Origin: Arcicella aurantiaca
GTDB lineage: Bacteria; Bacteroidota; Bacteroidia; Cytophagales; Spirosomataceae
Direction of reading: 5' to 3'
Assembly (NCBI RefSeq): GCF_003148625.1
Contig: NZ_QGGO01000003.1
Coordinates: forward strand, 124,001 to 188,000
DNA length: 64,000 nucleotides
Positions 1 through 64,000 of this stretch are shown here, piece after piece (position 1 is the stretch's first letter; the number at the start of each line of letters is the position of its first letter). Position numbers and translations under genes: made by a program. Under the pieces are notes generated by a model. The model saw only the letters and a program-made list of their open reading frames with translations. It searched no databases and was not told where the DNA came from.

Positions 1-2
1 GA

Positions 3-701
3 GGAATTGCTCTCTCATTTGATGATAGATTTGTGAAAGAATGGACTGACCTCAAACCGCTTTTAAACAAATATAACGTAAAAGCTACATTTTATGTTAC
101 CCAACCTGATAGTCTTTCTGAGGAAGAGGTACAAATCTTACATGAGTTAAGAAAAGATGGTCATGAAATCGGATGTCACGGGGCGATGCACGTTCGGTCG
201 ATGTATTATATTTGGGATAATTCCTTAGAAAAATACATGGAAAATGAAATTTTTCACGCTTTGAAAACGATGAAAAAACAAGGATTTACTCCAAAAACGT
301 TTGCCCACCCAGGAGGTTCTCAAACTTGGTATTCCGACCGTGAGTTGCTTAAATATTTTACTCTTTTGCGTGACGTTTCTATGAAGTCTCGAAGTATTTT
401 AGGTTTTGATTATATCCGTGATTTGGAAAATATGGATGAAATTTATCATCAAAGAGATAATGCTCAGAAAGTGAATGCTTTATTGATTGATATAAGTGGC
501 AAATTGACAATTGAGGATATAAAAAAGGGTTTAGAAAGGACATCAAAAGAAGGCTCTGTAATGATGATGTTCGGACATAAACCACTGACAAAAACTACTC
601 AAAATCTGAATGAATATGGTTTTGATGTACAATTTTTAGAACAAATCTTGGCAGAAAGTGCTAAATTGAACCTGAAATCTTATACAATGCAAGAACTTTA
701 A
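3..701 (+). CDS. polysaccharide deacetylase family protein (CE4/NodB fold), 5' end outside window
   Basis: The reading frame is open from base 3, so the real start lies before the window; the GTG at 33 is only an internal codon. The first visible residues (GIALSFDD) are the NodB motif 1, whose aspartates are the catalytic base and a metal ligand. Motif 2, HGAMH (HxxxH metal ligands), lies near base 177. A FAHPGG segment sits where motif 3 is expected, and GHKP near the C terminus fits the last motif. Family members remove acetyl groups from polysaccharides or peptidoglycan; the substrate cannot be told here. Any signal peptide would be upstream. The RPP-type motif 3 is not canonical, so activity is likely but unproven. 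Confidence 0.8.
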   Translation, partial: GIALSFDDRFVKEWTDLKPLLNKYNVKATFYVTQPDSLSEEEVQILHELRKDGHEIGCHGAMHVRSMYYIWDNSLEKYMENEIFHALKTMKKQGFTPKTFAHPGGSQTWYSDRELLKYFTLLRDVSMKSRSILGFDYIRDLENMDEIYHQRDNAQKVNALLIDISGKLTIEDIKKGLERTSKEGSVMMMFGHKPLTKTTQNLNEYGFDVQFLEQILAESAKLNLKSYTMQEL

Positions 702-778
702 GCCTAATGTTTCTGCATTGAAATTAATTTTTATTTTATTAATCCGATGCCGAAGCATCGAGTTACAACAAACCCTTT

Positions 779-2152
779 ATGAAAAAACAAACTACCTTCA
801 TCACAACATTATTATTATCAGTTTCTTTGTCAGGTTTTTCGCAAGACAATGATTCTACCGTAATTCGCAAATTCTTCAATGAAGCACTCGGGAAAGGCAA
901 ATCTTATGAATGGCTACGTGAATTAACAACCAAGATTGGTCCAAGATTGAGTGGCTCAGAAGGAGCAAAAAAAGCAGTTTCTTGGGGTGAAAATCTTTTA
1001 AAGTCAGGTGGTTATGATAAAGTTTTCTTGCAAGACGTCATGGTTCCTCATTGGGTGCGTGGTAAAAAAGAAGAAGGCTATATTTTGAATGGAAAACAAA
1101 AAGTTACTGTGCCATTGGTTGCCTTGGGTGGGTCAATTGCTACGCCAGAAAAGGGAATTACTGCCGAAGTTATCGAAGTGAAAACTTTTCAAGAATTGCG
1201 TGATTTAGGCAAAGAGAAATGTCAAGGTAAAATCATTTTCTTTAATCGCCCGATGGATGCTACCAAAATCAATACTTTTGAGGCTTACGGACAGGCAGGC
1301 GACCAACGCCGTAGCGGGGCAAACGAGGCTTCTAAAATGGGAGCAATTGGCGTAATTATTCGTTCATTGAGTAGTACCGAAAACGATTTTCCACATACGG
1401 GTTCTATGCAATACGCTACGGGTGTTCCTTTGATTCCAGCGGCGGCGTTGAGTACCAATGCGGCTACTTTATTGAACAAAACCTTAAAAGAAAATCCCAA
1501 TCTTAAATTTTATTTCCGTCAATCTTGCGAATCTCTACCAGACGCTCCTTCGCATAACGTAGTGGCAGAAATTAAAGGCTCTGAAAAACCAGAAGAAATT
1601 ATTGTAGTGGGTGGACATTTGGATTCTTGGGATTTAGCACAAGGGGCTCATGACGACGGTACAGGAATTGCTCAGTCGATGGAGGTTTTGAGATTATTTA
1701 AAACTTTGGGAATCAGACCAAAACATACTTTGAGAGTGGTGTTGTTTATGAATGAAGAAAACGGAAATCGTGGAGGAATGAAATATGCTGATTTAGCGAA
1801 GGCAAATAACGAAAAACATATTTTTGCAATGGAGTCAGACAACGGAGGATTTACGCCAAGAGGTTTTGGTATTCAAGGAGGTTCGGCTGATATTGTGGTC
1901 AAATTACAAGGTTTCAAAACGCTTTTGTCTCCCTATGGTTTGAATGAAATCGAACGTGGTTCTGGCGGTGTTGATATTGGACCTCTTGCTCCACAAGGAA
2001 CAGTTTTGGTAGGTTTCAAGCCTGACCCTCAACGCTATTTTGAATATCATCATGCTTCAAATGACCGCTTTGAAACCGTTAATCAGCGTGAATTAGAAAT
2101 GGGAGCTGCCTCAATGGCTGCGATGATTTATTTGATTGATAAGAATTTTTGA
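779..2152 (+). CDS. secreted M28 family zinc aminopeptidase with PA-like domain
   Basis: This 457-residue protein starts with a signal peptide (about residues 1-22, ending GFSQ), so it is exported to the periplasm or beyond. Residues about 100-260 fit a protease-associated insert, and residues about 270-457 carry the M28 dinuclear zinc centre. Candidate ligands are H280 (HLDSWD), bridging D292 (AHDDGTG), the catalytic pair E326/E327 (MNEENGNRGG), D354 (ESDNGG) and H424/H425 (YHHASND). All five positions are intact, so it should be an active exopeptidase releasing amino acids from peptides. The gene starts 77 bases after the deacetylase. Its TGA stop lies inside the first unit of the repeat array that follows. 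Confidence 0.9.
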   Translation: MKKQTTFITTLLLSVSLSGFSQDNDSTVIRKFFNEALGKGKSYEWLRELTTKIGPRLSGSEGAKKAVSWGENLLKSGGYDKVFLQDVMVPHWVRGKKEEGYILNGKQKVTVPLVALGGSIATPEKGITAEVIEVKTFQELRDLGKEKCQGKIIFFNRPMDATKINTFEAYGQAGDQRRSGANEASKMGAIGVIIRSLSSTENDFPHTGSMQYATGVPLIPAAALSTNAATLLNKTLKENPNLKFYFRQSCESLPDAPSHNVVAEIKGSEKPEEIIVVGGHLDSWDLAQGAHDDGTGIAQSMEVLRLFKTLGIRPKHTLRVVLFMNEENGNRGGMKYADLAKANNEKHIFAMESDNGGFTPRGFGIQGGSADIVVKLQGFKTLLSPYGLNEIERGSGGVDIGPLAPQGTVLVGFKPDPQRYFEYHHASNDRFETVNQRELEMGAASMAAMIYLIDKNF

Positions 2153-2534
2153 GGATTTGATTTTTTTTGAGGATTTGATTTTTTTGAGGATTTGATTTTT
2201 TGAGGATTTGATTTTTTGAGGATTTGATTTTTTTGAGGATTTGGGTATTTGAGGATTTGATTTTTTTGAGGATTTGATTTTTTGAGGATTTGAGTATGTG
2301 AGGATATGGGTATTTGAAGATTTGATTTTTTAACTCAAATCCTCATATCCTCCAAACTCAAATCCTCATATCCTCAAATCCTCATATCCTCAAATCCTCC
2401 AAACACAAATCCTCACATCCTCAAATCCTCCAAACTCACATCCTCAAATCCTCCAAACTCACATCCTCACATCCTCATATCCTCAAAAAAATCAAATCCT
2501 CATATCCTCAAATACCCACATCCTCAAATCCTCC
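2148..2534. repeat. two-armed micro-repeat array between convergent genes
   Basis: From 2148 to about 2328 the + strand is a chain of GAGGATTTG-type units separated by T-runs (GAGGATTTGATTTTTT). From about 2333 to 2534 it is the reverse-complement text (CTCAAATCCTCATATCCT). The two arms form one very large imperfect inverted repeat centred near 2330. The stop codon of the peptidase lies in the first left unit, and the stop of the T9SS protein gene on the other strand directly abuts the last right unit. Both genes therefore read into GAGGATTTG units downstream. It could act as a bidirectional terminator or as an mRNA 3' stabiliser. No coding frame is supported here. Confidence 0.85.
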
Positions 2535-4418
2535 CTACTTCAACAACGTTACCGAACCTGTGAAATAATTGATTTCTCCATTTTTCATTTCAGCCACAAT
2601 TTTATAGGTAAATATATCTGGATTCATGGCTTTTCCTCTGAAATTGCCATCCCAACCATGCGAAGCATCAGCCGCTTGAAAGTTTTCATCTCGAAACACT
2701 AATTCTCCCCAACGGTCATAAATACTCATTTCTTGAATTTGTTTGACACACTTACTACTCATGATATACAAAATATCGTTCATCGAGTCGTTATTGGGTG
2801 AAAAAGCCGTAGGTACTAAAATTCCACATAAAACATTGACCGTAGTTGTAGCATAATTTACACATCTACTTCCAATGGCAGATACGCCAATGGTATATTT
2901 TGTAGAGGAAGGCGGTTTTGCCCAAGCACTGGCACAATTGCTACACGAAAGATAATCTTTGGGCGTCCATTGGTAATTGTAATTTCCCGTCGGAACAACA
3001 TCTACTGTGATAAAAGTGCTTTCATCTTTCTCGATTGTTACATTGGCGGGTACACTTGCTTTGAACGAATTTTCTACTTGAATACTCGCAGTTACAACAC
3101 TATCACACAAATTAGGACGCTTAATGGTGGTGATGAAAGTTCCTGCTTTTGTGTAAGTAGAATCTCCAATTGGCACTTTTTCTCCCGCACATATTGAGAA
3201 ACTTTTTGATACACGTGGTATCGGCACAATTTTTACATTTATTGTAAAAACACTATCACAAGCATTTGATGAAGTAATTGTCTTGAAATATGTTCCGTCT
3301 GAATTGTATGTGTCACCATGAAAATTTAGGGTATTGCCTTCGCAGATGTTAAAATTTTTAGTGATATAATTGATAGGATTAACGTTTAGATTCAGCGTAA
3401 TTACACTATCACAAAAAGCAGAATTGATTATTCTTTGGGTATATTGCCCCGAAGTGTTATAAGTAGTACCTCTAAAAACGTAACTTTCTCCTGCACATAT
3501 TGATTTATTGGTAATAGCAGGAATATCCGTTTTTTTAACGGTATAATTCATCTGCAAATTACAGCTTTGATTTAGGCTATTGTAAGGAGATAATTTTACA
3601 GAAAATTGTGTTCCTAAAACTGCACTTACCAAAATGCTACGAGTTGTTTCTCCTGTACTCCACAAATATTTTTCAAAACCTTCGGGGGCATCAAGCTGAA
3701 GCTGACCATTTCCATCGGCACATCCTGTTTCTGGTTGAATTTCAGATTTTAAGCAAGTAGCATTAAAATATGCGTAACCAAAATGAGACTTGCCTGTGCA
3801 TCCATGAACGGTTGCTTCTACGGTTAGGTTTTGTCCTACATAATTTCTTAAATCCACTGCAACCGTTGTCCAATTTCGATATTCTAAATCTCCTTGTCTC
3901 TTAAATCCATCAACAGATATACTGGCTTGAAGTTGCACATCATAAAAACTGCAAGTAATATTATTGCCATTACTGTCGAGAATTTTAACGCCAAATCCCG
4001 GTTTTTGATAAGAAGCATGACCTTTAGAATCATCTTGAAGTACAACCGCAAATTTGTATTGAAATAGCGTGTTTTCTTGATTTACGGTAAATGATTTCGT
4101 TAATCTATAAAAAGAACTTCCTTCTATAACGCTACCGAAACGGATGGAATAATTGCTTTCTGGAGCAACTTGGGGAATTATTTCATTGCTTATTTTGGGG
4201 TCATTGCCGCTACTTTTTTGCGTGATAATATGTCCTGTACCAGTTGTTCCTGTTACTTCTCCTGAGTAAATTGTACTTATGCCATTATCGGTTACTTTTC
4301 CATACGACAATACCCAACCAGCGGTAGAACCACTCTCAAAACCGCATTGAGTTTGTCCTATCACCGAATAATGCCCTAATAATAATAGTATCAATAGCCT
4401 AATAGTAAAGTTTCTCAT
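2535..4418 (-). CDS. secreted protein with gliding-motility/T9SS type B C-terminal domain
   Basis: I place the start at the ATG at 4418, giving 627 residues. The in-frame extension to 4445 adds nine charged residues before an otherwise clean signal peptide (MRNFTIRLLILLLLG...VIGQ). The N-terminal ~200 residues look like a carbohydrate-binding or MAM-like jelly roll (GFESG...GW opening). In the middle are three ~60-residue units, each with a SICAG/NICEG opening, a TY core and a CDSV close; the paired cysteines suggest disulphides. The last ~90 residues (PTAFSPNNDSMND, YDRWGELVF, GWDG, TYKI) are the gliding-associated C-terminal domain used for type IX secretion and surface attachment. It is probably an adhesin or sugar-binding surface protein; the ligand is unknown. 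Confidence 0.88.
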   Translation of the reverse strand: MRNFTIRLLILLLLGHYSVIGQTQCGFESGSTAGWVLSYGKVTDNGISTIYSGEVTGTTGTGHIITQKSSGNDPKISNEIIPQVAPESNYSIRFGSVIEGSSFYRLTKSFTVNQENTLFQYKFAVVLQDDSKGHASYQKPGFGVKILDSNGNNITCSFYDVQLQASISVDGFKRQGDLEYRNWTTVAVDLRNYVGQNLTVEATVHGCTGKSHFGYAYFNATCLKSEIQPETGCADGNGQLQLDAPEGFEKYLWSTGETTRSILVSAVLGTQFSVKLSPYNSLNQSCNLQMNYTVKKTDIPAITNKSICAGESYVFRGTTYNTSGQYTQRIINSAFCDSVITLNLNVNPINYITKNFNICEGNTLNFHGDTYNSDGTYFKTITSSNACDSVFTINVKIVPIPRVSKSFSICAGEKVPIGDSTYTKAGTFITTIKRPNLCDSVVTASIQVENSFKASVPANVTIEKDESTFITVDVVPTGNYNYQWTPKDYLSCSNCASAWAKPPSSTKYTIGVSAIGSRCVNYATTTVNVLCGILVPTAFSPNNDSMNDILYIMSSKCVKQIQEMSIYDRWGELVFRDENFQAADASHGWDGNFRGKAMNPDIFTYKIVAEMKNGEINYFTGSVTLLK

Positions 4419-4872
4419 TCCATTTTTTTTTCTTAGAATACACAAATATTTTAGAACTTATTGCGTAGTAATCAGTAGTTTGGAAGGGCAGAAGAATTAA
4501 AATTGTGCTAAAGAGAATTATTCAATTTGTATGTACTATTGAAATAAATTGATGAATGGAATAGAATTATACGCCTATGATTGTGAATGAATGTCAAATT
4601 TGCGAAATGAATTTTACAGATAACTATATCACTCAATTCCTTTCTGCTTAGACAGAATAATAGAATAAACCGTTGCAGCTAAAGTGATATATAATTCTTT
4701 AAGAAATTTACTAAAAAACTCGTTAGTATTTACAAGATAATCTAAATATAGTGACATAAGTCAGGAAATAATCTGTAAATAAATGAGTATCTTTGTCGAA
4801 TTACAAAGATGCAAATTTTGTTTAAAAAGCCTTTTTTGCAAACTGTTCACCAAACCACGACTAAGACTAATC
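4419..4872. other. 454-base divergent intergenic region
   Basis: AT-rich, with no coding frame I can support. It must hold the promoters of the T9SS protein (leftward) and the desaturase (rightward). A TATCTTTG at 4789-4796 matches the Bacteroidota -7 element TAnnTTTG and would place the desaturase transcript start near 4803. I see no good TTG element 20 bases upstream of it. Confidence 0.5.
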
Positions 4873-5850
4873 ATGGAAAAGCTAAATCAAAGAATTGAAG
4901 TAATGAACCACCTTGCCCTTGGTATGGACGGTATTGTGGATAAATACTTGATTCCGATAGAAACCAACTGGCAACCTTCAGATTTTCTGCCAGACCCATC
5001 AAAGGACTCTTTTTTTGATGAGGTGAAAGAAATTCAACAAGCTGCACGTGAATTACCTTATGATTATTGGGCTGTATTAATTGGTGATATGATTACTGAG
5101 GAGGCTTTGCCAACTTATGAATCATCAATTATGGTGGTACAAGGTGTTGATATGATTAACGAACCACAAGGTTGGGCTCGTTGGACTCGTGCTTGGACGG
5201 CTGAAGAAAATCGACACGGTGATTTATTGAATAAGTACATTTATCTTTCGGGAAGAGTAAATATGAAAGCCGTTGAGACTTCAACGCAATATTTAATTGC
5301 TGACGGTTTTGATATTAAAACGGATGACGACCCTTACAAAACATTCGTTTATACTTCTTTCCAAGAATTAGCAACTAATATCTCTCACCGTAGAACAGGA
5401 AGTTTAGCTAAAAAACATGGAAACAATTCTTTAGCGAAAATGTGTGCCATGATTGCTGCCGATGAAATGCGTCACCATAAAGCATACAAGAGTTTTATTA
5501 CAAGTATTTTTGAACTTGACCCTTCTGATATGATGGTTGCTTTTGCTGATATGATGAAGCAAAAAATCGTTATGCCTGCTCACTTTTTACGTGAATTGAA
5601 TGGTGAAAAAGGTGGAATTTATGGTCACTTCTCTGATGCAGCTCAACGTTTAGGCGTTTATACAGGAAAAGACTATATTGATATTTTAGAGATATTGTTG
5701 AACGATTGGAATATCTCAACGATGACAGGATTGAATAGTGCGGCAGAAAAAGCTCAAGATTATTTAATGCGTTTACCTGACCGTTTAACTCGTTTGACTG
5801 AAAGAATTAAAGTCCCAGAATTGGAATATAAATTCTCTTGGGTTGACTAA
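4873..5850 (+). CDS. acyl-ACP desaturase (stearoyl-ACP desaturase type, soluble diiron)
   Basis: The protein puts a double bond into acyl chains on acyl carrier protein, for membrane unsaturated fatty acids. I choose the ATG at 4873 (325 residues). A longer frame opens at 4783, but the likely promoter -7 element at 4789-4796 falls inside it, and its extra ~30 residues are Cys/Phe-rich with no family match. The two ferritin-like diiron motifs are intact: EENRHG at residues 111-116 and DEMRHH at 197-202. Length and motifs fit the bacterial FAB2/DesA family. The gene stands alone and is followed by hairpins. Confidence 0.92.
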   Translation: MEKLNQRIEVMNHLALGMDGIVDKYLIPIETNWQPSDFLPDPSKDSFFDEVKEIQQAARELPYDYWAVLIGDMITEEALPTYESSIMVVQGVDMINEPQGWARWTRAWTAEENRHGDLLNKYIYLSGRVNMKAVETSTQYLIADGFDIKTDDDPYKTFVYTSFQELATNISHRRTGSLAKKHGNNSLAKMCAMIAADEMRHHKAYKSFITSIFELDPSDMMVAFADMMKQKIVMPAHFLRELNGEKGGIYGHFSDAAQRLGVYTGKDYIDILEILLNDWNISTMTGLNSAAEKAQDYLMRLPDRLTRLTERIKVPELEYKFSWVD

Positions 5851-5856
5851 AATTGT

Positions 5857-5880
5857 ATTACGGACAGCCTTGTCCGTAAT
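5857..5880. repeat. perfect 10-bp hairpin after the desaturase gene
   Basis: ATTACGGACA and TGTCCGTAAT are separated by GCCT. There is no T-run, so it is more likely an interspersed hairpin or mRNA 3' structure than an intrinsic terminator. Confidence 0.7.
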
Positions 5881-6009
5881 AATTAAAATTCTCTTTCGAC
5901 AAGGTGTCCCCGACTAAAACCAAGTCTTTTAGAATAATCCTTTAAACTGAAATTTTATCAACGTTCTATTACTTTATATCTCAAAACAGGAAGTTTAAAC
6001 AGGTTCATA

Positions 6010-6047
6010 GAAAAAGGGTAGGAGTTTAAAACTTCTACCCTTTTTTA
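6010..6047. terminator. bidirectional intrinsic terminator, desaturase / fbp
   Basis: An A-run plus GGGTAGGAG arm pairs with CTTCTACCC followed by TTTTTT, with one G-T wobble. A-run on one side and T-run on the other let it stop transcripts from both convergent genes. Confidence 0.85.
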
Positions 6048-6076
6048 TATCTTTGAATTACCCTAAAAAATAACCA

Positions 6077-7114
6077 TTAAATATTAGCTAATTGTTTAAT
6101 AACCGACTCATGATGTTCCATGATTTTATTTCCTAATTTATCAATTAAACAATCAGAACCTAAATAAGCCATACTTCTTTGGTGAACTTCTGTTGGGGCA
6201 ATATCCAAAATATCTTTTTGTCCATCTGTTGCTTTTCCGCCTGCTTGTTCAATGACAAAAGCCAATGGATAACATTCATAAAATAAACGCAATTTCCCAT
6301 TTTGTGCTTTGCGAGTAGGAGGGTACAAATAAATGCCACCTTTCAATAAATTTCGGTGAAAATCTCCAACTAAAGAACCAATATAACGAGCCATACAACC
6401 CGCCTCTTGTCGCATTTCTTGAATAAACTCTTTAATTGGATTGTCAAATTCATCAAAATATGCCTCATTGACCGAATAAATTTTCCCATCTTTCGGCATC
6501 TGCATTTCGGCGTGAGATAAGAAATATTCTCCCAAAGAGTTTTCGTAAGTGAAACCATTTACCCCTTTGCCAGTGGTATAAACCATGATAGTCGATGAAC
6601 CATAAAGAATATATCCTGCGGCAATTTGTTTGCGTCCACCTTGTAGAAAATCCTCTTTTGTGGCAGGTGTTCCGATTGGGCTAACCCTTCTATAAATTGA
6701 GAAAATCGTTCCGATAGAAACGTTTACATCAATATTTGATGAACCATCAAGCGGGTCCATTGCCACTACATATTTAGCATTAAGATTCCCCGTTTGGATA
6801 ATTTCGTCATCTTCTTCTGACAAAATTCCAACTACTTGCCCGCCATTTATCAATGCTCTGATAAAACGAATATTAGCAATAACATCTAATTTTTGTTGGG
6901 ATTCTCCTTGCACATTTTCACGCCCCAAAGCTCCCGTAATATCAATAAGTCCAGCTCGATTGATTTCACGATTGATAATTTTGGAAGCAAGAGCAATGTC
7001 TCTCAGCAACTGTGAAAGTTCACCCGTTGCATAAGGAAATGCTTCTTGTTGACGCATAATAAAGCGGTCAAGTGTGATGCCTACTGGAAGAGCTAAATTA
7101 TTATCTTGCTGCAT
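6077..7114 (-). CDS. fbp: fructose-1,6-bisphosphatase, class I
   Basis: This enzyme hydrolyses fructose 1,6-bisphosphate to fructose 6-phosphate, the committed step of gluconeogenesis in the cytoplasm. The 345-residue length is typical of class I enzymes. The metal-binding signature is clear: acidic EEDD near residues 100-103 and [10 protein letters not shown] at 120-129. Conserved sugar-phosphate-binding segments follow ([18 protein letters not shown]). It sits next to PEP carboxykinase on the same strand, 257 bases downstream of it, which fits a shared gluconeogenic role, though the long gap suggests its own promoter. No copy of the AGCGAA palindrome is seen upstream. Confidence 0.96.
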
Positions 7115-7141
7115 ATTGATTGGTTTGGAGAATTATTTATG

Positions 7142-7172
7142 GAATAGCCAACGTTTCAAACATTGGCTATTC
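7142..7172 (-). promoter_or_regulatory. hairpin in the fbp 5' leader
   Basis: A 15-base arm starting GAATAGCCAACG pairs with the 15 bases at 7158-7172 (one mismatch) around a 1-base loop. It ends about 28 bases before the fbp start codon and so would lie in the leader. Function is unknown; it could modulate translation or simply be an interspersed hairpin. Confidence 0.45.
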
Positions 7173-7371
7173 TCAGCCTCAAATTTTACCTATTATTCTT
7201 TAAAAGCCTCCCTGTACCATTATGTTGCTTATAATTTGTGGTTTATTATGCGTTGAAAAATAACATAATTCTGCTCTACAAACATTTTGCAAGGAAATAG
7301 ATAAGGATAAAACAGGACAAACATTTTTAGTTTTTATCAGTTTTATTCATAAAGCCTTGTCGAATAAATAA

Positions 7372-8949
7372 TTACTTGATAATTCTTTGGTAATTTTCTT
7401 CAAATGCAATCGCTAATTCTTTTGCTTTTTGGTCATAAGCCACTTTATCGTTCCAAGTATTGCGTGGGTTTAATATTTCTTCTGGAACATTTGGGCATCT
7501 CTGAGGAATTTCTAAACCAAATATTTCATGTTTGGTAAATGGTATTCTGTCAAAATCTCCTGTTAGTGCCGCTCTAATCATGGTACGAGTAAAAGGTAAT
7601 TTCATTCTTGAGCCAATGCCATACCCACCACCTGACCAACCTGTATTTACTAACCAAACTTTTACATTGCCCGACTTGATTTTTTCGCCTAATAAATCAG
7701 CATATTTTTTGGGGGCAAGTGGTAAAAATGCTGCTCCAAAACAAGCTGAAAATGTTGCTTGAGGCTCTTTAATACCCATTTCTGTTCCTGCCAATTTTGA
7801 GGTATAACCCGCAACAAAATAGTACATGGCTTGCTCAACGCTCAATTTTGAAATTGGCGGTAAAACACCAAAAGCGTCTGCCGTGAGGAAGAAAATATTT
7901 TGGGGAGCTTTGCCAATTGATGGCACTGCTACATTTGGAATATAGTTGATTGGGTAAGCCGTTCTGGTATTTTCAGTTACCGATTGATTGCTATAATCGA
8001 CGGTCGTGCTGTCGCCAATAAATCTGGTATTTTCTAAAATTGCTCCGTAACGAATTGCTCCAAAAATCTCAGGCTCTTGTTCTTGGCTCAAATTGACCAC
8101 TTTTGCATAACAGCCTCCTTCAAAATTGAAAACTTCGTTATCGTCCCAACCGTGTTCATCGTCGCCAATGAGTTTTCGGTATGGGTCGGCTGAAAGCGTA
8201 GTTTTTCCTGTTCCTGATAAACCAAAGAATAAAGCGGTGTCGCCATCTTGCCCAATATTGGCAGAACAGTGCATTGATAAAACCTTTTTTTCTTCTGGTA
8301 AAACATAGTTTAGAACCGTGAAAATCCCTTTTTTCATTTCTCCAGCGTAAGCAGTTCCACCAATTAAAATGATTTTTTTAGTAAAATCAATAATCGTAAA
8401 ATTTCCTTGTCGAGTGCCGTCTGTAATTGGGTTTGCTTCAAATTCTGGAATATTCAGAATAGTCCATTCGGGTTCAAATTTTTCAATTTCTTCGTCTATT
8501 GGACGTAAGAAAAGATGATTGCAAAATAAATTGTGCCATGCTAAAGTATTGATAACGAGAATGTTTGTTCTGTGTTTTTCAGAGGCACAAGCATAAGCAT
8601 AACGAGCGTACAGTTTTTTATTCGCAGCAAATTCGAGCATTTTCTTGTATAAATTATCGAATTTATCAGCATTAAAAGCTTGATTGATTTCGCCCCAAGC
8701 TACGGTGTCAGCAGTTTTGTCGTCGTAAACCACAAATTTATCCTTAGGAGAACGCCCCGTGAATTTACCTGTATCACACATAAATGCCCCTGTGTCTGTC
8801 AATACACCCTCGCCATTCTGTAAAGCTTCGTCTATCAAAGTTGAAACTCTTAGATTTAGATGAATATCTGCGTGCAAACTAAATATTGGATGATTTACAA
8901 TATGGTTAGCCGTCTTGCTTAGGTCTGTCATAAGAATGTCGTGTTTCAT
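7372..8949 (-). CDS. pckA: phosphoenolpyruvate carboxykinase (ATP)
   Basis: It converts oxaloacetate and ATP to phosphoenolpyruvate, CO2 and ADP, feeding gluconeogenesis from acetate-derived C4 acids. The 525-residue protein has TGRSPKDKF (substrate site, residues 64-72), the kinase P-loop GLSGTGKTTLS (243-253) and the metal-binding GDDEHGWDD (262-270), all typical of the ATP-dependent family. The ATG at 8949 is used; a second ATG six codons in is also possible. A Bacteroidota promoter and an AGCGAAATTTCGCT palindrome lie about 60-105 bases upstream, matching the malate synthase promoter. This links it to the glyoxylate shunt regulon. Confidence 0.97.
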   Translation of the reverse strand: MKHDILMTDLSKTANHIVNHPIFSLHADIHLNLRVSTLIDEALQNGEGVLTDTGAFMCDTGKFTGRSPKDKFVVYDDKTADTVAWGEINQAFNADKFDNLYKKMLEFAANKKLYARYAYACASEKHRTNILVINTLAWHNLFCNHLFLRPIDEEIEKFEPEWTILNIPEFEANPITDGTRQGNFTIIDFTKKIILIGGTAYAGEMKKGIFTVLNYVLPEEKKVLSMHCSANIGQDGDTALFFGLSGTGKTTLSADPYRKLIGDDEHGWDDNEVFNFEGGCYAKVVNLSQEQEPEIFGAIRYGAILENTRFIGDSTTVDYSNQSVTENTRTAYPINYIPNVAVPSIGKAPQNIFFLTADAFGVLPPISKLSVEQAMYYFVAGYTSKLAGTEMGIKEPQATFSACFGAAFLPLAPKKYADLLGEKIKSGNVKVWLVNTGWSGGGYGIGSRMKLPFTRTMIRAALTGDFDRIPFTKHEIFGLEIPQRCPNVPEEILNPRNTWNDKVAYDQKAKELAIAFEENYQRIIK

Positions 8950-9011
8950 CGTTTCATTTTTTTAGATTTCCAATTTTCACTAAAGAGAAGCTCCTTTCTT
9001 TAATTATGATG

Positions 9012-9042
9012 CAAAGATATTGTTGCGGAATAATTAAATCAA
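9012..9042 (-). promoter_or_regulatory. pckA promoter (TTG-N20-TATCTTTG)
   Basis: Read on the minus strand, TTG at 9042-9040 is followed by 20 bases and TATCTTTG at 9019-9012. This matches the known Bacteroidota consensus (-33 TTTG, -7 TAnnTTTG). Transcription should start near 9005, giving a leader of about 57 bases. Confidence 0.7.
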
Positions 9043-9055
9043 GCGAAATTTCGCT
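9042..9055. promoter_or_regulatory. operator palindrome AGCGAAATTTCGCT at pckA
   Basis: A perfect 14-bp palindrome overlapping the -33 TTG of the pckA promoter. The same word with a different centre occurs at malate synthase (15863-15876) and before the XRE regulator gene (15977-15990). It is probably the binding site of that regulator. Confidence 0.7.
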
Positions 9056-9566
9056 AAATATAATATTTTCACAATAATCTTTGAAAAGTGCAAATAAATG
9101 ATGGTATGGTACTTCTGTTTCCTTTTTCTCAAAGGATAAAATTTAGAATAATTGTATTTTTTGAAGGTGGATTTTGAACACATACGTATAAGCTTTTCAA
9201 AAAAATGAAGAAGACATCATTGCTCAATAACGTATATGACTAAACATTTCATCCTTTTTTATTCCTATAATTGATGTATTTCAATGGCTTTTTTTATAGA
9301 AAATAAGGCTTTGAAAAAAATGACAGTCCAATAATTTACGAGTGTCTGCAATTTTCAACGTCAGTACGATTTGTGTTTGAACTATGTAATTGCTCTTGAT
9401 ATATTTATAATAACACCAAATAATTAGGAATAAAACAAGATTTTAATCTTGATAAAGTCACATTTTTCAATTTAAAAGTCATGTAAATTCATTAAAAAGG
9501 GTGTTTTATTAACACAAATATTTCAAAACACATAAAATCGGAAACTGTCATCCGTTCTTAAATTCT
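9056..9566. other. intergenic region, 511 bases
   Basis: AT-rich, with no coding frame longer than a few codons that I can support. It holds the unseen promoter of the TonB receptor. The only structure seen is a small palindrome (AAGATTTTAATCTT) near 9440. I see no second operator copy. Confidence 0.5.
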
Positions 9567-12536
9567 ATGAAAAACTTTATCAAAAACTTCAGCAAAACGT
9601 TACTCTTTTCCTTGTTAACGTTTACTTCTTTTTCACAAACAAAAATTACAGGACTTATTTCTGACGCTGCTACGGGCGATGCTTTAGCAGGAGTGAATAT
9701 CACTATTAAAGGAAAAGTGACTGGAACTACCACTAATTTTAATGGTACTTTTACGCTTTACAGCAATGTAGAATTACCTTTTAAGTTAGCAATTTCTTAT
9801 GTAGGGTATAAAACGCAAGAAATAAGCGTGACCAAACCTCTGTCGGAAATTAAAATTGGATTGATTGAGCAAGTCACTCAAAGCGAAGAAGTGGTAGTAG
9901 CGGCGGCTCGTATTGAGGAAAATGTGATGAATTCGCCCGTTTCAATTGAAAAAATTGATAGCCGTGCCATTCAAGCAAATCCTTCTTTCAACTTTTTAGA
10001 AAGTTTGAAGTATTTGAAAGGGGTAGATTTTAGTACACAGTCAATTACGTTTTCATCTATCAATGCTCGTGGTTTTAATGCCAGTGGAAATAACAGATTG
10101 GTACAATTGGTAGATGGTATTGATAATCAAGCCCCGGGACTGAACTTCTCTGTCGGAACAGTCGGGGTTACTTCAGATATTGATATGGAAAGTGCCGAGT
10201 TTTTACCCGGAACTTCATCGGCATTATATGGACCTAATGCTTTAAATGGTATTCTTTTGATGAATACAAAAAGCCCTTTTTTGTATAAAGGTTTGAGTGC
10301 AAATCTAAAAACAGGGATAACTCACGAAGAAAATCGAAATCAAGTAAATTCTCCTTTTTATGATTTTAGTATTCGTTGGGCTGAGTCATTTAATGATAAA
10401 TTGGGCATAAAAGTCAATTTCTCTTATATGAAAGCCCAAAACGATTGGTCGGCTACCAATTATAAAGACGGGAATAAGAATTTTATTGAAGGAAGTTCTC
10501 AGTTGAATAATCCTGCGTACAACGGCGTCAATACTTATGGTGACCAAACTGTACAAGATTTACGCTCGGTTGCTGAACAAATGATTGGCTTGAATTTATT
10601 ACCAGCAACGGCTTTAAATGTTATTCCGCAAGGCACTTATGTAACACGCACACCTTACACAGAAGCCGATTTGATTGCTCCAGAAGCCAAAACTATTCGA
10701 GGAAACGTAGCTCTTCATTATCGTTTAACAGAAAATATTGAAGCCGTTGGGGTATTTATGTACGGTGCTGGTACAACAGCCTATTTGGGAAATGACCGAT
10801 ATTCTTTCAATAATTTTACAGGAATGCAAAGCAAATTGGAATTGCGTGGGTCTAATTTCTTCATTAGAGGATATAAAACGGAAGAGAATTCGGGAGATTC
10901 TTATGCTACCAGTTTGGCAGGACAATTATTAAATGAACGTTGGGGAGGAGGAAGTAAAGTTTGGTATCCCACTTATTTGACTTCGTATTTGAAAGCATTG
11001 CAGTCGGGAATTACGGGAATTGCAGCTCATAATGTTGCTCGTGGAGTAGCTGATACCAATAGACCATTACCCGGAACGGAAGCATTTAACGATGCTCTTA
11101 ATGGTGTGAAAACGCTTAATGTCGGTGATTTTTCAAATCCTGCTTATCCTTTTGGTGGAGCTCATTTACAAGATAATACGAGTTTGTATCAATTTGAAGG
11201 AATGTATAATTTCAAAAATCAAGTGAAATTTGCGGAGGTGATTATGGGTGGAAATTATCGTATTTTTCATCTAAACTCAGGCGGAACATTTTATCCAGAT
11301 AGAGATGGACGTGAAATTTCTGTAAAAGAATGGGGGAGTTATCTTCAAGTTTCTAAAAGTTTATTAGATGGAGGTTTGAAAGTAGTGGCTTCGGGTCGTT
11401 ATGATAAAAATGAAAATTTTGAAGGACAGTTTTCTCCAAGATTGGCTTTGGTGGTTTCTCCTTGGGATAATCATCATATTAGAACGTCGTTCCAAACAGG
11501 TTTTAGAATTCCTCCTGTTCAAAATCAATATATTGACATCAGAACAAGCCAAGCTACTTTAATTGGAAGTTTGCCCGAATTTATAACCAAGTATAATTTA
11601 AGTCCAGACGGAACAAATCCTGCTTATTCACCAACAACAGTTGCGGCATTTGGCGAAGAAGTAAAAACTCGTGCAACTGCCGCAGCACCAGCTATTGCGG
11701 TGGCATTACAAACAGAAGCTCAAACAAATCCTCAAGCTTTTGCTGCTAAATACGGAGTTGCTCCAACGGCGGCAAATATTTCGACTTTAGTGGGTTCATT
11801 AGCTACTCAACAAGGAATAAAAACGGCTTTAACTTCGGGAGTTTTAAAACCATATCAATTCAAAAAATTTAGACCAGAGTCTGTACAATCGTATGAAATT
11901 GGGTATCGTGGTTTAATTGGGGATAGATTATTTATTGACGGAAGTTATTTTTATAGCAAATACAAAAACTTTGCTTACTCCGAAATCGTAGTTCAATCAA
12001 CAACTGATAGCCCTGCGGGAGTTTTGTCTGCCAATACTCGCCAAGTTTATCAATTGCCTGCTTCGTCTGAAGGTGAAACAATTGCAGAAGGTTGGTCGTT
12101 AGGACTTGATTACAGACTTGGAAAAGGATATTTAATTGGCGGGAATGTGTCGTACAATCAATTAAAGCAATTTGACCAAAACATTATTGCCAATGGCGGA
12201 AGACCAGAGTTTAACACACCTGCTTATAAATTTAATGCAAGTTTTAGCAATCGTAATGTAGCTAATACAGGCTTTGGATTCAATGCCATTTTGCGTTATC
12301 AAGATGCTTTTGTTTGGCAGTCGGCTTTTACAGCAGGTTTTGATGCCAATAGTACAATTGTGCCTGCTTTCTCAACTTTAGATGCTCAAATTTCAAAGAA
12401 AATTACGTCTTTAAAGTCTATCCTGAAAGTTGGTGGTACTAACCTTATGGGTAAATCTTACGTAACGGCTTTTGGTAATCCCAATGTAGGTTCGATGTAT
12501 TATATTTCATTGACTTTTGATGAGTTGTTGAAATAA
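9567..12536 (+). CDS. TonB-dependent outer-membrane receptor with carboxypeptidase-like N-terminal domain
   Basis: A 989-residue outer-membrane receptor. After a signal peptide (about residues 1-23, ending TSFSQ) comes a carboxypeptidase-D regulatory-like domain (about 25-110, GLISDAATGDALAGVNI, LAISYVGYKTQE). A plug domain follows (about 115-240, SINARGFNASGNNRLVQLVDG, SALYGPNALNG), then a 22-strand barrel. Such receptors take up sugars, siderophores or other bulky ligands using TonB energy. There is no SusD-like partner or glycoside hydrolase beside it, so it is not a classic polysaccharide locus and the substrate is unknown. It sits between pckA and the aceB-aceA unit, which hints at carboxylate growth only by location. 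A bidirectional terminator follows. Confidence 0.9.
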   Translation: MKNFIKNFSKTLLFSLLTFTSFSQTKITGLISDAATGDALAGVNITIKGKVTGTTTNFNGTFTLYSNVELPFKLAISYVGYKTQEISVTKPLSEIKIGLIEQVTQSEEVVVAAARIEENVMNSPVSIEKIDSRAIQANPSFNFLESLKYLKGVDFSTQSITFSSINARGFNASGNNRLVQLVDGIDNQAPGLNFSVGTVGVTSDIDMESAEFLPGTSSALYGPNALNGILLMNTKSPFLYKGLSANLKTGITHEENRNQVNSPFYDFSIRWAESFNDKLGIKVNFSYMKAQNDWSATNYKDGNKNFIEGSSQLNNPAYNGVNTYGDQTVQDLRSVAEQMIGLNLLPATALNVIPQGTYVTRTPYTEADLIAPEAKTIRGNVALHYRLTENIEAVGVFMYGAGTTAYLGNDRYSFNNFTGMQSKLELRGSNFFIRGYKTEENSGDSYATSLAGQLLNERWGGGSKVWYPTYLTSYLKALQSGITGIAAHNVARGVADTNRPLPGTEAFNDALNGVKTLNVGDFSNPAYPFGGAHLQDNTSLYQFEGMYNFKNQVKFAEVIMGGNYRIFHLNSGGTFYPDRDGREISVKEWGSYLQVSKSLLDGGLKVVASGRYDKNENFEGQFSPRLALVVSPWDNHHIRTSFQTGFRIPPVQNQYIDIRTSQATLIGSLPEFITKYNLSPDGTNPAYSPTTVAAFGEEVKTRATAAAPAIAVALQTEAQTNPQAFAAKYGVAPTAANISTLVGSLATQQGIKTALTSGVLKPYQFKKFRPESVQSYEIGYRGLIGDRLFIDGSYFYSKYKNFAYSEIVVQSTTDSPAGVLSANTRQVYQLPASSEGETIAEGWSLGLDYRLGKGYLIGGNVSYNQLKQFDQNIIANGGRPEFNTPAYKFNASFSNRNVANTGFGFNAILRYQDAFVWQSAFTAGFDANSTIVPAFSTLDAQISKKITSLKSILKVGGTNLMGKSYVTAFGNPNVGSMYYISLTFDELLK

Positions 12537-12538
12537 TT

Positions 12539-12665
12539 AGTAGCACAGACTTCAGTCTGTACTGTATAAATTTTACTATGAATTAACGCAGACAGGCTTC
12601 AAACCCTGTCTGCGTTCTTACATAAATTATAATTAAGCATTAATACAGACTGAAGTCTGTGTTAC
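12539..12665. repeat. composite palindromic element after the TonB receptor
   Basis: Outer arms of about 22 bases at 12539-12560 and 12644-12665 are inverted copies of each other (one mismatch). Each is itself a palindrome with core ACAGACTTCAGTCTGT. Between them sits a second hairpin at 12585-12616. The outer arms match the element at 27815-27874. Confidence 0.75.
12585..12616. repeat. AACG...CGTT hairpin (family copy 1)
   Basis: A 15-base arm (AACGCAGACAGGCTT) pairs with AACCCTGTCTGCGTT with one mismatch around a 2-base loop. It has the same arm length and AACG/CGTT ends as the hairpins at 45361, 50473 and 51674. No T-run follows. Confidence 0.7.
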
Positions 12666-12667
12666 AA

Positions 12668-12698
12668 AAAAACCTGCCCAAAAATTGAGCAGGTTTTT
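12668..12698. terminator. bidirectional intrinsic terminator, TonB receptor / aceA
   Basis: AAAAACCTGC pairs with GCAGGTTTTT. The A- and T-runs on the two sides allow it to end both convergent transcripts. Confidence 0.85.
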
Positions 12699-12731
12699 GA
12701 TTTTCCCCAAAACTAATTCGACCACTTATTA

Positions 12732-14021
12732 TTAATGAAATTGTTCTTCTTCGGTAGAGCCTTTTAATGCTCCTGTTGACGATAAACCGCTTGTTACGGT
12801 ATTTTGAATAGCATCAAAATAGCCCGTACCCACAAAGGCTTGGTGCTTGATGGCTTTAAATCCTTTTGATTGTAAGGCAAATTCTCTTTGTTGTAATTTA
12901 GAGAAGCCTGCCATTCCGTTGGTTACATAGTCAGATGAAAGCTCAAACATGGCGGTGTTCAAAGCATGGAAACCTGCTAAGGTGATAAATTGGAATTTGT
13001 AGCCCATTGCCGCTAATTCTTCTCTGAAAGTTGCCATTTTTTCTTCGTCCATGAATTTTGCCCAATTGAAAGATGGCGAACAGTTGTAAGCCAACATTTT
13101 ATTCGGAAATTTTGCATGAATACCTTCGGCAAAAGCACGAGCCATTTCTAAGTCTGGATTTCCTGTTTCCATCCAAATTAAATCTGCATAAGGTGCATAA
13201 CTTAATCCTCGGTCGATGCCTTGTTGTAGTCCATTTCTTACATGAAAGAATCCTTCTGAAGTTCTGCCTTTTTCATAATCTACAAATGGAACGTCTCTTT
13301 CGTCCACGTCAGAGGTAATCAAATTGGCGGCTTCTGCATCAGTACGGGCAATTACCAAAGTTGGAACTCCGCAAACGTCAGCCGCCAAACGAGCCGCAAC
13401 TAATTTATTGATAGCTTCTTGCGTAGGTACTAAAACTTTACCGCCCAAGTGTCCACATTTTTTAGCGGAGGATAATTGGTCTTCAAAATGAACGCCCGAC
13501 GCACCCGCTTCAATCATCCATTTCATCAATTCAAAAGCGTTTAGATTTCCGCCAAAACCTGCTTCTGCATCGGCTACAATGGGTACCATCCAATGAATAT
13601 CTTGGTCGCCACTAACCGACTGAATTTGGTCGGCACGTAATAAAGCATTATTGATTCTTTTTACCACATTCGGCACGCTATCAGCAGGGTACAAACTTTG
13701 GTCGGGGTACATATTTCCTGATAAATTGGCGTCAGCAGCCACTTGCCAGCCACTCAAATAAATGGCTTTCATTCCTGCTTGTACTTCTTGTACGGCTTGA
13801 TTTCCCGTTAAAGCACCCAAGCCAGCTACCCATTCGTCGGTGTGTAATAAATTCCAAAGGCGTTCTGCTCCCATGCGAGCGATACTGTAATCAAACTGAT
13901 ACGAACCCGCCAAACGTGCTACGTCTGCTGCGGTGTATGGACGTTCTACGCCTCTCCAACGTGGATTTGTTGTCCAATCAGTTACTAATTGTTGAATGCG
14001 GTCTTCTTGTGAAATTTTCAT
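12732..14021 (-). CDS. aceA: isocitrate lyase
   Basis: It cleaves isocitrate to glyoxylate and succinate, the first step of the glyoxylate shunt, which lets cells build biomass from acetate. The 429-residue protein has the family signature KKCGHLGGK (residues 187-195, catalytic C189), the upstream substrate segment ([10 protein letters not shown]) and the metal-binding DAEAGFGG. It is the second gene after malate synthase on the same strand, with 108 bases between them. A long inverted repeat lies in that gap. It is probably co-transcribed with aceB from the operator-bearing promoter near 15.85 kb. Confidence 0.97.
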
Positions 14022-14059
14022 GATTTTGTTTTGTTATAAATGCTTGATGTTTTGTTTTC

Positions 14060-14124
14060 AGTTGTGAGTTGCGAATTGTGAATAGAGTTTTGTCGTATTA
14101 ATTCACCATTCACAACTCACAATT
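14060..14124 (-). repeat. inverted repeat between aceB and aceA
   Basis: Arms 14060-14083 and 14101-14124 (24 bases, three mismatches, 17-base loop) are built of the words TTGTGAGTTG / CAACTCACAA. In the mRNA the stem starts 5 bases after the aceB stop codon. It could stabilise the upstream message, cause partial termination, or be an interspersed element. Confidence 0.65.
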
Positions 14125-14129
14125 AATCA

Positions 14130-15749
14130 TTATATCTCCACTTCTTCAGTGGCGATGAGTGTACTGTATGCTTCAGTGGTTAAGAATAGGTCAAATTTCT
14201 TTTGGGTAACTAATTTATCGAAAAGGTTAATAGCGTCGAAGAATCTGCCGTTGAAGTAGTTGTCTTCGCCAACCATATCTTTTATTTTCTGGATTTCGTC
14301 AGCTAAGAAAAATTTATACAATGAAATATCAATCGTTACTCCATAATAGGTTTTGGCACGGTGATGAAGCCATTGCCAAAGTTGGGCTCTCGAAATTTCA
14401 GCGGTGGCAGCATCCTCCATTAAATTATGAATTGCTGCTGCCCCGATGCCTCTCAACCAAGATTCTATATACAAAATGCCGACTTGTATGTTCATGCGTA
14501 TGCCTGCTTCGGTAATACACGCATCTGGAATGTTGAAATTTGTCAACTCTTCGGCAGTGATAATTTCGTTTTCTAATAGTACGTGTTTTTGATGTGGATT
14601 TTCTCTCAAAACCTTGTTGAATGGTTGCAAAGCCACTGGCACTAAGTCGGGGTGAGCTACCCAAGTACCATCAAAACCCGTTGAGGCTTCCAATTCTTTA
14701 TCGGCATTTACTTTTTCAAAAGCCAATTTATTAATGCTTTCGTCCTTACGACTCGGTATATACGCAGACATTCCTCCGATGGCGTGTGCTTTGCGTTTAT
14801 GGCAAGTTTTTACCAAAAGTTTGGCATAAGCACGCATAAACGGTACAGACATTGTAACCTGCGAACGGTCGGGAAGAACACAATTTGAAAATTTATGGAA
14901 TTTTTTGATACATGAAAAAATGTAATCCCAACGTCCTGCGTTTAAGCCTGCAATGTGTTCACGCAAAACATATAAAATTTCATTCATTTCAAAGGCAGCC
15001 GTGATAGTTTCAATCAAAACAGTTGCTTTGATGGTTGCTTTGGGCATTTCGATGGCTTCTTGTGCTGCCAAGAAAATGTCATTCCAAAGTTGAGCTTCTT
15101 GGTGATTTTCAAGTTTGGGAAGATAAAAATAAGGTCCACTTCCACGTTTTACCAATTCCCAAGCATTATGAAAGAAATACAAACCAAAGTCGAAAATAGA
15201 AGCAGAAATTGGAGTTCCATCAATAAAAACGTGATGTTCTTCCATGTGCCAACCTCTTGGGCGAACTTTCAAAACGGCTACAAATTCTTTTAAAGCATAA
15301 TGTTTTCCATTGTCTGCCGTGAAGTCAATTTGCTTTCTGATAGCATCACGCAAGTTGATTTGTCCATCCAATAAATTTTGCCACGAAGGCGTATTGGCAT
15401 CTTCAAAATCAGCCATAAAAACCTTTGCCCCAGAGTTTAAAGCATTGATAATCATGCGTCTATCTACTGGGCCTGTAATTTCTGTACGCCTGTCTTGCAA
15501 ATCTGCTGGAATAGGCGAAACCACCCAATCAATATCTCTAATGGCGGCTTTATTATCAAGAAAATTTAATTTTTTTCCTTGATTAATTTCTTCTTGCAAG
15601 TCTTTGCGTTTTTGCAAAAGTTGTTTGCGTTGCTTGTTGAACATTCGGTGTAAATCCCGAATAAAAACGATAGCATCTTCTGTTAAAATTTCTTCATAAT
15701 GCGGAGGCATTTCTCCCAATATTTCTACGCCGTGAATTGAATGTATCAT
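14130..15749 (-). CDS. aceB: malate synthase A
   Basis: It condenses glyoxylate with acetyl-CoA to malate, completing the glyoxylate shunt. Length (539 residues) and conserved segments identify the A isoform: the arginine/Mg-site region near RPRGWHMEEHH, VLIETI, the LNAGRWDY block, the MSAYIPSR segment and the C-terminal WQWLHH region. It is the first gene of the aceB-aceA unit. Its promoter (TTG-N20-TAGGTTTG) carries the AGCGAA operator at the -33 element. The XRE regulator gene is divergent, 303 bases away, a common arrangement for a pathway and its local regulator. Confidence 0.97.
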   Translation of the reverse strand: MIHSIHGVEILGEMPPHYEEILTEDAIVFIRDLHRMFNKQRKQLLQKRKDLQEEINQGKKLNFLDNKAAIRDIDWVVSPIPADLQDRRTEITGPVDRRMIINALNSGAKVFMADFEDANTPSWQNLLDGQINLRDAIRKQIDFTADNGKHYALKEFVAVLKVRPRGWHMEEHHVFIDGTPISASIFDFGLYFFHNAWELVKRGSGPYFYLPKLENHQEAQLWNDIFLAAQEAIEMPKATIKATVLIETITAAFEMNEILYVLREHIAGLNAGRWDYIFSCIKKFHKFSNCVLPDRSQVTMSVPFMRAYAKLLVKTCHKRKAHAIGGMSAYIPSRKDESINKLAFEKVNADKELEASTGFDGTWVAHPDLVPVALQPFNKVLRENPHQKHVLLENEIITAEELTNFNIPDACITEAGIRMNIQVGILYIESWLRGIGAAAIHNLMEDAATAEISRAQLWQWLHHRAKTYYGVTIDISLYKFFLADEIQKIKDMVGEDNYFNGRFFDAINLFDKLVTQKKFDLFLTTEAYSTLIATEEVEI

Positions 15750-15832
15750 ATCTGTTTTGCTTTGTTATATATCGTTTTACTGATTCGGAAGGAAGTATTT
15801 TATTAATCAGAAACTTGTTCTGATTTCTTTGA

Positions 15833-15863
15833 CAAACCTAATAAAGCGAAATAATAAAAACAA
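15833..15863 (-). promoter_or_regulatory. aceB promoter (TTG-N20-TAGGTTTG)
   Basis: On the minus strand TTG at 15863-15861 is followed by 20 bases and TAGGTTTG at 15840-15833. This is exactly the geometry of the pckA promoter. The start point should be near 15826, giving a leader of about 78 bases. Confidence 0.72.
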
Positions 15864-15876
15864 GCGAAAATTCGCT
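15863..15876. promoter_or_regulatory. operator AGCGAAAATTCGCT at aceB
   Basis: The palindromic arms AGCGA/TCGCT match the pckA operator; only the central four bases are asymmetric. It begins on the last base of the -33 TTG, as at pckA. A lone half-site AGCGAA lies nearby at 15845-15850, within the promoter spacer. Confidence 0.72.
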
Positions 15877-15889
15877 AAAAATAAAAAAT

Positions 15890-15900
15890 AGCGAAAATTC
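15890..15900. promoter_or_regulatory. degenerate operator copy AGCGAAAATTC
   Basis: The left half matches the operator, but the right arm reads CTTC rather than CGCT. It lies 27 bases from the full site and may be a weak second site in the shared control region. Confidence 0.4.
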
Positions 15901-15976
15901 TTCAAAAAGTCATACGTTTTTTGGAAAAAGTATAAGTAATTTTGCGTAAAATATGTCTTTTAGAGAAAACGTCTCA

Positions 15977-15990
15977 AGCGAATATTCGCT
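15977..15990. promoter_or_regulatory. operator palindrome AGCGAATATTCGCT before the XRE regulator gene
   Basis: A perfect 14-bp palindrome about 62 bases upstream of the regulator start codon. It suggests autoregulation together with control of aceB. Confidence 0.65.
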
Positions 15991-16010
15991 ATTAATGTTT
16001 TTTGAAAGAA

Positions 16011-16037
16011 TTGTATTGCTATATTTTACTACTTTTG
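16011..16037 (+). promoter_or_regulatory. possible promoter of the XRE regulator gene
   Basis: TACTTTTG at 16030-16037 fits the -7 consensus. A TTG at 16011 lies only 16 bases upstream, so the -33 assignment is weak. A competing TAATTTTG lies at 15937-15944, upstream of the operator; which one is used decides whether the operator represses or activates. Confidence 0.35.
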
Positions 16038-16052
16038 ACAAAAAATAAAATC

Positions 16053-17546
16053 ATGAGCATCAATACCGATAAAGTAAAAATCATTTTTGGATTAAAAATT
16101 AGACAGCTACGTCTTGATAAAAAATTATCATTAAGTGAAGTTGCAGAAAAGTCTAATCTTTCCATTTCGTATCTCAATGAAATAGAGAAAGGGAAAAAAT
16201 ATCCCAAGACCGAAAAAATTATGGCTTTGGCGAGTGCTTTTGAGGTAGATTATGATTCTTTGGTGTCATTGAAACTTAATAAGCAATTAGAACCCATTGC
16301 TGAGTTGCTCAATTCTAATATTCTGACGGAATTGCCCTTAGAGATTTTTGGGATTGAACCTTCTGATTTTATCGAATTGATGTCGCAAGCTCCCGCTAAG
16401 ATTTCAGCATTTATTAGTACAATTATCGAAATTAGTCGGAATTATGATATGCGAGTGGAGCAGTTTTATTTCTCTGTTTTACGGTCGTATCAAGAAATGC
16501 ACGACAATTATTTTGAAGATTTAGAGGAGTCGGCACAACAGTTTAGAAAGTTGTTTGACATTACGCCTACAACTTCGCCGAATGAGAAACTTTTAAAAGA
16601 TATTCTTGAAAATTTCTATCATTATCGCATTGAAGAATTTACGCCAGAGCAATACCCTGATTTGATTTCGGTACGTTCTGTATTTGACCCTAAAAATAAT
16701 AAACTGCTCATTAACAAAACGTTAAGTACAGAACAAAAGGCTTTTTCGTATGGGCGAGAAATAGGTTATCAGTATTTACAACTCAAAAATCGCCCAATGA
16801 TTTCTTCTGTTTTAGAGGTTGAATCGTTCGAGCAGGTTTTGAATAATTTTAGAGCTTCTTATTTTGCAGGAGCAATTTTGGTAAATAAAGATATTCTCAT
16901 TGGGCGTTTGACTTACTTTTTTGCTTCTCCGAAATGGGATGCAGATATGCTTTTGAACATCATGCGTTTGTTTAGTGTAACGCCCGAAGTTTTTATGCAC
17001 CGCTTGTCTAATGTAATGACGAGTCATTTCAAAATCAAAAATCTATTCTTCCTTCGTTTCAATAATCAGGTTGATAATAATTTATTTTATCTGACTAAAG
17101 AAATGCACCTCACAAAATTACATACACCTCATGGTACTGCCATGAATGAACATTATTGTCGTAGGTGGTTGTCGTTAACTATTCTGAAAGATTTAGAAAA
17201 TGAACAAAAAACCAATGGATATGATGCCGAAGAGGTGATTTGTAAAGCTCAGATTTCAGAATATATTGATACAGAGAATAATTATTTAGTGATTTGTTTG
17301 GCAAAACCTTCGCCCCCAAGTCGTATTGTCAATAGCAGTATTACTTTGGGTTTTGCGATTGATGATAATTTAAAAAGTAGTGTGAATTTTCTGAGTGATT
17401 CTAATTTATTGCATAGAAAAGTGAATGAAACCTGTGAGCGTTGTAGTTTAGTTGATTGTAACGAGCGAGCAATTCAGCCTATTATTCTTAAAAAAAGACA
17501 AGCAAGAGAAAAATTGAAAGAAGCGGTGGCAAAACTGACAAGCTAA
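16053..17546 (+). CDS. XRE-family regulator with degenerate ImmA/IrrE-like domain and Cys-rich C terminus (short-chain acyl regulator type)
   Basis: I use the ATG at 16053 (497 residues); the upstream TTG at 16002 would add 17 hydrophobic residues before the helix-turn-helix. An XRE/Cro HTH occupies about residues 8-63 (KLSLSEVAEKSNLSISYLNEIEKG). The middle looks like the ImmA/IrrE peptidase-like region, but the HExxH zinc motif is replaced by GREIGYQ, so it is probably a ligand-sensing rather than a protease domain. The C terminus has C-x2-C-x4-C before an R..QP segment, as in the DUF2083 domain of RamB-like regulators of acetate and propionate genes. Divergence from aceB and the shared palindrome make it the likely glyoxylate-shunt regulator; whether it activates or represses is not visible. 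Confidence 0.85.
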   Translation: MSINTDKVKIIFGLKIRQLRLDKKLSLSEVAEKSNLSISYLNEIEKGKKYPKTEKIMALASAFEVDYDSLVSLKLNKQLEPIAELLNSNILTELPLEIFGIEPSDFIELMSQAPAKISAFISTIIEISRNYDMRVEQFYFSVLRSYQEMHDNYFEDLEESAQQFRKLFDITPTTSPNEKLLKDILENFYHYRIEEFTPEQYPDLISVRSVFDPKNNKLLINKTLSTEQKAFSYGREIGYQYLQLKNRPMISSVLEVESFEQVLNNFRASYFAGAILVNKDILIGRLTYFFASPKWDADMLLNIMRLFSVTPEVFMHRLSNVMTSHFKIKNLFFLRFNNQVDNNLFYLTKEMHLTKLHTPHGTAMNEHYCRRWLSLTILKDLENEQKTNGYDAEEVICKAQISEYIDTENNYLVICLAKPSPPSRIVNSSITLGFAIDDNLKSSVNFLSDSNLLHRKVNETCERCSLVDCNERAIQPIILKKRQAREKLKEAVAKLTS

Positions 17547-17578
17547 TCTTGGATAAATACAACAGTTCGTAGAGCTTA

Positions 17579-17588
17579 TTGTACAAAA
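17579..17588. promoter_or_regulatory. TTGTACAAAA word upstream of the zinc-ribbon gene
   Basis: The same word occurs twice, 21 bases apart, upstream of the porin gene (18308 and 18329, the latter as TAGTACAAAA). It may be a shared regulator site; the word is short and the genome AT-rich, so chance is possible. Confidence 0.3.
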
Positions 17589-17743
17589 CAAATAATATTT
17601 GGCTATTTTTTGGTTTACAGAATTTTATTTTGAAAAATTCGTATTCAACATACTTAAAGTGTCAATAAATTTTATCTGAACAAATTTCGTTTTGTTGCTT
17701 ATTTAATATAGATTTGCTAAATGTACTATATCACATTATTTAT

Positions 17744-18163
17744 ATGAAAAATCCAAATTGTCCCCGCTGTGATGGTAATAATATAACAAAAAGTGGTGTT
17801 ATCAATGAAAAACAACGCTTTAAATGCAAAGACTGTAATTATAATTTTACCGTTGAGAAAATGGGTAAAGGCATTTCAACTTACTATGTTATTAAGGCTC
17901 TTCAATTATATATAGAAGGTGTTAGTTATCGTGAAATTGAACGTCTTTTAGGGGTGTCTCATGTTTCTGTAATGAATTGGGTGAAGAAATATCAGATTAA
18001 AATACCTAAAAATTCAGAATACTATCCGACTTATAAGATAATGAATCATAAGGAGTTAGTTAGTTTTTATAGTGAAAGAGAAAATTTAAGAGACGCAGGA
18101 ATGATTGTTACTGAGCTTGGAGATAAATTTATGCTCATTAAATGGGAAAGATTAAAACATTAA
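17744..18163 (+). CDS. zinc-ribbon plus helix-turn-helix protein, IS1 InsA-like, probably domesticated
   Basis: I use the ATG at 17744 (139 residues); an upstream TTG adds ten residues before the Cys motif. Residues 6-31 carry two CxxC pairs (C6/C9, C28/C31) with the FKCKDCNYNF pattern of IS1-type InsA zinc fingers. Residues about 50-82 form an HTH (YREIERLLGVSHVSVMNWVKK). The last ~55 residues are not transposase-like. There is no catalytic InsB frame, no terminal inverted repeat and no target duplication seen, and it sits in a metabolic cluster. I infer a DNA-binding regulator derived from a transposase; a decayed IS remnant is the alternative. A terminator follows it. Confidence 0.72.
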   Translation: MKNPNCPRCDGNNITKSGVINEKQRFKCKDCNYNFTVEKMGKGISTYYVIKALQLYIEGVSYREIERLLGVSHVSVMNWVKKYQIKIPKNSEYYPTYKIMNHKELVSFYSERENLRDAGMIVTELGDKFMLIKWERLKH

Positions 18164-18232
18164 GAATATTACTCAATCATTGAATGTCCTTAATTGGTTA
18201 TTTTAATGGTTGTTTTGTTTGACGATATTAAT

Positions 18233-18289
18233 AAAACTATACTAAAGTAGCAAGTGTATATCAATGCTATTGACAGTATAGTTTTTTTT
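18233..18289 (+). terminator. intrinsic terminator after the zinc-ribbon gene
   Basis: AAAACTATACT pairs with AGTATAGTTTT and runs into TTTTTTTT. An inner TAGCA/TGCTA stem extends it. It separates the zinc-ribbon gene from the porin operon. Confidence 0.8.
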
Positions 18290-18307
18290 ATGACCTTTGG
18301 CTCACCA

Positions 18308-18338
18308 TTGTACAAAAAAATCATTTTTTAGTACAAAA
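18308..18338. promoter_or_regulatory. direct repeats TTGTACAAAA / TAGTACAAAA upstream of the porin gene
   Basis: Two near-identical 10-base words start at 18308 and 18329, two helical turns apart, ending 36 bases before the porin start. The spacing suits a dimeric DNA-binding protein bound to one face. Confidence 0.4.
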
Positions 18339-18374
18339 TATAACAAAACAAAACCATAAGAAACCATTAGTGTC

Positions 18375-19856
18375 ATGAAGAAAGTAATACTCTGTCTGTT
18401 GGGCGGAGTGCTGGCTAATTGCCAGATTTTCGCCCAACAAACTCCAGCAACCACTACAACCAGTACAACTACTGCAACGACAGCCCCAGCTCCGCCTGCA
18501 GAACAAAAAGTGACAGTTTACGGATTTTTGAGAAATGATATTTACTACAATTCTCGTAGAAATCTTGATTTAAGAGATGGAGTTTTAGATGTTTATCCTT
18601 TAGATGCAACCAATCTTCCGACCAGAACTGGAACAACTTTGACGGCAAATCCAAATGAAGATGCCAACGCTGTTCCGCAATTAGGATACTCGGCAATTGT
18701 GACACGCTTAGGAGTAAAATTGGGAGGAATTTCTGCTTTTGGTGCAAAAATATCAGGAACATTAGAAACTGACTTTTTTGGAATTACCAATGGAACAGGA
18801 GGTTCAGGAAGTGGAACTGAAAATTTATTACGTCTTCGTCATGCTTTTGTGGCAATGGATTGGACGAAAAATCAATTAATGATTGGTCAATATTGGAATC
18901 CAAATTTTATTCCAAAATGTTTTCCAGGAACTGCCAATTTTAGTACAGGTATTCCTTTTAATCCTTTCTCATTCGTTCCGCAAGTTCGTTTGACACACAA
19001 ATTAGGAAAGGAGATGTCATTGATGGGAATGATTTTCGGATATGATTTGGCAGGGTTTAGCCCCGCAGGAACATTTGCAGTAGGTTCGGGAGTAGATGCT
19101 CAGAAATTTTCTACAACTCCAGCTTTTGCAGCTCAATTAGGCTATGAAAACAAGAAGTTTTTAGCAACAGTTGGTCTTGAAGGAAATACTTTAACACCTA
19201 AAATTACCGATACAAAAAATACTTCTACGGGAGTGTATGGCGGAACTGGAACAGGAAATGTGCAGAGAAATATTAGTAATAATTTATTCACAGTCAACTT
19301 GTTAGCCTTTGCAAAATTGACAATTGATAAGGTAACGATGAAGTTTCATACTACTTATGGACAAAGCTATACACAGTACGTAGGCATGGGCGGTTTTGCG
19401 GAATATAGAGATGCCACCACAGGCGAATGGAAATATGTAGCTCAGAATCAGTTGAATATGTGGGGCGAGTTAATTTCAACGAAATCAAAGAAAGTTCAGC
19501 CTGCTGTTTTTGTAGGATATTTGCAAAATTTAGGCTTATCTGATGCTATTTCGAGTAGTAGCGTTAGAGCGGGAACTTTAGCATTTCAAGGAAGAGGTAT
19601 TAGTTCTGCTACTGGACGTGCCTTCGACAATATGTTGAGAATTGCTCCGAGAATTGATTTTTACTCTGGAAAAATGAAATTAGCTCTTGAATATGAATTA
19701 TCAATGATGAAATGGGCAGATATTGACGGAACAGTTCCAAATGCAGATGGTTCGTTACCAACAACTACCTCTTTCAAAGCAAGTACAAGTTCATTAGGTA
19801 GAGCTTTTGATGCTACTAACAGTCGTGTTGCGGCAGTTATGGTTTATAACTTTTAA
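18375..19856 (+). CDS. outer-membrane porin, probably for small carboxylates
   Basis: A 493-residue secreted protein: signal peptide (about 1-21, ending QIFAQ), then a Thr/Ala/Pro-rich linker (about 22-45), then alternating beta-strand patterns typical of a 16-stranded porin (VYGFLRNDIYYN at the start of the barrel, closing strand RVAAVMVYNF). It resembles the DcaP-like/general porin group of Gram-negatives. It heads a unit with the MHS transporter 39 bases downstream, so porin and inner-membrane carrier probably take the same substrate across both membranes. The substrate is inferred from the neighbours as acetate, propionate or another small organic acid. Confidence 0.82.
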   Translation: MKKVILCLLGGVLANCQIFAQQTPATTTTSTTTATTAPAPPAEQKVTVYGFLRNDIYYNSRRNLDLRDGVLDVYPLDATNLPTRTGTTLTANPNEDANAVPQLGYSAIVTRLGVKLGGISAFGAKISGTLETDFFGITNGTGGSGSGTENLLRLRHAFVAMDWTKNQLMIGQYWNPNFIPKCFPGTANFSTGIPFNPFSFVPQVRLTHKLGKEMSLMGMIFGYDLAGFSPAGTFAVGSGVDAQKFSTTPAFAAQLGYENKKFLATVGLEGNTLTPKITDTKNTSTGVYGGTGTGNVQRNISNNLFTVNLLAFAKLTIDKVTMKFHTTYGQSYTQYVGMGGFAEYRDATTGEWKYVAQNQLNMWGELISTKSKKVQPAVFVGYLQNLGLSDAISSSSVRAGTLAFQGRGISSATGRAFDNMLRIAPRIDFYSGKMKLALEYELSMMKWADIDGTVPNADGSLPTTTSFKASTSSLGRAFDATNSRVAAVMVYNF

Positions 19857-19895
19857 AAAAATACTCAAATTACTCAAATAAACCCTTATTTCATT

Positions 19896-21473
19896 ATGTC
19901 AACACATACAGAAAAAACTTCGACAAAAGGATTAGCTGCTATTATTGGAGCATCCTCAGTTGGAACGCTCATCGAATGGTACGATTTTTACATTTTTGGT
20001 AGTTTAGCCACTATTATTTCCACCCAATTTTTCCCGAAAGATAACCCAACGGCGGCATTTCTTTCAACATTAGCCACTTTTGCGGCAGGTTTCGTAGTTC
20101 GTCCTTTTGGAGCATTATTTTTTGGTCGTCTTGGCGATTTGATTGGTAGAAAATACACTTTCATGGTTACACTTGTGCTGATGGGAGGGGCGACTTTTGC
20201 CATTGGTTTAGTGCCAAAATATGAAACAATTGGGTTTTTTGCTCCACTGTTAGTATTGGTACTCAGACTTTTACAAGGTCTTGCTCTTGGAGGTGAATAT
20301 GGTGGTGCTGCCACTTATGTAGCCGAACACTCGCCAGCAGGTCAGCGTGGTTTTTGGACTTCGTGGATTCAGATTACCGCAACGGCAGGTTTATTTATTT
20401 CATTAGGGGTAATCTTGGTTACAAAAAACTCAATGGAAAAAGCATCTTGGGAAGATTGGGGATGGAGAATTCCTTTCTTGGTGTCAATCATCATGGTTTA
20501 TGTGTCGGTTTTGATTCGTAAGAATATGTCAGAATCTCCACTTTTTGCCAAAGCAAAAGCCGAAGGAAAGACTTCTGTAAATCCTTTGAAAGAATCGTTT
20601 GGTAATAAATTGAACTTCAAATATGTATTATTAGCCTTATTTGGAGCAACAATGGGACAAGGGGTTGTTTGGTACACAGGTCAGTTTTATGCTCAGACTT
20701 TCTTACTGAAAATCATGAATATTGATTTTGACCAAGCGAATACACTTTTGATTATTGCTTTAATGATGGGAACGCCATTCTTCGTATTATTTGGATGGTT
20801 GTCGGATAGAATTGGTCGTAAAGGCATCATGTTGACAGGTATGTTATTGGGTGTACTTTGCTATCGTCCGATTTACGAAAAAATGTACCAAACCACTAAT
20901 TTGAAAAATAAAGAAGAAATCACGGCTGAAACTAAAGTTGAAACGAAGAGAGAATTAGTTGCCAATTCTACAACAGATTCGTTGATAACAACAACTACTA
21001 ACAAAGCTTACGTTGATGGAACAACTTATAAAGAAGTGAAAAAAGTAACGATTTTAGCAGGTAAAGATGCAGCAGACCAACCAAAAGCAGATGTAACTAA
21101 AACCGTAAAAATCAATGATTCAGACAAATGGACTTTGATTATGATGGTATTTATTCAGTTGATTTTTGTAACGATGGCCTATGGGCCAATTGCGGCATTC
21201 TTGGTAGAAATGTTCCCTGTGAAAATTCGTTATACCTCAATGTCATTGCCGTATCACATTGGTAATGGTGTATTCGGTGGACTAATGCCAGCTATTGCCA
21301 CTTATTTAGTATCAACTGCAAAAGATGCAAATGATGCCGCAGAAAAAGCAGGGCAAGCTATTGTAAATGCTCAACCATATTTAGAAGGTTTAAAATACCC
21401 AATGATTGTGGCAGGAGTTTGTTTTGTAATCGGTTTACTTTATATCAAAGAAGATAAGAGTATCAGAGACTAA
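19896..21473 (+). CDS. MFS transporter of the metabolite:H+ symporter (MHS) family, with large loop insertion
   Basis: A 525-residue inner-membrane carrier. GTLIEWYDFYIFGSLA in TM1 and RPFGALFFGRLGDLIGRKY in the loop after TM2 are hallmarks of the MHS branch (ProP, KgtP, ShiA), which import carboxylates or amino acids with protons. TM segments cover the rest, including the second-half WLSDRIGRKG signature. Unusual is a hydrophilic insertion of about 85 residues (about 321-406), rich in Thr, Lys and Glu, between the central TM helices, absent from typical ~430-residue members. It follows the porin and precedes a small membrane protein, so the three are likely one import unit. Confidence 0.88.
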   Translation: MSTHTEKTSTKGLAAIIGASSVGTLIEWYDFYIFGSLATIISTQFFPKDNPTAAFLSTLATFAAGFVVRPFGALFFGRLGDLIGRKYTFMVTLVLMGGATFAIGLVPKYETIGFFAPLLVLVLRLLQGLALGGEYGGAATYVAEHSPAGQRGFWTSWIQITATAGLFISLGVILVTKNSMEKASWEDWGWRIPFLVSIIMVYVSVLIRKNMSESPLFAKAKAEGKTSVNPLKESFGNKLNFKYVLLALFGATMGQGVVWYTGQFYAQTFLLKIMNIDFDQANTLLIIALMMGTPFFVLFGWLSDRIGRKGIMLTGMLLGVLCYRPIYEKMYQTTNLKNKEEITAETKVETKRELVANSTTDSLITTTTNKAYVDGTTYKEVKKVTILAGKDAADQPKADVTKTVKINDSDKWTLIMMVFIQLIFVTMAYGPIAAFLVEMFPVKIRYTSMSLPYHIGNGVFGGLMPAIATYLVSTAKDANDAAEKAGQAIVNAQPYLEGLKYPMIVAGVCFVIGLLYIKEDKSIRD

Positions 21474-21480
21474 AGGAAAT

Positions 21481-21563
21481 TTAGTGATTAGTTACTGGTT
21501 ATTGGGGATTAGTTACTGGTTATTGGTTACTGGTTATTGGTTACTGGTTATTGGTGATTAGTT
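21481..21563. repeat. imperfect TTACTGGTTATTGG repeats
   Basis: The 14-base word TTACTGGTTATTGG recurs about four times, flanked by GTGATTAGTT words. Similar text (CACCAATAACTAATCACC) appears in reverse near 45430 and 38675. Confidence 0.7.
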
Positions 21564-21668
21564 TTATTAGATAAATTAAAAATCTATTAATATCTCAAAT
21601 CATTCATTCAAGTATTTTAAAATATTATTACAAATTTTGAACTCAACTGTCTGAAAGTCAATTCGTAC

Positions 21669-21773
21669 TAAAGTCTAAAGTCTAAAGTCTAAAGTCTAAA
21701 GTCTAAAGTCTAAAGTCTAAAGTCTAAAGTCTAAAGTCTAAAGTCTAAAGTCTAAAGTCTAAAGTCTAAAGTC
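21669..21773. repeat. perfect heptamer array, 15 copies of TAAAGTC
   Basis: The 105 bases are exactly fifteen tandem TAAAGTC units with no mismatch, ending in TAAATCC. It lies between the transporter gene and the small membrane-protein gene. Such arrays are prone to copy-number change, and this one could set the distance between the two genes. Confidence 0.95.
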
Positions 21774-21808
21774 TAAATCCTTTCAGACAGCCAAAACATA
21801 AAAGAAAC

Positions 21809-22033
21809 ATGAACGGAATCAAAAAAATATTAGGAGTAGTTTGGATACTCTTAGGTTTAGCGACTGCCTACTTTGGCATAGCAGTTTTAGGTCTTCCAAA
21901 ATTTGCTTCGGGCAAGCAAGAAGATTTAGTATTTGGTATTATCATAATGCTTGTGCTTACGCCAATCATTACGGGTGGGTTGTTGATTTTTGGAAAATAT
22001 TCTCTTTCAGGAGAATATGATTCTGAAGATTAA
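21809..22033 (+). CDS. small two-helix membrane protein (DUF6814-like)
   Basis: A 74-residue protein with two predicted transmembrane helices (about 7-28 and 42-64) and a short acidic tail (GEYDSED). Small proteins of this pattern commonly follow MFS carriers in Bacteroidota; I recall them as DUF6814, not verified here. It follows the MHS transporter after the heptamer array and precedes a terminator, so it is the last gene of the porin-transporter unit. It may be an accessory subunit; its function is unknown. Confidence 0.75.
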   Translation: MNGIKKILGVVWILLGLATAYFGIAVLGLPKFASGKQEDLVFGIIIMLVLTPIITGGLLIFGKYSLSGEYDSED

Positions 22034-22075
22034 TTAAAGATACTAAAACATAGTTTTAGGGATAGATGTTTAAGT

Positions 22076-22131
22076 AAAATATGCCACAGAAATCTTTGAG
22101 TAATCTGGATTCTTGGCATATTTTCTTTTTA
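22076..22131 (+). terminator. intrinsic terminator ending the porin-transporter unit
   Basis: AAAATATGCCA (22076-22086) pairs with TGGCATATTTT (22114-22124), followed by the T-rich CTTTTT. It separates this unit from the symporter-kinase operon. Confidence 0.8.
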
Positions 22132-22269
22132 GCTATATTTTCTTAGCAAGTATAGTTTGTGAATTATTAAAATAGCCATAAAAAATAGTTAAATTGTTCA
22201 AAAATAAAAGGTGTGTTGATAATATATCTCAGCGAATAGTTTGTCAACTATAATGCTAAATCTTAACTG

Positions 22270-22482
22270 ATGGAAACTCGTAAAGACCAAAAACTATTAA
22301 TCATAAGTTGCTTATTTCTGGTACTTTTTACCTTTCCCGTTTTGTCAATTTTCAATAGTAAAAGTAGTGTCGGCGGAATACCTGTATTGTATCTATACAT
22401 TTTCTTTATTTGGATTTTATTTATTGTAACCATTTTCAGAGTAATCAAAAAAGAAAGAAAAGAAATCAAAAAAGATGAATAG
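22270..22482 (+). CDS. small membrane protein, DUF3311-like partner of a Na+/solute symporter
   Basis: A 70-residue protein with two transmembrane helices (about 8-27 and 36-58) around a GGIPVLYLY motif and a Lys-rich tail. This pattern resembles the short DUF3311-type proteins encoded just before SSS symporters. Its last eight bases (ATGAATAG) overlap the start of the symporter-kinase gene, so the two are translationally coupled. This strongly suggests it works with the sensor's transporter domain. The family assignment is by pattern only. Confidence 0.75.
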   Translation: METRKDQKLLIISCLFLVLFTFPVLSIFNSKSSVGGIPVLYLYIFFIWILFIVTIFRVIKKERKEIKKDE

Positions 22483-25183
22483 TGTAGTATTAATAATGGT
22501 TTCGTTACTTTATCTGGCATTTCTTTTTGGCGTTGCTTATTGGGCAGAAAAACAGTCGGAAAAAGGGAAAAGCTTAGTTACCAATCCGTACATATATGCT
22601 CTTTCGTTGGCAGTTTATTGTACTGCTTGGACATTTTTTGGTTCAGTTGGGCGGGCAGTTACCAATGGCATAGAATTCTTAGCCGTTTTTGTTGGTCCAA
22701 CCATCATGATGCCGCTTTGGTGGCTTGTTTTACGAAAGATTATTAGAATTTGTAAAGTCCAGAGAATCACCTCGATAGCTGATTTTATTTCGTCTCGCTA
22801 TGGTAAAAATGCCACTTTGGGCGTTTTAGTAACGCTGATTTGTATTTTAGGAGTTTTGCCTTACATCGCTATTCAGTTAAAAGCCATTTCGAGTAGTTTT
22901 TTGATTGTTGCACACTCTTCAGGCGACCAAAATGCGGACAATTTATTTTGGGGCGATTTAGCCTTTTACATTGCCGTTGTGTTATCGGTTTTTACCATTA
23001 TTTTCGGAACTCGCAAAATTGATTCAACCGAACGCCACGAAGGAATGGTAACTGCCATTGCAGCAGAGTCGATTGTGAAATTAGCGGCATTTTTAGCAAC
23101 AGGAATTTTTGTTACCTACATCGTTTTTGATGGTTTCGGGGATATTTTTCAGAGAGCCAGTTTAGTCCCAGAATTACGAAAAACATTTGTTTTCAATAAC
23201 GATTCAGACGCTTCGGGTTGGGTTTGGCATATTTTTCTTTCAATGACGGCTATCATGTTTTTGCCTCGTCAATTTCAAGTAGCCGTAGTTGAAAATGTCA
23301 ATGAAAAACATCTCAACAAAGCCATGTGGTTGTTTCCTCTGTATTTATTGTTGATTAATATTTTCGTGATTCCAACAGCATTGGGTGGAGAATTACTTTT
23401 TACCAATAATACCGTCAATCCTGATAATTATGTATTGGCAATTCCTTTAAAGTTCAATCAAAAAATACTGACTTTATTTACTTATATCGGAGGTTTTTCT
23501 GCCGCAACCAGTATGATTATCGTTGAAACAATTGCTCTTAGTGTGATGGTTTCCAACAACTTAGTAATGCCTGTGGTTTTGAAGAATAAAAAAATACAAG
23601 ACCATTTTCAAGGAAATTTGAGTGGTTTAGTCAATAATATCCGACGAACTTCCATTGCTTTAATTCTCCTTTTGGCGTATTTATATTACAAAACAATTGC
23701 TGAACATTATTCTTTAGTTTCCATCGGAATGGTGTCATTTACTGCCGTTGCCCAATTTACACCCGCTATTATTGGAGGAATTTTTTGGAAAACAGGCAAT
23801 AGAAAAGGGGCTTTAATTGGTTTGATTGCTGGTTCAATCGTTTGGTTTTATACACTTGTGTTGCCTTCAATTGTGGGAGCAGGTTTTTTCCCTCAGTCAA
23901 TTATTGACCACGGTTTATTTGGAATGGAATTTCTGAAACCTTTTTCGCTATTTGGTTTGCAAGGAATGGATAATATCTCGCACGGATTATTTTGGAGTTT
24001 ACTGATTAATGTAGGTTGTTATTTATATTTTTCAATGAATAGCCCTGTTTCCTCAATTGAACATAACCAAGCGGTAATTTTTGTTGATATTTTTCAATAT
24101 TCTGAACAATTAGAGCCTTCTGCTATTTGGCGTGGAACAGCTTATGTACGTGATATTAAGATACTTTTGAGTAATTTTTTTGGTGAAAAACGTTCCGAAA
24201 AAGTTTTGAGACTTTTTGCCCAAAAACATGGTTTGAATACAAAAAGCGACCGAGCAGACCCAAAATTAGTTGGTTATGTCGAGAAACTTTTGGCAGGCGT
24301 AGTCGGAACGGCATCGGCTCGAATCATGATTTCTTCAGTCTCAAAAGAAGAGAAAATTTCAACCGAAGAAGTAATCAGTATTTTAAAATCTTCGCAAGAA
24401 TTATTGTCAGCCAATAAAAGCTTGAGAAAAAAATCAGTTGAGTTAGAAAAAGCGACTTCTGAACTAAAAGATGCCAATGAAATTCTGAAACGGACTGATA
24501 AATTGAAAGACGATTTTCTTTCGACAGTCGCTCACGAAATCAGAACGCCACTTACTTCGATTAGAGCTTTATCCGAAATTGTCTATGATAATCCAGACAT
24601 GGAACCCGAAGAAAGAGAACATTTTTTGGGTACAGTGGTTAAAGAATCAGACCGTTTAGGACGATTGATTAATCAGGTTTTAGATTTAGAAAAATACGAA
24701 TCTGGAAAACAAAAATTAGACAAAGAAGAAGTTGATATTCAGGATATTATCAAAGATGTTATTGATACTTTGCATCAACAAGTAAAAGAAAAAAGTATCA
24801 AATTAGTCTTTATTCCAGACCGTTTTGCTCCAAGATTTGAGGCTGACCGAGATAAATTAATGCAAGTGGTTGTCAATTTATTATCGAATGCCATCAAATA
24901 TTGTGAACCCCAAAAAGGTGAAATCATCATTGCAACGCATTACGTAGAAGGTTGTATTTACACGAGTGTGCAAGACAATGGGTCGGGAATTGATAAAAGA
25001 TTTCAGCGACTCATTTTTGATAAGTTTTTCCAAGCGGAAGACCAAACCATAAAAAAACCGAAAGGTAGTGGGCTTGGGTTGGCAATTTCTAAAAAAATTA
25101 TAGAATTACACAATGGTCAAATTTGGGTAGAAAGTGAAGTGGGAAGTGGCTCAAAATTTACCTTTATGATTTCTGTTGTTTGA
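22475..25183 (+). CDS. SSS-type symporter/histidine kinase fusion (CbrA/CrbS-like sensor)
   Basis: The 902-residue inner-membrane protein begins with an SLC5-type symporter domain (about 1-500, some 13 TM helices, AVYCTAWTFFGSVGRA). A STAC-like linker follows (about 525-625, AIWRGTAYVRDI, ADPKLVGYVEKLL), then a coiled coil (about 635-675). A HisKA domain has the phospho-acceptor H687 in AHEIRTPLTS, and the C terminus is an ATPase domain (N-box NLLSNAIKY, DNGSGID, GSGLGLAIS). All kinase boxes are intact. In Pseudomonas CbrA and Vibrio CrbS such proteins couple solute transport or sensing to phosphorylation, CrbS controlling acetyl-CoA synthetase. Here PrpE and Acs genes lie just downstream, supporting acetate or propionate sensing. 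Confidence 0.92.
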   Translation: MNSVVLIMVSLLYLAFLFGVAYWAEKQSEKGKSLVTNPYIYALSLAVYCTAWTFFGSVGRAVTNGIEFLAVFVGPTIMMPLWWLVLRKIIRICKVQRITSIADFISSRYGKNATLGVLVTLICILGVLPYIAIQLKAISSSFLIVAHSSGDQNADNLFWGDLAFYIAVVLSVFTIIFGTRKIDSTERHEGMVTAIAAESIVKLAAFLATGIFVTYIVFDGFGDIFQRASLVPELRKTFVFNNDSDASGWVWHIFLSMTAIMFLPRQFQVAVVENVNEKHLNKAMWLFPLYLLLINIFVIPTALGGELLFTNNTVNPDNYVLAIPLKFNQKILTLFTYIGGFSAATSMIIVETIALSVMVSNNLVMPVVLKNKKIQDHFQGNLSGLVNNIRRTSIALILLLAYLYYKTIAEHYSLVSIGMVSFTAVAQFTPAIIGGIFWKTGNRKGALIGLIAGSIVWFYTLVLPSIVGAGFFPQSIIDHGLFGMEFLKPFSLFGLQGMDNISHGLFWSLLINVGCYLYFSMNSPVSSIEHNQAVIFVDIFQYSEQLEPSAIWRGTAYVRDIKILLSNFFGEKRSEKVLRLFAQKHGLNTKSDRADPKLVGYVEKLLAGVVGTASARIMISSVSKEEKISTEEVISILKSSQELLSANKSLRKKSVELEKATSELKDANEILKRTDKLKDDFLSTVAHEIRTPLTSIRALSEIVYDNPDMEPEEREHFLGTVVKESDRLGRLINQVLDLEKYESGKQKLDKEEVDIQDIIKDVIDTLHQQVKEKSIKLVFIPDRFAPRFEADRDKLMQVVVNLLSNAIKYCEPQKGEIIIATHYVEGCIYTSVQDNGSGIDKRFQRLIFDKFFQAEDQTIKKPKGSGLGLAISKKIIELHNGQIWVESEVGSGSKFTFMISVV

Positions 25184-25246
25184 TATTGAGCTTTCCAAAC
25201 ATTAAAAATCAAACAACAAACATCGAAACATCAAGCATCTAAAAAA

Positions 25247-25642
25247 ATGAAAGAGTTAATAAAAGTTTTAATTGTTGACGACGAGCCAAGCATTTTGATG
25301 TCATTAGAATTTCTAATGAAGAAAGAAGGCTATCAGGTTTTTATTGCTCGTGACGGCTCAGAAGCGATGGATATTATTGAAAAGGAAGTGCCATCAATTA
25401 TTTTGTTGGACATAATGATGCCTAATGTCGATGGTTATGAAGTTTGTTATCACGTCAAAAATAGTCTTCGTTTCGAGCATATAAAAGTAATTTTCCTCAG
25501 TGCCAAAAATAAAGAAATCGACATGGAAAAAGGATATTCTGTTGGAGCAGATTTATATGTCACCAAACCTTTTTCTACTCGAACTTTAGTCGCAAAAGTT
25601 AATGCCTTAGCCATCAATGTAGTTTCTGGCTCGGCTTCTTAA
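25247..25642 (+). CDS. single-domain response regulator (receiver only)
   Basis: 131 residues form just one receiver domain: acidic pair D11/D12, phospho-acceptor D55 (LLDIMMPN) and K107 (TKPFS). No DNA-binding or enzyme domain follows. It starts 63 bases after the symporter-kinase gene on the same strand and is surely its partner. CrbR, the partner of CrbS in gammaproteobacteria, has a LuxR-type HTH; this one does not. It must pass the signal by binding another protein or act as a phosphate sink. Confidence 0.93.
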   Translation: MKELIKVLIVDDEPSILMSLEFLMKKEGYQVFIARDGSEAMDIIEKEVPSIILLDIMMPNVDGYEVCYHVKNSLRFEHIKVIFLSAKNKEIDMEKGYSVGADLYVTKPFSTRTLVAKVNALAINVVSGSAS

Positions 25643-25787
25643 AACCAATAATTGAGTGATTTTTAATAGTGTGAATGATTGTAGGAACAATGATAAATTA
25701 GCTTATTTTTCATTAAAAGCCTAAAATCCTTCTGGGAAATCTATTGCCTTTTTTTGAAAAATCGCTCCGTTAAATCCTTCTAAAATC

Positions 25788-27686
25788 ATGAAATATCAAG
25801 AAAAATATAATTTTAGCATTCATAATAAAGAACAATTTTGGGCAGAACAAGCCAATAAAATTGCATGGTTCAAAAAGCCAGAAACCATCTTATCGCAAGA
25901 TGAAGACGGTTTTTATCGTTGGTTTAAAGGCGGAAAACTCAATACTTCATATTTAGCCCTCGATTTTCACGTTGAAAATGGTAGAGGTGAACAAGATGCA
26001 CTCATTTATGATTCGCCAGCAACTAATTCTGTAAAGAAATATACGTTTAGAGAATTGCGTGATGCCGTAGCAAAATTGGCGGGCGGATTAAAAAGTTTGG
26101 GTGTTGAAAAAGGCGATACCGTTGTCATTTATATGCCGATGGTTCCCGAAGCCGCTATGGCAATGTTAGCTTGTGCCAGATTAGGAGCAATTCACTCGGT
26201 AGTTTTTGGCGGTTTTGCTCCGCATGAATTAGCCATTAGAATCGACGATGCGAAACCTAAAATTATCATCTCGGCTTCTTGCGGAATTGAATTTGATAAA
26301 GTTATTCCCTATAAACCATTATTAGACCACGCCATTGAAATGGCAGAATTTAAACCAAATTATGCCGTAATTTTACAACGTCCACAAGCAGAGGCGAGTA
26401 TGAAAGAAGGACATGATATTGATTTTATCGAACTGCAAAATAATGCAGAACCTGCTGATTGTGTGGAAGTTGATGCCACCGACCCATTGTATATTCTTTA
26501 CACTTCGGGAACAACAGGCAAACCTAAAGGAATTGTTAGAGACAATGGCGGTCATGCCGTAGCGATGCACTATTCAATGCAAGATATTTACAATGTTCAA
26601 ACAGGAAATGTATTTTGGGCGGCATCGGATATTGGTTGGGTTGTGGGACATTCCTACATTATTTATGCACCATTAATTTATGGTTGTACCACTGTATTTT
26701 TTGAAGGAAAACCCATCAGAACGCCCGATGCAGGTACTTTTTGGCGTGTCATTGCCGACCATAAAGTTAATTGCTTTTTTACTGCCCCAACTGCTTTCAG
26801 AGCTATCAGGAAGGAAGACCCAGAGGTAGAATTGATGAAAAAATATGACCTCAGTTCTTTGAAAAGCATTTTTGTGGCAGGTGAACGTTGCGACCCATCT
26901 ACTTTATTATGGTTGAAAGACATTTCAAAACTTCCCGTAATTGACCACTGGTGGCAAACAGAAACAGGTTGGGGAATTGTTGCTAATATGATGGGAGTAG
27001 AGGCGTTTCCTGTTAAAGTTGGTTCTGCAACAAAACCCGTTTGTGGTTTTGAATTGAAGATTTTGAATGAAGCAGGTGAAGAATTAAAAGCCAATGAAGA
27101 GGGTTTTATTTGTATTAAATTACCGATGGCTCCAGGTTGTTTACCAACACTTTGGAATGATGATACACGTTTTAAGGAGTCTTATCTAAGCACTTTTGAA
27201 GGCTATTATTTGACAGGTGATGGTGGATATATAGATGAAGAGGGCTATGTATATGTAATGGGACGTATAGATGATGTAATAAATGTGGCAGGGCATCGAC
27301 TTTCAACGGGTGAAATGGAGGAGATTATTGCTTCACATCCAGCAGTAGCAGAATGTGCGGTTGTTGGTATTGCAGATGAGTTGCGTGGACAAAGGCCCAT
27401 TGGTTTTATAGTGCTGAAAGATGGACAAACAATTGATGAAGACAACCTCGAAAAAGAAACAATTGCCCTCATTCGAGACCAAATTGGGGCTGTTGCTTTC
27501 TATCGGAACACAATTTTAGTAAAGCGTTTACCAAAAACTCGCTCTGGAAAAATACTGAGAAAAGTGATACGACAATTGTCAGATGCAGTACCATTCACAA
27601 TTCCTTCTACGATTGATGACCCTATAATTTTAGATGAAATAAAGCAAAGATTGATAGAAAGAAAGATTGGTAAAGTGGCAAATTGA
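25788..27686 (+). CDS. prpE: propionyl/acetyl-CoA synthetase (PrpE/ACSS3-like)
   Basis: This acyl-CoA synthetase activates a short carboxylate to the acyl-AMP and then acyl-CoA. The 632-residue protein has YTSGTTGKPKGIVRDNGGHA (P-loop with the RDNGGH extension typical of PrpE/ACSS3), WWQTETGW, YLTGDGG and the C-terminal catalytic lysine K588 in RSGKILRK, also the usual acetylation site. The RDNGGH feature and FGGFAPHELA favour propionate over acetate; Acs in the same cluster has VHTCGGY instead. It is the last gene of the symporter-kinase-regulator row, 145 bases after the response regulator. Exact substrate preference cannot be fixed from sequence. Confidence 0.85.
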   Translation: MKYQEKYNFSIHNKEQFWAEQANKIAWFKKPETILSQDEDGFYRWFKGGKLNTSYLALDFHVENGRGEQDALIYDSPATNSVKKYTFRELRDAVAKLAGGLKSLGVEKGDTVVIYMPMVPEAAMAMLACARLGAIHSVVFGGFAPHELAIRIDDAKPKIIISASCGIEFDKVIPYKPLLDHAIEMAEFKPNYAVILQRPQAEASMKEGHDIDFIELQNNAEPADCVEVDATDPLYILYTSGTTGKPKGIVRDNGGHAVAMHYSMQDIYNVQTGNVFWAASDIGWVVGHSYIIYAPLIYGCTTVFFEGKPIRTPDAGTFWRVIADHKVNCFFTAPTAFRAIRKEDPEVELMKKYDLSSLKSIFVAGERCDPSTLLWLKDISKLPVIDHWWQTETGWGIVANMMGVEAFPVKVGSATKPVCGFELKILNEAGEELKANEEGFICIKLPMAPGCLPTLWNDDTRFKESYLSTFEGYYLTGDGGYIDEEGYVYVMGRIDDVINVAGHRLSTGEMEEIIASHPAVAECAVVGIADELRGQRPIGFIVLKDGQTIDEDNLEKETIALIRDQIGAVAFYRNTILVKRLPKTRSGKILRKVIRQLSDAVPFTIPSTIDDPIILDEIKQRLIERKIGKVAN

Positions 27687-27996
27687 AACGATATTATTTT
27701 AGCAAGATAAGCTATATTATTTTAGCGTAATACTTTCAAACAAGGATAGATTCTGTAATTTTGAGTTGTAATTTTGGGATATGTTTTGAAGGAGAATAAA
27801 TTGTACTTTTCTTAGTAGCACAGACTTTAGTCTGTAAATGAAGTGAAATGATTACAGACTAAAGTCTGTGTTACAAAATATTCAACGTTGTACCACATCT
27901 ATTTTAATTTAGAAAATTAATGTATTGCCATTAGAATTCCGATTTACTTTGCCTTTGGGTAAAAAACTGATAATCAAAACCAACAGTACCATAAAA
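27687..27996. other. intergenic region upstream of acs
   Basis: 310 bases holding the palindromic element at 27815-27874 and two TAATTTTG words (27756 and 27769) that match the -7 consensus without a clear -33 partner. No AGCGAA operator is present, so acs may be outside that regulon. Confidence 0.5.
27815..27874. repeat. palindromic element, same family as 12539-12665
   Basis: Arms 27815-27837 and 27852-27874 are inverted copies with one mismatch. Each contains a smaller palindrome, ACAGACTTTAGTCTGT on the left and ACAGACTAAAGTCTGT on the right. The outer ends read GTAGCAC and GTGTTAC. Confidence 0.8.
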
Positions 27997-29892
27997 ATGA
28001 ATTTACAAATCTCATCATTCGACGAATACGAAGAAGTTTATAATCAATCGGTAACTGACCCAGAAGGATTTTGGGCGGAAGTTGCTCAGAATTTTCAATG
28101 GCGTAAACCGTGGAAAAAAACGTTGGAGTGGGACTTTTCTAAAGCTCATACCAAGTGGTTTGTGGGTGGTAAAATGAACATTACCGAAAATGCTCTCGAC
28201 CGTCATTTAGCTACTCGTGGCGACCAACCTGCTATTATTTGGGAGTCTAATGACCCCGAGGAGGAGTCAATCACGTTGACATACAAGATGTTACATCAGA
28301 AAGTTTGTCAATTTGCAAACGTCTTGAAAAAACACGGAGCTAAAAAAGGAGATAGAATTTGTATTTATATGCCAATGATTCCTGAGTTGGCGATTGCGGT
28401 TTTGGCTTGTGCCAGAATTGGAGCAATTCACTCGGTGGTTTTTGGTGGTTTCTCGGCTCAGTCAATCGCTGACCGTATTAATGATGCTCAATGTAATATC
28501 GTTGTAACGTCTGACGGTTCTTTTAGAGGAAATAAAGAAATTGGATTGAAAGCTACGGTGGACGATGCTTTGGTACAGTGTCCTTCTGTTCAAAAGGTTA
28601 TCGTCTCAACTCGTACTCGCACGCCTGTATCAATGTTGAAAGGTCGTGATGTATGGTGGGAAAATGAAGTAAAAACAGTATCGTCAGACTGTCCAGCAGA
28701 AGAAATGGACGCAGAAGATATGCTTTTCATTCTTTATACGTCAGGCTCTACGGGTAAACCAAAAGGAGTGGTGCATACTTGCGGTGGATACATGGTTTAT
28801 GCCACTTATACATTTGCCAACGTATTCCAATACCAACCTAATCAAGTACATTTTTGTACGGCAGATATTGGTTGGATTACAGGACATTCATACATTGTTT
28901 ATGGTCCACTATGTTATGGAGCAACCAGTTTGATGTTTGAAGGAGTGCCGACATATCCAGACGCAGGTCGTTTCTGGGACGTGATTGATAAACACAAAGT
29001 AGATATTCTTTATACCGCACCAACGGCAATCCGTTCGTTGATGGGTTTTGGCGATAAATTCGTTGAAAATAAAGACCTTAGCTCGTTGAAAACACTTGGT
29101 TCAGTAGGTGAGCCAATCAACGAAGAAGCATGGAATTGGTATAACGACAATATCGGAAAAGGAAAATGTCCGATTGTAGATACATGGTGGCAAACTGAAA
29201 CGGGTGGAATTATGATTTCGCCAATTGCAGGAATCACGAAGACAAAACCAGCTTACGCAACGTTGCCATTGCCGGGAATTCAGCCTATTTTGGTAGATGA
29301 AAATGGCGTTGAGATTGAAGGAAATAGCGTGTCTGGAAACCTTTGTATAAAATTCCCTTGGCCGGGTATTATTCGTACCACTTACGGCGACCACGAGCGT
29401 TGTATCCAAACGTATTTCTCAACTTACAAAAATCTTTATTTCACAGGAGACGGTTGTTTGCGTGATGAAGACGGTTATTACAGAATTACAGGACGTGTAG
29501 ATGACGTTATTAACGTTTCTGGACACCGTATTGGTACTGCCGAAGTTGAAAATGCCATCAATATGCACTTAGGCGTGGTAGAATCTGCCGTAGTAGGTTA
29601 TCCGCACGACATCAAAGGACAAGGAATTTATGCTTATGTCATCTGCGAAAAACACCTTGGAGATTTAGACTTAACTCGTAAAGATATTTTGGCAACCGTT
29701 ACCCGTGTAATTGGACCTATTGCAAAACCTGATAAAATCCAGTTTGTGAGTGGTTTACCAAAAACACGCTCTGGAAAAATCATGCGTAGAATTTTAAGAA
29801 AAGTTGCCGAAGGAGAAACAGGCAACTTAGGAGATACTTCAACATTACTCGACCCATCAGTTGTTGATGAAATTAAGGCTGGGGCTTTGTAA
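27997..29892 (+). CDS. acs: acetyl-CoA synthetase
   Basis: It activates acetate with ATP and CoA to acetyl-CoA, feeding the glyoxylate shunt. I use the ATG at 27997 (631 residues); an upstream TTG at 27925 would add 24 residues not typical of the family. Motifs are LYTSGSTGKPKGVVHT (P-loop), WWQTETGG, YFTGDGC and catalytic K594 in TRSGKIMRR, the lysine commonly controlled by acetylation. The near-identical domain layout to the PrpE-like protein upstream suggests two enzymes with split substrate ranges. A very strong terminator follows. Confidence 0.96.
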   Translation: MNLQISSFDEYEEVYNQSVTDPEGFWAEVAQNFQWRKPWKKTLEWDFSKAHTKWFVGGKMNITENALDRHLATRGDQPAIIWESNDPEEESITLTYKMLHQKVCQFANVLKKHGAKKGDRICIYMPMIPELAIAVLACARIGAIHSVVFGGFSAQSIADRINDAQCNIVVTSDGSFRGNKEIGLKATVDDALVQCPSVQKVIVSTRTRTPVSMLKGRDVWWENEVKTVSSDCPAEEMDAEDMLFILYTSGSTGKPKGVVHTCGGYMVYATYTFANVFQYQPNQVHFCTADIGWITGHSYIVYGPLCYGATSLMFEGVPTYPDAGRFWDVIDKHKVDILYTAPTAIRSLMGFGDKFVENKDLSSLKTLGSVGEPINEEAWNWYNDNIGKGKCPIVDTWWQTETGGIMISPIAGITKTKPAYATLPLPGIQPILVDENGVEIEGNSVSGNLCIKFPWPGIIRTTYGDHERCIQTYFSTYKNLYFTGDGCLRDEDGYYRITGRVDDVINVSGHRIGTAEVENAINMHLGVVESAVVGYPHDIKGQGIYAYVICEKHLGDLDLTRKDILATVTRVIGPIAKPDKIQFVSGLPKTRSGKIMRRILRKVAEGETGNLGDTSTLLDPSVVDEIKAGAL

Positions 29893-29906
29893 GGGTTTAT
29901 AGATTT

Positions 29907-29959
29907 CAGAAGATAAAAAAGCCTATCAAATTAAGTTTGATAGGCTTTTTTATCTTCTG
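29907..29959. terminator. strong bidirectional terminator after acs
   Basis: The 24-base arms 29907-29930 and 29936-29959 are perfectly complementary around the loop TTAAG. An A6 and T6 run inside the stem make it work on both strands, for acs and for the convergent gene at 29977. Confidence 0.92.
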
Positions 29960-29976
29960 AAAGAAAAGTTCTTATT

Positions 29977-30372
29977 TTATCGCTTTGGGTTGTCCATACT
30001 CTGAGAAATTAAGATTTTAATAATTTCTTTCGTTTCATCACTATTAAATACTACTCTCAACCTCTCAATGAGTGTTTCTTTATTTTTAATTGAAAAAGTT
30101 TTTTCTCCATCAAATTTACAAGGAAAGGGACGTATGTCTTTTTGAGTAAGAGTGAAAAGTGTATATTTATACCCATCAAGTTTTGGAGCAACAAGTTGAA
30201 ATATATTTTTAATCTCACCATTTTCAAAAGTTTCAGTTCTTATATTTGCCGTCAATACATTTTTAGTTCCTTTTCCTAAAAATTGGATTTGTTCTTCTAA
30301 TATAGTTTTAGGGCTTATTACTGTTTCTTCAACTGAAAAGTCGGGCCAAAGATTTTCTGTTTTAATTGTCAT
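29977..30372 (-). CDS. hypothetical protein, partner of the endonuclease-fold gene
   Basis: A 131-residue soluble protein with no signal peptide or membrane segment. I do not recognise the family. It has mixed alpha/beta character, with a central DGYKYTLFTL strand segment and a helical C terminus (KEIIKILISQ). It begins 1 base after the stop codon of the endonuclease/exonuclease/phosphatase-fold gene on the same strand, so the two are translationally coupled and likely act together. It ends against the shared terminator. Function is unknown. Confidence 0.7.
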   Translation of the reverse strand: MTIKTENLWPDFSVEETVISPKTILEEQIQFLGKGTKNVLTANIRTETFENGEIKNIFQLVAPKLDGYKYTLFTLTQKDIRPFPCKFDGEKTFSIKNKETLIERLRVVFNSDETKEIIKILISQSMDNPKR

Positions 30373-30373
30373 T

Positions 30374-31201
30374 TTATGAAAAATTTAAGGTGAACATCAA
30401 TGGTAAATGGTCGGAATATTTTTTGTTAGGTAATGCTCCTTTCTTTAAGAGAGTCTTAACGCCATCTGAATCAATAAATTTCAAACTATTTTTATCAAAA
30501 TTATCAATTAAAGACGGTCCAAGCAATACTTGGTCAAAAACATTCCAATGATAATTTACCAATTCTGCATTTTTATAAAAATAACTTCCTGCTACATTGT
30601 TTCCAATGTCTCCGTGTAAACTCCACATCGGGTTATAAAAATATCTATATTCTTTGCCTGATACGACTCTTAAACCTTTTTTTACTATTTCGCTATCCAT
30701 AATAGCATGGAAACTGCAAGCATCTACCATTCCTTTGTCATAAGGATTTAGGTTAAAATCACCTACAACGATTGTTTTGTATAGTTTTTTCTCTTCTTCA
30801 ATAGCTTTAATTGCCCTTGCTACTTCGCCAGCATAGGAGTTTATACTCTCACTTTTATTATTTCGATTATCAGGGAGATGAACCCCAAATACCAATATTT
30901 CTTCTGTTTCATTGATTTTTATTTTAAAGGAAGTATATCTATTATGCTTTTCGTCGGCAACTGGAATAACTAAATCAGCACTAAATTTTGTGACAATTTT
31001 AATTTTACTATTCTTGAAAATAGGGCGTGGAATTTCATATTTATCACTTTCAGAATTCAATTCTAACAATAAATCAGCATCGTTCAGTTTGTGTTCTGCA
31101 AGCAAGATGACATCAATACTATTGTGCTTGGCAATGTTGGCAATTTCTTTGATAAGTGGTTTGCGGTTGGTGTTCCAGAACAAAAAATTAAGTCTTTGCA
31201 T
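30374..31201 (-). CDS. endonuclease/exonuclease/phosphatase (EEP) fold protein
   Basis: A 275-residue cytoplasmic protein with the EEP order of motifs: FLFWNTNR at the N terminus (metal-near Asn), LLAEHKL (catalytic Glu), GVHLPDN (His), VVGDFNLNPYD (the GDFN signature) and C-terminal KYSDHLPLMF (catalytic SDH). All are intact, so it should cleave phosphodiester or phosphomonoester bonds; DNA, RNA or a signalling nucleotide are all possible. It is the first gene of a two-gene unit with a good promoter at 31230-31261. The pairing with an unknown protein suggests a dedicated function, perhaps defence or nucleic acid processing. Confidence 0.85.
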   Translation of the reverse strand: MQRLNFLFWNTNRKPLIKEIANIAKHNSIDVILLAEHKLNDADLLLELNSESDKYEIPRPIFKNSKIKIVTKFSADLVIPVADEKHNRYTSFKIKINETEEILVFGVHLPDNRNNKSESINSYAGEVARAIKAIEEEKKLYKTIVVGDFNLNPYDKGMVDACSFHAIMDSEIVKKGLRVVSGKEYRYFYNPMWSLHGDIGNNVAGSYFYKNAELVNYHWNVFDQVLLGPSLIDNFDKNSLKFIDSDGVKTLLKKGALPNKKYSDHLPLMFTLNFS

Positions 31202-31229
31202 TTTGTGGATGTAAAATTAATGATTATTA

Positions 31230-31261
31230 CAAAGCTATCTATAAATTTCAAATCCCCCAAA
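31230..31261 (-). promoter_or_regulatory. promoter of the EEP two-gene unit (TTTG-N20-TAGCTTTG)
   Basis: On the minus strand TTTG at 31261-31258 is followed by 20 bases and TAGCTTTG at 31237-31230, an exact match to the Bacteroidota consensus. The start would be near 31223, 22 bases before the ATG. Confidence 0.72.
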
Positions 31262-31377
31262 TCCCACCAAACCACCACTTCATCCCAAACCTTTTCAACT
31301 TCATCACTTCCATTTTTAGCAGTGTAATGTTCTGTTTAGTTTTGAATCATCAAACAAATCAAAACTAATTAGCAACA

Positions 31378-32127
31378 ATGGAACTTACCTTTACGCCTGC
31401 AAATGTATCATGGAATCGCCCGAAAAGTGAGTATAAAAAAATGGCTCAGGAATTTTTAAATTACATTAAAAATCCAAGTTATGTCTTTGAAGAAAGCACG
31501 ATGCCTCTTCAACTCAAAATTGCTTCCATTAAACAATTGCTCAAATTCAAATTGAGTCTTTTACCAATCATATTTTTAGTTATTTTCATTACAAAAAAAC
31601 TAACAGGTGCTGAAAGTGTAGCATGGGACAAAAACTGGACGAACTATTTAATGATTGTGGCTTTTGCTCCAATATTTGAAGAACTTACCTTTAGATATGC
31701 TCTCAGATGTAGTAAAACGGCTATTGCAGTGATGATATTAATGGTTGTTTGGCTAATTGTAAAATTTACCGTAAAATCTAACCAAGATATTGCTTTTATT
31801 GTTGGTATTACGTTTTCTCTAATTCCAGTTATTAGACTTGCTATAAAACCTTTTGATAATCAGCTCGAAAAACAATGGATTCGCTTTTTCCCTTTTATTT
31901 TTCATTTCTCTGCTATTATCTTTGGGCTAATGCACCTCACGAATTTTGAGCATATCAATAACTACTTTTTAGCCATTCCATTAGTGTGTAGTCAATTTGT
32001 ATCGGGTTACGTTTTGGGTTTTGTCAGAATGAAATTTGGTCTGTTTTATAGTATGGGTTTACATGCTGTTTGGAATTTTATTGCCAGTTTTCCTATTTTA
32101 ATTATGCTTATTGCTAAACTTTTTTAA
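31378..32127 (+). CDS. CPBP-family intramembrane glutamic protease-like protein
   Basis: 249 residues with about six to eight transmembrane helices. The CPBP (CaaX protease and bacteriocin-processing) motifs are present: EELTFR with E101/E102 and R106, a second-motif histidine at H186 (GLMHLTNF), and a third-motif HAVWNF near residue 228. These are the catalytic and metal-like residues of the Rce1-type fold. Its stop is 1 base from the start of a LytS-type kinase gene, so the two are co-expressed. A role in processing a membrane protein or signal peptide for that kinase is possible but only inferred. Confidence 0.85.
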   Translation: MELTFTPANVSWNRPKSEYKKMAQEFLNYIKNPSYVFEESTMPLQLKIASIKQLLKFKLSLLPIIFLVIFITKKLTGAESVAWDKNWTNYLMIVAFAPIFEELTFRYALRCSKTAIAVMILMVVWLIVKFTVKSNQDIAFIVGITFSLIPVIRLAIKPFDNQLEKQWIRFFPFIFHFSAIIFGLMHLTNFEHINNYFLAIPLVCSQFVSGYVLGFVRMKFGLFYSMGLHAVWNFIASFPILIMLIAKLF

Positions 32128-32128
32128 G

Positions 32129-33313
32129 ATGAAAAATACGACTAATAATATGCCTGTGTGGCAACAAAAAACCAAGATTTTTTTCGATAAACACTACGGA
32201 TGGATATTATTGCTTACGGGATTATGTGCTTTTGTTTTAGTTGAAAGAGGGGAATTTATCATAGACTTTACTAAAGGAATGAATGATGGATATAGAGATG
32301 GATGTAAAGATTGTGGTAATACAATTGGAGAAAGTGTGTTAATGATATTTCCTTTATTTTTTATAATAATAATTTTTGGTTCAGTGATTTATTTACTTGG
32401 GGAGATTTTCTATCATATTTTCTTCAAATTCATTCTTCAAAAAGTAGATACAATTTATATATTAGCTTTTGTAATCTGGTTGCTTGTATTTTATAATTTA
32501 TTTTGGGAATCAGTCTATTGGTTGTTGAACAGAAATAATGCTTTCATTGATAAATTCTCAGAGGTTAAAAGTATTGCCTCAAAAGATGCTGTTGGAGCAT
32601 TGATAAAGGATTATAGAGAAAGAGATGCTACACTTTCAACGGCATTATTTTTTTTACTTATTATCACTTATGGTTTAGTAAAATATTATGTTAGGAACGC
32701 CAAAACTCAAGCCCAATTAATCGCCCAAAAATCTCAAGCGGAACTAACGGCTTTGAAAGCTCAGATTAACCCACACTTTTTATTTAATGTGCTAAATAAT
32801 CTTTACGGTTTGGCAATTGTAGAAGAAAGTCCCAAAACTTCGGAAGGAATTTTACAATTGTCAAGCATTATGAGACACGTGGTGGAGGGAACAAAAAATG
32901 AAAAAATTGAGGTGGAAAAAGAAATACGTTTTTTGTATGATTTCATAGAATTGAACAAAATGAGAATACCGAACCGTCCCAATATCAGAATTGAAACGGA
33001 CATTGATTGGGATGAAAATCCTGCTCAAATCGCTCCTTTATTGGTAATTCCGTACATCGAAAATGCCTTTAAATATGGCATCAGTATCAACGAAGAAAGT
33101 TTTATCGAAATGAGTTTCCGAGTTGAAAATCAGCAACTTTACTTTATTTGTAAAAATAGTATTATCAAATTAAACGATAAATTAGAAGTCGGAACGGGAA
33201 CAGGTTTAGAAAATACCAAACGACGTTTAGATTTGTATTATCCTGCTGGTTATCAGCTTTCTACGAGTTCATTGGATAATGTTTTTGCCGTTTCTCTTAT
33301 CGTAAATTTGTAG
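32129..33313 (+). CDS. LytS/YehU-type sensor histidine kinase
   Basis: I use the ATG at 32129 (394 residues), 1 base after the CPBP gene. The N-terminal half has about four transmembrane helices (about 25-190) with a short loop containing CKDCG. A His_kinase domain follows, with phospho-acceptor H216 in QINPHFLFN. The C-terminal ATPase domain has VIPYIENAFKYG and GTGTGLENTKRR. This is the LytS architecture that pairs with LytTR regulators; the regulator gene follows at 33517. The stimulus is unknown. Confidence 0.9.
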   Translation: MKNTTNNMPVWQQKTKIFFDKHYGWILLLTGLCAFVLVERGEFIIDFTKGMNDGYRDGCKDCGNTIGESVLMIFPLFFIIIIFGSVIYLLGEIFYHIFFKFILQKVDTIYILAFVIWLLVFYNLFWESVYWLLNRNNAFIDKFSEVKSIASKDAVGALIKDYRERDATLSTALFFLLIITYGLVKYYVRNAKTQAQLIAQKSQAELTALKAQINPHFLFNVLNNLYGLAIVEESPKTSEGILQLSSIMRHVVEGTKNEKIEVEKEIRFLYDFIELNKMRIPNRPNIRIETDIDWDENPAQIAPLLVIPYIENAFKYGISINEESFIEMSFRVENQQLYFICKNSIIKLNDKLEVGTGTGLENTKRRLDLYYPAGYQLSTSSLDNVFAVSLIVNL

Positions 33314-33315
33314 GT

Positions 33316-33432
33316 CAGGTTTCAAACCCAATGTCGTTTAGTTAAGCCGATTAACTTCCCGAAAGTTTTAAACTTTCGGGAAGTTTGTACCAAATAAATT
33401 CCCTAACTAAACGGCATTGGGCTTACAACCTG
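33316..33432. repeat. nested palindromic element between kinase and regulator genes
   Basis: Outer arms near 33316-33346 and 33403-33432 are imperfect inverted copies. The inner arms 33353-33368 and 33370-33385 (AACTTCCCGAAAGTTT / AAACTTTCGGGAAGTT) are perfect, with a 1-base loop. The element begins 3 bases after the kinase stop codon. A further hairpin (GACAGGTTAAAACCTGT) ends 8 bases before the regulator ATG, with the GTGTTAC tail seen in the 12.5 and 27.8 kb elements. Confidence 0.75.
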
Positions 33433-33516
33433 TCACTCCATGATTTTTCAAATGACAGATTAGAAACCTATCCTACCACCTTAACTAATGACAGGTTAAA
33501 ACCTGTGTTACTCAAA

Positions 33517-34221
33517 ATGCTCAAAGCCATTGCCATCGACGACGAACCATTAGCGTTAGAAGTTATTAAAGCTCATGCCAAAAAAGTAAGTTTCCTCGAC
33601 CTGCAATCTACGTTTGTAAGTGCCAAAGAAGCCTTAGCATATATCAAGCAAAATCCTGTTGATTTAGTGTTTTTGGATATCAATATGCCTGATATTACGG
33701 GATTAGATTTCTCGCAGTTATTACCAGAAAATACGTCGGTAATTTTCGTGACAGCGTATTCTCAATATGCCGTTGATGCTTTCAATTTGAACGCCATCGA
33801 CTATTTGATGAAGCCAATCGAATTTACACGATTTATGAAGGCTTGCCAAAAAGCGTATGACGGAATGCAAGAAGTAAAAGGAAAAGAAGCTGATATGCCT
33901 TATTTATTTGTGAAAGAAGGTTATGATTTAGTACGAATTGTGATTGATGATTTGCTCTATGTACAGTCGGAAGGAAATTATTTGACCTTCAAAGAGAAGA
34001 ATAGAAAAACGCTCACTCGTATGACCATGACGGAAGCAATTGAGTCTTTATCAAAACATAAATTTATGCGGATTCATAAGTCGTATTTAGTCAATCTCAA
34101 TCACGTTTTGAAAGTAGAAAAGCATCAAATAAACGTAACAGACAATGTTTTTGTACCAATTGCTGCCAATTATCATGGAGAATTAATGGATGCCTTAAAA
34201 TTACTTTGGAAGGTGATGTAA
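33517..34221 (+). CDS. LytTR-family response regulator
   Basis: I use the ATG at 33517 (234 residues); the longer frame from 33385 reads through the palindromic element and is not credible as protein. The receiver domain (about 1-120) has D8/D9, phospho-acceptor D54 (FLDINMPD) and the conserved lysine (LMKPIEF). The C-terminal LytTR DNA-binding domain spans about 130-230 (DDLLYVQSEGNYLTF, FMRIHKSYLVNL). It is the partner of the LytS kinase upstream. Targets are unknown; the PH-like gene 41 bases downstream may be in the same unit. Confidence 0.93.
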   Translation: MLKAIAIDDEPLALEVIKAHAKKVSFLDLQSTFVSAKEALAYIKQNPVDLVFLDINMPDITGLDFSQLLPENTSVIFVTAYSQYAVDAFNLNAIDYLMKPIEFTRFMKACQKAYDGMQEVKGKEADMPYLFVKEGYDLVRIVIDDLLYVQSEGNYLTFKEKNRKTLTRMTMTEAIESLSKHKFMRIHKSYLVNLNHVLKVEKHQINVTDNVFVPIAANYHGELMDALKLLWKVM

Positions 34222-34262
34222 TTTTATCTACTTTCACGAAGACAATTAAATATCCCTAAAAA

Positions 34263-34751
34263 ATGAAAATTTTTACTACTTCATTAGACCAATCTACTAA
34301 AATCACAACTTCGGCAGTATTAGTCTTAATTGCTGGAATTGTGGGCTTTTCAATTTACAAAATTGGACAAACTGACCAACAAATTTTATTAATATCCATC
34401 ATTCCGATAATCATTATTTGCCTAATTGCTTACGCATACCGTCCCAATAATTATTCGGTTTCTGACGATAAACTTTTGATACATCGTTTGATAGGTGATG
34501 TCGAAATTAAGAGACGTGATATTCAATCAGTAGAAATGATTGATGAATCCAAAGTCAGAAATAGTATTCGTACATTCGGTTCGGGTGGATTTTTCGGTAG
34601 CTATGGTAAATTCTGGAATTCTACTTTGGGGAAAATGACGTGGTATGTCACTCGCAAGGACAATTTTGTATTAGTGATAACAACTGAGGAAGAGAAAATT
34701 CTTTTAACACCCGATGAGCCAGAAGCATTTGTGGCATTTATCAAATCTTAA
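34263..34751 (+). CDS. small membrane protein with PH-like domain
   Basis: A 162-residue protein with two transmembrane helices (about 15-35 and 42-60), then a soluble C-terminal part. The pattern YSVSDDKLLIHR...RRDIQSVE...GGFFGSYGKF...TEEEKILLTPDEPEAF fits the bacterial PH-domain group with a Gly-Phe-rich loop. These domains may bind lipids or oligomerise at membranes. It follows the LytTR regulator by 41 bases and may be its target or an accessory. Function is unknown. Confidence 0.72.
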   Translation: MKIFTTSLDQSTKITTSAVLVLIAGIVGFSIYKIGQTDQQILLISIIPIIIICLIAYAYRPNNYSVSDDKLLIHRLIGDVEIKRRDIQSVEMIDESKVRNSIRTFGSGGFFGSYGKFWNSTLGKMTWYVTRKDNFVLVITTEEEKILLTPDEPEAFVAFIKS

Positions 34752-34759
34752 AAGTTTAA

Positions 34760-34891
34760 ACAGCTTCAATAAGTACAACACTTGAAGATGATTTTAATGA
34801 ATGGAGCAGACAGTTGGCAACTGGCGAGAATCCAATGTTATCAGATTATCGCCCGTGCCTTTATTTTATTCTTTTGCAAGAAGTCTATTAA
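34760..34891 (+). pseudogene. orphan C-terminal protein fragment, about 43 codons
   Basis: One frame reads a plausible protein tail (LEDDFNEWSRQLATG, then MLSDYRPCLYFI) to TAA at 34889, but has no start codon after the stop at 34757. It overlaps the last bases of the DUF1456-like gene on the other strand. It looks like the remnant of a lost gene; I do not recognise the family. Confidence 0.35.
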
Positions 34892-35127
34892 ACTTTCTCT
34901 TCTTTTTCTTCTTTCGGACCTCTCAGATGAATCACCAAACCATTTAAGAAATTGCGAAGAATTTGGTCGCCACATTTTTTGAATTTAGGGTGGTCTTCTG
35001 CTCTGAACATATCGCCTAATTCTGCATTGGTTGCTTTAAAACCAACCAATGATAAAATATGAATAATGTCATCGTTACGAAGACTAAGAGCAACTCTCAA
35101 TTTTTTCAAAATATCGTTATTCGACAT
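34888..35127 (-). CDS. DUF1456 family protein, single-repeat form
   Basis: A 79-residue protein beginning MSNNDILKKLRVALSLRNDD, the start of DUF1456 (E. coli YehS group). It includes the FLNGLVIHLRG segment that closes each repeat. YehS-like proteins usually have two such repeats (about 150 residues); this one has a single repeat and a Lys/Glu tail. Its biochemical role is unknown. It is a lone gene on the minus strand at the end of the LytS-LytTR block. Confidence 0.8.
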   Translation of the reverse strand: MSNNDILKKLRVALSLRNDDIIHILSLVGFKATNAELGDMFRAEDHPKFKKCGDQILRNFLNGLVIHLRGPKEEKEEKV

Positions 35128-35753
35128 ATTTACCTTGTTTTAATGTAAAAAATAATCGCTTGATGTGTATGATTTAATTCATATTCATCCCACGAAATTT
35201 TGTGTATTCTTGTTTTAGCAGTGTGCAAAATTAAGAGAATTAACATGGACTCACTAATTTATTTTCGGAACTATGTACTTATTAATGCAAAATAAAATTT
35301 TGACCATATTAACCCCTGATGGCGGTTTTTACCCACAATGGAATTGCCCGTTAGCGGTTCTTCATTAATAAGGATACAGTTCCGTTTATTTTTATTGATG
35401 CTTGATAAACTAAGAGAGAAAATACATTTTGCTTCGTAGATTAAAAATAGAGGAATATCACCCTATTAAAACGGTAGTTTAACTTTTAAAAACATAGTAA
35501 AGTACAATTTCTGAAAAATAAAGTTCAACTTGAAGTAGAAAATTTAACTTTTATTTATAACTGACAAAAGCAAGGAGATACATTTTTGGGATTTTCAAAT
35601 TTTATCTGTTAATTGCGAAATAATAAAATAATAATTGCTAATTGTACCCTAAGTCAGAATAATATTTGGTTTCAAGTAATTAATTACTGAAGACAAAATA
35701 TGCTAATTTAGGGTTTGTTATTTTATTTAACATTAACCTTTTCTAATAATCAC
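35128..35753. other. intergenic region, 626 bases
   Basis: AT-rich. It holds the palindromic element at 35266-35384, whose interior is locally richer in GC. The promoters of the DUF1456-like gene and the TonB receptor must also lie here. I see no clear -7/-33 pair and no coding frame. Confidence 0.5.
35266..35384. repeat. 119-base inverted-repeat element
   Basis: Arms of 22 bases at 35266-35287 and 35363-35384 (CGGAACT...TTATTAATG and CATTAATAA...AGTTCCG) match at both ends, with a mismatched centre. Inside lies a GC-richer core with GGCGGTTTTTACCC and GCCCGTTAGCGG. It could be a MITE-like element or a structured RNA. Confidence 0.65.
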
Positions 35754-38516
35754 ATGAAACAAATTTTATCATTTGTCCTGATAATGTTCGGGACTATGGG
35801 TACTCTATTTGCCCAAGAAAGAACGGGAAAAGTTACAGATGCTTCAAGCGGTGCTGTTATTCCAAGTGTAAACGTATCTGTGCAAGGTACAAGTCGTGGT
35901 GTTGTTACTGATGCCAGCGGTAATTACAAAATTGTTGCTGCGGATGGTAGCAAATTAGTCTTCTCTTTTATTGGTTACACTTCTGTAACCCAAACGGTTG
36001 GTTCTGCAACAGTTATTGATGTTCAGCTTGCTCCTTCTACTACTCAACTTGATGAAGTTGTTGTTTCAACGGGTAGTCGTAATGCTCAAAGAACGGTTAC
36101 AGATGCAGCCCTTCCAATTGATATTATTGGAGCAAGTGACTTGAAAATGACAGGTCAAACTACCTTCGATAAAGCTCTTCAATACAGTGTACCATCTTTC
36201 AATACGGTAAATACGCCTGTAAATGATGCCACTACTTTATTAGACCCTTGGGAAATCCGTAACATGGGACCAAGCCGTACTTTGGTGCTTGTAAACGGAA
36301 AACGTAAAAACTTGAGTTCTTTATTATATGTTCAATTCTCGCCTGGTCGTGGTGAAACAGGCGTGGATATTTCTGCCATTCCTCAAAACGCAATTAAGCG
36401 TGTAGAAATTCTACGTGATGGTGCTTCTGCTCAATACGGTTCTGATGCTATTGCAGGCGTTATGAACATCATTTTGAAGGATAAATATGAATATACTTCA
36501 TTGAATTTTAACTCTGGAATTACTTCGGCAGGTGACGGCGGAACGTATGGTTTAGCTTTAAATGGTGGTGGAAATTTCGGTACTAAAGGTTTTGTGAATT
36601 ATACCGTAGATTTTTCTCATCAAAATTCGGCAGTGCGTTCTGGTATTATTCATGTTCCAACTGAAATTGCAACATTTGGAGGAAGTCCTGCTCAAGACGC
36701 TTTAATTACAAGATTTTTGAAAGATAATCCAACAGGTGGAAATATCAACGGAACAGGAGAAATCACCGCAGGTAAATTCTTAGTGAATTTTGGTATTCCA
36801 GTTGGTGAAAAAAATGAATTGTACGGAAACGCTGCAATGGTTGTAAAACGTGTATCAAGTTTTGCCAATTATCGTACTCCATATTGGAGACAAGACCGTG
36901 GTTTGTTACACAGTGTTACAGACAATGGCGGTAAAAACTATATCACGAAAGAAACCTTAGCATTTTCAACTGATAACGTAGATATGTACAAAGGTTATGT
37001 GGGTTATGTGCCAACCTTTGAAGGAGATTTGATTGATTACAATGCTTCATTAGGAATCAGAGGAGAAACCAATGGATGGAAACACGATGCAAGTTTAACA
37101 ATTGGTGGAAATACGCAAGATTATACCGTTGATAATACCGTAAACCGTACTTTAGGAACATCAAGTCCAACTCGTTTTAAACCAGGTGGATACGGTTTTA
37201 GCCATATCGTTGGTAACATCGACGTTTCTAAAGCGATTACAGATAAATTTGGTATCGCTTTCGGTATGGAAGCTCGTTCTGAAAAATATACAATTGTTGG
37301 AGGTGACGAAGCATCTTACACAGGAGAAGGCTCTAACTCATTCCCGGGTATTTTGGCAGCAAATGCAGGAAGCAACCAACGTTTCAACGTAGGTGCTTAC
37401 TTAGATTTAAGCTATGATGTTTCTAAAGATTTCTTAATCAACGGTACAGTTCGTACTGAAAATTATAGCGATTTTGGTTCAAAAAATGTTTGGAAATTAT
37501 CAACTCGTTATAAATTAGCTGATGATAAAGTGGTTTTAAGAGCTTCGGCTTCAACAGGTTTTAGAGCTCCAACGTTACACCAAATCTATGCACAATCAAC
37601 ACAAGCAGCATTCGTGGGTGGAACTATCCAATTGTCAGGTTTATTTAACAACAGAAGTTCTCAAGCAAGATTATTAGGTATTCCTGCTCTTAAACCAGAA
37701 CAATCAACTAACTATACTGTTGGTTTAGGTTTGAATCCAACTAACAATTTGAGCATTACATTAGACTATTTTACTATCAATGTAAAAGACAGAATTGTAT
37801 ATAGTTCATCAATTTCATCAGGTGACCCAAATAGTGCTTTAGGAAAGATTTTGACTCAAGCAGGTGTGAAAACCGTTCAATTCTTCATCAATGGTATTGA
37901 AACTGTAAACTCAGGTATTGACTTTGTAATTGCTTATAAAAACATCAATTTAGGACAAGGTAAATTAGGGGTTAATTTGGCAGGAAATGTTATGTTGCAA
38001 AACGAAATAGTAGGAAATCCTGTTACTCCAGATGCAATTAAAGCAGCAGGTTCAAGTATTTTGAACACGCAAATCAAGTCATTATTAACAGAAAGCCGTC
38101 CGAAATACAAAGCAATTCTTGCCTTTAATTATGGTGTGAAAAAATGGAATGTAAACTTAGCTAATACATTATTTGGCTCAACAGCTTTCCAAGATTTAGA
38201 TAATGGTGGTTCTGATATGGAAAATATCAAAGCAGTATTCAAACCTGCTGTTGTTACAGATTTAAGCGTAAGCTATAATTTCAGCAAAAACGTTTCTTTC
38301 ACGGCTAATGCAAACAACTTGTTGAATATTTTACCAAAATGGGATTTAGAAGCTCAAAATGCAGCAGGTGCAGCGGCAATCAATACACCTGAGAAAAAAG
38401 CATTATTGAGAGGTTTCTTAGGTTTCAGTGGTCGTTATGATATTCTTGGATATAACGGGTCACAATTCAGTCAGTTAGGAACAATGTTCAATGCTAACTT
38501 ACAGATTCGTTTCTAA
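35754..38516 (+). CDS. TonB-dependent outer-membrane receptor
   Basis: I use the ATG at 35754 (920 residues), which opens a clean signal peptide ending GTLFAQ; the TTG-led extension from 35715 has no such role. A carboxypeptidase-like domain follows (about 22-110, GKVTDASSGAVIPSVNV, FSFIGYTSVTQT). The plug comes next (about 115-250, SFNTVNTPVNDATTLLDP, MGPSRTLVLVNGKRK, SAQYGSDAIAG), then a barrel ending in NANLQIRF, a typical terminal strand. It has no SusD partner or enzyme beside it. The DATTLLDPWEIRNMGP plug type recurs in orphan receptors of Bacteroidota with unknown ligands. Confidence 0.9.
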   Translation: MKQILSFVLIMFGTMGTLFAQERTGKVTDASSGAVIPSVNVSVQGTSRGVVTDASGNYKIVAADGSKLVFSFIGYTSVTQTVGSATVIDVQLAPSTTQLDEVVVSTGSRNAQRTVTDAALPIDIIGASDLKMTGQTTFDKALQYSVPSFNTVNTPVNDATTLLDPWEIRNMGPSRTLVLVNGKRKNLSSLLYVQFSPGRGETGVDISAIPQNAIKRVEILRDGASAQYGSDAIAGVMNIILKDKYEYTSLNFNSGITSAGDGGTYGLALNGGGNFGTKGFVNYTVDFSHQNSAVRSGIIHVPTEIATFGGSPAQDALITRFLKDNPTGGNINGTGEITAGKFLVNFGIPVGEKNELYGNAAMVVKRVSSFANYRTPYWRQDRGLLHSVTDNGGKNYITKETLAFSTDNVDMYKGYVGYVPTFEGDLIDYNASLGIRGETNGWKHDASLTIGGNTQDYTVDNTVNRTLGTSSPTRFKPGGYGFSHIVGNIDVSKAITDKFGIAFGMEARSEKYTIVGGDEASYTGEGSNSFPGILAANAGSNQRFNVGAYLDLSYDVSKDFLINGTVRTENYSDFGSKNVWKLSTRYKLADDKVVLRASASTGFRAPTLHQIYAQSTQAAFVGGTIQLSGLFNNRSSQARLLGIPALKPEQSTNYTVGLGLNPTNNLSITLDYFTINVKDRIVYSSSISSGDPNSALGKILTQAGVKTVQFFINGIETVNSGIDFVIAYKNINLGQGKLGVNLAGNVMLQNEIVGNPVTPDAIKAAGSSILNTQIKSLLTESRPKYKAILAFNYGVKKWNVNLANTLFGSTAFQDLDNGGSDMENIKAVFKPAVVTDLSVSYNFSKNVSFTANANNLLNILPKWDLEAQNAAGAAAINTPEKKALLRGFLGFSGRYDILGYNGSQFSQLGTMFNANLQIRF

Positions 38517-38539
38517 TTCTTTTACATATTTAGATTTTC

Positions 38540-38570
38540 AAAAAGAGAACTTCGCAAGAGTTCTCTTTTT
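38540..38570 (+). terminator. intrinsic terminator after the TonB receptor
   Basis: AAAAAGAGAACT pairs perfectly with AGTTCTCTTTTT around TCGCAAG, ending in a T-run. Confidence 0.9.
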
Positions 38571-38715
38571 GTTTTATAAAACATCTAAAGTTGAAAATGG
38601 TTAATATTTTAAATGTATCGGGTAATTCCTTAAAATATAATAAATTGATAAAAAGCATTTTACCCATTTTCAAATAACCAATAACGAATCACCACATATT
38701 CAAAAATCAATAATA

Positions 38716-39663
38716 TTGAAAACAGTCATTATCGGAGCAGGAATAGCAGGGCTTTCTGCTGCCAAAGTTTTAGTAGAAAAAGGACACGACGTAACGATTT
38801 TAGACAAAGGTCGTGGCATAGGAGGAAGGATGTCCACCCGAACCATAGAAAATGCCAAAGCCGACCACGGAGCTCAATATTTCTCAGTAAAATCTGCGGA
38901 ATTTCAAGCATTAATTTCAGAACTTCAAACTGAAGAAATTACCAAAGAATGGCATTTAACCCAACGTCAAAATGTGCGTTATATCGGAGCGAAGGGAATG
39001 AATACCATTCCCAAGAAAATGGCGACTGATTTAACGATTCATTTGAATGAAAAAGTTGTTTTGATTGCCAAAAACGAGATTAGGACTGAATCTGGAAATA
39101 CATATTGTTTTGATAATCTGATTATTACCATACCAATTCCGCAAGTAATTGACCTTTTTATGGCTTCTGAAATTTCGTTTTCAGAAAAGGATAAATCAGT
39201 CATCAATTCTGTGGAATATGACCCATGTATTGCCGTTATGGCAGTTTTGAAACAAGCCACAGAAATACCAAGCGGAGGAATTATTTTAGAAAATCAACCC
39301 GTTGCATTGATTGCCGATAATTTTCAAAAAGGAATTACCGAAATTCCAACGGTAACCATCCACGCTTCAGCGGAATTTAGCAAAAAACATTTAGAAGATA
39401 ATTTGCAAGAAGTTGCTGAAATGATGTTATCGTCTGTTAATCAATGGATTATATCCGAAAATATCGTTTCAGTCCAAGTGCATCGTTGGCGTTATAGCCT
39501 TGCGTGTAAGCGTTATGAACAACCTTTTTATCAAATAGAAAACAAAAATATTTATTTAGGAGGAGATGGCTTTGGAATTGGGAATGTAGAAGGGGCATTT
39601 TTATCGGGGTATCGCTTGGCAATGAGTATTTTAGTAGAACCGAAAATATATCAACTTAATTAA
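38716..39663 (+). CDS. NAD(P)/FAD-dependent oxidoreductase, renalase-like
   Basis: A 315-residue flavoprotein starting directly with the Rossmann dinucleotide fold (VIIGAGIAGLSAAKVL), then KGRGIGGRMSTR and GAQYF, the pattern of bacterial renalase-like amine oxidases. Near the C terminus, GGDGFGIGNVEGAFLSG binds FAD. The start is TTG at 38716; no ATG lies in frame nearby and the fold begins at residue 3, so TTG is convincing. Bacterial renalases repair misreduced beta-NAD(P)H isomers; that role is only possible here. The gene lies alone between a terminator and the DUF418 gene. Confidence 0.82.
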   Translation: MKTVIIGAGIAGLSAAKVLVEKGHDVTILDKGRGIGGRMSTRTIENAKADHGAQYFSVKSAEFQALISELQTEEITKEWHLTQRQNVRYIGAKGMNTIPKKMATDLTIHLNEKVVLIAKNEIRTESGNTYCFDNLIITIPIPQVIDLFMASEISFSEKDKSVINSVEYDPCIAVMAVLKQATEIPSGGIILENQPVALIADNFQKGITEIPTVTIHASAEFSKKHLEDNLQEVAEMMLSSVNQWIISENIVSVQVHRWRYSLACKRYEQPFYQIENKNIYLGGDGFGIGNVEGAFLSGYRLAMSILVEPKIYQLN

Positions 39664-39752
39664 CATTTTTTACATTTTTTGGTTTGCAACCTTTTTGCTT
39701 AATTTATCATCTAATAGTCATTAAAACCTTTAGCTCTTTTAAACTAAGCACT

Positions 39753-40979
39753 ATGAAAAATGCCCTTGTTGCACCCAAAGAAAGAATTTTCTTGATTGAT
39801 GGATTACGTGGTTTTGCCCTTTTAGGAATTATTTTAGCCCATATTGGTGGCTGGTTCATTGCAGGAGGAATCCCTGCCACAGTTTGGCAAAAATATCAGA
39901 ATGACGTAGGAACTGCCATTGCCAATTATTTTGGTGGAATTTTTATTGATGGGAAATTTTACACCCTTTTTTCATTTCTATTCGGACTCAGCTTTGCTAT
40001 TCAATTACTCCAACGTAAAGACGACGACACTCGATTCATTCAAAGATTTATGTGGCGTTTAGTGATTTTATTCATTATTGGTTTTGTCCATCATATTCAT
40101 TGGAAAGGCGATATTTTAGGAATTTATGCAGTTTTGGGATTTATCATGATACTTTTTCGGAATGTAGGTAATAAAGTTCTGTGGATTGGTATTTTGTTTT
40201 TTATCTTGAATATGCCTGTAATTATTCGTGATGTTGTACAAAAAACACAGCCTAAAGAAAAACCTAAAACCGAAAAAGAGCAAGAACTTGAAGTAGAAAA
40301 GTATGAAAAAGAAACCGTGGATTCGTACAATACACTGAAAAAAGGAACATATTTAGACGTTGTTGCTCAAAATTTTAGAGATTTTAAATCTAAAGCGGAT
40401 TTCCAATTTTCGTCGGGTAGAATTTACATTACTTTGGGTTTCTTTTTGTTGGGACTTTGGGTTGGGAAAAAACGATTCTTTGAAAATTTTGAAAAATATA
40501 AACCACTTTTCAAAAAGATAATGTGGTTGAGTTTGATTGCGAATATTTTTATCGTTGCCTTTTTTATCACGGTTGAACAATTAAAATTATGGGAGAAATT
40601 GGGTGATTGGATGAATATTATTGCCAATACCTTATACGCCATTCATTGCGTTATGATGACTTTATTATATTTAACGGGTATTTCTTTATTGCTGAACCTA
40701 AAAAGTATGAGTTGGATTTTGGATAAATTTGCTTCTGTTGGTAAAATGGGATTGACTAACTATTTGTTACAGAGTGTAATAGGCGTAATGTTGTTTTATG
40801 GAATTGGCTTTGGTTTGGCAGGAGAATTTAATGCAGATTGGTGTTATTTAATCGGAATTGGCATATTCATTTTACAAATTATTTTTAGTAAATGGTGGCT
40901 CTCAAAATTCAATTATGGCCCAATGGAATGGCTTTGGCGTTCGGCAACTTACTTAAAGTGGCAACCCATGCAGAAGTAA
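39753..40979 (+). CDS. DUF418 family membrane protein
   Basis: I use the ATG at 39753 (408 residues); the longer frame from 39684 has no family support. The opening ERIFLIDGLRGFALLGII is the hallmark of the DUF418/YeiB group. About eight to ten transmembrane helices follow, with a charged loop (about 165-210, rich in Lys/Glu). The C-terminal block GKMGLTNYLLQS...GPMEWLWRS is the DUF418 core. These proteins are thought to be membrane carriers or acyltransferase-like enzymes; no function is proven. There is no obvious operon partner. Confidence 0.88.
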   Translation: MKNALVAPKERIFLIDGLRGFALLGIILAHIGGWFIAGGIPATVWQKYQNDVGTAIANYFGGIFIDGKFYTLFSFLFGLSFAIQLLQRKDDDTRFIQRFMWRLVILFIIGFVHHIHWKGDILGIYAVLGFIMILFRNVGNKVLWIGILFFILNMPVIIRDVVQKTQPKEKPKTEKEQELEVEKYEKETVDSYNTLKKGTYLDVVAQNFRDFKSKADFQFSSGRIYITLGFFLLGLWVGKKRFFENFEKYKPLFKKIMWLSLIANIFIVAFFITVEQLKLWEKLGDWMNIIANTLYAIHCVMMTLLYLTGISLLLNLKSMSWILDKFASVGKMGLTNYLLQSVIGVMLFYGIGFGLAGEFNADWCYLIGIGIFILQIIFSKWWLSKFNYGPMEWLWRSATYLKWQPMQK

Positions 40980-41014
40980 GTAAATATTAAACTAACAATT
41001 AAGTATTCTACACG

Positions 41015-41045
41015 TTGGCAGAATAAACTTTCTTGCCTAATTTTG
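41015..41045 (+). promoter_or_regulatory. promoter of the pyruvate dehydrogenase E1 beta gene (TTG-N20-TAATTTTG)
   Basis: TTG at 41015-41017 is followed by 20 bases and TAATTTTG at 41038-41045, the Bacteroidota consensus. The leader would be about 117 bases and includes direct repeats of CATAAACT-like words (41131-41157). Confidence 0.65.
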
Positions 41046-41168
41046 TATGGATTTAAAGTTTATGAATAATTGAGTAAAATGCTATCTCAAATTTACTTTA
41101 TGTGATAGATTCTTGCTCAATAGTCTTACAGTCATAAACTTATAAACTCATAAACTGACAACTTTAAA

Positions 41169-42152
41169 ATGAGAGAAATACAATTCAGAGAGGCACTCCG
41201 TGAAGCCATGAACGAAGAAATGCGTAAAGACGCATCGGTTTTTTTAATGGGCGAAGAAGTAGCCGAATACAATGGTGCTTATAAGGTTTCGCAAGGAATG
41301 TTAGACGAATTTGGTCCAGAAAGAGTAATTGATACGCCAATCGCTGAATTAGGTTTTGCAGGTATCGCAGTAGGTGCGGCAGCAAATGGTCTTCGTCCAA
41401 TTGTGGAATTCATGACTTTCAACTTCTCGTTGGTAGCTATCGACCAAGTAATTAACTCTGCTGCCAAAATGATGTCAATGTCAGGCGGTCAGTATTCTTG
41501 TCCAATTGTATTCCGTGGACCAACTGGTAATGCTGGACAATTATCATCTCAACACTCATCAAACTTTGAAAACTGGTTTGCTAATACACCAGGTTTAAAA
41601 GTTGTAGTTCCTTCAAATCCTGCTGATGCAAAAGGTTTATTAAAATCTGCCATTCGTGATAACGACCCAGTTATTTTCATGGAATCAGAATTGATGTATG
41701 GCGATAAAGGACTTGTACCAGATGGAGAATATTTAACGCCAATTGGCAAAGCAAACATCGTAAAAGAAGGTACAGACGTTACTATTGTAACTTTCGGTAA
41801 AATGCTTTCAAGAGTAGTTATGCCAGCCGTTGCAGAATTAACGAAAATGGGAATCAATGCAGAAGTGATTGATTTAAGAACTGTTAGACCAATTGATTAC
41901 GAAACAATTCTTGATTCTGTAAAAAGAACAAATCGTTGTGTAGTGGTTGAAGAAGCAAACCCAATTGCAGCACTTTCTTCTGAAATTGCTTATAACATTC
42001 AACGTTTTGCCTTTGATTTTATGGATGCTCCAGTTATCCGTGTCAACTCAAAAGATTTACCTTTACCGTATGCTCCAACATTGTTAGAAGCAATTCTTCC
42101 AAGTGTACAAGGAACAATCGATGCAGTTAAAAAAGTATTGTATAAAGCATAA
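41169..42152 (+). CDS. pdhB: pyruvate dehydrogenase E1 component, beta subunit
   Basis: It forms the E1 heterotetramer that decarboxylates pyruvate with thiamine diphosphate, supplying acetyl-CoA. The 327-residue protein has the beta-subunit opening FREALREAMNEEM, the thiamine-binding GEEVAEYNGAYKVS and the transketolase C-terminal segment DLRTVRPIDYETI. Length and motifs fit stand-alone beta subunits without a lipoyl domain. The alpha subunit and E2/E3 are not in this window, so the complex is encoded at separate loci, common in Cytophagales. A related 2-oxoacid dehydrogenase beta subunit is less likely. Confidence 0.9.
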   Translation: MREIQFREALREAMNEEMRKDASVFLMGEEVAEYNGAYKVSQGMLDEFGPERVIDTPIAELGFAGIAVGAAANGLRPIVEFMTFNFSLVAIDQVINSAAKMMSMSGGQYSCPIVFRGPTGNAGQLSSQHSSNFENWFANTPGLKVVVPSNPADAKGLLKSAIRDNDPVIFMESELMYGDKGLVPDGEYLTPIGKANIVKEGTDVTIVTFGKMLSRVVMPAVAELTKMGINAEVIDLRTVRPIDYETILDSVKRTNRCVVVEEANPIAALSSEIAYNIQRFAFDFMDAPVIRVNSKDLPLPYAPTLLEAILPSVQGTIDAVKKVLYKA

Positions 42153-42170
42153 CAATTTATATACAACAAC

Positions 42171-42213
42171 AACAACAAAGCCTTCTGGAGTAAATTCAGA
42201 AGGCTTTGTTGTT
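42171..42213. terminator. terminator shared by pdhB and dinB
   Basis: The 17-base arms AACAACAAAGCCTTCTG and CAGAAGGCTTTGTTGTT pair perfectly around nine bases. The right arm touches the dinB stop codon, so it can end both convergent messages. Confidence 0.85.
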
Positions 42214-43277
42214 TAAAAATTAAGCGTTAGTTGTTTCCCAATCATTTCATCGGCAAACTCTAAATTTGAAAGAGAAATTCCCAATAATCGTACTCCTTTC
42301 GGGACGGGTAGAATTTGCTCTAATAAATCATAAGCAATTTTCTCAAAAAATGCTTTGTCCATAATACTCGACAAAGTTGTTTTGCTACGGGTAATCTGTT
42401 GAAAATCAAGATATTTTACTTTTAAACTGACTGTTCTGCCGTAAGCGTGAGTACGATTGCAGTAACGCCAAACATCTTCTATCAACGGAGCTAAACCTGC
42501 TTCCAATTCTATTTTTGTTTCTAAATCAGTATTAAAAGTGTTTTCAGAACCAACTGATTTTCTAATTCTGTCGGGATTTACAGGGCGATTATCCACGGCA
42601 CGAGCAATGTCAAAATAATAGCCACCTGCTTTTCCAAAGTGTTTACGAAGAAAGGCTTCGTCTTTTTGTCGCAAATCTAATCCCGTGAAAATCTCCATTT
42701 TATTCATTTTCTCCGCCGTCACTTTGCCGATTCCGTGAAAACGATAAACGTCTAAATCTTCCACGAATTTCTCGCCCTGATTGGGTTTTATCACAAATAA
42801 TCCGTCAGGTTTATTGTAGTCAGAAGCTAATTTTGCCAAGAATTTATTATAGGAAACACCCGCAGAAGCCGTTAATTGAGTGCGTTCTTTTATCTTGATT
42901 TTTATTTCTTGTGCAATTTGGGTTGCCGATTGAATTCCCTTTAAATTTTCGGTAACATCAAGATAGGCTTCGTCTAAAGAAAGAGGTTCAACCAATGGAG
43001 TATATTCTAAAAAAACTTCCCTGATTTGATTAGAAACGGCTTTGTAGGCTTCAAATCGAGGTTTTACGAAGATTAGATTCGGGCATTTTCGAGCCGCAAT
43101 AATAGATGACATCGCCGACCGAACGCCAAATTTACGTGCTTCATAACTGGCAGCTGCAACAACGCCACGCTCACGAGAACCACCCACAGCCACAGGTTTT
43201 CCACGCAAAGATGGATTATCTCTTTGCTCAACAGAAGCATAAAATGCGTCCATATCTATGTGGATGATTTTTCTCAT
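42213..43277 (-). CDS. dinB: DNA polymerase IV (Y-family translesion polymerase)
   Basis: This Y-family polymerase copies damaged DNA with low fidelity. The 354-residue protein has the catalytic DMDAFYASVE (D8 and D10), SLDEAYLDVT (D102/E103), the thumb helix-hairpin-helix (FHGIGKVTAEKM) and the little-finger region (SVGSENTF). It lies 140 bases after the ABC exporter on the same strand, with a long inverted repeat between them. No LexA-type site was recognised upstream. The C terminus lacks an obvious extended clamp-binding tail, though the QLTLNF ending could be a beta-clamp motif. Confidence 0.95.
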   Translation of the reverse strand: MRKIIHIDMDAFYASVEQRDNPSLRGKPVAVGGSRERGVVAAASYEARKFGVRSAMSSIIAARKCPNLIFVKPRFEAYKAVSNQIREVFLEYTPLVEPLSLDEAYLDVTENLKGIQSATQIAQEIKIKIKERTQLTASAGVSYNKFLAKLASDYNKPDGLFVIKPNQGEKFVEDLDVYRFHGIGKVTAEKMNKMEIFTGLDLRQKDEAFLRKHFGKAGGYYFDIARAVDNRPVNPDRIRKSVGSENTFNTDLETKIELEAGLAPLIEDVWRYCNRTHAYGRTVSLKVKYLDFQQITRSKTTLSSIMDKAFFEKIAYDLLEQILPVPKGVRLLGISLSNLEFADEMIGKQLTLNF

Positions 43278-43287
43278 GAATACTTAA

Positions 43288-43410
43288 AATGGAACACTGA
43301 TTGAACGGATTGGACACAGATTTCAAAGATTTTTTATGAAATTTATTTGAGATTTGACTTTGAAAATAAATATCTAATCCGTGTCTAATCCGTTCAATCC
43401 GTGTTCCATT
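43288..43410. repeat. long inverted repeat between ABC exporter and dinB
   Basis: Arms of 35 bases at 43288-43322 and 43376-43410 match with three differences; text of the type AATCCGTTCAATCCGTGTTCC. Part of the left arm resembles a lone copy at 51598-51645. It occupies almost the whole gap and ends 10 bases before the dinB start. Confidence 0.8.
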
Positions 43411-43417
43411 AAAAAAA

Positions 43418-45253
43418 CTATCGATAACCCTCCGCTTGCAAATTAAATAATTCTGCGTAACGTCCGTTTTGAGCTAATAATTCTTGGTGAGTTCCTATTT
43501 CAAGCACTTGTCCTTTGTCTAATACCAAAATTCTATCTGCCATGCGTACCGTCGAAAAACGATGGGAAATTAAGATTGCCGTTTTTCCTTTGGTCAATTC
43601 TGCAAAACGCTTGAAAACCTCATATTCTGCACGGGCATCAAGTGCTGCGGTTGGTTCGTCTAAAATTAACACATCGGCTTCACGCAGATACGCACGTGCA
43701 AGAGCCACTTTTTGCCATTCTCCACCCGAAAGCTCAACGCCTTTTGCAAAACGTTTGCCTAAAGGTTGTTCATAATTTAAAGGTAATTTTTCAATAACGG
43801 TATCTGCCAAACTTTGATGAGCGGCTCTTTGCAATTCAGGTAAAACTTCCCTTCTTGAAATATCGCCAACGGCAATATTATCTCCCGCAGTAAACTGAAA
43901 ACGCTGAAAATCTTGGAAAATAACGCCAATTCTTTCTCTAAGTTCTGACAAATTGTATTCTTTAAGGTCGAAGCCATCCAAGTAAATTGTGCCTTCGTCG
44001 GGGTCGTATAATCTCCCTAAAAGTTTTACGAGCGTTGTTTTTCCTGCACCATTTTCTCCGACTAAAGCCAATTTTTCTCCAACTTTCAAGGTGAAATTCA
44101 GATGACGATTTGCCCATTTATCGGAATTTGGATATTTAAAACCCACATTTTCAAATCTAAATCCTTCTTTGATTTCTTTCGGGAAAGGTCTTGCAAGGAC
44201 AGGAGAGGTAATTTTGGGTTCAATTTTATAAAATTCAAATAAATCATTCAAATATAAAGCTCCTTGCGAAATACTGTTGAAACGTCCTAAAATTCCTTCT
44301 AACAAAGCACGAAGTTGACGGAAAGAACCCGCCAAAAATGTTAAACTACCAATGGTCACTGCACCATTTACAGTTTGAAAAATGATGATTCCATAAGCTG
44401 CAAAATACCCCAACGTGCCAATGGCTAAAAGCAAACTTCCCCATGAGGCTCGTTCAATGGAAAGTTTACGGTTTTCTTTGAAATATTGGATTGATAAAGT
44501 CTGAAATCGGTCGATTAAAAAATCTGAAAGTCCGAATAATTTTACCTCTTTGGCGGTATCGTCACTTGCCCCGATAAAACGGTAATAATCTAACTCTCTC
44601 CGTTGGGGAGTCCAGCCATATTGCAGGGAATAGCTTTTGGCATTGAAGTGTAATTCTCCTAAAAATGAAGGGATAACGGCAACTAATAAAAGCAAAATTA
44701 ACCAAGGATTGAAAGCAATAAGACCAACCAATAATAATCCCATCGTGATGGCATCTTGCCCTTGTGCGAGTGTCTGCGAAAGTAAAATCGTTCGTCCAGC
44801 GGTTTGTTGTCTGGCACGCTCAAGTTTATCGTAAAAAGTAGCATCTTCAAATTGTGCCAAGTCCAAAGAGGCTGCGTGTTTCATCAATTGAACTGATGTT
44901 CTATTAGCAAATAAATCTCCTAAAAGGCTATCTGTCAGACTAATACCTCTTGCTAATAAATCACCAATGATTGCCAATGCAAATTCAGCACCGATTAATA
45001 AATACAAATGATGAAAGTCTTTTGGGGTATTACTGACCTGTAAAATTACTTCATCAATAATCAATTTTGCTACATATAATGACGAAACGGGCATTAAAGA
45101 ACGCAATAACCGAAGCAAAGTATTGCCAATAGTCAAACTCGGAGAAGTCTGATAAACTTCTTTCAAAAATGCGGGTAAATTGGCTAATGCTTTTAGACGT
45201 TCACGAATATTTGGTTTATTTTCTGGGAGATTATTGGGAGAGTTTCGAGCCAT
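43418..45253 (-). CDS. ABC transporter, fused membrane and ATPase domains
   Basis: A 611-residue half-transporter of the exporter (type IV) class. About five or six transmembrane helices fill residues about 50-330. The ATPase domain follows, with Walker A GENGAGKTT near 400, the Q-loop (IFQDFQ), signature LSGGEWQK near 505, Walker B VLILDEP and the H-switch (ISHRFS). All ATPase motifs are intact. Such half-transporters dimerise and export lipids, peptides or drugs; substrate is unknown. The GGEWQK signature variant is shared by many bacterial exporters of this subfamily. A separate partner gene is not seen. Confidence 0.92.
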   Translation of the reverse strand: MARNSPNNLPENKPNIRERLKALANLPAFLKEVYQTSPSLTIGNTLLRLLRSLMPVSSLYVAKLIIDEVILQVSNTPKDFHHLYLLIGAEFALAIIGDLLARGISLTDSLLGDLFANRTSVQLMKHAASLDLAQFEDATFYDKLERARQQTAGRTILLSQTLAQGQDAITMGLLLVGLIAFNPWLILLLLVAVIPSFLGELHFNAKSYSLQYGWTPQRRELDYYRFIGASDDTAKEVKLFGLSDFLIDRFQTLSIQYFKENRKLSIERASWGSLLLAIGTLGYFAAYGIIIFQTVNGAVTIGSLTFLAGSFRQLRALLEGILGRFNSISQGALYLNDLFEFYKIEPKITSPVLARPFPKEIKEGFRFENVGFKYPNSDKWANRHLNFTLKVGEKLALVGENGAGKTTLVKLLGRLYDPDEGTIYLDGFDLKEYNLSELRERIGVIFQDFQRFQFTAGDNIAVGDISRREVLPELQRAAHQSLADTVIEKLPLNYEQPLGKRFAKGVELSGGEWQKVALARAYLREADVLILDEPTAALDARAEYEVFKRFAELTKGKTAILISHRFSTVRMADRILVLDKGQVLEIGTHQELLAQNGRYAELFNLQAEGYR

Positions 45254-45360
45254 TGAATGGTTGTTAATTAAGTCGGGGAATTATTTGCTTATCTCTATTA
45301 TATTACATTTTCAGGATGAATAGTATTCTAATGCAGTCAATTTAATGAATTTATCCGCCT

Positions 45361-45394
45361 AACGCTGACAGGGTTGAAAAACCCTGTCAGCGTT
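45361..45394. repeat. AACG...CGTT hairpin (family copy 2)
   Basis: AACGCTGACAGGGTT and AACCCTGTCAGCGTT pair perfectly over 15 bases with the loop GAAA. No T-run follows. Confidence 0.85.
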
Positions 45395-45492
45395 GAAATT
45401 TTGGAAATACACATTTTACCAGTTTTCTAATCACCAATAACTAATCACCACTTATTGAATAACGGAGAGAATTAAAATTGGGTTCATACAAC

Positions 45493-45524
45493 AAAATAGG
45501 CGAACATTTCTGCTCGCCTATTTT
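45493..45524. terminator. intrinsic terminator after the DUF349 gene
   Basis: AAAATAGGCGA pairs with TCGCCTATTTT. The T-run on the minus strand ends the DUF349 message; the + strand also has a T-run. Confidence 0.82.
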
Positions 45525-45598
45525 TATATTGGAAGAAAACAAATATTGATTTTAAGATTTTAGTTTACTAATCCCTAAGTCCCAAAACCTAATACTTT

Positions 45599-47665
45599 TT
45601 ATTTCGCTTGCTCTTTCAATTTTGCCAATTCTTTTTCAGCCGCTTGGATTTTAGCTTCAACATCTTGACGTAATTTATCAGCATTTTTAGATTTCGCAAA
45701 GAATTCTAAGTTGTTTCTATAAGTTGCAATGTCGTTTTCAATATTTTGAATTTTACGACGAACATCGTTATTTCCACCACCAGAATTATTTGAGTTATAA
45801 TCTCTATTTCCACCTCTGTCGTTACGCTCATGACGCTCTGGACGTTCGCCACGTGGAGGACGAGAACCGCCTTCTTGAATTGTCAATTGCTCTTTTTCTT
45901 TGCTTGAAAGTTTGCCCATTGCACTTACATACTTATTGATAGCATTGATATAACGCTTACCAATTGTTTGCATATCTTTCTTTGGAACAAAACCAATTGC
46001 TGACCATTCCGACTTAAATTCTGCTAATCTTGCCGTATTTGCACCTTCTACTGACTCAGACTCAATTAACTCGCAAAGTGCAGTTTTCTTTTCTAAATTA
46101 GCTTCAAAGTCTTTTTCAACTGTCTGATTCTTAGCACGTTTAGCGTTAAAGAACGCATCACAAGCAGTTTTGAATTTTTCGTAAATTGAATCTTTATCTT
46201 TTTCAGGAACATGACCAATTTCACGGAATTCTTTTTGTAAACGAATTACGGTATTGGTTGCTTCTTGCGATTCGTCTCCGCTCGCTAAAAGTGTTTCAAC
46301 TTCAGTAATAATTGCCGTTTTAGCTACTAAATTTTCCTCACGTTTTGATTCTAAAACTTTAAAGAATTCAGTTTTATTACGGAAGAAAGTTTTGATGTCA
46401 GCCCAGAATTTGTCGCTCAATTCTTTGCCTTTTTCTTTCGGCATGAAACCTTTTACATTGTTCCATTGGTCTTGAAGAGCCAAAAGAGCTTTTGTACGGT
46501 CGTTCCATTCTGAAATTGAACTTGAATTGAAGCTTGCAAACGGTTCAATCAATTCAGCAATTGAAGCTTTCAAGGCAAAAACTTGTTCTGCTTCTGCTTT
46601 TGATGCTTCTGATTGCTCACGGCGTTTGCCATAAATTACATCTAAAGCATCTTTAACACGTTGCCAAATTAATTCGTTTTCTTCTTTTGGAGCTGGTCCA
46701 ATGTGTTTGTATTCTTCAAAAGCCGCAACTGCTTCGTCCAACATTTTACCTGTAACGGTTTCTGTTTTAGAGGCTTCCGAAATTTTTTCAATCTTGGTAC
46801 AAAGTTCAATCTTTTGTTGAAGATTACGTTTGCGGTCAAGTTCTAATAATTCGAAATAAATACTACGGTTACTATAAAATCTATCAACTAAGGCGTGGAA
46901 AGTTTGCCATAAAGTATTGTTGTGCGGAGAATTGATATTCCCTGCGGCTTTCCATTCGTCTTGAATTTTCTTGAATTCGTTAAAACCTGACTTGATGTGT
47001 GCAGGGTCGTTGCTATCTTCACCTTCTACCAATGTACGTAGGCGATTGATAAGCTCGGTTTTTTGATTGAAGTTCTTATCTTTTTCTTTCTCGATACTTT
47101 GGAAATACTTAGAACGTTCATCTTTTAATGCCTTGAAAAGTGCGTCAAATTGTTCAACATCAGCATCGAATTTGTAATCAAAACCTTCTTCTGAATTTTC
47201 ATTTTCAGCTTTGAATTTTGCAAGAGCTTCTGCTTTTTCAGTTGACTTGATTTGTTCAAAAAGTGGACGTACTTCTTTCAAAGTGTCTTCAGAGCGTCTG
47301 AAAGAACCTACTGAAGGACTTTCTTTTACTTCAGCCAATAATTTTTCTAATGCTTGAACAAAATCTTTTTTGCCAAAATTAGAATAGTCAACTGCTGGAG
47401 CTTCTGCAACTTCGGCTTCTGGAGTTACTACTTCAATAGGTGTAGTTTCAATTACTGATTCAGCAACTTCTACTGCTTCTGCAATAGGTTCTGCTACTGG
47501 TTCAACAGGCGTTTCCACAACTGTTTCAGCAATTACTTCTTGGGCGGTTTCAGAGGTTTCTGATACCTCACTTACTGGTGTTTCTACTTGCTCAGTAGCT
47601 TCACTTGTTTCGATAGCTTGTGCTTCGACTTCTTCTTTAATTTCTTTTGCTTCTTCGTTAATCAT
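45599..47665 (-). CDS. DUF349 repeat protein with acidic N-terminal tail
   Basis: I use the ATG at 47665 (688 residues); the longer frame opens with TTG at 47701. The first ~115 residues are a low-complexity Glu/Val/Thr/Pro tail (EVSETSETAQEV and similar). Residues about 115-610 contain about five DUF349 helical repeats, recognised by W or F in helix 1 and G.(A/V)P near helix 2 (FKKIQDEWKAAGNI, EYKHIGPAPKE, FREIGHVPEKD, KSEWSAIGFVPK). The C terminus is a Gly/Arg/Asn-rich linker and a coiled coil (Lys/Glu). DUF349 proteins are cytoplasmic helical proteins of unknown function. It is a lone gene with a terminator. Confidence 0.88.
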   Translation of the reverse strand: MINEEAKEIKEEVEAQAIETSEATEQVETPVSEVSETSETAQEVIAETVVETPVEPVAEPIAEAVEVAESVIETTPIEVVTPEAEVAEAPAVDYSNFGKKDFVQALEKLLAEVKESPSVGSFRRSEDTLKEVRPLFEQIKSTEKAEALAKFKAENENSEEGFDYKFDADVEQFDALFKALKDERSKYFQSIEKEKDKNFNQKTELINRLRTLVEGEDSNDPAHIKSGFNEFKKIQDEWKAAGNINSPHNNTLWQTFHALVDRFYSNRSIYFELLELDRKRNLQQKIELCTKIEKISEASKTETVTGKMLDEAVAAFEEYKHIGPAPKEENELIWQRVKDALDVIYGKRREQSEASKAEAEQVFALKASIAELIEPFASFNSSSISEWNDRTKALLALQDQWNNVKGFMPKEKGKELSDKFWADIKTFFRNKTEFFKVLESKREENLVAKTAIITEVETLLASGDESQEATNTVIRLQKEFREIGHVPEKDKDSIYEKFKTACDAFFNAKRAKNQTVEKDFEANLEKKTALCELIESESVEGANTARLAEFKSEWSAIGFVPKKDMQTIGKRYINAINKYVSAMGKLSSKEKEQLTIQEGGSRPPRGERPERHERNDRGGNRDYNSNNSGGGNNDVRRKIQNIENDIATYRNNLEFFAKSKNADKLRQDVEAKIQAAEKELAKLKEQAK

Positions 47666-48038
47666 GCGTTCTTTTGACGGTTTATCGGTATGCTTGACCA
47701 AGACCGTTAATTTGAGATAAACATTATTATCAGGCTTTTTTAGTTGATAAATAATCTAATGTTTGGAAATAATTACTTTGTTGCGGAATAGTGGCTTACT
47801 GTACTAATTCCTAACTACTAAATCCTAACATCTAATAATATTCTCTACTTTAAATAACCTGCTGACATACAGTTAATTATTGTGGTCTCTTTATTTCGCT
47901 ACAAAAATATGTAAAATACTTTCTTAATCTGTAATTTAACTAAAAGAGTTATTATTTTACAAAGTTAAAAGATTGTTAATAAGATTGTACTCGAAATTTA
48001 AAATATTGATAATTAGTTTGTTATCGTCTTTTTGTACA
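47666..48038. other. intergenic region, 373 bases
   Basis: AT-rich, no gene. On the minus strand TATTTTTG (47909-47902) and TAACTTTG (47967-47960) match the -7 consensus for the DUF349 gene, but no -33 TTG is at 20 bases. A long leader of about 240-290 bases is possible. Confidence 0.45.
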
Positions 48039-49424
48039 CTAAGCTCTACTCAAAATTCTTAACTCTTTTGGATAATAATTGTTAATTCTGTTTGGTAAGA
48101 TTTTCGCCCAACCTAAACCATGGTCTTCATAAGTCATCAATGACCATCCTTTTTGAGCTTGTTCGAGAGTAAAATCATCTCTTCGTAAATACGAAATGGC
48201 TTGTTCTCTACTGAGTTCACGGCGAGCAATATTTTCAGAAAGATACAAACTCAATGCCAATTCATGGTCAGGAATTAAATCTTTTCCTGCAATTTTTCCC
48301 ATTCTGATTCCTGCTTTGCGTAAATAAAGGTTTGACTGTAACAACTTAATGATATGTTCATGGTCTGGATTTATTAAAAAATAGTCATCATTTTTTTCAA
48401 ACCACGTAAAATTGTCAATTCCGTTTACCCAAGTTCTAAAGATTTCTCTTTCTGTTCTTCTGCTATTATTTTTGATAGGTTTCCCCGAACGAATAAATGT
48501 TTCTTTTTCTGAATTTAGCTTTTTGAAAGCAGCAATAAAAAAACCTTCTCCTTTGATTTGGTCAGGATAAAAACGAAGTGACGATTGTGCTTTAGTATTT
48601 TCTAAATCTGTATTTATTTGAAAATTAGCAATATCAAGTGTTAAATTTTTAGCTCCAAATTCTTCGCAAATCCATTTTACAATGTCTTCATTTTCTGCTT
48701 CTGAATAGGAACACGTCGAATATATCAACGTTCCGCCCTCTTTTAAACTTGCCCAAACATCTCCAATAATTCGTTTTTGACGTAAAGAACACATCGTAAC
48801 ATTATCCAATGACCATTCGTTGATGGCTTCTGGGTCTTTACGAAAAAGTCCCGAACCCGAACAAGGTGCATCAATCACTAAAACATCAAAGAATCCTGTT
48901 AATCGTGCAAAATCTTTAGGGTCATTATTGGTCACAACGGTATTCATTGTTCCCCAACGGGTTAAATTATCAGCTAAAATATTGGCTCTCGACCTGATAA
49001 CTTCATTGCTTATCAATAAAGATTCTGGTGTTAAGAGACTGTTTATCAGGGTGCTTTTTCCTCCCGGTGCTGCACAAAGGTCTAATACTTTAAGGTCTTT
49101 TGTTAAGTCAACGGTTTGCTTTAGGGCAGTTTCCAAAAACATCGAACTTGCTTCCTGTACATAATATGCACCTGCGTGAAAAAGTGGGTCGAAGGTGAAT
49201 TTTGGACGAGTTGCCAAATATCTTCCTTTTTCACACCAAGGTACTTGTGAAACGCCTTCATCAGTAGTGTTTTCTTGAGAAATTCCCCATTTTTGAATTG
49301 GTTTAAATGGGTTTAAACGGATGGAAGTAGGAGACTCACTTTGTTCATGAATCTTAATAAAAGCTTCTTCGTGAAAGCCTTTTACGTTTTGAAGAGAATC
49401 TATTAATGCTTGTGGAATTTTCAT
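48039..49424 (-). CDS. rsmF: 16S rRNA (cytosine-5) methyltransferase, RsmF/NOL1/NOP2/Sun family
   Basis: It uses S-adenosylmethionine to methylate cytosine C5 in rRNA. The 461-residue protein has the SAM loop CAAPGGKS (117-124), the PCS motif with C188 (DAPCSGSG) and the catalytic cysteine C238 in STCSYSEAENE, the two-cysteine mechanism of this family. The N-terminal SIRLNPFK segment and C-terminal RsmF/PUA-like region (about 310-461, ISYLRRDDF, GLGWAKIL) favour RsmF over RsmB. It is divergent from the FKBP gene. A TAATTTTG at 49436-49429 lies only 5 bases before the ATG, so the message may be nearly leaderless. Confidence 0.9.
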   Translation of the reverse strand: MKIPQALIDSLQNVKGFHEEAFIKIHEQSESPTSIRLNPFKPIQKWGISQENTTDEGVSQVPWCEKGRYLATRPKFTFDPLFHAGAYYVQEASSMFLETALKQTVDLTKDLKVLDLCAAPGGKSTLINSLLTPESLLISNEVIRSRANILADNLTRWGTMNTVVTNNDPKDFARLTGFFDVLVIDAPCSGSGLFRKDPEAINEWSLDNVTMCSLRQKRIIGDVWASLKEGGTLIYSTCSYSEAENEDIVKWICEEFGAKNLTLDIANFQINTDLENTKAQSSLRFYPDQIKGEGFFIAAFKKLNSEKETFIRSGKPIKNNSRRTEREIFRTWVNGIDNFTWFEKNDDYFLINPDHEHIIKLLQSNLYLRKAGIRMGKIAGKDLIPDHELALSLYLSENIARRELSREQAISYLRRDDFTLEQAQKGWSLMTYEDHGLGWAKILPNRINNYYPKELRILSRA

Positions 49425-49532
49425 TATTCAAAATTACAGAAAATCCCCTTAGTGTTGGTTATTCAGAACAAAAAGTTATGATATGCTTTGTTTGATGATG
49501 TATCTTTGAGTTTGAAAAAATAAACAACTATT

Positions 49533-50000
49533 ATGAACAAATTTATTGCATTATCACTTTTGGTTTTTTCCTTAATTACAACAAGTTGTGGCGGAGAAAA
49601 GGAACAATTAGGCACAGAAGAAAGTCAGATTGAAAATTATATTAAAGCAAAACATTTAACGATTTCTGATTCTACCGAAGATGGTTTGAAATTTATCTTG
49701 ACAAAGGCAAATCCATTAGGGACGGTCTTACAAAGTGGGCAAACTGTTTCGGTTAATTATACGGGAAAATTTATTGCGGGGAAGAAAATGGATAAAGAAT
49801 TTGATTCGGGCAGTTTTAGCTTTTCGCTTAACGGAGGAGAAGTTGTAAAAGGATTTGACAAAGGAATATCCAAAATGAAAGTAGGAGAGAAGGCTGTCAT
49901 TATCTTTCCTTCTGCGATGGGTTATGGTTCATCTGGAGCAGGTTCAATTCCAGAAGATACGCCTCTTTTGTTTGAAATTGAGGTTGTTTCAGTGAAGTAG
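49533..50000 (+). CDS. FKBP-type peptidyl-prolyl isomerase, predicted lipoprotein
   Basis: The 155-residue protein begins with a short lipoprotein signal (about 1-18, LITTSC with Cys19), so it is anchored in a membrane facing the periplasm. Residues about 55-155 form an FKBP domain: QTVSVNYTGKF, FDSGSFSFSL, VVKGFDKGISKMKVGEKA and the AMGYGSSGAGSIPEDTPLLFEIEV core, with active-site aromatic residues retained. It speeds proline cis/trans isomerisation during folding of exported proteins. A TATCTTTG at 49501-49508 could be its -7 element. It converges with trxA. Confidence 0.9.
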   Translation: MNKFIALSLLVFSLITTSCGGEKEQLGTEESQIENYIKAKHLTISDSTEDGLKFILTKANPLGTVLQSGQTVSVNYTGKFIAGKKMDKEFDSGSFSFSLNGGEVVKGFDKGISKMKVGEKAVIIFPSAMGYGSSGAGSIPEDTPLLFEIEVVSVK

Positions 50001-50004
50001 TTTG

Positions 50005-50082
50005 TCTGAACTAAGATTTATTAAATTTCAAGATTTAAAAACGAATCTTAAAATTCTTTCATCTTGTAAATCTTAGTTCAGA
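50005..50082. terminator. long inverted repeat between FKBP and trxA
   Basis: TCTGAACTAAGATTTA (50005-50020) pairs perfectly with TAAATCTTAGTTCAGA (50067-50082) across a 46-base loop with further T/A-rich pairing. It may terminate both genes. The same TAAGATTT text recurs near 62430. Confidence 0.6.
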
Positions 50083-50088
50083 TTTTCG

Positions 50089-50412
50089 TTATTCCTGATA
50101 CGATTTTACCGTCAACTGATTAATAATTGTTTCTAATTGTTGCTTTTGAATAACTCCCGATGCACGCCATAAAATTTGTCCTTTCTGAAATAAAATCAAA
50201 GTCGGGACACTTTGAATTTTATAAGTTGCTGCGGTAGAAGTTGCCTTGTCCACATCAATTTTGATAACTCGTACACGGTCGCCCATTTGTTTAGAAAATG
50301 CCTCTAAAATTGGCGACATCGTTTTGCATGGTCCACACCAAGTAGCGAAAAAATCTACCAAAACGGGAGTGTCTCCATCAATTATATCTTGAAATGTTTC
50401 TTTCTTGCTCAT
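50089..50412 (-). CDS. trxA: thioredoxin
   Basis: A 107-residue cytoplasmic thioredoxin. The active site WCGPC has its redox cysteines at C26 and C29; the cis-proline segment VPTLILF and GVIQKQQLE helix are present. It has no signal peptide. It reduces disulphides in target enzymes and receives electrons from thioredoxin reductase, which is not in this window. It lies alone between the FKBP gene (convergent) and rlmF, with a perfect AACG hairpin in its upstream gap. Confidence 0.95.
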   Translation of the reverse strand: MSKKETFQDIIDGDTPVLVDFFATWCGPCKTMSPILEAFSKQMGDRVRVIKIDVDKATSTAATYKIQSVPTLILFQKGQILWRASGVIQKQQLETIINQLTVKSYQE

Positions 50413-50472
50413 GGGAGTATTATTTAGAGATTTGAGAATGGTGATTATTTTATTTCAATAATCATTGAGATT

Positions 50473-50505
50473 AACGTCGGCGAGGTTCAAAACCTCGCCG
50501 ACGTT
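50473..50505. repeat. AACG...CGTT hairpin (family copy 3)
   Basis: AACGTCGGCGAGGTT and AACCTCGCCGACGTT pair perfectly over 15 bases with the loop CAA. Confidence 0.88.
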
Positions 50506-50565
50506 GTTCTTATAGAACAAAAAGAAATGTTTTAAAGGTTTTTTTTGCCTTAAATTATTTGTGAA

Positions 50566-51531
50566 TCAAATTGTTAGCCTATTTTTTAGTTTTTCTCTCC
50601 AAGTTTTCTGTTGTTCTTCGTTCCAGAAAGTCCATGCTACAAAGCGACTTACTTTTTGTCCTTGAGCCATTTCAAATGTTTGGTAGTCAAATACTTTTGC
50701 GTTTTTAAGAGCGAAATAAATACTTGGTAAATTCTCTTTTTTAGAAATCAAACTGGTAAACCAAAAGCATTGATTTGCCATTGAAACACTTTCTTTAACC
50801 ATTTTTTTAATGAAAGCTATTTCGCCACCTTCACACCATAATTCAGAATTTTGCCCTCCAAAATTTAGTGTTGGTTTGGGTTTATTATCAAGTTTTAGGT
50901 TTTTCAATTTGCGTTGTGTTCCTGCCATTGCTTCTGCTTGTGATGCGTGAAATGGAGGGTTACAGATAGTTACGTCAAAAACTTCATCGGGTTGAATGAT
51001 TCCTCTGAAAATATTGCTTGGATTTTTTTGTAAGCGACACTCAATATTTTCACTCAATGCTGAATTTTCACTACAAATCTTTTCCGCTGATTTTATCGCA
51101 ATTTCATCAATATCTGAACCTACAAATTGCCAACCATACGTTTTTGTGCCGATGATTGGATACACACAATTTGCCCCTACGCCAATATCAAGCACTTTTA
51201 TGGAACGTCCTTTGGGAATAATATCTTTGTTGTAAGCTGCTAAAAGGTCGGCTATGTAATGAATATAATCGGCACGCCCTGGAATGGGCGGACAAAGATA
51301 ATTGGCAGGAATATCCCAATAATCAATCTCGTAAAAATGCTTTAAAATAGCTTTATTGAGCATTTTTACGGCTTCTGGATTAGAAAAATCTATCGTTTCA
51401 GAATTGTACTGATTCACAAAAACGTAGTTGGCAAGTGCTGGACAACTTTGTATAAGTTGCGGAAAATCGTATCGAAAACGGTGCTGATTTCGTGGATGAA
51501 GATTCGTTTTTTCTGTTGGAGTATTTTTCAA
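50566..51531 (-). CDS. rlmF: 23S rRNA (adenine1618-N6)-methyltransferase
   Basis: It methylates N6 of a 23S rRNA adenine (A1618 in E. coli numbering) with S-adenosylmethionine. The 321-residue protein has the family opening [16 protein letters not shown], the [15 protein letters not shown] segment, the SAM site [17 protein letters not shown] and the catalytic NPPFHAS near residue 187, followed by [16 protein letters not shown]. The strong match across the length makes the call secure. It is a lone gene on the minus strand. Confidence 0.93.
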
Positions 51532-51597
51532 AGGAAATGCTATTTTTCCTGCAATTTAGTGATTTTCGTGTTTTTTGTTTGATTTGCCATGACGTAA

Positions 51598-51645
51598 AAT
51601 AGACCACTGATGAAACGGATGGTACAGATTTTCGCTGATTTTTTA
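51598..51645. repeat. lone repeat copy related to 43288-43322
   Basis: ACCACTGATGAAACGGATGG and CAGATTTTCGCTGATTTTTT share word order with the left arm of the 43.3 kb inverted repeat (ACACTGATTGAACGGATTGG...CAGATT). No second arm is seen nearby. Confidence 0.5.
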
Positions 51646-51671
51646 TTTTCTGAAGAATGATTTATAAAAAC

Positions 51672-51711
51672 AAAACGTCGGTAAAGTTGAATGAAACCTT
51701 ACCGACGTTTT
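51672..51711. repeat. AACG...CGTT hairpin (family copy 4)
   Basis: AAAACGTCGGTAAAGTT pairs with AAACCTTACCGACGTTTT with one mismatch near the loop. The A- and T-ends could also make it a weak terminator for the SDR gene. Confidence 0.8.
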
Positions 51712-51758
51712 ATAATGACAACTGAATTGCAGTGAAATTAATCACTCAATCACAAAGA

Positions 51759-52520
51759 TTATCTACCCATCCAACCACCGTCAACAGTGATGATTGAGCC
51801 ATTGATATAATCAGATGCAGGAGACGACAAGAATACGTAAGCACCTGTTAAGTCAGAAGTTTCTCCCCAACGACCTGCTGGAATTCTTGATAAAATGGCA
51901 GCACTTCTGTCTGCATCTGCTCTTAATGCAGTTGTGTTATTGGTAGCAATATACCCCGGAGCAACGCCATTTACCGTGATATTAAATGGAGCCCATTCGT
52001 TAGCAAAAGCCTTCAATAAAGAAGAAACTGCTCCTTTACTTGCTGCATAACCCGGAACATTGATACCACCTTGGAAACTCAATAATGAGCAAGTAAATAC
52101 GATTTTACCATAATTTTGTTCAACCATACGCTTACCAATTTCACGAGTAATGATAAATTGTGCGTTTAGGTTAATATCAATAATTAAATCCCAATATTCG
52201 TCTGGGTGTTCTGCTGCAGGCTTACGCATGATATGTCCTGCGTTGTTAATTAAAATATCAATTCTTGGATGTTCTGCTTTCACTTTTTCTAAGAAAGTGT
52301 AAAGAGAATCTCTATTAGAAAAATCGGCAACGTAAGGGTAGAATTTTTTACCAGCCGCTTCAACTGCTTTCGCAACATCGCTTCCTGTTGCTGGTAAATC
52401 AACCGCTACACCAATAATATCTGCACCAGACTGAGCCAGTTCAATGGCAATTGCCATTCCAATTCCACTACTACAACCTGTTACTAATGCAACCTTGTTT
52501 TCAACTTTGAAGTTTAACAT
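51759..52520 (-). CDS. short-chain dehydrogenase, KduD-like (2-deoxy-D-gluconate 3-dehydrogenase)
   Basis: A 253-residue classical SDR: NAD site TGCSSGIG (14-21), NNAG (92-95), catalytic S145, Y158 and K162, and the closing GGWMGR. The GYIATNNT...RIPAGRWGETSDLTG block matches KduD, which oxidises the product of uronic acid breakdown in pectin or alginate metabolism. No other uronate genes are nearby, so the substrate could differ. The first ~8 residues (MLNFKVEN) fit KduD proteins. The gene stands alone. Confidence 0.85.
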   Translation of the reverse strand: MLNFKVENKVALVTGCSSGIGMAIAIELAQSGADIIGVAVDLPATGSDVAKAVEAAGKKFYPYVADFSNRDSLYTFLEKVKAEHPRIDILINNAGHIMRKPAAEHPDEYWDLIIDINLNAQFIITREIGKRMVEQNYGKIVFTCSLLSFQGGINVPGYAASKGAVSSLLKAFANEWAPFNITVNGVAPGYIATNNTTALRADADRSAAILSRIPAGRWGETSDLTGAYVFLSSPASDYINGSIITVDGGWMGR

Positions 52521-52644
52521 CGTCTTTTATTTTTGATTAAATTAATTGTCTGTTCTTTCAATTATACTTTGACAATTAAAGTCTGAAACGATGTTTTTCT
52601 ACTTTTTGACCCTTCATTTATTTAGAATTGGGCGGGAAATACTG

Positions 52645-53019
52645 TTAAAATCCAACTTTTACTTTACTATCTACCCGTAAAATGGATTCTTGTTGGAAGT
52701 ATTTTTTATACTTTTCTTTGACCATTTCTATTTTCTCCGACTGATTTTTATCCATTTTTGAGACTACTATTAATACCTTTGAAGATTCTGAAATTAGTTT
52801 TCCATCATTACCCAACCATTGCCCTTTGGCATCAATAATGGTTGAACCTTCTGTGAAATTTTTGGTAATAACAGTATCCGAAAATGCCTGAAAATCTGAT
52901 GAAGAAACCGAACCTCCATTTGCTTTAGATAAGCCGAAAAATAATTCCGTTCGAGTCATTGTCTGGCTTGGGAAATGACTGCATGAGGTTAGGAGAATTC
53001 CTAAAAGTAAATATTTCAT
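52645..53019 (-). CDS. DUF3574-like lipoprotein, last gene of the Abi-ATPase row
   Basis: A 124-residue protein with a lipoprotein signal (LLTSC, Cys13), hence membrane-anchored in the periplasm. The rest matches the DUF3574 pattern: RTELFFGLSKANGG, VSSSDFQAF, VITKNFTEGSTIIDAKGQW, SKVLIVV and the QESILRVDSKVKVGF ending. DUF3574 proteins have no known function. It begins 3 bases after the stop codon of the ATPase gene, which suggests co-translation. It may be part of the same module or a chance neighbour sharing the transcript. Confidence 0.75.
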   Translation of the reverse strand: MKYLLLGILLTSCSHFPSQTMTRTELFFGLSKANGGSVSSSDFQAFSDTVITKNFTEGSTIIDAKGQWLGNDGKLISESSKVLIVVSKMDKNQSEKIEMVKEKYKKYFQQESILRVDSKVKVGF

Positions 53020-53022
53020 ATT

Positions 53023-54936
53023 TTACGATAAATTTTGTTCAAACCATTTTACCCGTTCTTTCAACTCCTCAATCGTTTCTCGGTATTCTTCTCCCGCTTT
53101 GAGATATTCGTTGGGATATTCATCTTTTAGATATTCCATTGTTAGGTAGTAGATGGGTTTAAGGCGGTCTTTGAGTTCTGGGTAGTCTTGAAAGAGTTTG
53201 TTAGCGGAATGATATTGTTTTTTTGCAATCAACAATGATAAAAATTCCTGTAAAAAATCTTCTGAAAGTTCATCATTAGTATATGTTTGTTCAAATAATT
53301 CTAACGACTCCTTAACTTTATTCTCAACTAAATTTTCTAAAATAGCTATCAGATTGTCTTTAATAAATTGGGGGAATCTTTCTTTTATGTCGATTTTTGT
53401 TTTTTTAGCTTTGCTTTTGTTCCAAATAATTATTCCTAAAATAACTAAGCTGAATAATATTAACCATTCATTCTTTTCATCCGATAATCCTTTTTCTATT
53501 TCTTTAAAATCAAATTCAAGTTCTTCTATTTTTTTATCAAGAAAAGTATTTAGTTCTTCATTATCTTTTTCTTCAGATTGGATTTTGCATAGTATCAATA
53601 ATGCAATTTTTTCTTCTTTGGATAATACATCATTTTTTAACATTGTAAATGAATTTATCCAACTGTAAGAACTATTAGTAGAAATAACTCCTTCTTCCAA
53701 TCTTTTAATGAAACTTTCTAATATTTTCAATACTCTTTCTCTACCACATCCTTCCTCCAAAAACTTTATAAACCAAATCACTCGCTGTTTGTCTTGGCGG
53801 GTAGAGTAACGCATCAAATACCAAATATTAAAAAAACGTTCCTGCAAACGGTATAAATTAGTGCGTCCTGTGGTGCGTGGCTCAATTTCAATGATACCAT
53901 TCTCTACTAATTGCTTTAATTGAGCAGATATTTGGTTAGTTTTTAGTCCTTGTCTTTCGGCACGGCTTAGTTCAGCAATTTCACTTACGGTTACGGCATC
54001 CCAAGCACGAGCAACAGCATCCACAATTTGTTGTTGTTGGGGTTTCAAATCATCCATGCGGTGTTTGTAGAGGGGCGTAACTCGGTCTAAAATTGCCTCC
54101 AAGTCTTTGAAACTATCTTGTTTCTCGTTGTCGATGAACACATCAAAAAGCATCACCATTGTGCGTATCACACCACCCGATAGCTTACGCATGACATCTA
54201 TACGTGGGCGTTCGGTTTTTAAGATTTCTTGAAATGATTCTGCTTTACCTTCGTTTTCGGCTAATTTCTCAAAGAGCAAAATCGTTTCATCGGAAGTCAT
54301 TCCTTTGAGCCTGATTTGGTAGAAAAAATCAAAAAAGGGTTCTTTGTAATTAAAAGTGTGTTCTAATAAAGTAGCGGATGCACCCACTAAACGAATATGC
54401 GTTGAGTTCATCAGAATATTTCGTAAGCGATGAGTAGCTACCTTGCCAATCTTTTCTAAAAACTGCCCGAAATTATCATGAAAGACAATTATTTTTTGTT
54501 CGTTTTTCTTTAAGTATTCTACTAAAATCTCAAATGCTTTTTGGTCATAGTCATTCTCAAATTCATACTTTCGCATTTCTTCCAAAAGGCTTTCATACGA
54601 TGGATGGACTTCGGCAATAATTTGGGCAATATGTTCAAAAAACGAAGCCAAATCAGACATGGCATACTGTTCTTCATTAAAAACTACAGGTAAAAGCCAT
54701 TTTTGTAGATTTTCGTCATCTTGAACTGCATATTTTAACCGTAATAAAAGGGTAGTTTTTCCCATGCCTCTCTGCCCTAATATCATATAATGTTGAGGAG
54801 GCTTTTGCATAGCATCTTCTTGAATATCAGTGAAAATCTGATTAAAAATTGCCGTTCTTACTACAAACTCCGCTTTGAGTTGTCGGGCATCCTTTTGAGT
54901 GGGATTGAAGAGATATTTTAGTTTAGTTTCAGACAT
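53023..54936 (-). CDS. P-loop ATPase with winged helix and transmembrane segment, partner of the Abi-like protein
   Basis: A 637-residue protein. Walker A GQRGMGKTT is at residues 54-62, the Walker B region IIVFHDN near 149-155 (D154 followed by Asn, not Glu or Asp), and sensor-like LVGASAT at 183-189, as in archaeal-type and STAND ATPases. A winged helix follows (about 300-370, SEIAELSRAERQGLKTNQISAQL, RTNLYRLQERFFNIWYLMR). Residues about 492-507 are a hydrophobic helix (LILFSLVILGIIIW), and the C terminus is helical, possibly TPR-like. It starts 7 bases after the HEPN-like gene. By analogy with defence ATPases it may sense infection; this is inference. Confidence 0.78.
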   Translation of the reverse strand: MSETKLKYLFNPTQKDARQLKAEFVVRTAIFNQIFTDIQEDAMQKPPQHYMILGQRGMGKTTLLLRLKYAVQDDENLQKWLLPVVFNEEQYAMSDLASFFEHIAQIIAEVHPSYESLLEEMRKYEFENDYDQKAFEILVEYLKKNEQKIIVFHDNFGQFLEKIGKVATHRLRNILMNSTHIRLVGASATLLEHTFNYKEPFFDFFYQIRLKGMTSDETILLFEKLAENEGKAESFQEILKTERPRIDVMRKLSGGVIRTMVMLFDVFIDNEKQDSFKDLEAILDRVTPLYKHRMDDLKPQQQQIVDAVARAWDAVTVSEIAELSRAERQGLKTNQISAQLKQLVENGIIEIEPRTTGRTNLYRLQERFFNIWYLMRYSTRQDKQRVIWFIKFLEEGCGRERVLKILESFIKRLEEGVISTNSSYSWINSFTMLKNDVLSKEEKIALLILCKIQSEEKDNEELNTFLDKKIEELEFDFKEIEKGLSDEKNEWLILFSLVILGIIIWNKSKAKKTKIDIKERFPQFIKDNLIAILENLVENKVKESLELFEQTYTNDELSEDFLQEFLSLLIAKKQYHSANKLFQDYPELKDRLKPIYYLTMEYLKDEYPNEYLKAGEEYRETIEELKERVKWFEQNLS

Positions 54937-54943
54937 TTTTTAA

Positions 54944-55651
54944 TCAAATCTTAATTGCCTTGTTTATGCTTTTTTGTACTACATCAAACTCTTTCATAAT
55001 TTTTATTAGCTGAGGGTCAATCCACTTCAAAATATTACAGATAGAAGTATAAACCTGTATCGTTTCTGTAAAATCTATACAGTTTCCTACAAAACAGATA
55101 GGTTCATTGTGGTTAATTCTATTTCTAAAACGCCTAATTTTAGTCAAGTCATCCATAATCTCTTTTCTTCCGTAGTTATTTGGTAAACCCTTAAAGATTT
55201 GAATGGGTTTTCCTTTAAGAAGTTTATAATGATGAACCTCAAATAAATCAGTCCAGAAGCCAAATGTTTGTTCGGCAATAATTTTTCCGCTCGTAATAGG
55301 GATGTCAGATTTACGAAGTCTATCTTCAACTTTTTGTACCTCTCTTTTTAAAAAATTGTTTGTAACTTTTTTCCGTGTGTGTTTTTGTACGTAAGTAAGG
55401 GATGGGTCTGCCATAAATCCTGATTTTTGATTGATAATCCAATCGGAATCATTGAAATACGAACTTAGTCTTTCATTTAAGTGATTTCTTAAAACCACTT
55501 CAACCATTCCCAGTAAAGGGTGAAAGGCTTGTGAAATCTCCAAATTTGCTTTATAAAGTTTGATTGTTTTACGCTTAGATTTATTCGTAGCTATCCAATA
55601 ACGATTTATTCGAGCTCTTGAAAAATGTTTTATGAAATCATTAAAAATCAT
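54944..55651 (-). CDS. Abi-like protein with HEPN-type RNase motif
   Basis: A 235-residue cytoplasmic protein. The N-terminal pattern Y.ANLEISQAFHPLLGMVEVVLRNHLNERL (about 33-61) and the C-terminal RFRNRINHNEPI (about 174-185) match the Abi_2/AbiD-AbiF group. R176 and H181 form the Rx4H motif of HEPN ribonucleases, so it is likely an RNA-cleaving abortive-infection effector. It is the first gene of a tight unit with the P-loop ATPase (7-base gap) and the DUF3574-like lipoprotein. Such two-gene toxin-plus-ATPase units fit a phage defence role; this is not proven. Confidence 0.75.
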   Translation of the reverse strand: MIFNDFIKHFSRARINRYWIATNKSKRKTIKLYKANLEISQAFHPLLGMVEVVLRNHLNERLSSYFNDSDWIINQKSGFMADPSLTYVQKHTRKKVTNNFLKREVQKVEDRLRKSDIPITSGKIIAEQTFGFWTDLFEVHHYKLLKGKPIQIFKGLPNNYGRKEIMDDLTKIRRFRNRINHNEPICFVGNCIDFTETIQVYTSICNILKWIDPQLIKIMKEFDVVQKSINKAIKI

Positions 55652-55766
55652 ATTGTAAACTGTAAATAGATGAATTTATGTTGGTATTTTAATTAAATCT
55701 GTGTAAATTTGTTATGTGATGCTTGGTAAAGCCTCTTATTTATAACGTAACCAAGTAAAAGAATTT

Positions 55767-55796
55767 AGACCTGTCAGTAATGATAGGTCTTTTTTT
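55767..55796 (+). terminator. orphan + strand terminator upstream of the Abi-like gene
   Basis: AGACCTGTCA pairs with TGATAGGTCT (one G-U pair) and runs into TTTTTTT. Its T-run is on the + strand, but no + strand gene lies within several kilobases upstream. It may end a small or antisense RNA. Confidence 0.65.
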
Positions 55797-55860
55797 ATGC
55801 AAATCTAAATTGCATTTTTTTTATTGCAAAATATTTTAGCAATTATTTTATTGCAAATAA

Positions 55861-55898
55861 AAAACACTTATCCTATTTACATATAGAATAAGTGTTTT
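55861..55898. terminator. bidirectional terminator after polA
   Basis: AAAACACTTATCCTAT pairs with ATAGAATAAGTGTTTT with one mismatch. It lies downstream of the polA stop on the minus strand. Confidence 0.75.
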
Positions 55899-55994
55899 AT
55901 CCTCAACTAATTGAGATTTGCAAAACAACTTGAGCTGTTGATTATAAGTCGTTTAAGTGTTCGCTTTTTCGCAAATGGCTTTTCCCTTAGTCTA

Positions 55995-58865
55995 TCAATG
56001 TGCCTCCAACCAATTTAAGCCAACACCCATGCCTGTTTCCATTTTTACAGGGAAAGGTATTGCATTGACCATCAGTTCGTTGACTTTGGTTTTCATGAGT
56101 TCTAATTCTGACTTGTGAACGTCAAAAACTAATTCGTCATGTACTGTCAAAATGATGCGAGATTGTAGTTTTTCTTGCTTGATGAAATCATTAACTTTTA
56201 TCATCGCAATTTTTATCATATCCGCTGCCGAACCTTGAATGGGTGCATTCACGGCGTTACGTTCAGCAAAACCACGCTCTACCATATTCTGAGAATTGAT
56301 GTCTCGGAGATACCTTCTTCTTCCCAAAATGGTTTCTACATAACCATTGTCACGAGCAGTAATTACGGCATCGTTCATGTATTTTTTGATGGCTGGAAAT
56401 TCCTTCCAATAATTATCAATCAATTCTTTGGCTTCGGTTCTGCTTACGCCCACTTGCTCTGCCAAACCAAATGCCGAAACGCCATAAATAATCCCGAAAT
56501 TGACGGTTTTGGCTTTTCTACGCATTTCAGAAGTTACTTCGTCTAAACTTACGTTGAATACTTTTGCCGCAGTTGTAGCGTGAATATCTCGCCCTTGATT
56601 GAAGGCTTCAATCATGGATTCATCTTTGGCAAAAGCCGCCATAATGCGTAATTCGATTTGCGAATAATCGGCTGAAAGGATTAAGAAATCATCATTTTTA
56701 GGAATAAACGCCTTTCTGATTTCTCGCCCACGAGCGGTACGAATTGGGATATTTTGTAAGTTCGGATTGGTACTTGATAAACGTCCCGTTGCGGTAACTG
56801 CTTGATTGAACGAAGTATGAATACGTCCTGTTTTGGGTGAAATCAACTGTGGTAAAGCATCTACGTAAGTTGATTTTAATTTTTGTAATTCTCTAAAGTC
56901 TAAAATTTTACGAGCGATTTCATGATTTTGTGATTCTAATTTCAATAAAATATCCTCCCCCGTCATGTATTGACCCGTTTTGGTCTTTTTAGCTTTTGAA
57001 TCAAGTTTGAGTTTGTCGAATAAAATTTCGCCTAATTGTTTCGGAGAACTCAAATTAAATTCTTGTCCCGCCAATTCAAAAACACGGGTTTGCACTTCCA
57101 ACATATCTTTCTCTAAAACCTTCGACATCGTCGCCAAAAACTCAATATCCAATTTCACGCCTTCCATTTCAATATCGCAAAGCACTTGCGTCAAAGGCAT
57201 TTCTACGTCTTCAAATAATTTCACCGCACTTGGATTTTGAGCCAATATCGGGTGTAATTTATCTCTCAATTGGAGCGTAATATCGGCATCTTCGGCAGCA
57301 TATTCTTTCACTTTTTCAATATCTGCATCACGCATATTCCCTTGTTTTACGCCTTTTTTACCGATAATTTCTTCGATAGACACTGGTGTATAATTCAAGA
57401 AATCTTCCGCCAAAATATCCATTCCATGACGTTTTTCTGGCTCAATAATGTAATGAGCCAACATCGTATCGTAAGTTTTTCCTTTGATTTCTACGCCGTA
57501 TTGACTCAAAACCATTAGGTCATATTTGATATTTTGAGCAATTTTTTCAATCTTTTCGTTTAAGAAAATCGGCTTAAATTCATCAACAATTGCCTGAGCT
57601 TCTGCACGATTGGCAGGAACGGGAATGTAATAACCTTCGCCCGCACGGTACGCAAATGACATTCCTACTAATTCAGCTTCAACGGCATCAACGCTGGTAG
57701 TTTCGGTGTCAAAACAAATAGCATCTTGCAAACTCAAAAAGTGAATCAACGACTGACGTAATTCTGGCGTGTCGATGAGGTGATATTGATGTACGGTGGT
57801 GTGGATTGTAGATTTTGGATTTTGGTTTTCGGATTTATTTTCCTCCTCTCCATTAGCACTAAATATATCCAATTGTTTTTCAGGTGCTAAACTACTAAAC
57901 ATATCCATTTGTCCAGAAGGAGCAACAACTTTTTTACTACTTGTTGCAATCTGTTTACTGCTTACTGTTGACTGTTCACTGCTCATGGCTTCATCTCCTA
58001 ACAGTCTTCTTCGTAAAGTTCTAAACTCCAATTCATCTAAAAGTGGTGAAAGTAATTCTTTATTTACTTCCGACATTTTTAAATCTTCTTCATCAAAAGT
58101 CACAGGAACTTCGCAATGAATGGTGGCTAATTCTTTCGATAAAAGCCCTTGTTCAGCGAAATTTCGTACATTTTCCTGTTGTTTTCCCTTTAATTTATCA
58201 ACATTAGCAATCAAATTTTCTACCGAACCATATTCTTCAATAAGTTTTTGAGCAGTCTTTTCTCCAATGCCCGGAATTCCCGGAATATTATCGGAAGCAT
58301 CGCCCATTAATCCCAAAATATCAATCACTTTCATGACATCATCAATGCCCCAACGCTCGCAAATTTCCGTAATCCCCAACACTTCTACGCCCTTGCCCAT
58401 GTAGGCAGGTTTGTACATAAAAATGCGTTCTTCGACCAACTGACCATAATCTTTATCGGGCGTCATCATGTAGATTTCCATATCGTCGTGGTCACGGGCG
58501 GCACGTTTGGCAATTGTTCCAATTACGTCGTCGGCTTCGTATCCCGGCATAATCAACATCGGAATATTCATGGCTTCGCAAAGGCGTTTTATATACGGAA
58601 TGGCAATGGTAATGTCTTCTGGTTGTGCCTGACGCTGAGCCTTGTAGGCTTCAAATTGTACATGGCGAAAGGTTGGAGTGGGCGTGTCGAACGCAACTCC
58701 TATATGTGTAGGTTTTTCTTTGGAAATAACTTCTAAAAGGGTATTGGCAAAACCAAATACGGCACTGGTATTCATGCCCGTAGAGGAAATTCGTGGTGTT
58801 TTTTGAAAAGCAAAATGGGCTCTATAAATCAACGCCATTGCGTCGAGAAGAAATAATTTTTTCAT
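55995..58865 (-). CDS. polA: DNA polymerase I
   Basis: It fills gaps and removes RNA primers in replication and repair. The 956-residue protein has the 5'-3' flap nuclease (about 1-290, FLLDAMALIYRAHFAF, GYEADDVIGT, IPGIPGIGEKTAQKLI). A Ser/Lys/Gln-rich linker follows (about 295-360). The 3'-5' exonuclease (about 365-545) keeps the metal aspartate and glutamate in CFDTETTS, so proofreading is likely active. The polymerase domain (about 570-956) has ADYSQIELRIMA, the RRKAKTVNFGIIYG O-helix and HDELVFDVH. All three activities look intact. It is a lone gene ended by a terminator. Confidence 0.97.
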   Translation of the reverse strand: MKKLFLLDAMALIYRAHFAFQKTPRISSTGMNTSAVFGFANTLLEVISKEKPTHIGVAFDTPTPTFRHVQFEAYKAQRQAQPEDITIAIPYIKRLCEAMNIPMLIMPGYEADDVIGTIAKRAARDHDDMEIYMMTPDKDYGQLVEERIFMYKPAYMGKGVEVLGITEICERWGIDDVMKVIDILGLMGDASDNIPGIPGIGEKTAQKLIEEYGSVENLIANVDKLKGKQQENVRNFAEQGLLSKELATIHCEVPVTFDEEDLKMSEVNKELLSPLLDELEFRTLRRRLLGDEAMSSEQSTVSSKQIATSSKKVVAPSGQMDMFSSLAPEKQLDIFSANGEEENKSENQNPKSTIHTTVHQYHLIDTPELRQSLIHFLSLQDAICFDTETTSVDAVEAELVGMSFAYRAGEGYYIPVPANRAEAQAIVDEFKPIFLNEKIEKIAQNIKYDLMVLSQYGVEIKGKTYDTMLAHYIIEPEKRHGMDILAEDFLNYTPVSIEEIIGKKGVKQGNMRDADIEKVKEYAAEDADITLQLRDKLHPILAQNPSAVKLFEDVEMPLTQVLCDIEMEGVKLDIEFLATMSKVLEKDMLEVQTRVFELAGQEFNLSSPKQLGEILFDKLKLDSKAKKTKTGQYMTGEDILLKLESQNHEIARKILDFRELQKLKSTYVDALPQLISPKTGRIHTSFNQAVTATGRLSSTNPNLQNIPIRTARGREIRKAFIPKNDDFLILSADYSQIELRIMAAFAKDESMIEAFNQGRDIHATTAAKVFNVSLDEVTSEMRRKAKTVNFGIIYGVSAFGLAEQVGVSRTEAKELIDNYWKEFPAIKKYMNDAVITARDNGYVETILGRRRYLRDINSQNMVERGFAERNAVNAPIQGSAADMIKIAMIKVNDFIKQEKLQSRIILTVHDELVFDVHKSELELMKTKVNELMVNAIPFPVKMETGMGVGLNWLEAH

Positions 58866-58947
58866 CTAAGTATTTTTGAATCGGATTTACGATTTTCAAA
58901 AATACGGAAAAGGCAGGGGATTTTTAGAAATGACTAAAAGAGAATTG

Positions 58948-59487
58948 CTATAAATTCCGATTGGCTTGCTGAATATGCCTTTCATTGTGGACAATCAGAA
59001 ATTGTAAAGCATCGCCAAGATTCAATTTTAGAAATTTGGCAATTGAAATGGGAATTTTAATTTGTTGAATATCTTTAGATTTGGCAAGTCGGATAATTTG
59101 TAAAAGCCTTTCTTGATGGCTAATAAATTCAGCGATAACCGCTTGAGCATCTAAATCTGGTACAGGTATATGATTTTTGAGAGCTTTAAACTTTTTCGTT
59201 CCCGTTTCTGGATTCATGGATTCAATAGATTTTCGTCCCAACCACGAACTTTTTATAAGGTTGGCTTCTGGCTTGTCGGGACTTTTAGCGATTTCTTGCT
59301 CAAATAACGGTAAATAATAATGGCTATATGTATTGAGGTGTTCTAAGCATTGGGCGATACTCCAACCGTTTGAATCAGAGGGTTTTAGTGATATTTCATT
59401 TGTTGCGTTTTGGAATTTAACAAGTGCTTGTTGTAAGTGATTTTCAACTTGGTTTTCTAACTGATTGAGAAGTGATATTTTATCCAT
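58948..59487 (-). CDS. DinB-fold (YfiT-like) metal-binding protein
   Basis: A 179-residue four-helix-bundle protein. The DinB/DUF664 superfamily pattern is present: SIAQCLEHLNTYSHYYLPLF in helix 2 with the first His ligand, and LIVHNERHIQQANR at the C terminus with two more, which usually bind a metal ion. Members include thiol S-transferases (BshB2-like, mycothiol-type) and uncharacterised proteins. The name DinB here is the fold, not polymerase IV. It sits 76 bases after the Crp/Fnr regulator gene on the same strand and could be its target. Confidence 0.82.
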   Translation of the reverse strand: MDKISLLNQLENQVENHLQQALVKFQNATNEISLKPSDSNGWSIAQCLEHLNTYSHYYLPLFEQEIAKSPDKPEANLIKSSWLGRKSIESMNPETGTKKFKALKNHIPVPDLDAQAVIAEFISHQERLLQIIRLAKSKDIQQIKIPISIAKFLKLNLGDALQFLIVHNERHIQQANRNL

Positions 59488-59562
59488 GATTTTGCGATTG
59501 ATTATTTTATAGTCACAAAATTGTAGGGTAAAATGTTATGAAATGTTGGTTTTTACCAAGAT

Positions 59563-60141
59563 TTATATTTTGATACTGTTTACCAATTTGCTGAAATTAC
59601 TGGCATCAATACCGATATAATTGGCTAAGTATTTGTGAGGAACAATCTGTAAAATGTGTGGGCTACGTTGCAATAATTTCTTGAATTTTTCTTCCGAAGA
59701 AAAGCATTGTAATTCCACTAAACGCTCCATAATGCCTGATAAAGCATTGGTTAGACCTTTGCGGAGTAATAATTCGATGTTTTCGTTGTTCTGAGCAAGC
59801 GTTTCAATTTGTGAATAAGACGCTCTTAGAAAAGTAGAAGGCGTGAGAGATTCGTAATAAAATCGTGATGGTGTTTGGTTCATCATTGAGTCCAAAACAC
59901 CGCCGAAATTTCCTGTATAAGAGAATAACAAAGTGGCTTCTCGGTTTTGTTCGTCCAAATAATAAACTCGTTGTAAGCCATCCAAAACAAAATACAGATG
60001 CTTTTCTATTGAGCCTGCGTGCGTCAAAACTTCTTTTCGTTTGGCAGAAAATGGCTTAAAACAAGCAGAAAATGCTTTAAACTCCTCATGGGTTAATGGA
60101 TGGATTTGGTTTAGGGTTTTGTGGAGGAGGGAATTAGACAT
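59563..60141 (-). CDS. Crp/Fnr-family transcriptional regulator
   Basis: A 192-residue regulator. Residues about 15-120 form a cyclic-nucleotide-binding-like beta barrel (KHLYFVLDGLQRVYYLDEQ, SYTGNFGGVLDSMM). The C-terminal HTH is near 155-190 (PHKYLANYIGIDASNFSKLV). It lacks the Fnr iron-sulphur cysteines and the cAMP-contact Arg-Ser pair cannot be confirmed, so the ligand is unknown. This short-tail form is common in Bacteroidota. It precedes the DinB-fold gene on the same strand. Confidence 0.88.
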   Translation of the reverse strand: MSNSLLHKTLNQIHPLTHEEFKAFSACFKPFSAKRKEVLTHAGSIEKHLYFVLDGLQRVYYLDEQNREATLLFSYTGNFGGVLDSMMNQTPSRFYYESLTPSTFLRASYSQIETLAQNNENIELLLRKGLTNALSGIMERLVELQCFSSEEKFKKLLQRSPHILQIVPHKYLANYIGIDASNFSKLVNSIKI

Positions 60142-60220
60142 TTTTATTGTGAATGAAATACTCTTTGTGGTTTAAAACATATCTTTAGGTCGTTATACTT
60201 TCTGTTCATTTAATGTTAAA

Positions 60221-60329
60221 CTTTGTCATTGCGAACATCGTGAAGCAATCTGTTAGCTTACAAGAAAAGGCATTTAAGTTCTCTTGCATCAATCCAACAG
60301 ATTGCGTCACTATGTTCGCAATGACAAAG
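60221..60329. repeat. REP-like inverted repeat (GTCATTGCGAAC type)
   Basis: Left arm 60221-60256 and right arm 60294-60329 (36 bases each) are near-complementary: CTTTGTCATTGCGAACATCG and CGCAATGACAAAG with the inner GCAATCTGTT / AACAGATTGC. This resembles the widespread TCATTGCGA repeat text seen in many bacterial genomes. It lies between the Crp/Fnr gene and the 3' end of the GH65 gene. Confidence 0.8.
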
Positions 60330-60340
60330 GTGATATTTTC

Positions 60341-62383
60341 CTACTTCCCACCCAAAACCGTAACCGTCTTTTTATCAACGCCTACGCCTGTGATGGTTAA
60401 TGATTTCCAAGTTTTGGGAAGTTTAATGTCTTTTAGTTGAATGATTCCTTCTTCTTCGATGTCTAAACCGCCAAAACCGTTTAAGATGGTTTGTAAAAAT
60501 CCGCCTGCTCCCGTCGCAAAATATGGATTTGTACCACCTGCCGTTTCTGCTAATACGCCGAATGGGGGTACTTCATTTGGTTTATAACTTTTTGTGAAAA
60601 GTTCGGCTGCTTTGTCGGTATTGTTTAATCTTGCATGAAGAATACATAAAATAGCTTGTGACATGGCTGGACCATCGGCAGACATTCTCGCTTCGTAATA
60701 ATCTAAATCTTTTTTAATTAACTCTTTATCAACAACTTGGTGCATTGGGTACGACAATAAGTTTACGTCCGCTTGTTTGATTGTCTCGCCATTGTAAGTA
60801 GCGTGTTCTTTCGTAACTCCATCGGCATTTCTTAAAATTACTAAGCCATTCATAACTTCTTCCCATTTTGGATTAACAGGCATTTTTAACTCGTCCGAAG
60901 CCTCAATGGCAAAATCCAAAACCTCTTTTACCATGCCATTTGTATAGGCGTTATCGTCCACGTTTTCAGCCCATTCGTCCGCACAAACAACGTTGATGAT
61001 ATGATATTTTCCGTCTGTTCCTTTCTCGGCACGACTAACCCAAAAATCAGCAACTTCTTTTAGCATTGGGTATCCACGAGTTTTTAACCATTCTTTGTCG
61101 TGCGTTACTTGATAATATTTCCAAAATGCCCAACCAACGTCGGCTGTAATATGGTGCTGAAATGGTCCCGTTAAAGCCCAAACTGGCGTAGCTTCTTGTC
61201 CTTTGTCATCAGATTCCCAAGGGAACATAACACCTTGATAACCATGTGATTTGGCATTGGCACGAGCCGACTCCATTCGTTCAAAACGATATTCCAAAAT
61301 AGATTTTGCCATTTCTGGATGTAAAACCAAAATAGCTGGGTACATCCAAATTTCAGTATCCCAGAATACGTGTCCGTTGTATCCTAAACCCGAAAGTCCC
61401 ATTGGTGAAAGGCTATATGCTTGTCCTTCACGGCAGAAAGAATACAAATGATAAAGGGCAAAATGTGCTGCTCTTTGGGCTTCAGCATCGCCTTCAATTT
61501 TAATGTCGGAAGTCCATAATTTTTCCCAACCTTCTTTGTGGCGTTTCAATAAACGGTCGTGTTTTTCTAAGGCTGCATAAATTGTCAAACGTTCTGCTTC
61601 GTTGAGTGGGTCAGGTGTTTGTTCTGTCGAAATCGTTGAACCTACTACACTAAATGAATAGGTTTCGTTGGCAATCATTTTTTTTGAGAATTTCAAACGG
61701 TGCATTCCGTAGTCCCATTCTTCGTGAATTAATTGTGGTTCTTTGCCACGTTCTTCTGCAAAAACAAATGAGTTTGATGCCGCCAAAGTATGTTTACCCG
61801 TTGGAGATTTTGCAACAGAAGTCATCAATGGAATTAATGCGTGCGGACGGTCAATAAGTGCATAAGAATTTTTTACATCACGCAACATATCAGGTGCCGA
61901 CATTACGCTGTGGGGCGTTATTTCGCAATCTTTTTTTGCTTTAACTTCCACATCAATCATCATGGTATAAGGCAAATGACGTAATGCCATAATCGAATAT
62001 TTAACCGCAACTTTATCAGAATAATCAAAAGTGGTAGTTAAAATGGCATTTTTCATGTCCAATACTTGCTTGTAGTTGCTAATATCAGCACGTCCCAAAC
62101 GGCGACCATCAACTTCTAAATCCATATTGGCAAACTCAAAAGTTTTTAAGATATTTGACACTCGTCCACGTCCGTAAGTGTCAAAAGCTCCGTTCAAAAC
62201 TACGTCTTTTACTTTCAGCGGTTCAGGAGATGAAACAATTCCAATCATTCCGTTGGCAACAGTTACTCCGTAATAATTATTAGGATTAATTTTGTCGGCA
62301 GTAACTAACCAAGGGTCTTGGGCAAACAGTGCAGAACACTGAGCTACAATTAAAGGTAATAGCAATAAAAGTTTTTTCTTCAT
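60341..62383 (-). CDS. secreted glycoside hydrolase family 65 enzyme (kojibiose or related alpha-glucoside hydrolase)
   Basis: I use the ATG at 62383 (680 residues), which starts a clean signal peptide (MKKKLLLLLPLIVAQC...FAQ); the longer frame from 62479 adds 32 residues before it. GH65 landmarks are VFWDTEIWMYPAIL, FPWESDDKGQEATP, HHITADVGWAFWKYY and the general acid E470 in ADEWAENVDDNAYTNG. E613 (VLAETAGGTNPYF) is a candidate general base, close in position to E616 of the Flavobacterium johnsoniae kojibiose hydrolase, as I recall it. A periplasmic place without phosphate supply also favours a hydrolase over a phosphorylase. Substrate could be kojibiose, trehalose or maltose-like. Confidence 0.87.
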   Translation of the reverse strand: MKKKLLLLLPLIVAQCSALFAQDPWLVTADKINPNNYYGVTVANGMIGIVSSPEPLKVKDVVLNGAFDTYGRGRVSNILKTFEFANMDLEVDGRRLGRADISNYKQVLDMKNAILTTTFDYSDKVAVKYSIMALRHLPYTMMIDVEVKAKKDCEITPHSVMSAPDMLRDVKNSYALIDRPHALIPLMTSVAKSPTGKHTLAASNSFVFAEERGKEPQLIHEEWDYGMHRLKFSKKMIANETYSFSVVGSTISTEQTPDPLNEAERLTIYAALEKHDRLLKRHKEGWEKLWTSDIKIEGDAEAQRAAHFALYHLYSFCREGQAYSLSPMGLSGLGYNGHVFWDTEIWMYPAILVLHPEMAKSILEYRFERMESARANAKSHGYQGVMFPWESDDKGQEATPVWALTGPFQHHITADVGWAFWKYYQVTHDKEWLKTRGYPMLKEVADFWVSRAEKGTDGKYHIINVVCADEWAENVDDNAYTNGMVKEVLDFAIEASDELKMPVNPKWEEVMNGLVILRNADGVTKEHATYNGETIKQADVNLLSYPMHQVVDKELIKKDLDYYEARMSADGPAMSQAILCILHARLNNTDKAAELFTKSYKPNEVPPFGVLAETAGGTNPYFATGAGGFLQTILNGFGGLDIEEEGIIQLKDIKLPKTWKSLTITGVGVDKKTVTVLGGK

Positions 62384-62420
62384 TGTTTTTGTCGTTAATA
62401 AAAATGGGTTGAAAAGGACT

Positions 62421-62450
62421 GTCTGCACTAAGATTTTTACAAATCTTACC
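62421..62450. repeat. TAAGATTT-type repeat upstream of the GH65 gene
   Basis: CTGTCTGCACTAAGATTTTT and the nearby ACAAATCTTA resemble the TCTGAACTAAGATTTA inverted repeat at 50005. It lies about 40-70 bases before the GH65 start, so it may be in the leader. Confidence 0.4.
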
Positions 62451-62667
62451 ATCATTAAATCCAAATAATCATTGTTCAAACAAAATATCCATTAACCGAA
62501 ATTATGAAAAATCTTTAACAAATCATTAACAGAATACCATTAGGGGACAGGATAGTCCTAAATGTCTTGACGATATAAAGCACTTTTAGGCTGAAAAATA
62601 GCTTAATCTGACTTAAATTTACCACGTAAATCTGTCTTACTGCTCAGATTACTAAACCATCAATACA

Positions 62668-63828
62668 ATGAGAACACATAAAAAGTATTTCGAAAAATCA
62701 CTATGTTATATTTTTATTATCATCCTTTTTAATTCTTGTAGTAGTGGCATGAAACAACTCCAAAAAGGGAATTTTGATGAAGCCGTTTTTACTTCGGTAG
62801 AACGTTTACAAAAAAGTTCTGATAATAGTAAAGCCCTTGCTGTTTTGCACGACGCTTATCCTTTGGCGGTTGAAAATCATAAACGTACTATTAGAAATTT
62901 TGAAAATTCACATGAGCCATTTCGTTGGGAAAAAGCATTGGCAGAATATCAACAATTGAATAAAATACATGATATGATTGCCCGCTCGCCTGTAAGTGTT
63001 CGTGAAGTAGGAATGCCTCAGAATTATATTAATGAAGTAGAATCTGCACGTAAATTGGCGGCTGATGAACGTTATCAAGCGGGAATGGTGGCTATGAATA
63101 GCAAAGAAAATCGTTTGGCAGCTAAAGATGCTATTGGTCATTTTCAGCGAGTAAATGAGCTGATGCCCAATTATAAAGACATCAATCAGCAGTTAGATTT
63201 GGCTTATCAATATGCTACTTATCGAGTAATTATTGAGCCTGTTCATGATGTTTTTCGTTTAAGAAGTAATGAATATCAAATTTTGCAAGAAGCGTTTAAT
63301 CGTGAAATTTTTCGCTCGAAATTACCAAGTCAATTTGTAAAATATTACACTACAATTGATGTTCAAAAGGAGAAATTTCCAATTCATGAAATCGTAAAAA
63401 TGTCTTTAGTGAATATGAGTTTGCCAATTAAAACGGTAAATTCTTCCGTCGAAAATTTTACAAAATCTGTTAAAACTGGCACAAAGAAAAATAAAGATTC
63501 TACCGTTGTAGATATTTATAAAGATGTTACGGCTCGAATTACGACCTACACCAAAACCATCGTGATGAATGGCACGGTTGAACTGAAAGTTTTTGATTAC
63601 AGAACAAATAACGTCATTACGCAAGAAGTACGAAACGAAGCTTATACTTGGACAGATTCTTGGCAAAAATTTGAAGGAAATCCAGAAGCCTTGAATGGTA
63701 AAAAAGTGCCAACCGCAACTAATTATGGCAATGTAGAACCAAGTGAAATTACTTTTTTTACCAACATTAGTAATCAATTTGCCAATTATTTTCAAGGTCG
63801 TTTGAGAAAAGCGTATCGAGATATGTAA
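62668..63828 (+). CDS. conserved lipoprotein with TPR-like N-terminal region
   Basis: A 386-residue protein with a lipoprotein signal (LFNSC, Cys24), so it is membrane-anchored. Residues about 30-190 are helical and TPR-like (LQKGNFDEAVFTSVERLQK, ERYQAGMVAMNSKENRLAAKDAIGHFQRV). The C-terminal half is a beta-rich domain (DVTARITTYTKTIVMNGTVELKVFDY, then NEAYTWTD). Proteins of this architecture occur in Bacteroidota without a known role. It is divergent from the GH65 gene across 284 bases. I do not recognise a specific family function. Confidence 0.78.
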   Translation: MRTHKKYFEKSLCYIFIIILFNSCSSGMKQLQKGNFDEAVFTSVERLQKSSDNSKALAVLHDAYPLAVENHKRTIRNFENSHEPFRWEKALAEYQQLNKIHDMIARSPVSVREVGMPQNYINEVESARKLAADERYQAGMVAMNSKENRLAAKDAIGHFQRVNELMPNYKDINQQLDLAYQYATYRVIIEPVHDVFRLRSNEYQILQEAFNREIFRSKLPSQFVKYYTTIDVQKEKFPIHEIVKMSLVNMSLPIKTVNSSVENFTKSVKTGTKKNKDSTVVDIYKDVTARITTYTKTIVMNGTVELKVFDYRTNNVITQEVRNEAYTWTDSWQKFEGNPEALNGKKVPTATNYGNVEPSEITFFTNISNQFANYFQGRLRKAYRDM

Positions 63829-63840
63829 AGTTGATTGGAT

Positions 63841-63885
63841 AAATCGGCGAAATATCTGCAAAACATACCGTTATTTCGCTGATTT
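63841..63885 (+). terminator. probable terminator after the lipoprotein gene
   Basis: AAATCGGCGAAATA pairs with TATTTCGCTGATTT (one G-U pair), followed by the T-rich ATTTTGTTTT. Confidence 0.7.
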
Positions 63886-63939
63886 ATTTTGTTTTCAGAT
63901 AAAGTAAGTTTATAAATTGCATGATAAATTCCTCAAATT

Positions 63940-64000
63940 ATGCAGATAAAAGTTGATACCGTAGAAGAATACATAAACCAAATTCCCGAAGAGCGAAAAG
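63940..64000 (+). CDS. DUF1801/YdhG-like protein, 3' end outside window
   Basis: Only the first 20 residues are visible, MQIKVDTVEEYINQIPEERK. The TVEEYI.QIPEER pattern is typical of the start of DUF1801 (YdhG/YobT-like) proteins, small soluble proteins of unknown function. It is cut by the window edge. Confidence 0.6.
   Translation, partial: MQIKVDTVEEYINQIPEERK

Follow-up and report, generated by a model that had tools for sequence, protein, structure and literature searches.

The gene at positions 17744 to 18163 (forward strand) of the window, by which we mean the whole 64-kb stretch of DNA that was analyzed, encodes a 139-amino-acid protein derived from InsA of the insertion sequence IS1 and is presumed to be a local regulator. 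We consider it probable that this protein is a captured InsA repressor that controls acetate uptake through IRL-type operators; DNA binding, repression, and an inducer are what we infer. The original prediction of a transposase-derived local regulator of acetate uptake gained support from a site that ties the gene both to the acetate cluster and to the ends of IS1, with regulation as the conjectural part. The case for domestication draws on homology, a tail read in the zero frame, the absence of a catalytic partner, single copy number, selection, synteny, and the site resembling an IS1 end.

The open reading frame was intact, with an ATG start, 139 codons, and a TAA stop. A zinc ribbon at residues 6-31 (17759 to 17836) scored 41.1 bits against NF050000 (cut-off 28) and 38.5 bits against NF048018 (cut-off 27), and its cysteines C6, C9, C28, and C31 were found in 101 of 101 relatives. 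It is followed at approximately residues 46-85 (17879 to 17998) by a homeodomain-like helix-turn-helix (HTH) matched above cut-off by both Pfam HTH_23 and HTH_28. The InsA-type CxxC...CxxC finger and HTH are thus retained, as had been predicted. Residues 6-123 also aligned with positions 1-121 of the 199-position profile for the IS1 transposase InsAB' (NF033558; E = 3.5e-22), but the score of 79.3 bits was below the curated cut-off of 100, there was no DDE domain, and the Asp at the first catalytic position was absent in all 101 relatives. NF033558 and NF050000 each matched 43 of 43 family members tested (E ≤ 0.001). The protein was the single match in its own genome at E ≤ 0.001, and its nearest named relatives were from Arcicella. 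AlphaFold, given 43 sequences, returned a model with a mean pLDDT of 84.7 and a pTM of 0.60, laid out as zinc ribbon, three-helix HTH, strand, helices, and two strands. Foldseek with this model gave no match at E ≤ 0.001 (best 0.043), and VIA-align aligned mainly the HTH (Z up to 6.7).

A protein search returned at least 566 relatives, of which the best 80 were kept; these were nearly full-length and 63-99% identical. Together with 24 more, they made up the 104 loci compared here. Two of these (L139 and L140) were true IS1 relics, and one (L117) repeated another (L053), both carrying the same gene.

K-mer counts in 82 dereplicated upstream regions showed GCTA-N6-TATA in 69, compared to 0.7 in shuffles. 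The refined site matrix was 22 bp long, TNTTTGCTAAATTNNTATANNT. Upstream sites of the form TTTGCTAAATTnnTATA were present in the regions of 95 of 98 relatives compared to 24 of 490 two-base-block shuffles, an in-sample comparison. A 19-bp tandem arrangement was seen in 54 of the 98 regions, and in the regions listed most sites started at -80 to -20 from the start codon. A motif run seeded with another spacing yielded sites in 20 of the 98 regions, the strongest of them in near relatives, and gave way to the spacing from the k-mer counts. A leave-clade-out matrix, trained on 52 loci of other families (45 after dereplication), recovered a site in all 46 of the upstream regions that had been held out (45 distinct). 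The same matrix gave five hits of at least 14 bits in the window, all in the acetate cluster: one precedes the InsA-like gene, one the porin-like gene, one the kinase open reading frames (ORFs), and two the second acetyl-CoA synthetase (acs) gene. The number expected was 0.3 on average and 2 at most (30 simulations). A laxer training set, in which some members or near neighbors of the family in the window were present (L072, L081, L082, L088, L090, and L117), also gave five, with 0.2 expected.

The operator-like sites in the window are given here with their scores by the refined matrix and by the matrix trained on other families. The first, IRL-like, lies upstream of the gene at 17692 to 17713 on the forward strand (19.6 and 17.5 bits). 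A second tandem copy at 17713 to 17734 (forward), with a spacer one base longer, is unscored by the final matrix and is conserved in near relatives. The remaining sites are on the reverse strand. One is in the gap before the porin-like gene at 18235 to 18256 (11.7 and 14.6 bits), and one precedes the small ORF and the SSS-histidine kinase gene at 22131 to 22152 (19.9 and 20.6 bits). Upstream of the second acs gene are sites at 27687 to 27708 (16.4 and 15.4 bits) and 27710 to 27731 (19.3 and 18.9 bits), and a weaker one at 27897 to 27918 (12.7 and 12.3 bits).

A site of at least 14 bits was found within 150 bp upstream of the gene in 97 of 101 loci (in-sample). Across these 101 loci, such sites numbered 0.86 per 10 kb downstream of the gene and 0.06 per 10 kb upstream of it. 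Of the downstream sites, the next gap held 33, while 14 preceded acs, 5 the porin gene, and 5 the kinase ORFs; another 11 were before the MFS gene (2), the response regulator gene (1), or the other acs gene (1), inside the gene (1), or unassigned (6). Many loci end before acs, which limits the count of 14. As 14 of 101 loci had sites before acs and 5 had them before the kinase ORFs, the regulon is variable past the first promoter. Among kinase loci of the same size, a weak control in which GC was 0.39 for loci with the gene and 0.53 for those without, a site of at least 14 bits was found in 3 of the 19 gene-carrying loci and in 0 of the 11 others. Pattern counts over the window's own genome showed no excess (292 compared to 384 for the reversed pattern).

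A conserved hairpin with a T run at about 18227 to 18292 (forward) could be a terminator, an inverted operator pair, or both. Its folding energy was -17.3 kcal/mol (z = -3.33), and 2 of 200 shuffles were as good. A clean terminator had been claimed here; the stable hairpin and T run bear out that description in part, but a terminator scan found none, and one arm of the hairpin contains an operator-like site. A layout with a reverse site followed by a forward site at 70 bp occurred 8 times in the 98 upstream regions. Separately, a Runella locus (L043) has a divergent pair of sites approximately 60-130 bp upstream, in the interval that separates the gene from malate synthase, which suggests that the glyoxylate genes share the operator there.

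The site was then compared with the left ends of the four close IS1s, L201 (Methanomethylovorans), L202 (Methylobacter), L203 (Tenacibaculum), and L182. The inverted repeats begin GGCATTGCTAATTTAATATAG in L203 and GGCATTGTTAATTTAGT in L202, and the window site reads TTGCTTATTTAATATAG, differing from the L203 left end at 1 of 17 bases. The L203 left end scored 20.0 bits, equaled by 0 of 1000 shuffles, and is located at -50 from its start codon, compared to -52 for the site in the window. The other left ends scored 10.9 bits (L182; 9 of 1000 shuffles), 1.7 bits (L202; 40 of 1000), and -1.1 bits (L201; 254 of 1000). At the sequence level, then, a putative recognition site like an IS1 end is present at the gene's own promoter, and the resemblance to left ends is very strong in one IS1, moderate in one, and weak in two. 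The IRL-like site lies upstream of the gene, and the weaker inverted site at 18235 to 18256, at most a candidate relic right end, lies downstream. The absence of IS ends, which had been asserted for this gene, was therefore not borne out, given this IRL-like sequence and its counterparts in nearly all relatives.

The junction of the tandem sites carried TAnnTTTG, which we take to be the Bacteroidota -7 box, in 53 of 95 regions by raw count. Since the sites often appear to bracket this box at the gene's own promoter, binding should repress the gene itself. InsA of E. coli IS1 binds the terminal repeats and represses a promoter that partly overlaps the left end (PMC12428005). The gene would derive from InsA, the unshifted product of a frameshift-type IS1, and its protein may bind the predicted sites, probably doing so as a multimer where these form 19-bp tandem repeats. 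Without acetate, the promoters of the gene itself, the porin and transporter, the kinase, and acs would be repressed. Relief could come from a signal of the acetate pathway, perhaps by way of the SSS-kinase and receiver-only response regulator that are inherited with the gene, neither of which has a DNA-binding domain of its own; because the response regulator is receiver-only, a protein-protein link with the InsA-like protein would be an attractive candidate. Taken together, the descent and the position of the sites make auto-repression and repression of the cluster the likeliest mode. A more far-reaching version, which we put forward only tentatively, is that a single capture took in the whole IS1 switch, at or close to the ancestor of the class to which the window belongs (Bacteroidia, as judged from named relatives). 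The repressor would have been kept under selection with an overprinted tail, the left end would have become the operator, copies of that end would have spread or arisen at several promoters, and the repressor would now serve as the DNA-binding output of an acetate-sensing SSS-kinase/receiver pair.

Alternatively, the protein could have been recruited for its DNA binding as an activator of the cluster, one that assists RNA polymerase on the tandem sites in the presence of acetate. Transporter operons often have a local activator, and the tandem 19-bp sites would suit one too. The gene and the sites are also both missing in two genomes of the same genus (G002 and G005, described below) in which the RamB-like gene, the MFS gene, and one acs gene remain. 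The place of the sites, however, with most of them at -80 to -20 and the putative -7 box at their junction, is repressor-like, and the ancestor InsA is itself a repressor (PMC12428005). We therefore find activation rather unlikely, though still to be taken seriously, and favor the captured repressor.

The C-terminal portion of the protein speaks to which IS1 product was captured. In L201, L202, L203, and L182, the closest IS1s, the slippery A-tract follows DEMxxYIGxKK. Read without the frameshift, L201 continues NKKNTAGSGLLLIELG, and the corresponding tail of L017, a consensus-like family member, reads NRENLKGAGMIVTELG. Each IS1 frame was scored, with 100 shuffles, by a profile built from residues 111-139 of the family. 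The zero-frame tail scored z = 7.9 in L201 and z = 5.2 in L202, with 0 of 100 shuffles as good in each, compared to z = 0.6 and z = 0.2 for the catalytic frame. The match was ungapped in both and covered residues 111-126 (18074 to 18121); residues 127-139 were matched in part, by L202 alone (to residue 134). A tblastn alignment ran through L201 in one frame at 42% up to residue 126. Zero-frame matches were absent in L203 (z = -1.6) and in L182 (z = 0.5, with a stop inside), as well as in six more distant IS1s tested; the catalytic frame of L182 gave z = 1.6 (7 of 100 shuffles). Near the position equivalent to the slippery site, A6C was found in 5 of 101 relatives, A6 in 3, and neither in 93, and the window gene had no A6C tract at that position.

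These results point to descent from the unshifted InsA frame in two of the four close elements. L201 and L202 matched in the zero frame and not in the catalytic frame, so what the host retained seems to be the repressor product along with its tail, and the tail seems to be an out-of-frame shadow of the catalytic frame. It had been stated that the C-terminal 55 or so residues were the protein's own; they are not wholly so, as residues 111-126 match the zero-frame InsA tail of two close IS1s. The C-terminus could instead be a truncated piece of the catalytic RNase H domain (-1 frame) or an unrelated domain. The strand-helix-strand-strand arrangement in the AlphaFold model and a short GxKF similarity to the -1 frame, noted by eye, would fit this, as would the unmatched zero frames of L203 and L182, the score of the L182 -1 frame, and the partial match beyond residue 126. 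The ungapped zero-frame matches in L201 and L202, where the -1 frame did not match, and the single-frame tblastn run argue against it, and we judge it unlikely. An in-frame truncated RNase H, specifically, was not supported by the frame-by-frame profile test.

The neighborhood of the gene is one of acetate metabolism. Isocitrate lyase (12732 to 14021) and malate synthase A (14130 to 15749) are encoded on the reverse strand, and a RamB-like XRE regulator (16050 to 17546; NF038139 far under cut-off) directly precedes the gene on the forward strand. Downstream, also on the forward strand, are a 493-amino-acid ORF (18375 to 19856), an MFS transporter (19896 to 21473; metabolite/H+ symporter TIGR00883, 358 bits, under the cut-off of 443), a small DUF6814 protein (21809 to 22033), and a 70-amino-acid ORF of no family that is conserved before the kinase gene (22270 to 22482). 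These are followed by the SSS-family sensor histidine kinase (22475 to 25183), the response regulator with only a receiver domain (25247 to 25642), and two acetyl-CoA synthetase homologues (25788 to 27686 and 27997 to 29892). The gene had been placed directly before carboxylate porin/transporter genes. The adjacent 493-amino-acid ORF is porin-like only by the label of the original prediction, and that label is unproven because the ORF had no Pfam or NCBIfam match.

On the same strand downstream of the gene, 88 of the 104 loci had the SSS-type histidine kinase, 85 the response regulator, 83 an acs homologue, 78 the MFS transporter, and 20 a recognizable porin-like ORF; several of the 16 loci without the kinase end too early to tell. 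An SSS transporter takes the place of the MFS transporter in L077 and, by eye, in L045, L079, and L138, which indicates that the transporter changes while the InsA-like gene stays. In Siphonobacter (L026-L028), the kinase region comes directly after the InsA-like gene. In a sample of 296 genomes, all 21 kinase-positive genomes of the gene's own class had the InsA-like gene, and 11 kinase-positive genomes outside the class were without it. Distances for the gene and the kinase were correlated across 81 loci (r = 0.887, compared to 0.123 for the best of 1000 permutations), although the nearest neighbor was identical in both for only 42 of the 81.

Natural losses indicate what the site is inherited with. 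Of eight genomes sampled from the genus, six carried both the gene (at least 92% identity) and the kinase, and all eight carried the MFS gene. The other two, G002 and G005, were without the gene and the kinase genome-wide, and their RamB-like, MFS, DUF6814, and second acs genes remained near one another. In the 18.0 kb (G002) and 14.2 kb (G005) around MFS, the porin-like, response regulator, and first acs genes were not found and no site reached 10 bits, with two in G005 at 9.0 and 9.4. In L057 and L065 the gene was present, the site was missing, and no acetate cluster gene was found within 8 kb, which is consistent with loss of the site together with the cluster; the gene would then do something else there. 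L092, which ends 1.1 kb downstream, had the gene without a site. The gene and site were both kept in L136, which had no kinase in its genome (E ≤ 1e-100), and in L045 and L079, which had none within 8 kb downstream. These patterns suggest that the site follows the gene in its acetate context and not the RamB-like or kinase genes. The site might otherwise be the operator of one of these other regulators, either the RamB-like protein or the SSS-kinase/response-regulator pair, with the InsA-like protein acting elsewhere. The RamB-like gene does adjoin in this genus, and the kinase and sites are missing together in G002 and G005. However, the RamB-like gene was found in only 8 of the 104 loci and is kept without sites in G002 and G005, the response regulator has no domain other than the receiver, three loci keep gene and site with no kinase found, and the site resembles an IS1 end. 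We regard this explanation as improbable. At L057 (7384-7803; Microscillaceae), the gene adjoins, by eye, a NuoJ-like ORF, and neither acetate genes nor an operator-like site were seen.

All 102 family loci were open through to the stop with no frameshift, and length was 136-143 amino acids in the 101 relatives with a determinable start. No InsB remnant was found in the 102 loci; genuine InsB matches occurred only in the IS1 relics L139 and L140, and two others at E = 0.29-0.45 were chance-like. The 296-genome sample contained 25 genomes with a match at E ≤ 1e-15, each with exactly one: 22 belong to the own class, G297 has an intact family member (49%) and is from outside that class, and G199 and G187 have IS1 relics. 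Compared with four near relatives, dN/dS of the InsA-like gene was 0.010-0.028, ratios that are rough because dS (1.5-2.4) was near saturation, and it was below that of the RamB-like, MFS, and porin-like genes wherever both could be computed. The C-terminal third, with dN of 0.047-0.098 compared to 0.010-0.037 in the N-terminal part, still appears constrained despite its higher dN. The coding constraint and lack of an InsB catalytic partner proposed originally were both confirmed, and the relatives kept the length, the C-terminus, and mostly the position.

In a tree of 44 InsA rows, the family formed one clade (99/99) nearest to the four close frameshift-type IS1s; bootstrap in this tree was unsettled and several IS1 branches were long. 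The survey of 30 IS1 loci (L171-L200) mixed family members, several IS1 subgroups, and weaker matches, and only L182 and L172 were taken from it into the tree. Phage sequences gave no match to the archaeal InsA, and viral contigs gave two short matches. Its single copy, conserved synteny, and purifying selection make the InsA-like gene a domesticated host gene. A decayed or still mobile IS1 remnant, kept by chance or hitch-hiking, would explain the NF033558 match but is very improbable against the open frames, low dN/dS, single copy, lack of InsB, and conserved position, and a decayed copy in particular was rejected on the first three of these. Elsewhere in the same genome, an InsB piece of another IS1 subgroup (L184; contig C36, approximately 33544-33876) was seen with no InsA part beside it.

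Transposon proteins that have become regulators are a known kind. TldR, which descended from TnpB, is likewise a transposon-derived protein turned transcription regulator. TldR is RNA-guided, whereas the protein described here would be an HTH repressor that seemingly keeps a transposon end as its operator. The E. coli IS1 InsA repressor (PMC12428005) is alike in its zinc ribbon and HTH, in being the unshifted product, and in having an IR-type site near its own start. It differs in that the present gene is a fixed host gene with no InsB and mostly no slippery site, and lies beside acetate genes, its predicted sites being at several promoters of the host. Xre-type regulators co-opted from mobile elements, with RamB among the examples cited (PMC8987985), are similar in that a regulator of a mobile element has moved to host metabolism, including that of acetate; they belong to another DNA-binding family, and the RamB-like neighbor is a separate protein. 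Among titles and beginnings of abstracts in the open literature, no InsA-derived regulator of acetate genes was found. The new part is that a transposon repressor and its end are both kept, as regulator and operator.

If true, this would be a bacterial case where a transposon repressor was co-opted along with the transposon end that it reads, both being retained throughout a large group. It would also suggest a way in which acetate uptake is controlled in Bacteroidota, next to a two-component pair with a response regulator that lacks a DNA-binding domain, and would offer a testable example in which a protein tail arose when a catalytic domain was read out of frame. Judging from the NCBIfam match, relatives may well be annotated as transposases, in which case expression studies could overlook these genes.

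A second reuse of the IS1-type zinc ribbon in a regulator was observed in two loci of the same genus. L007 (640-1788, reverse strand) and L011 (460-1650, reverse strand) encode LacI-family regulators with an N-terminal zinc ribbon of the IS1/IS1595 type, scoring 29.0 and 29.1 bits against NF050000, just above the cut-off of 28. Both genes adjoin ORFs weakly similar to the TonB-dependent receptor of the window.
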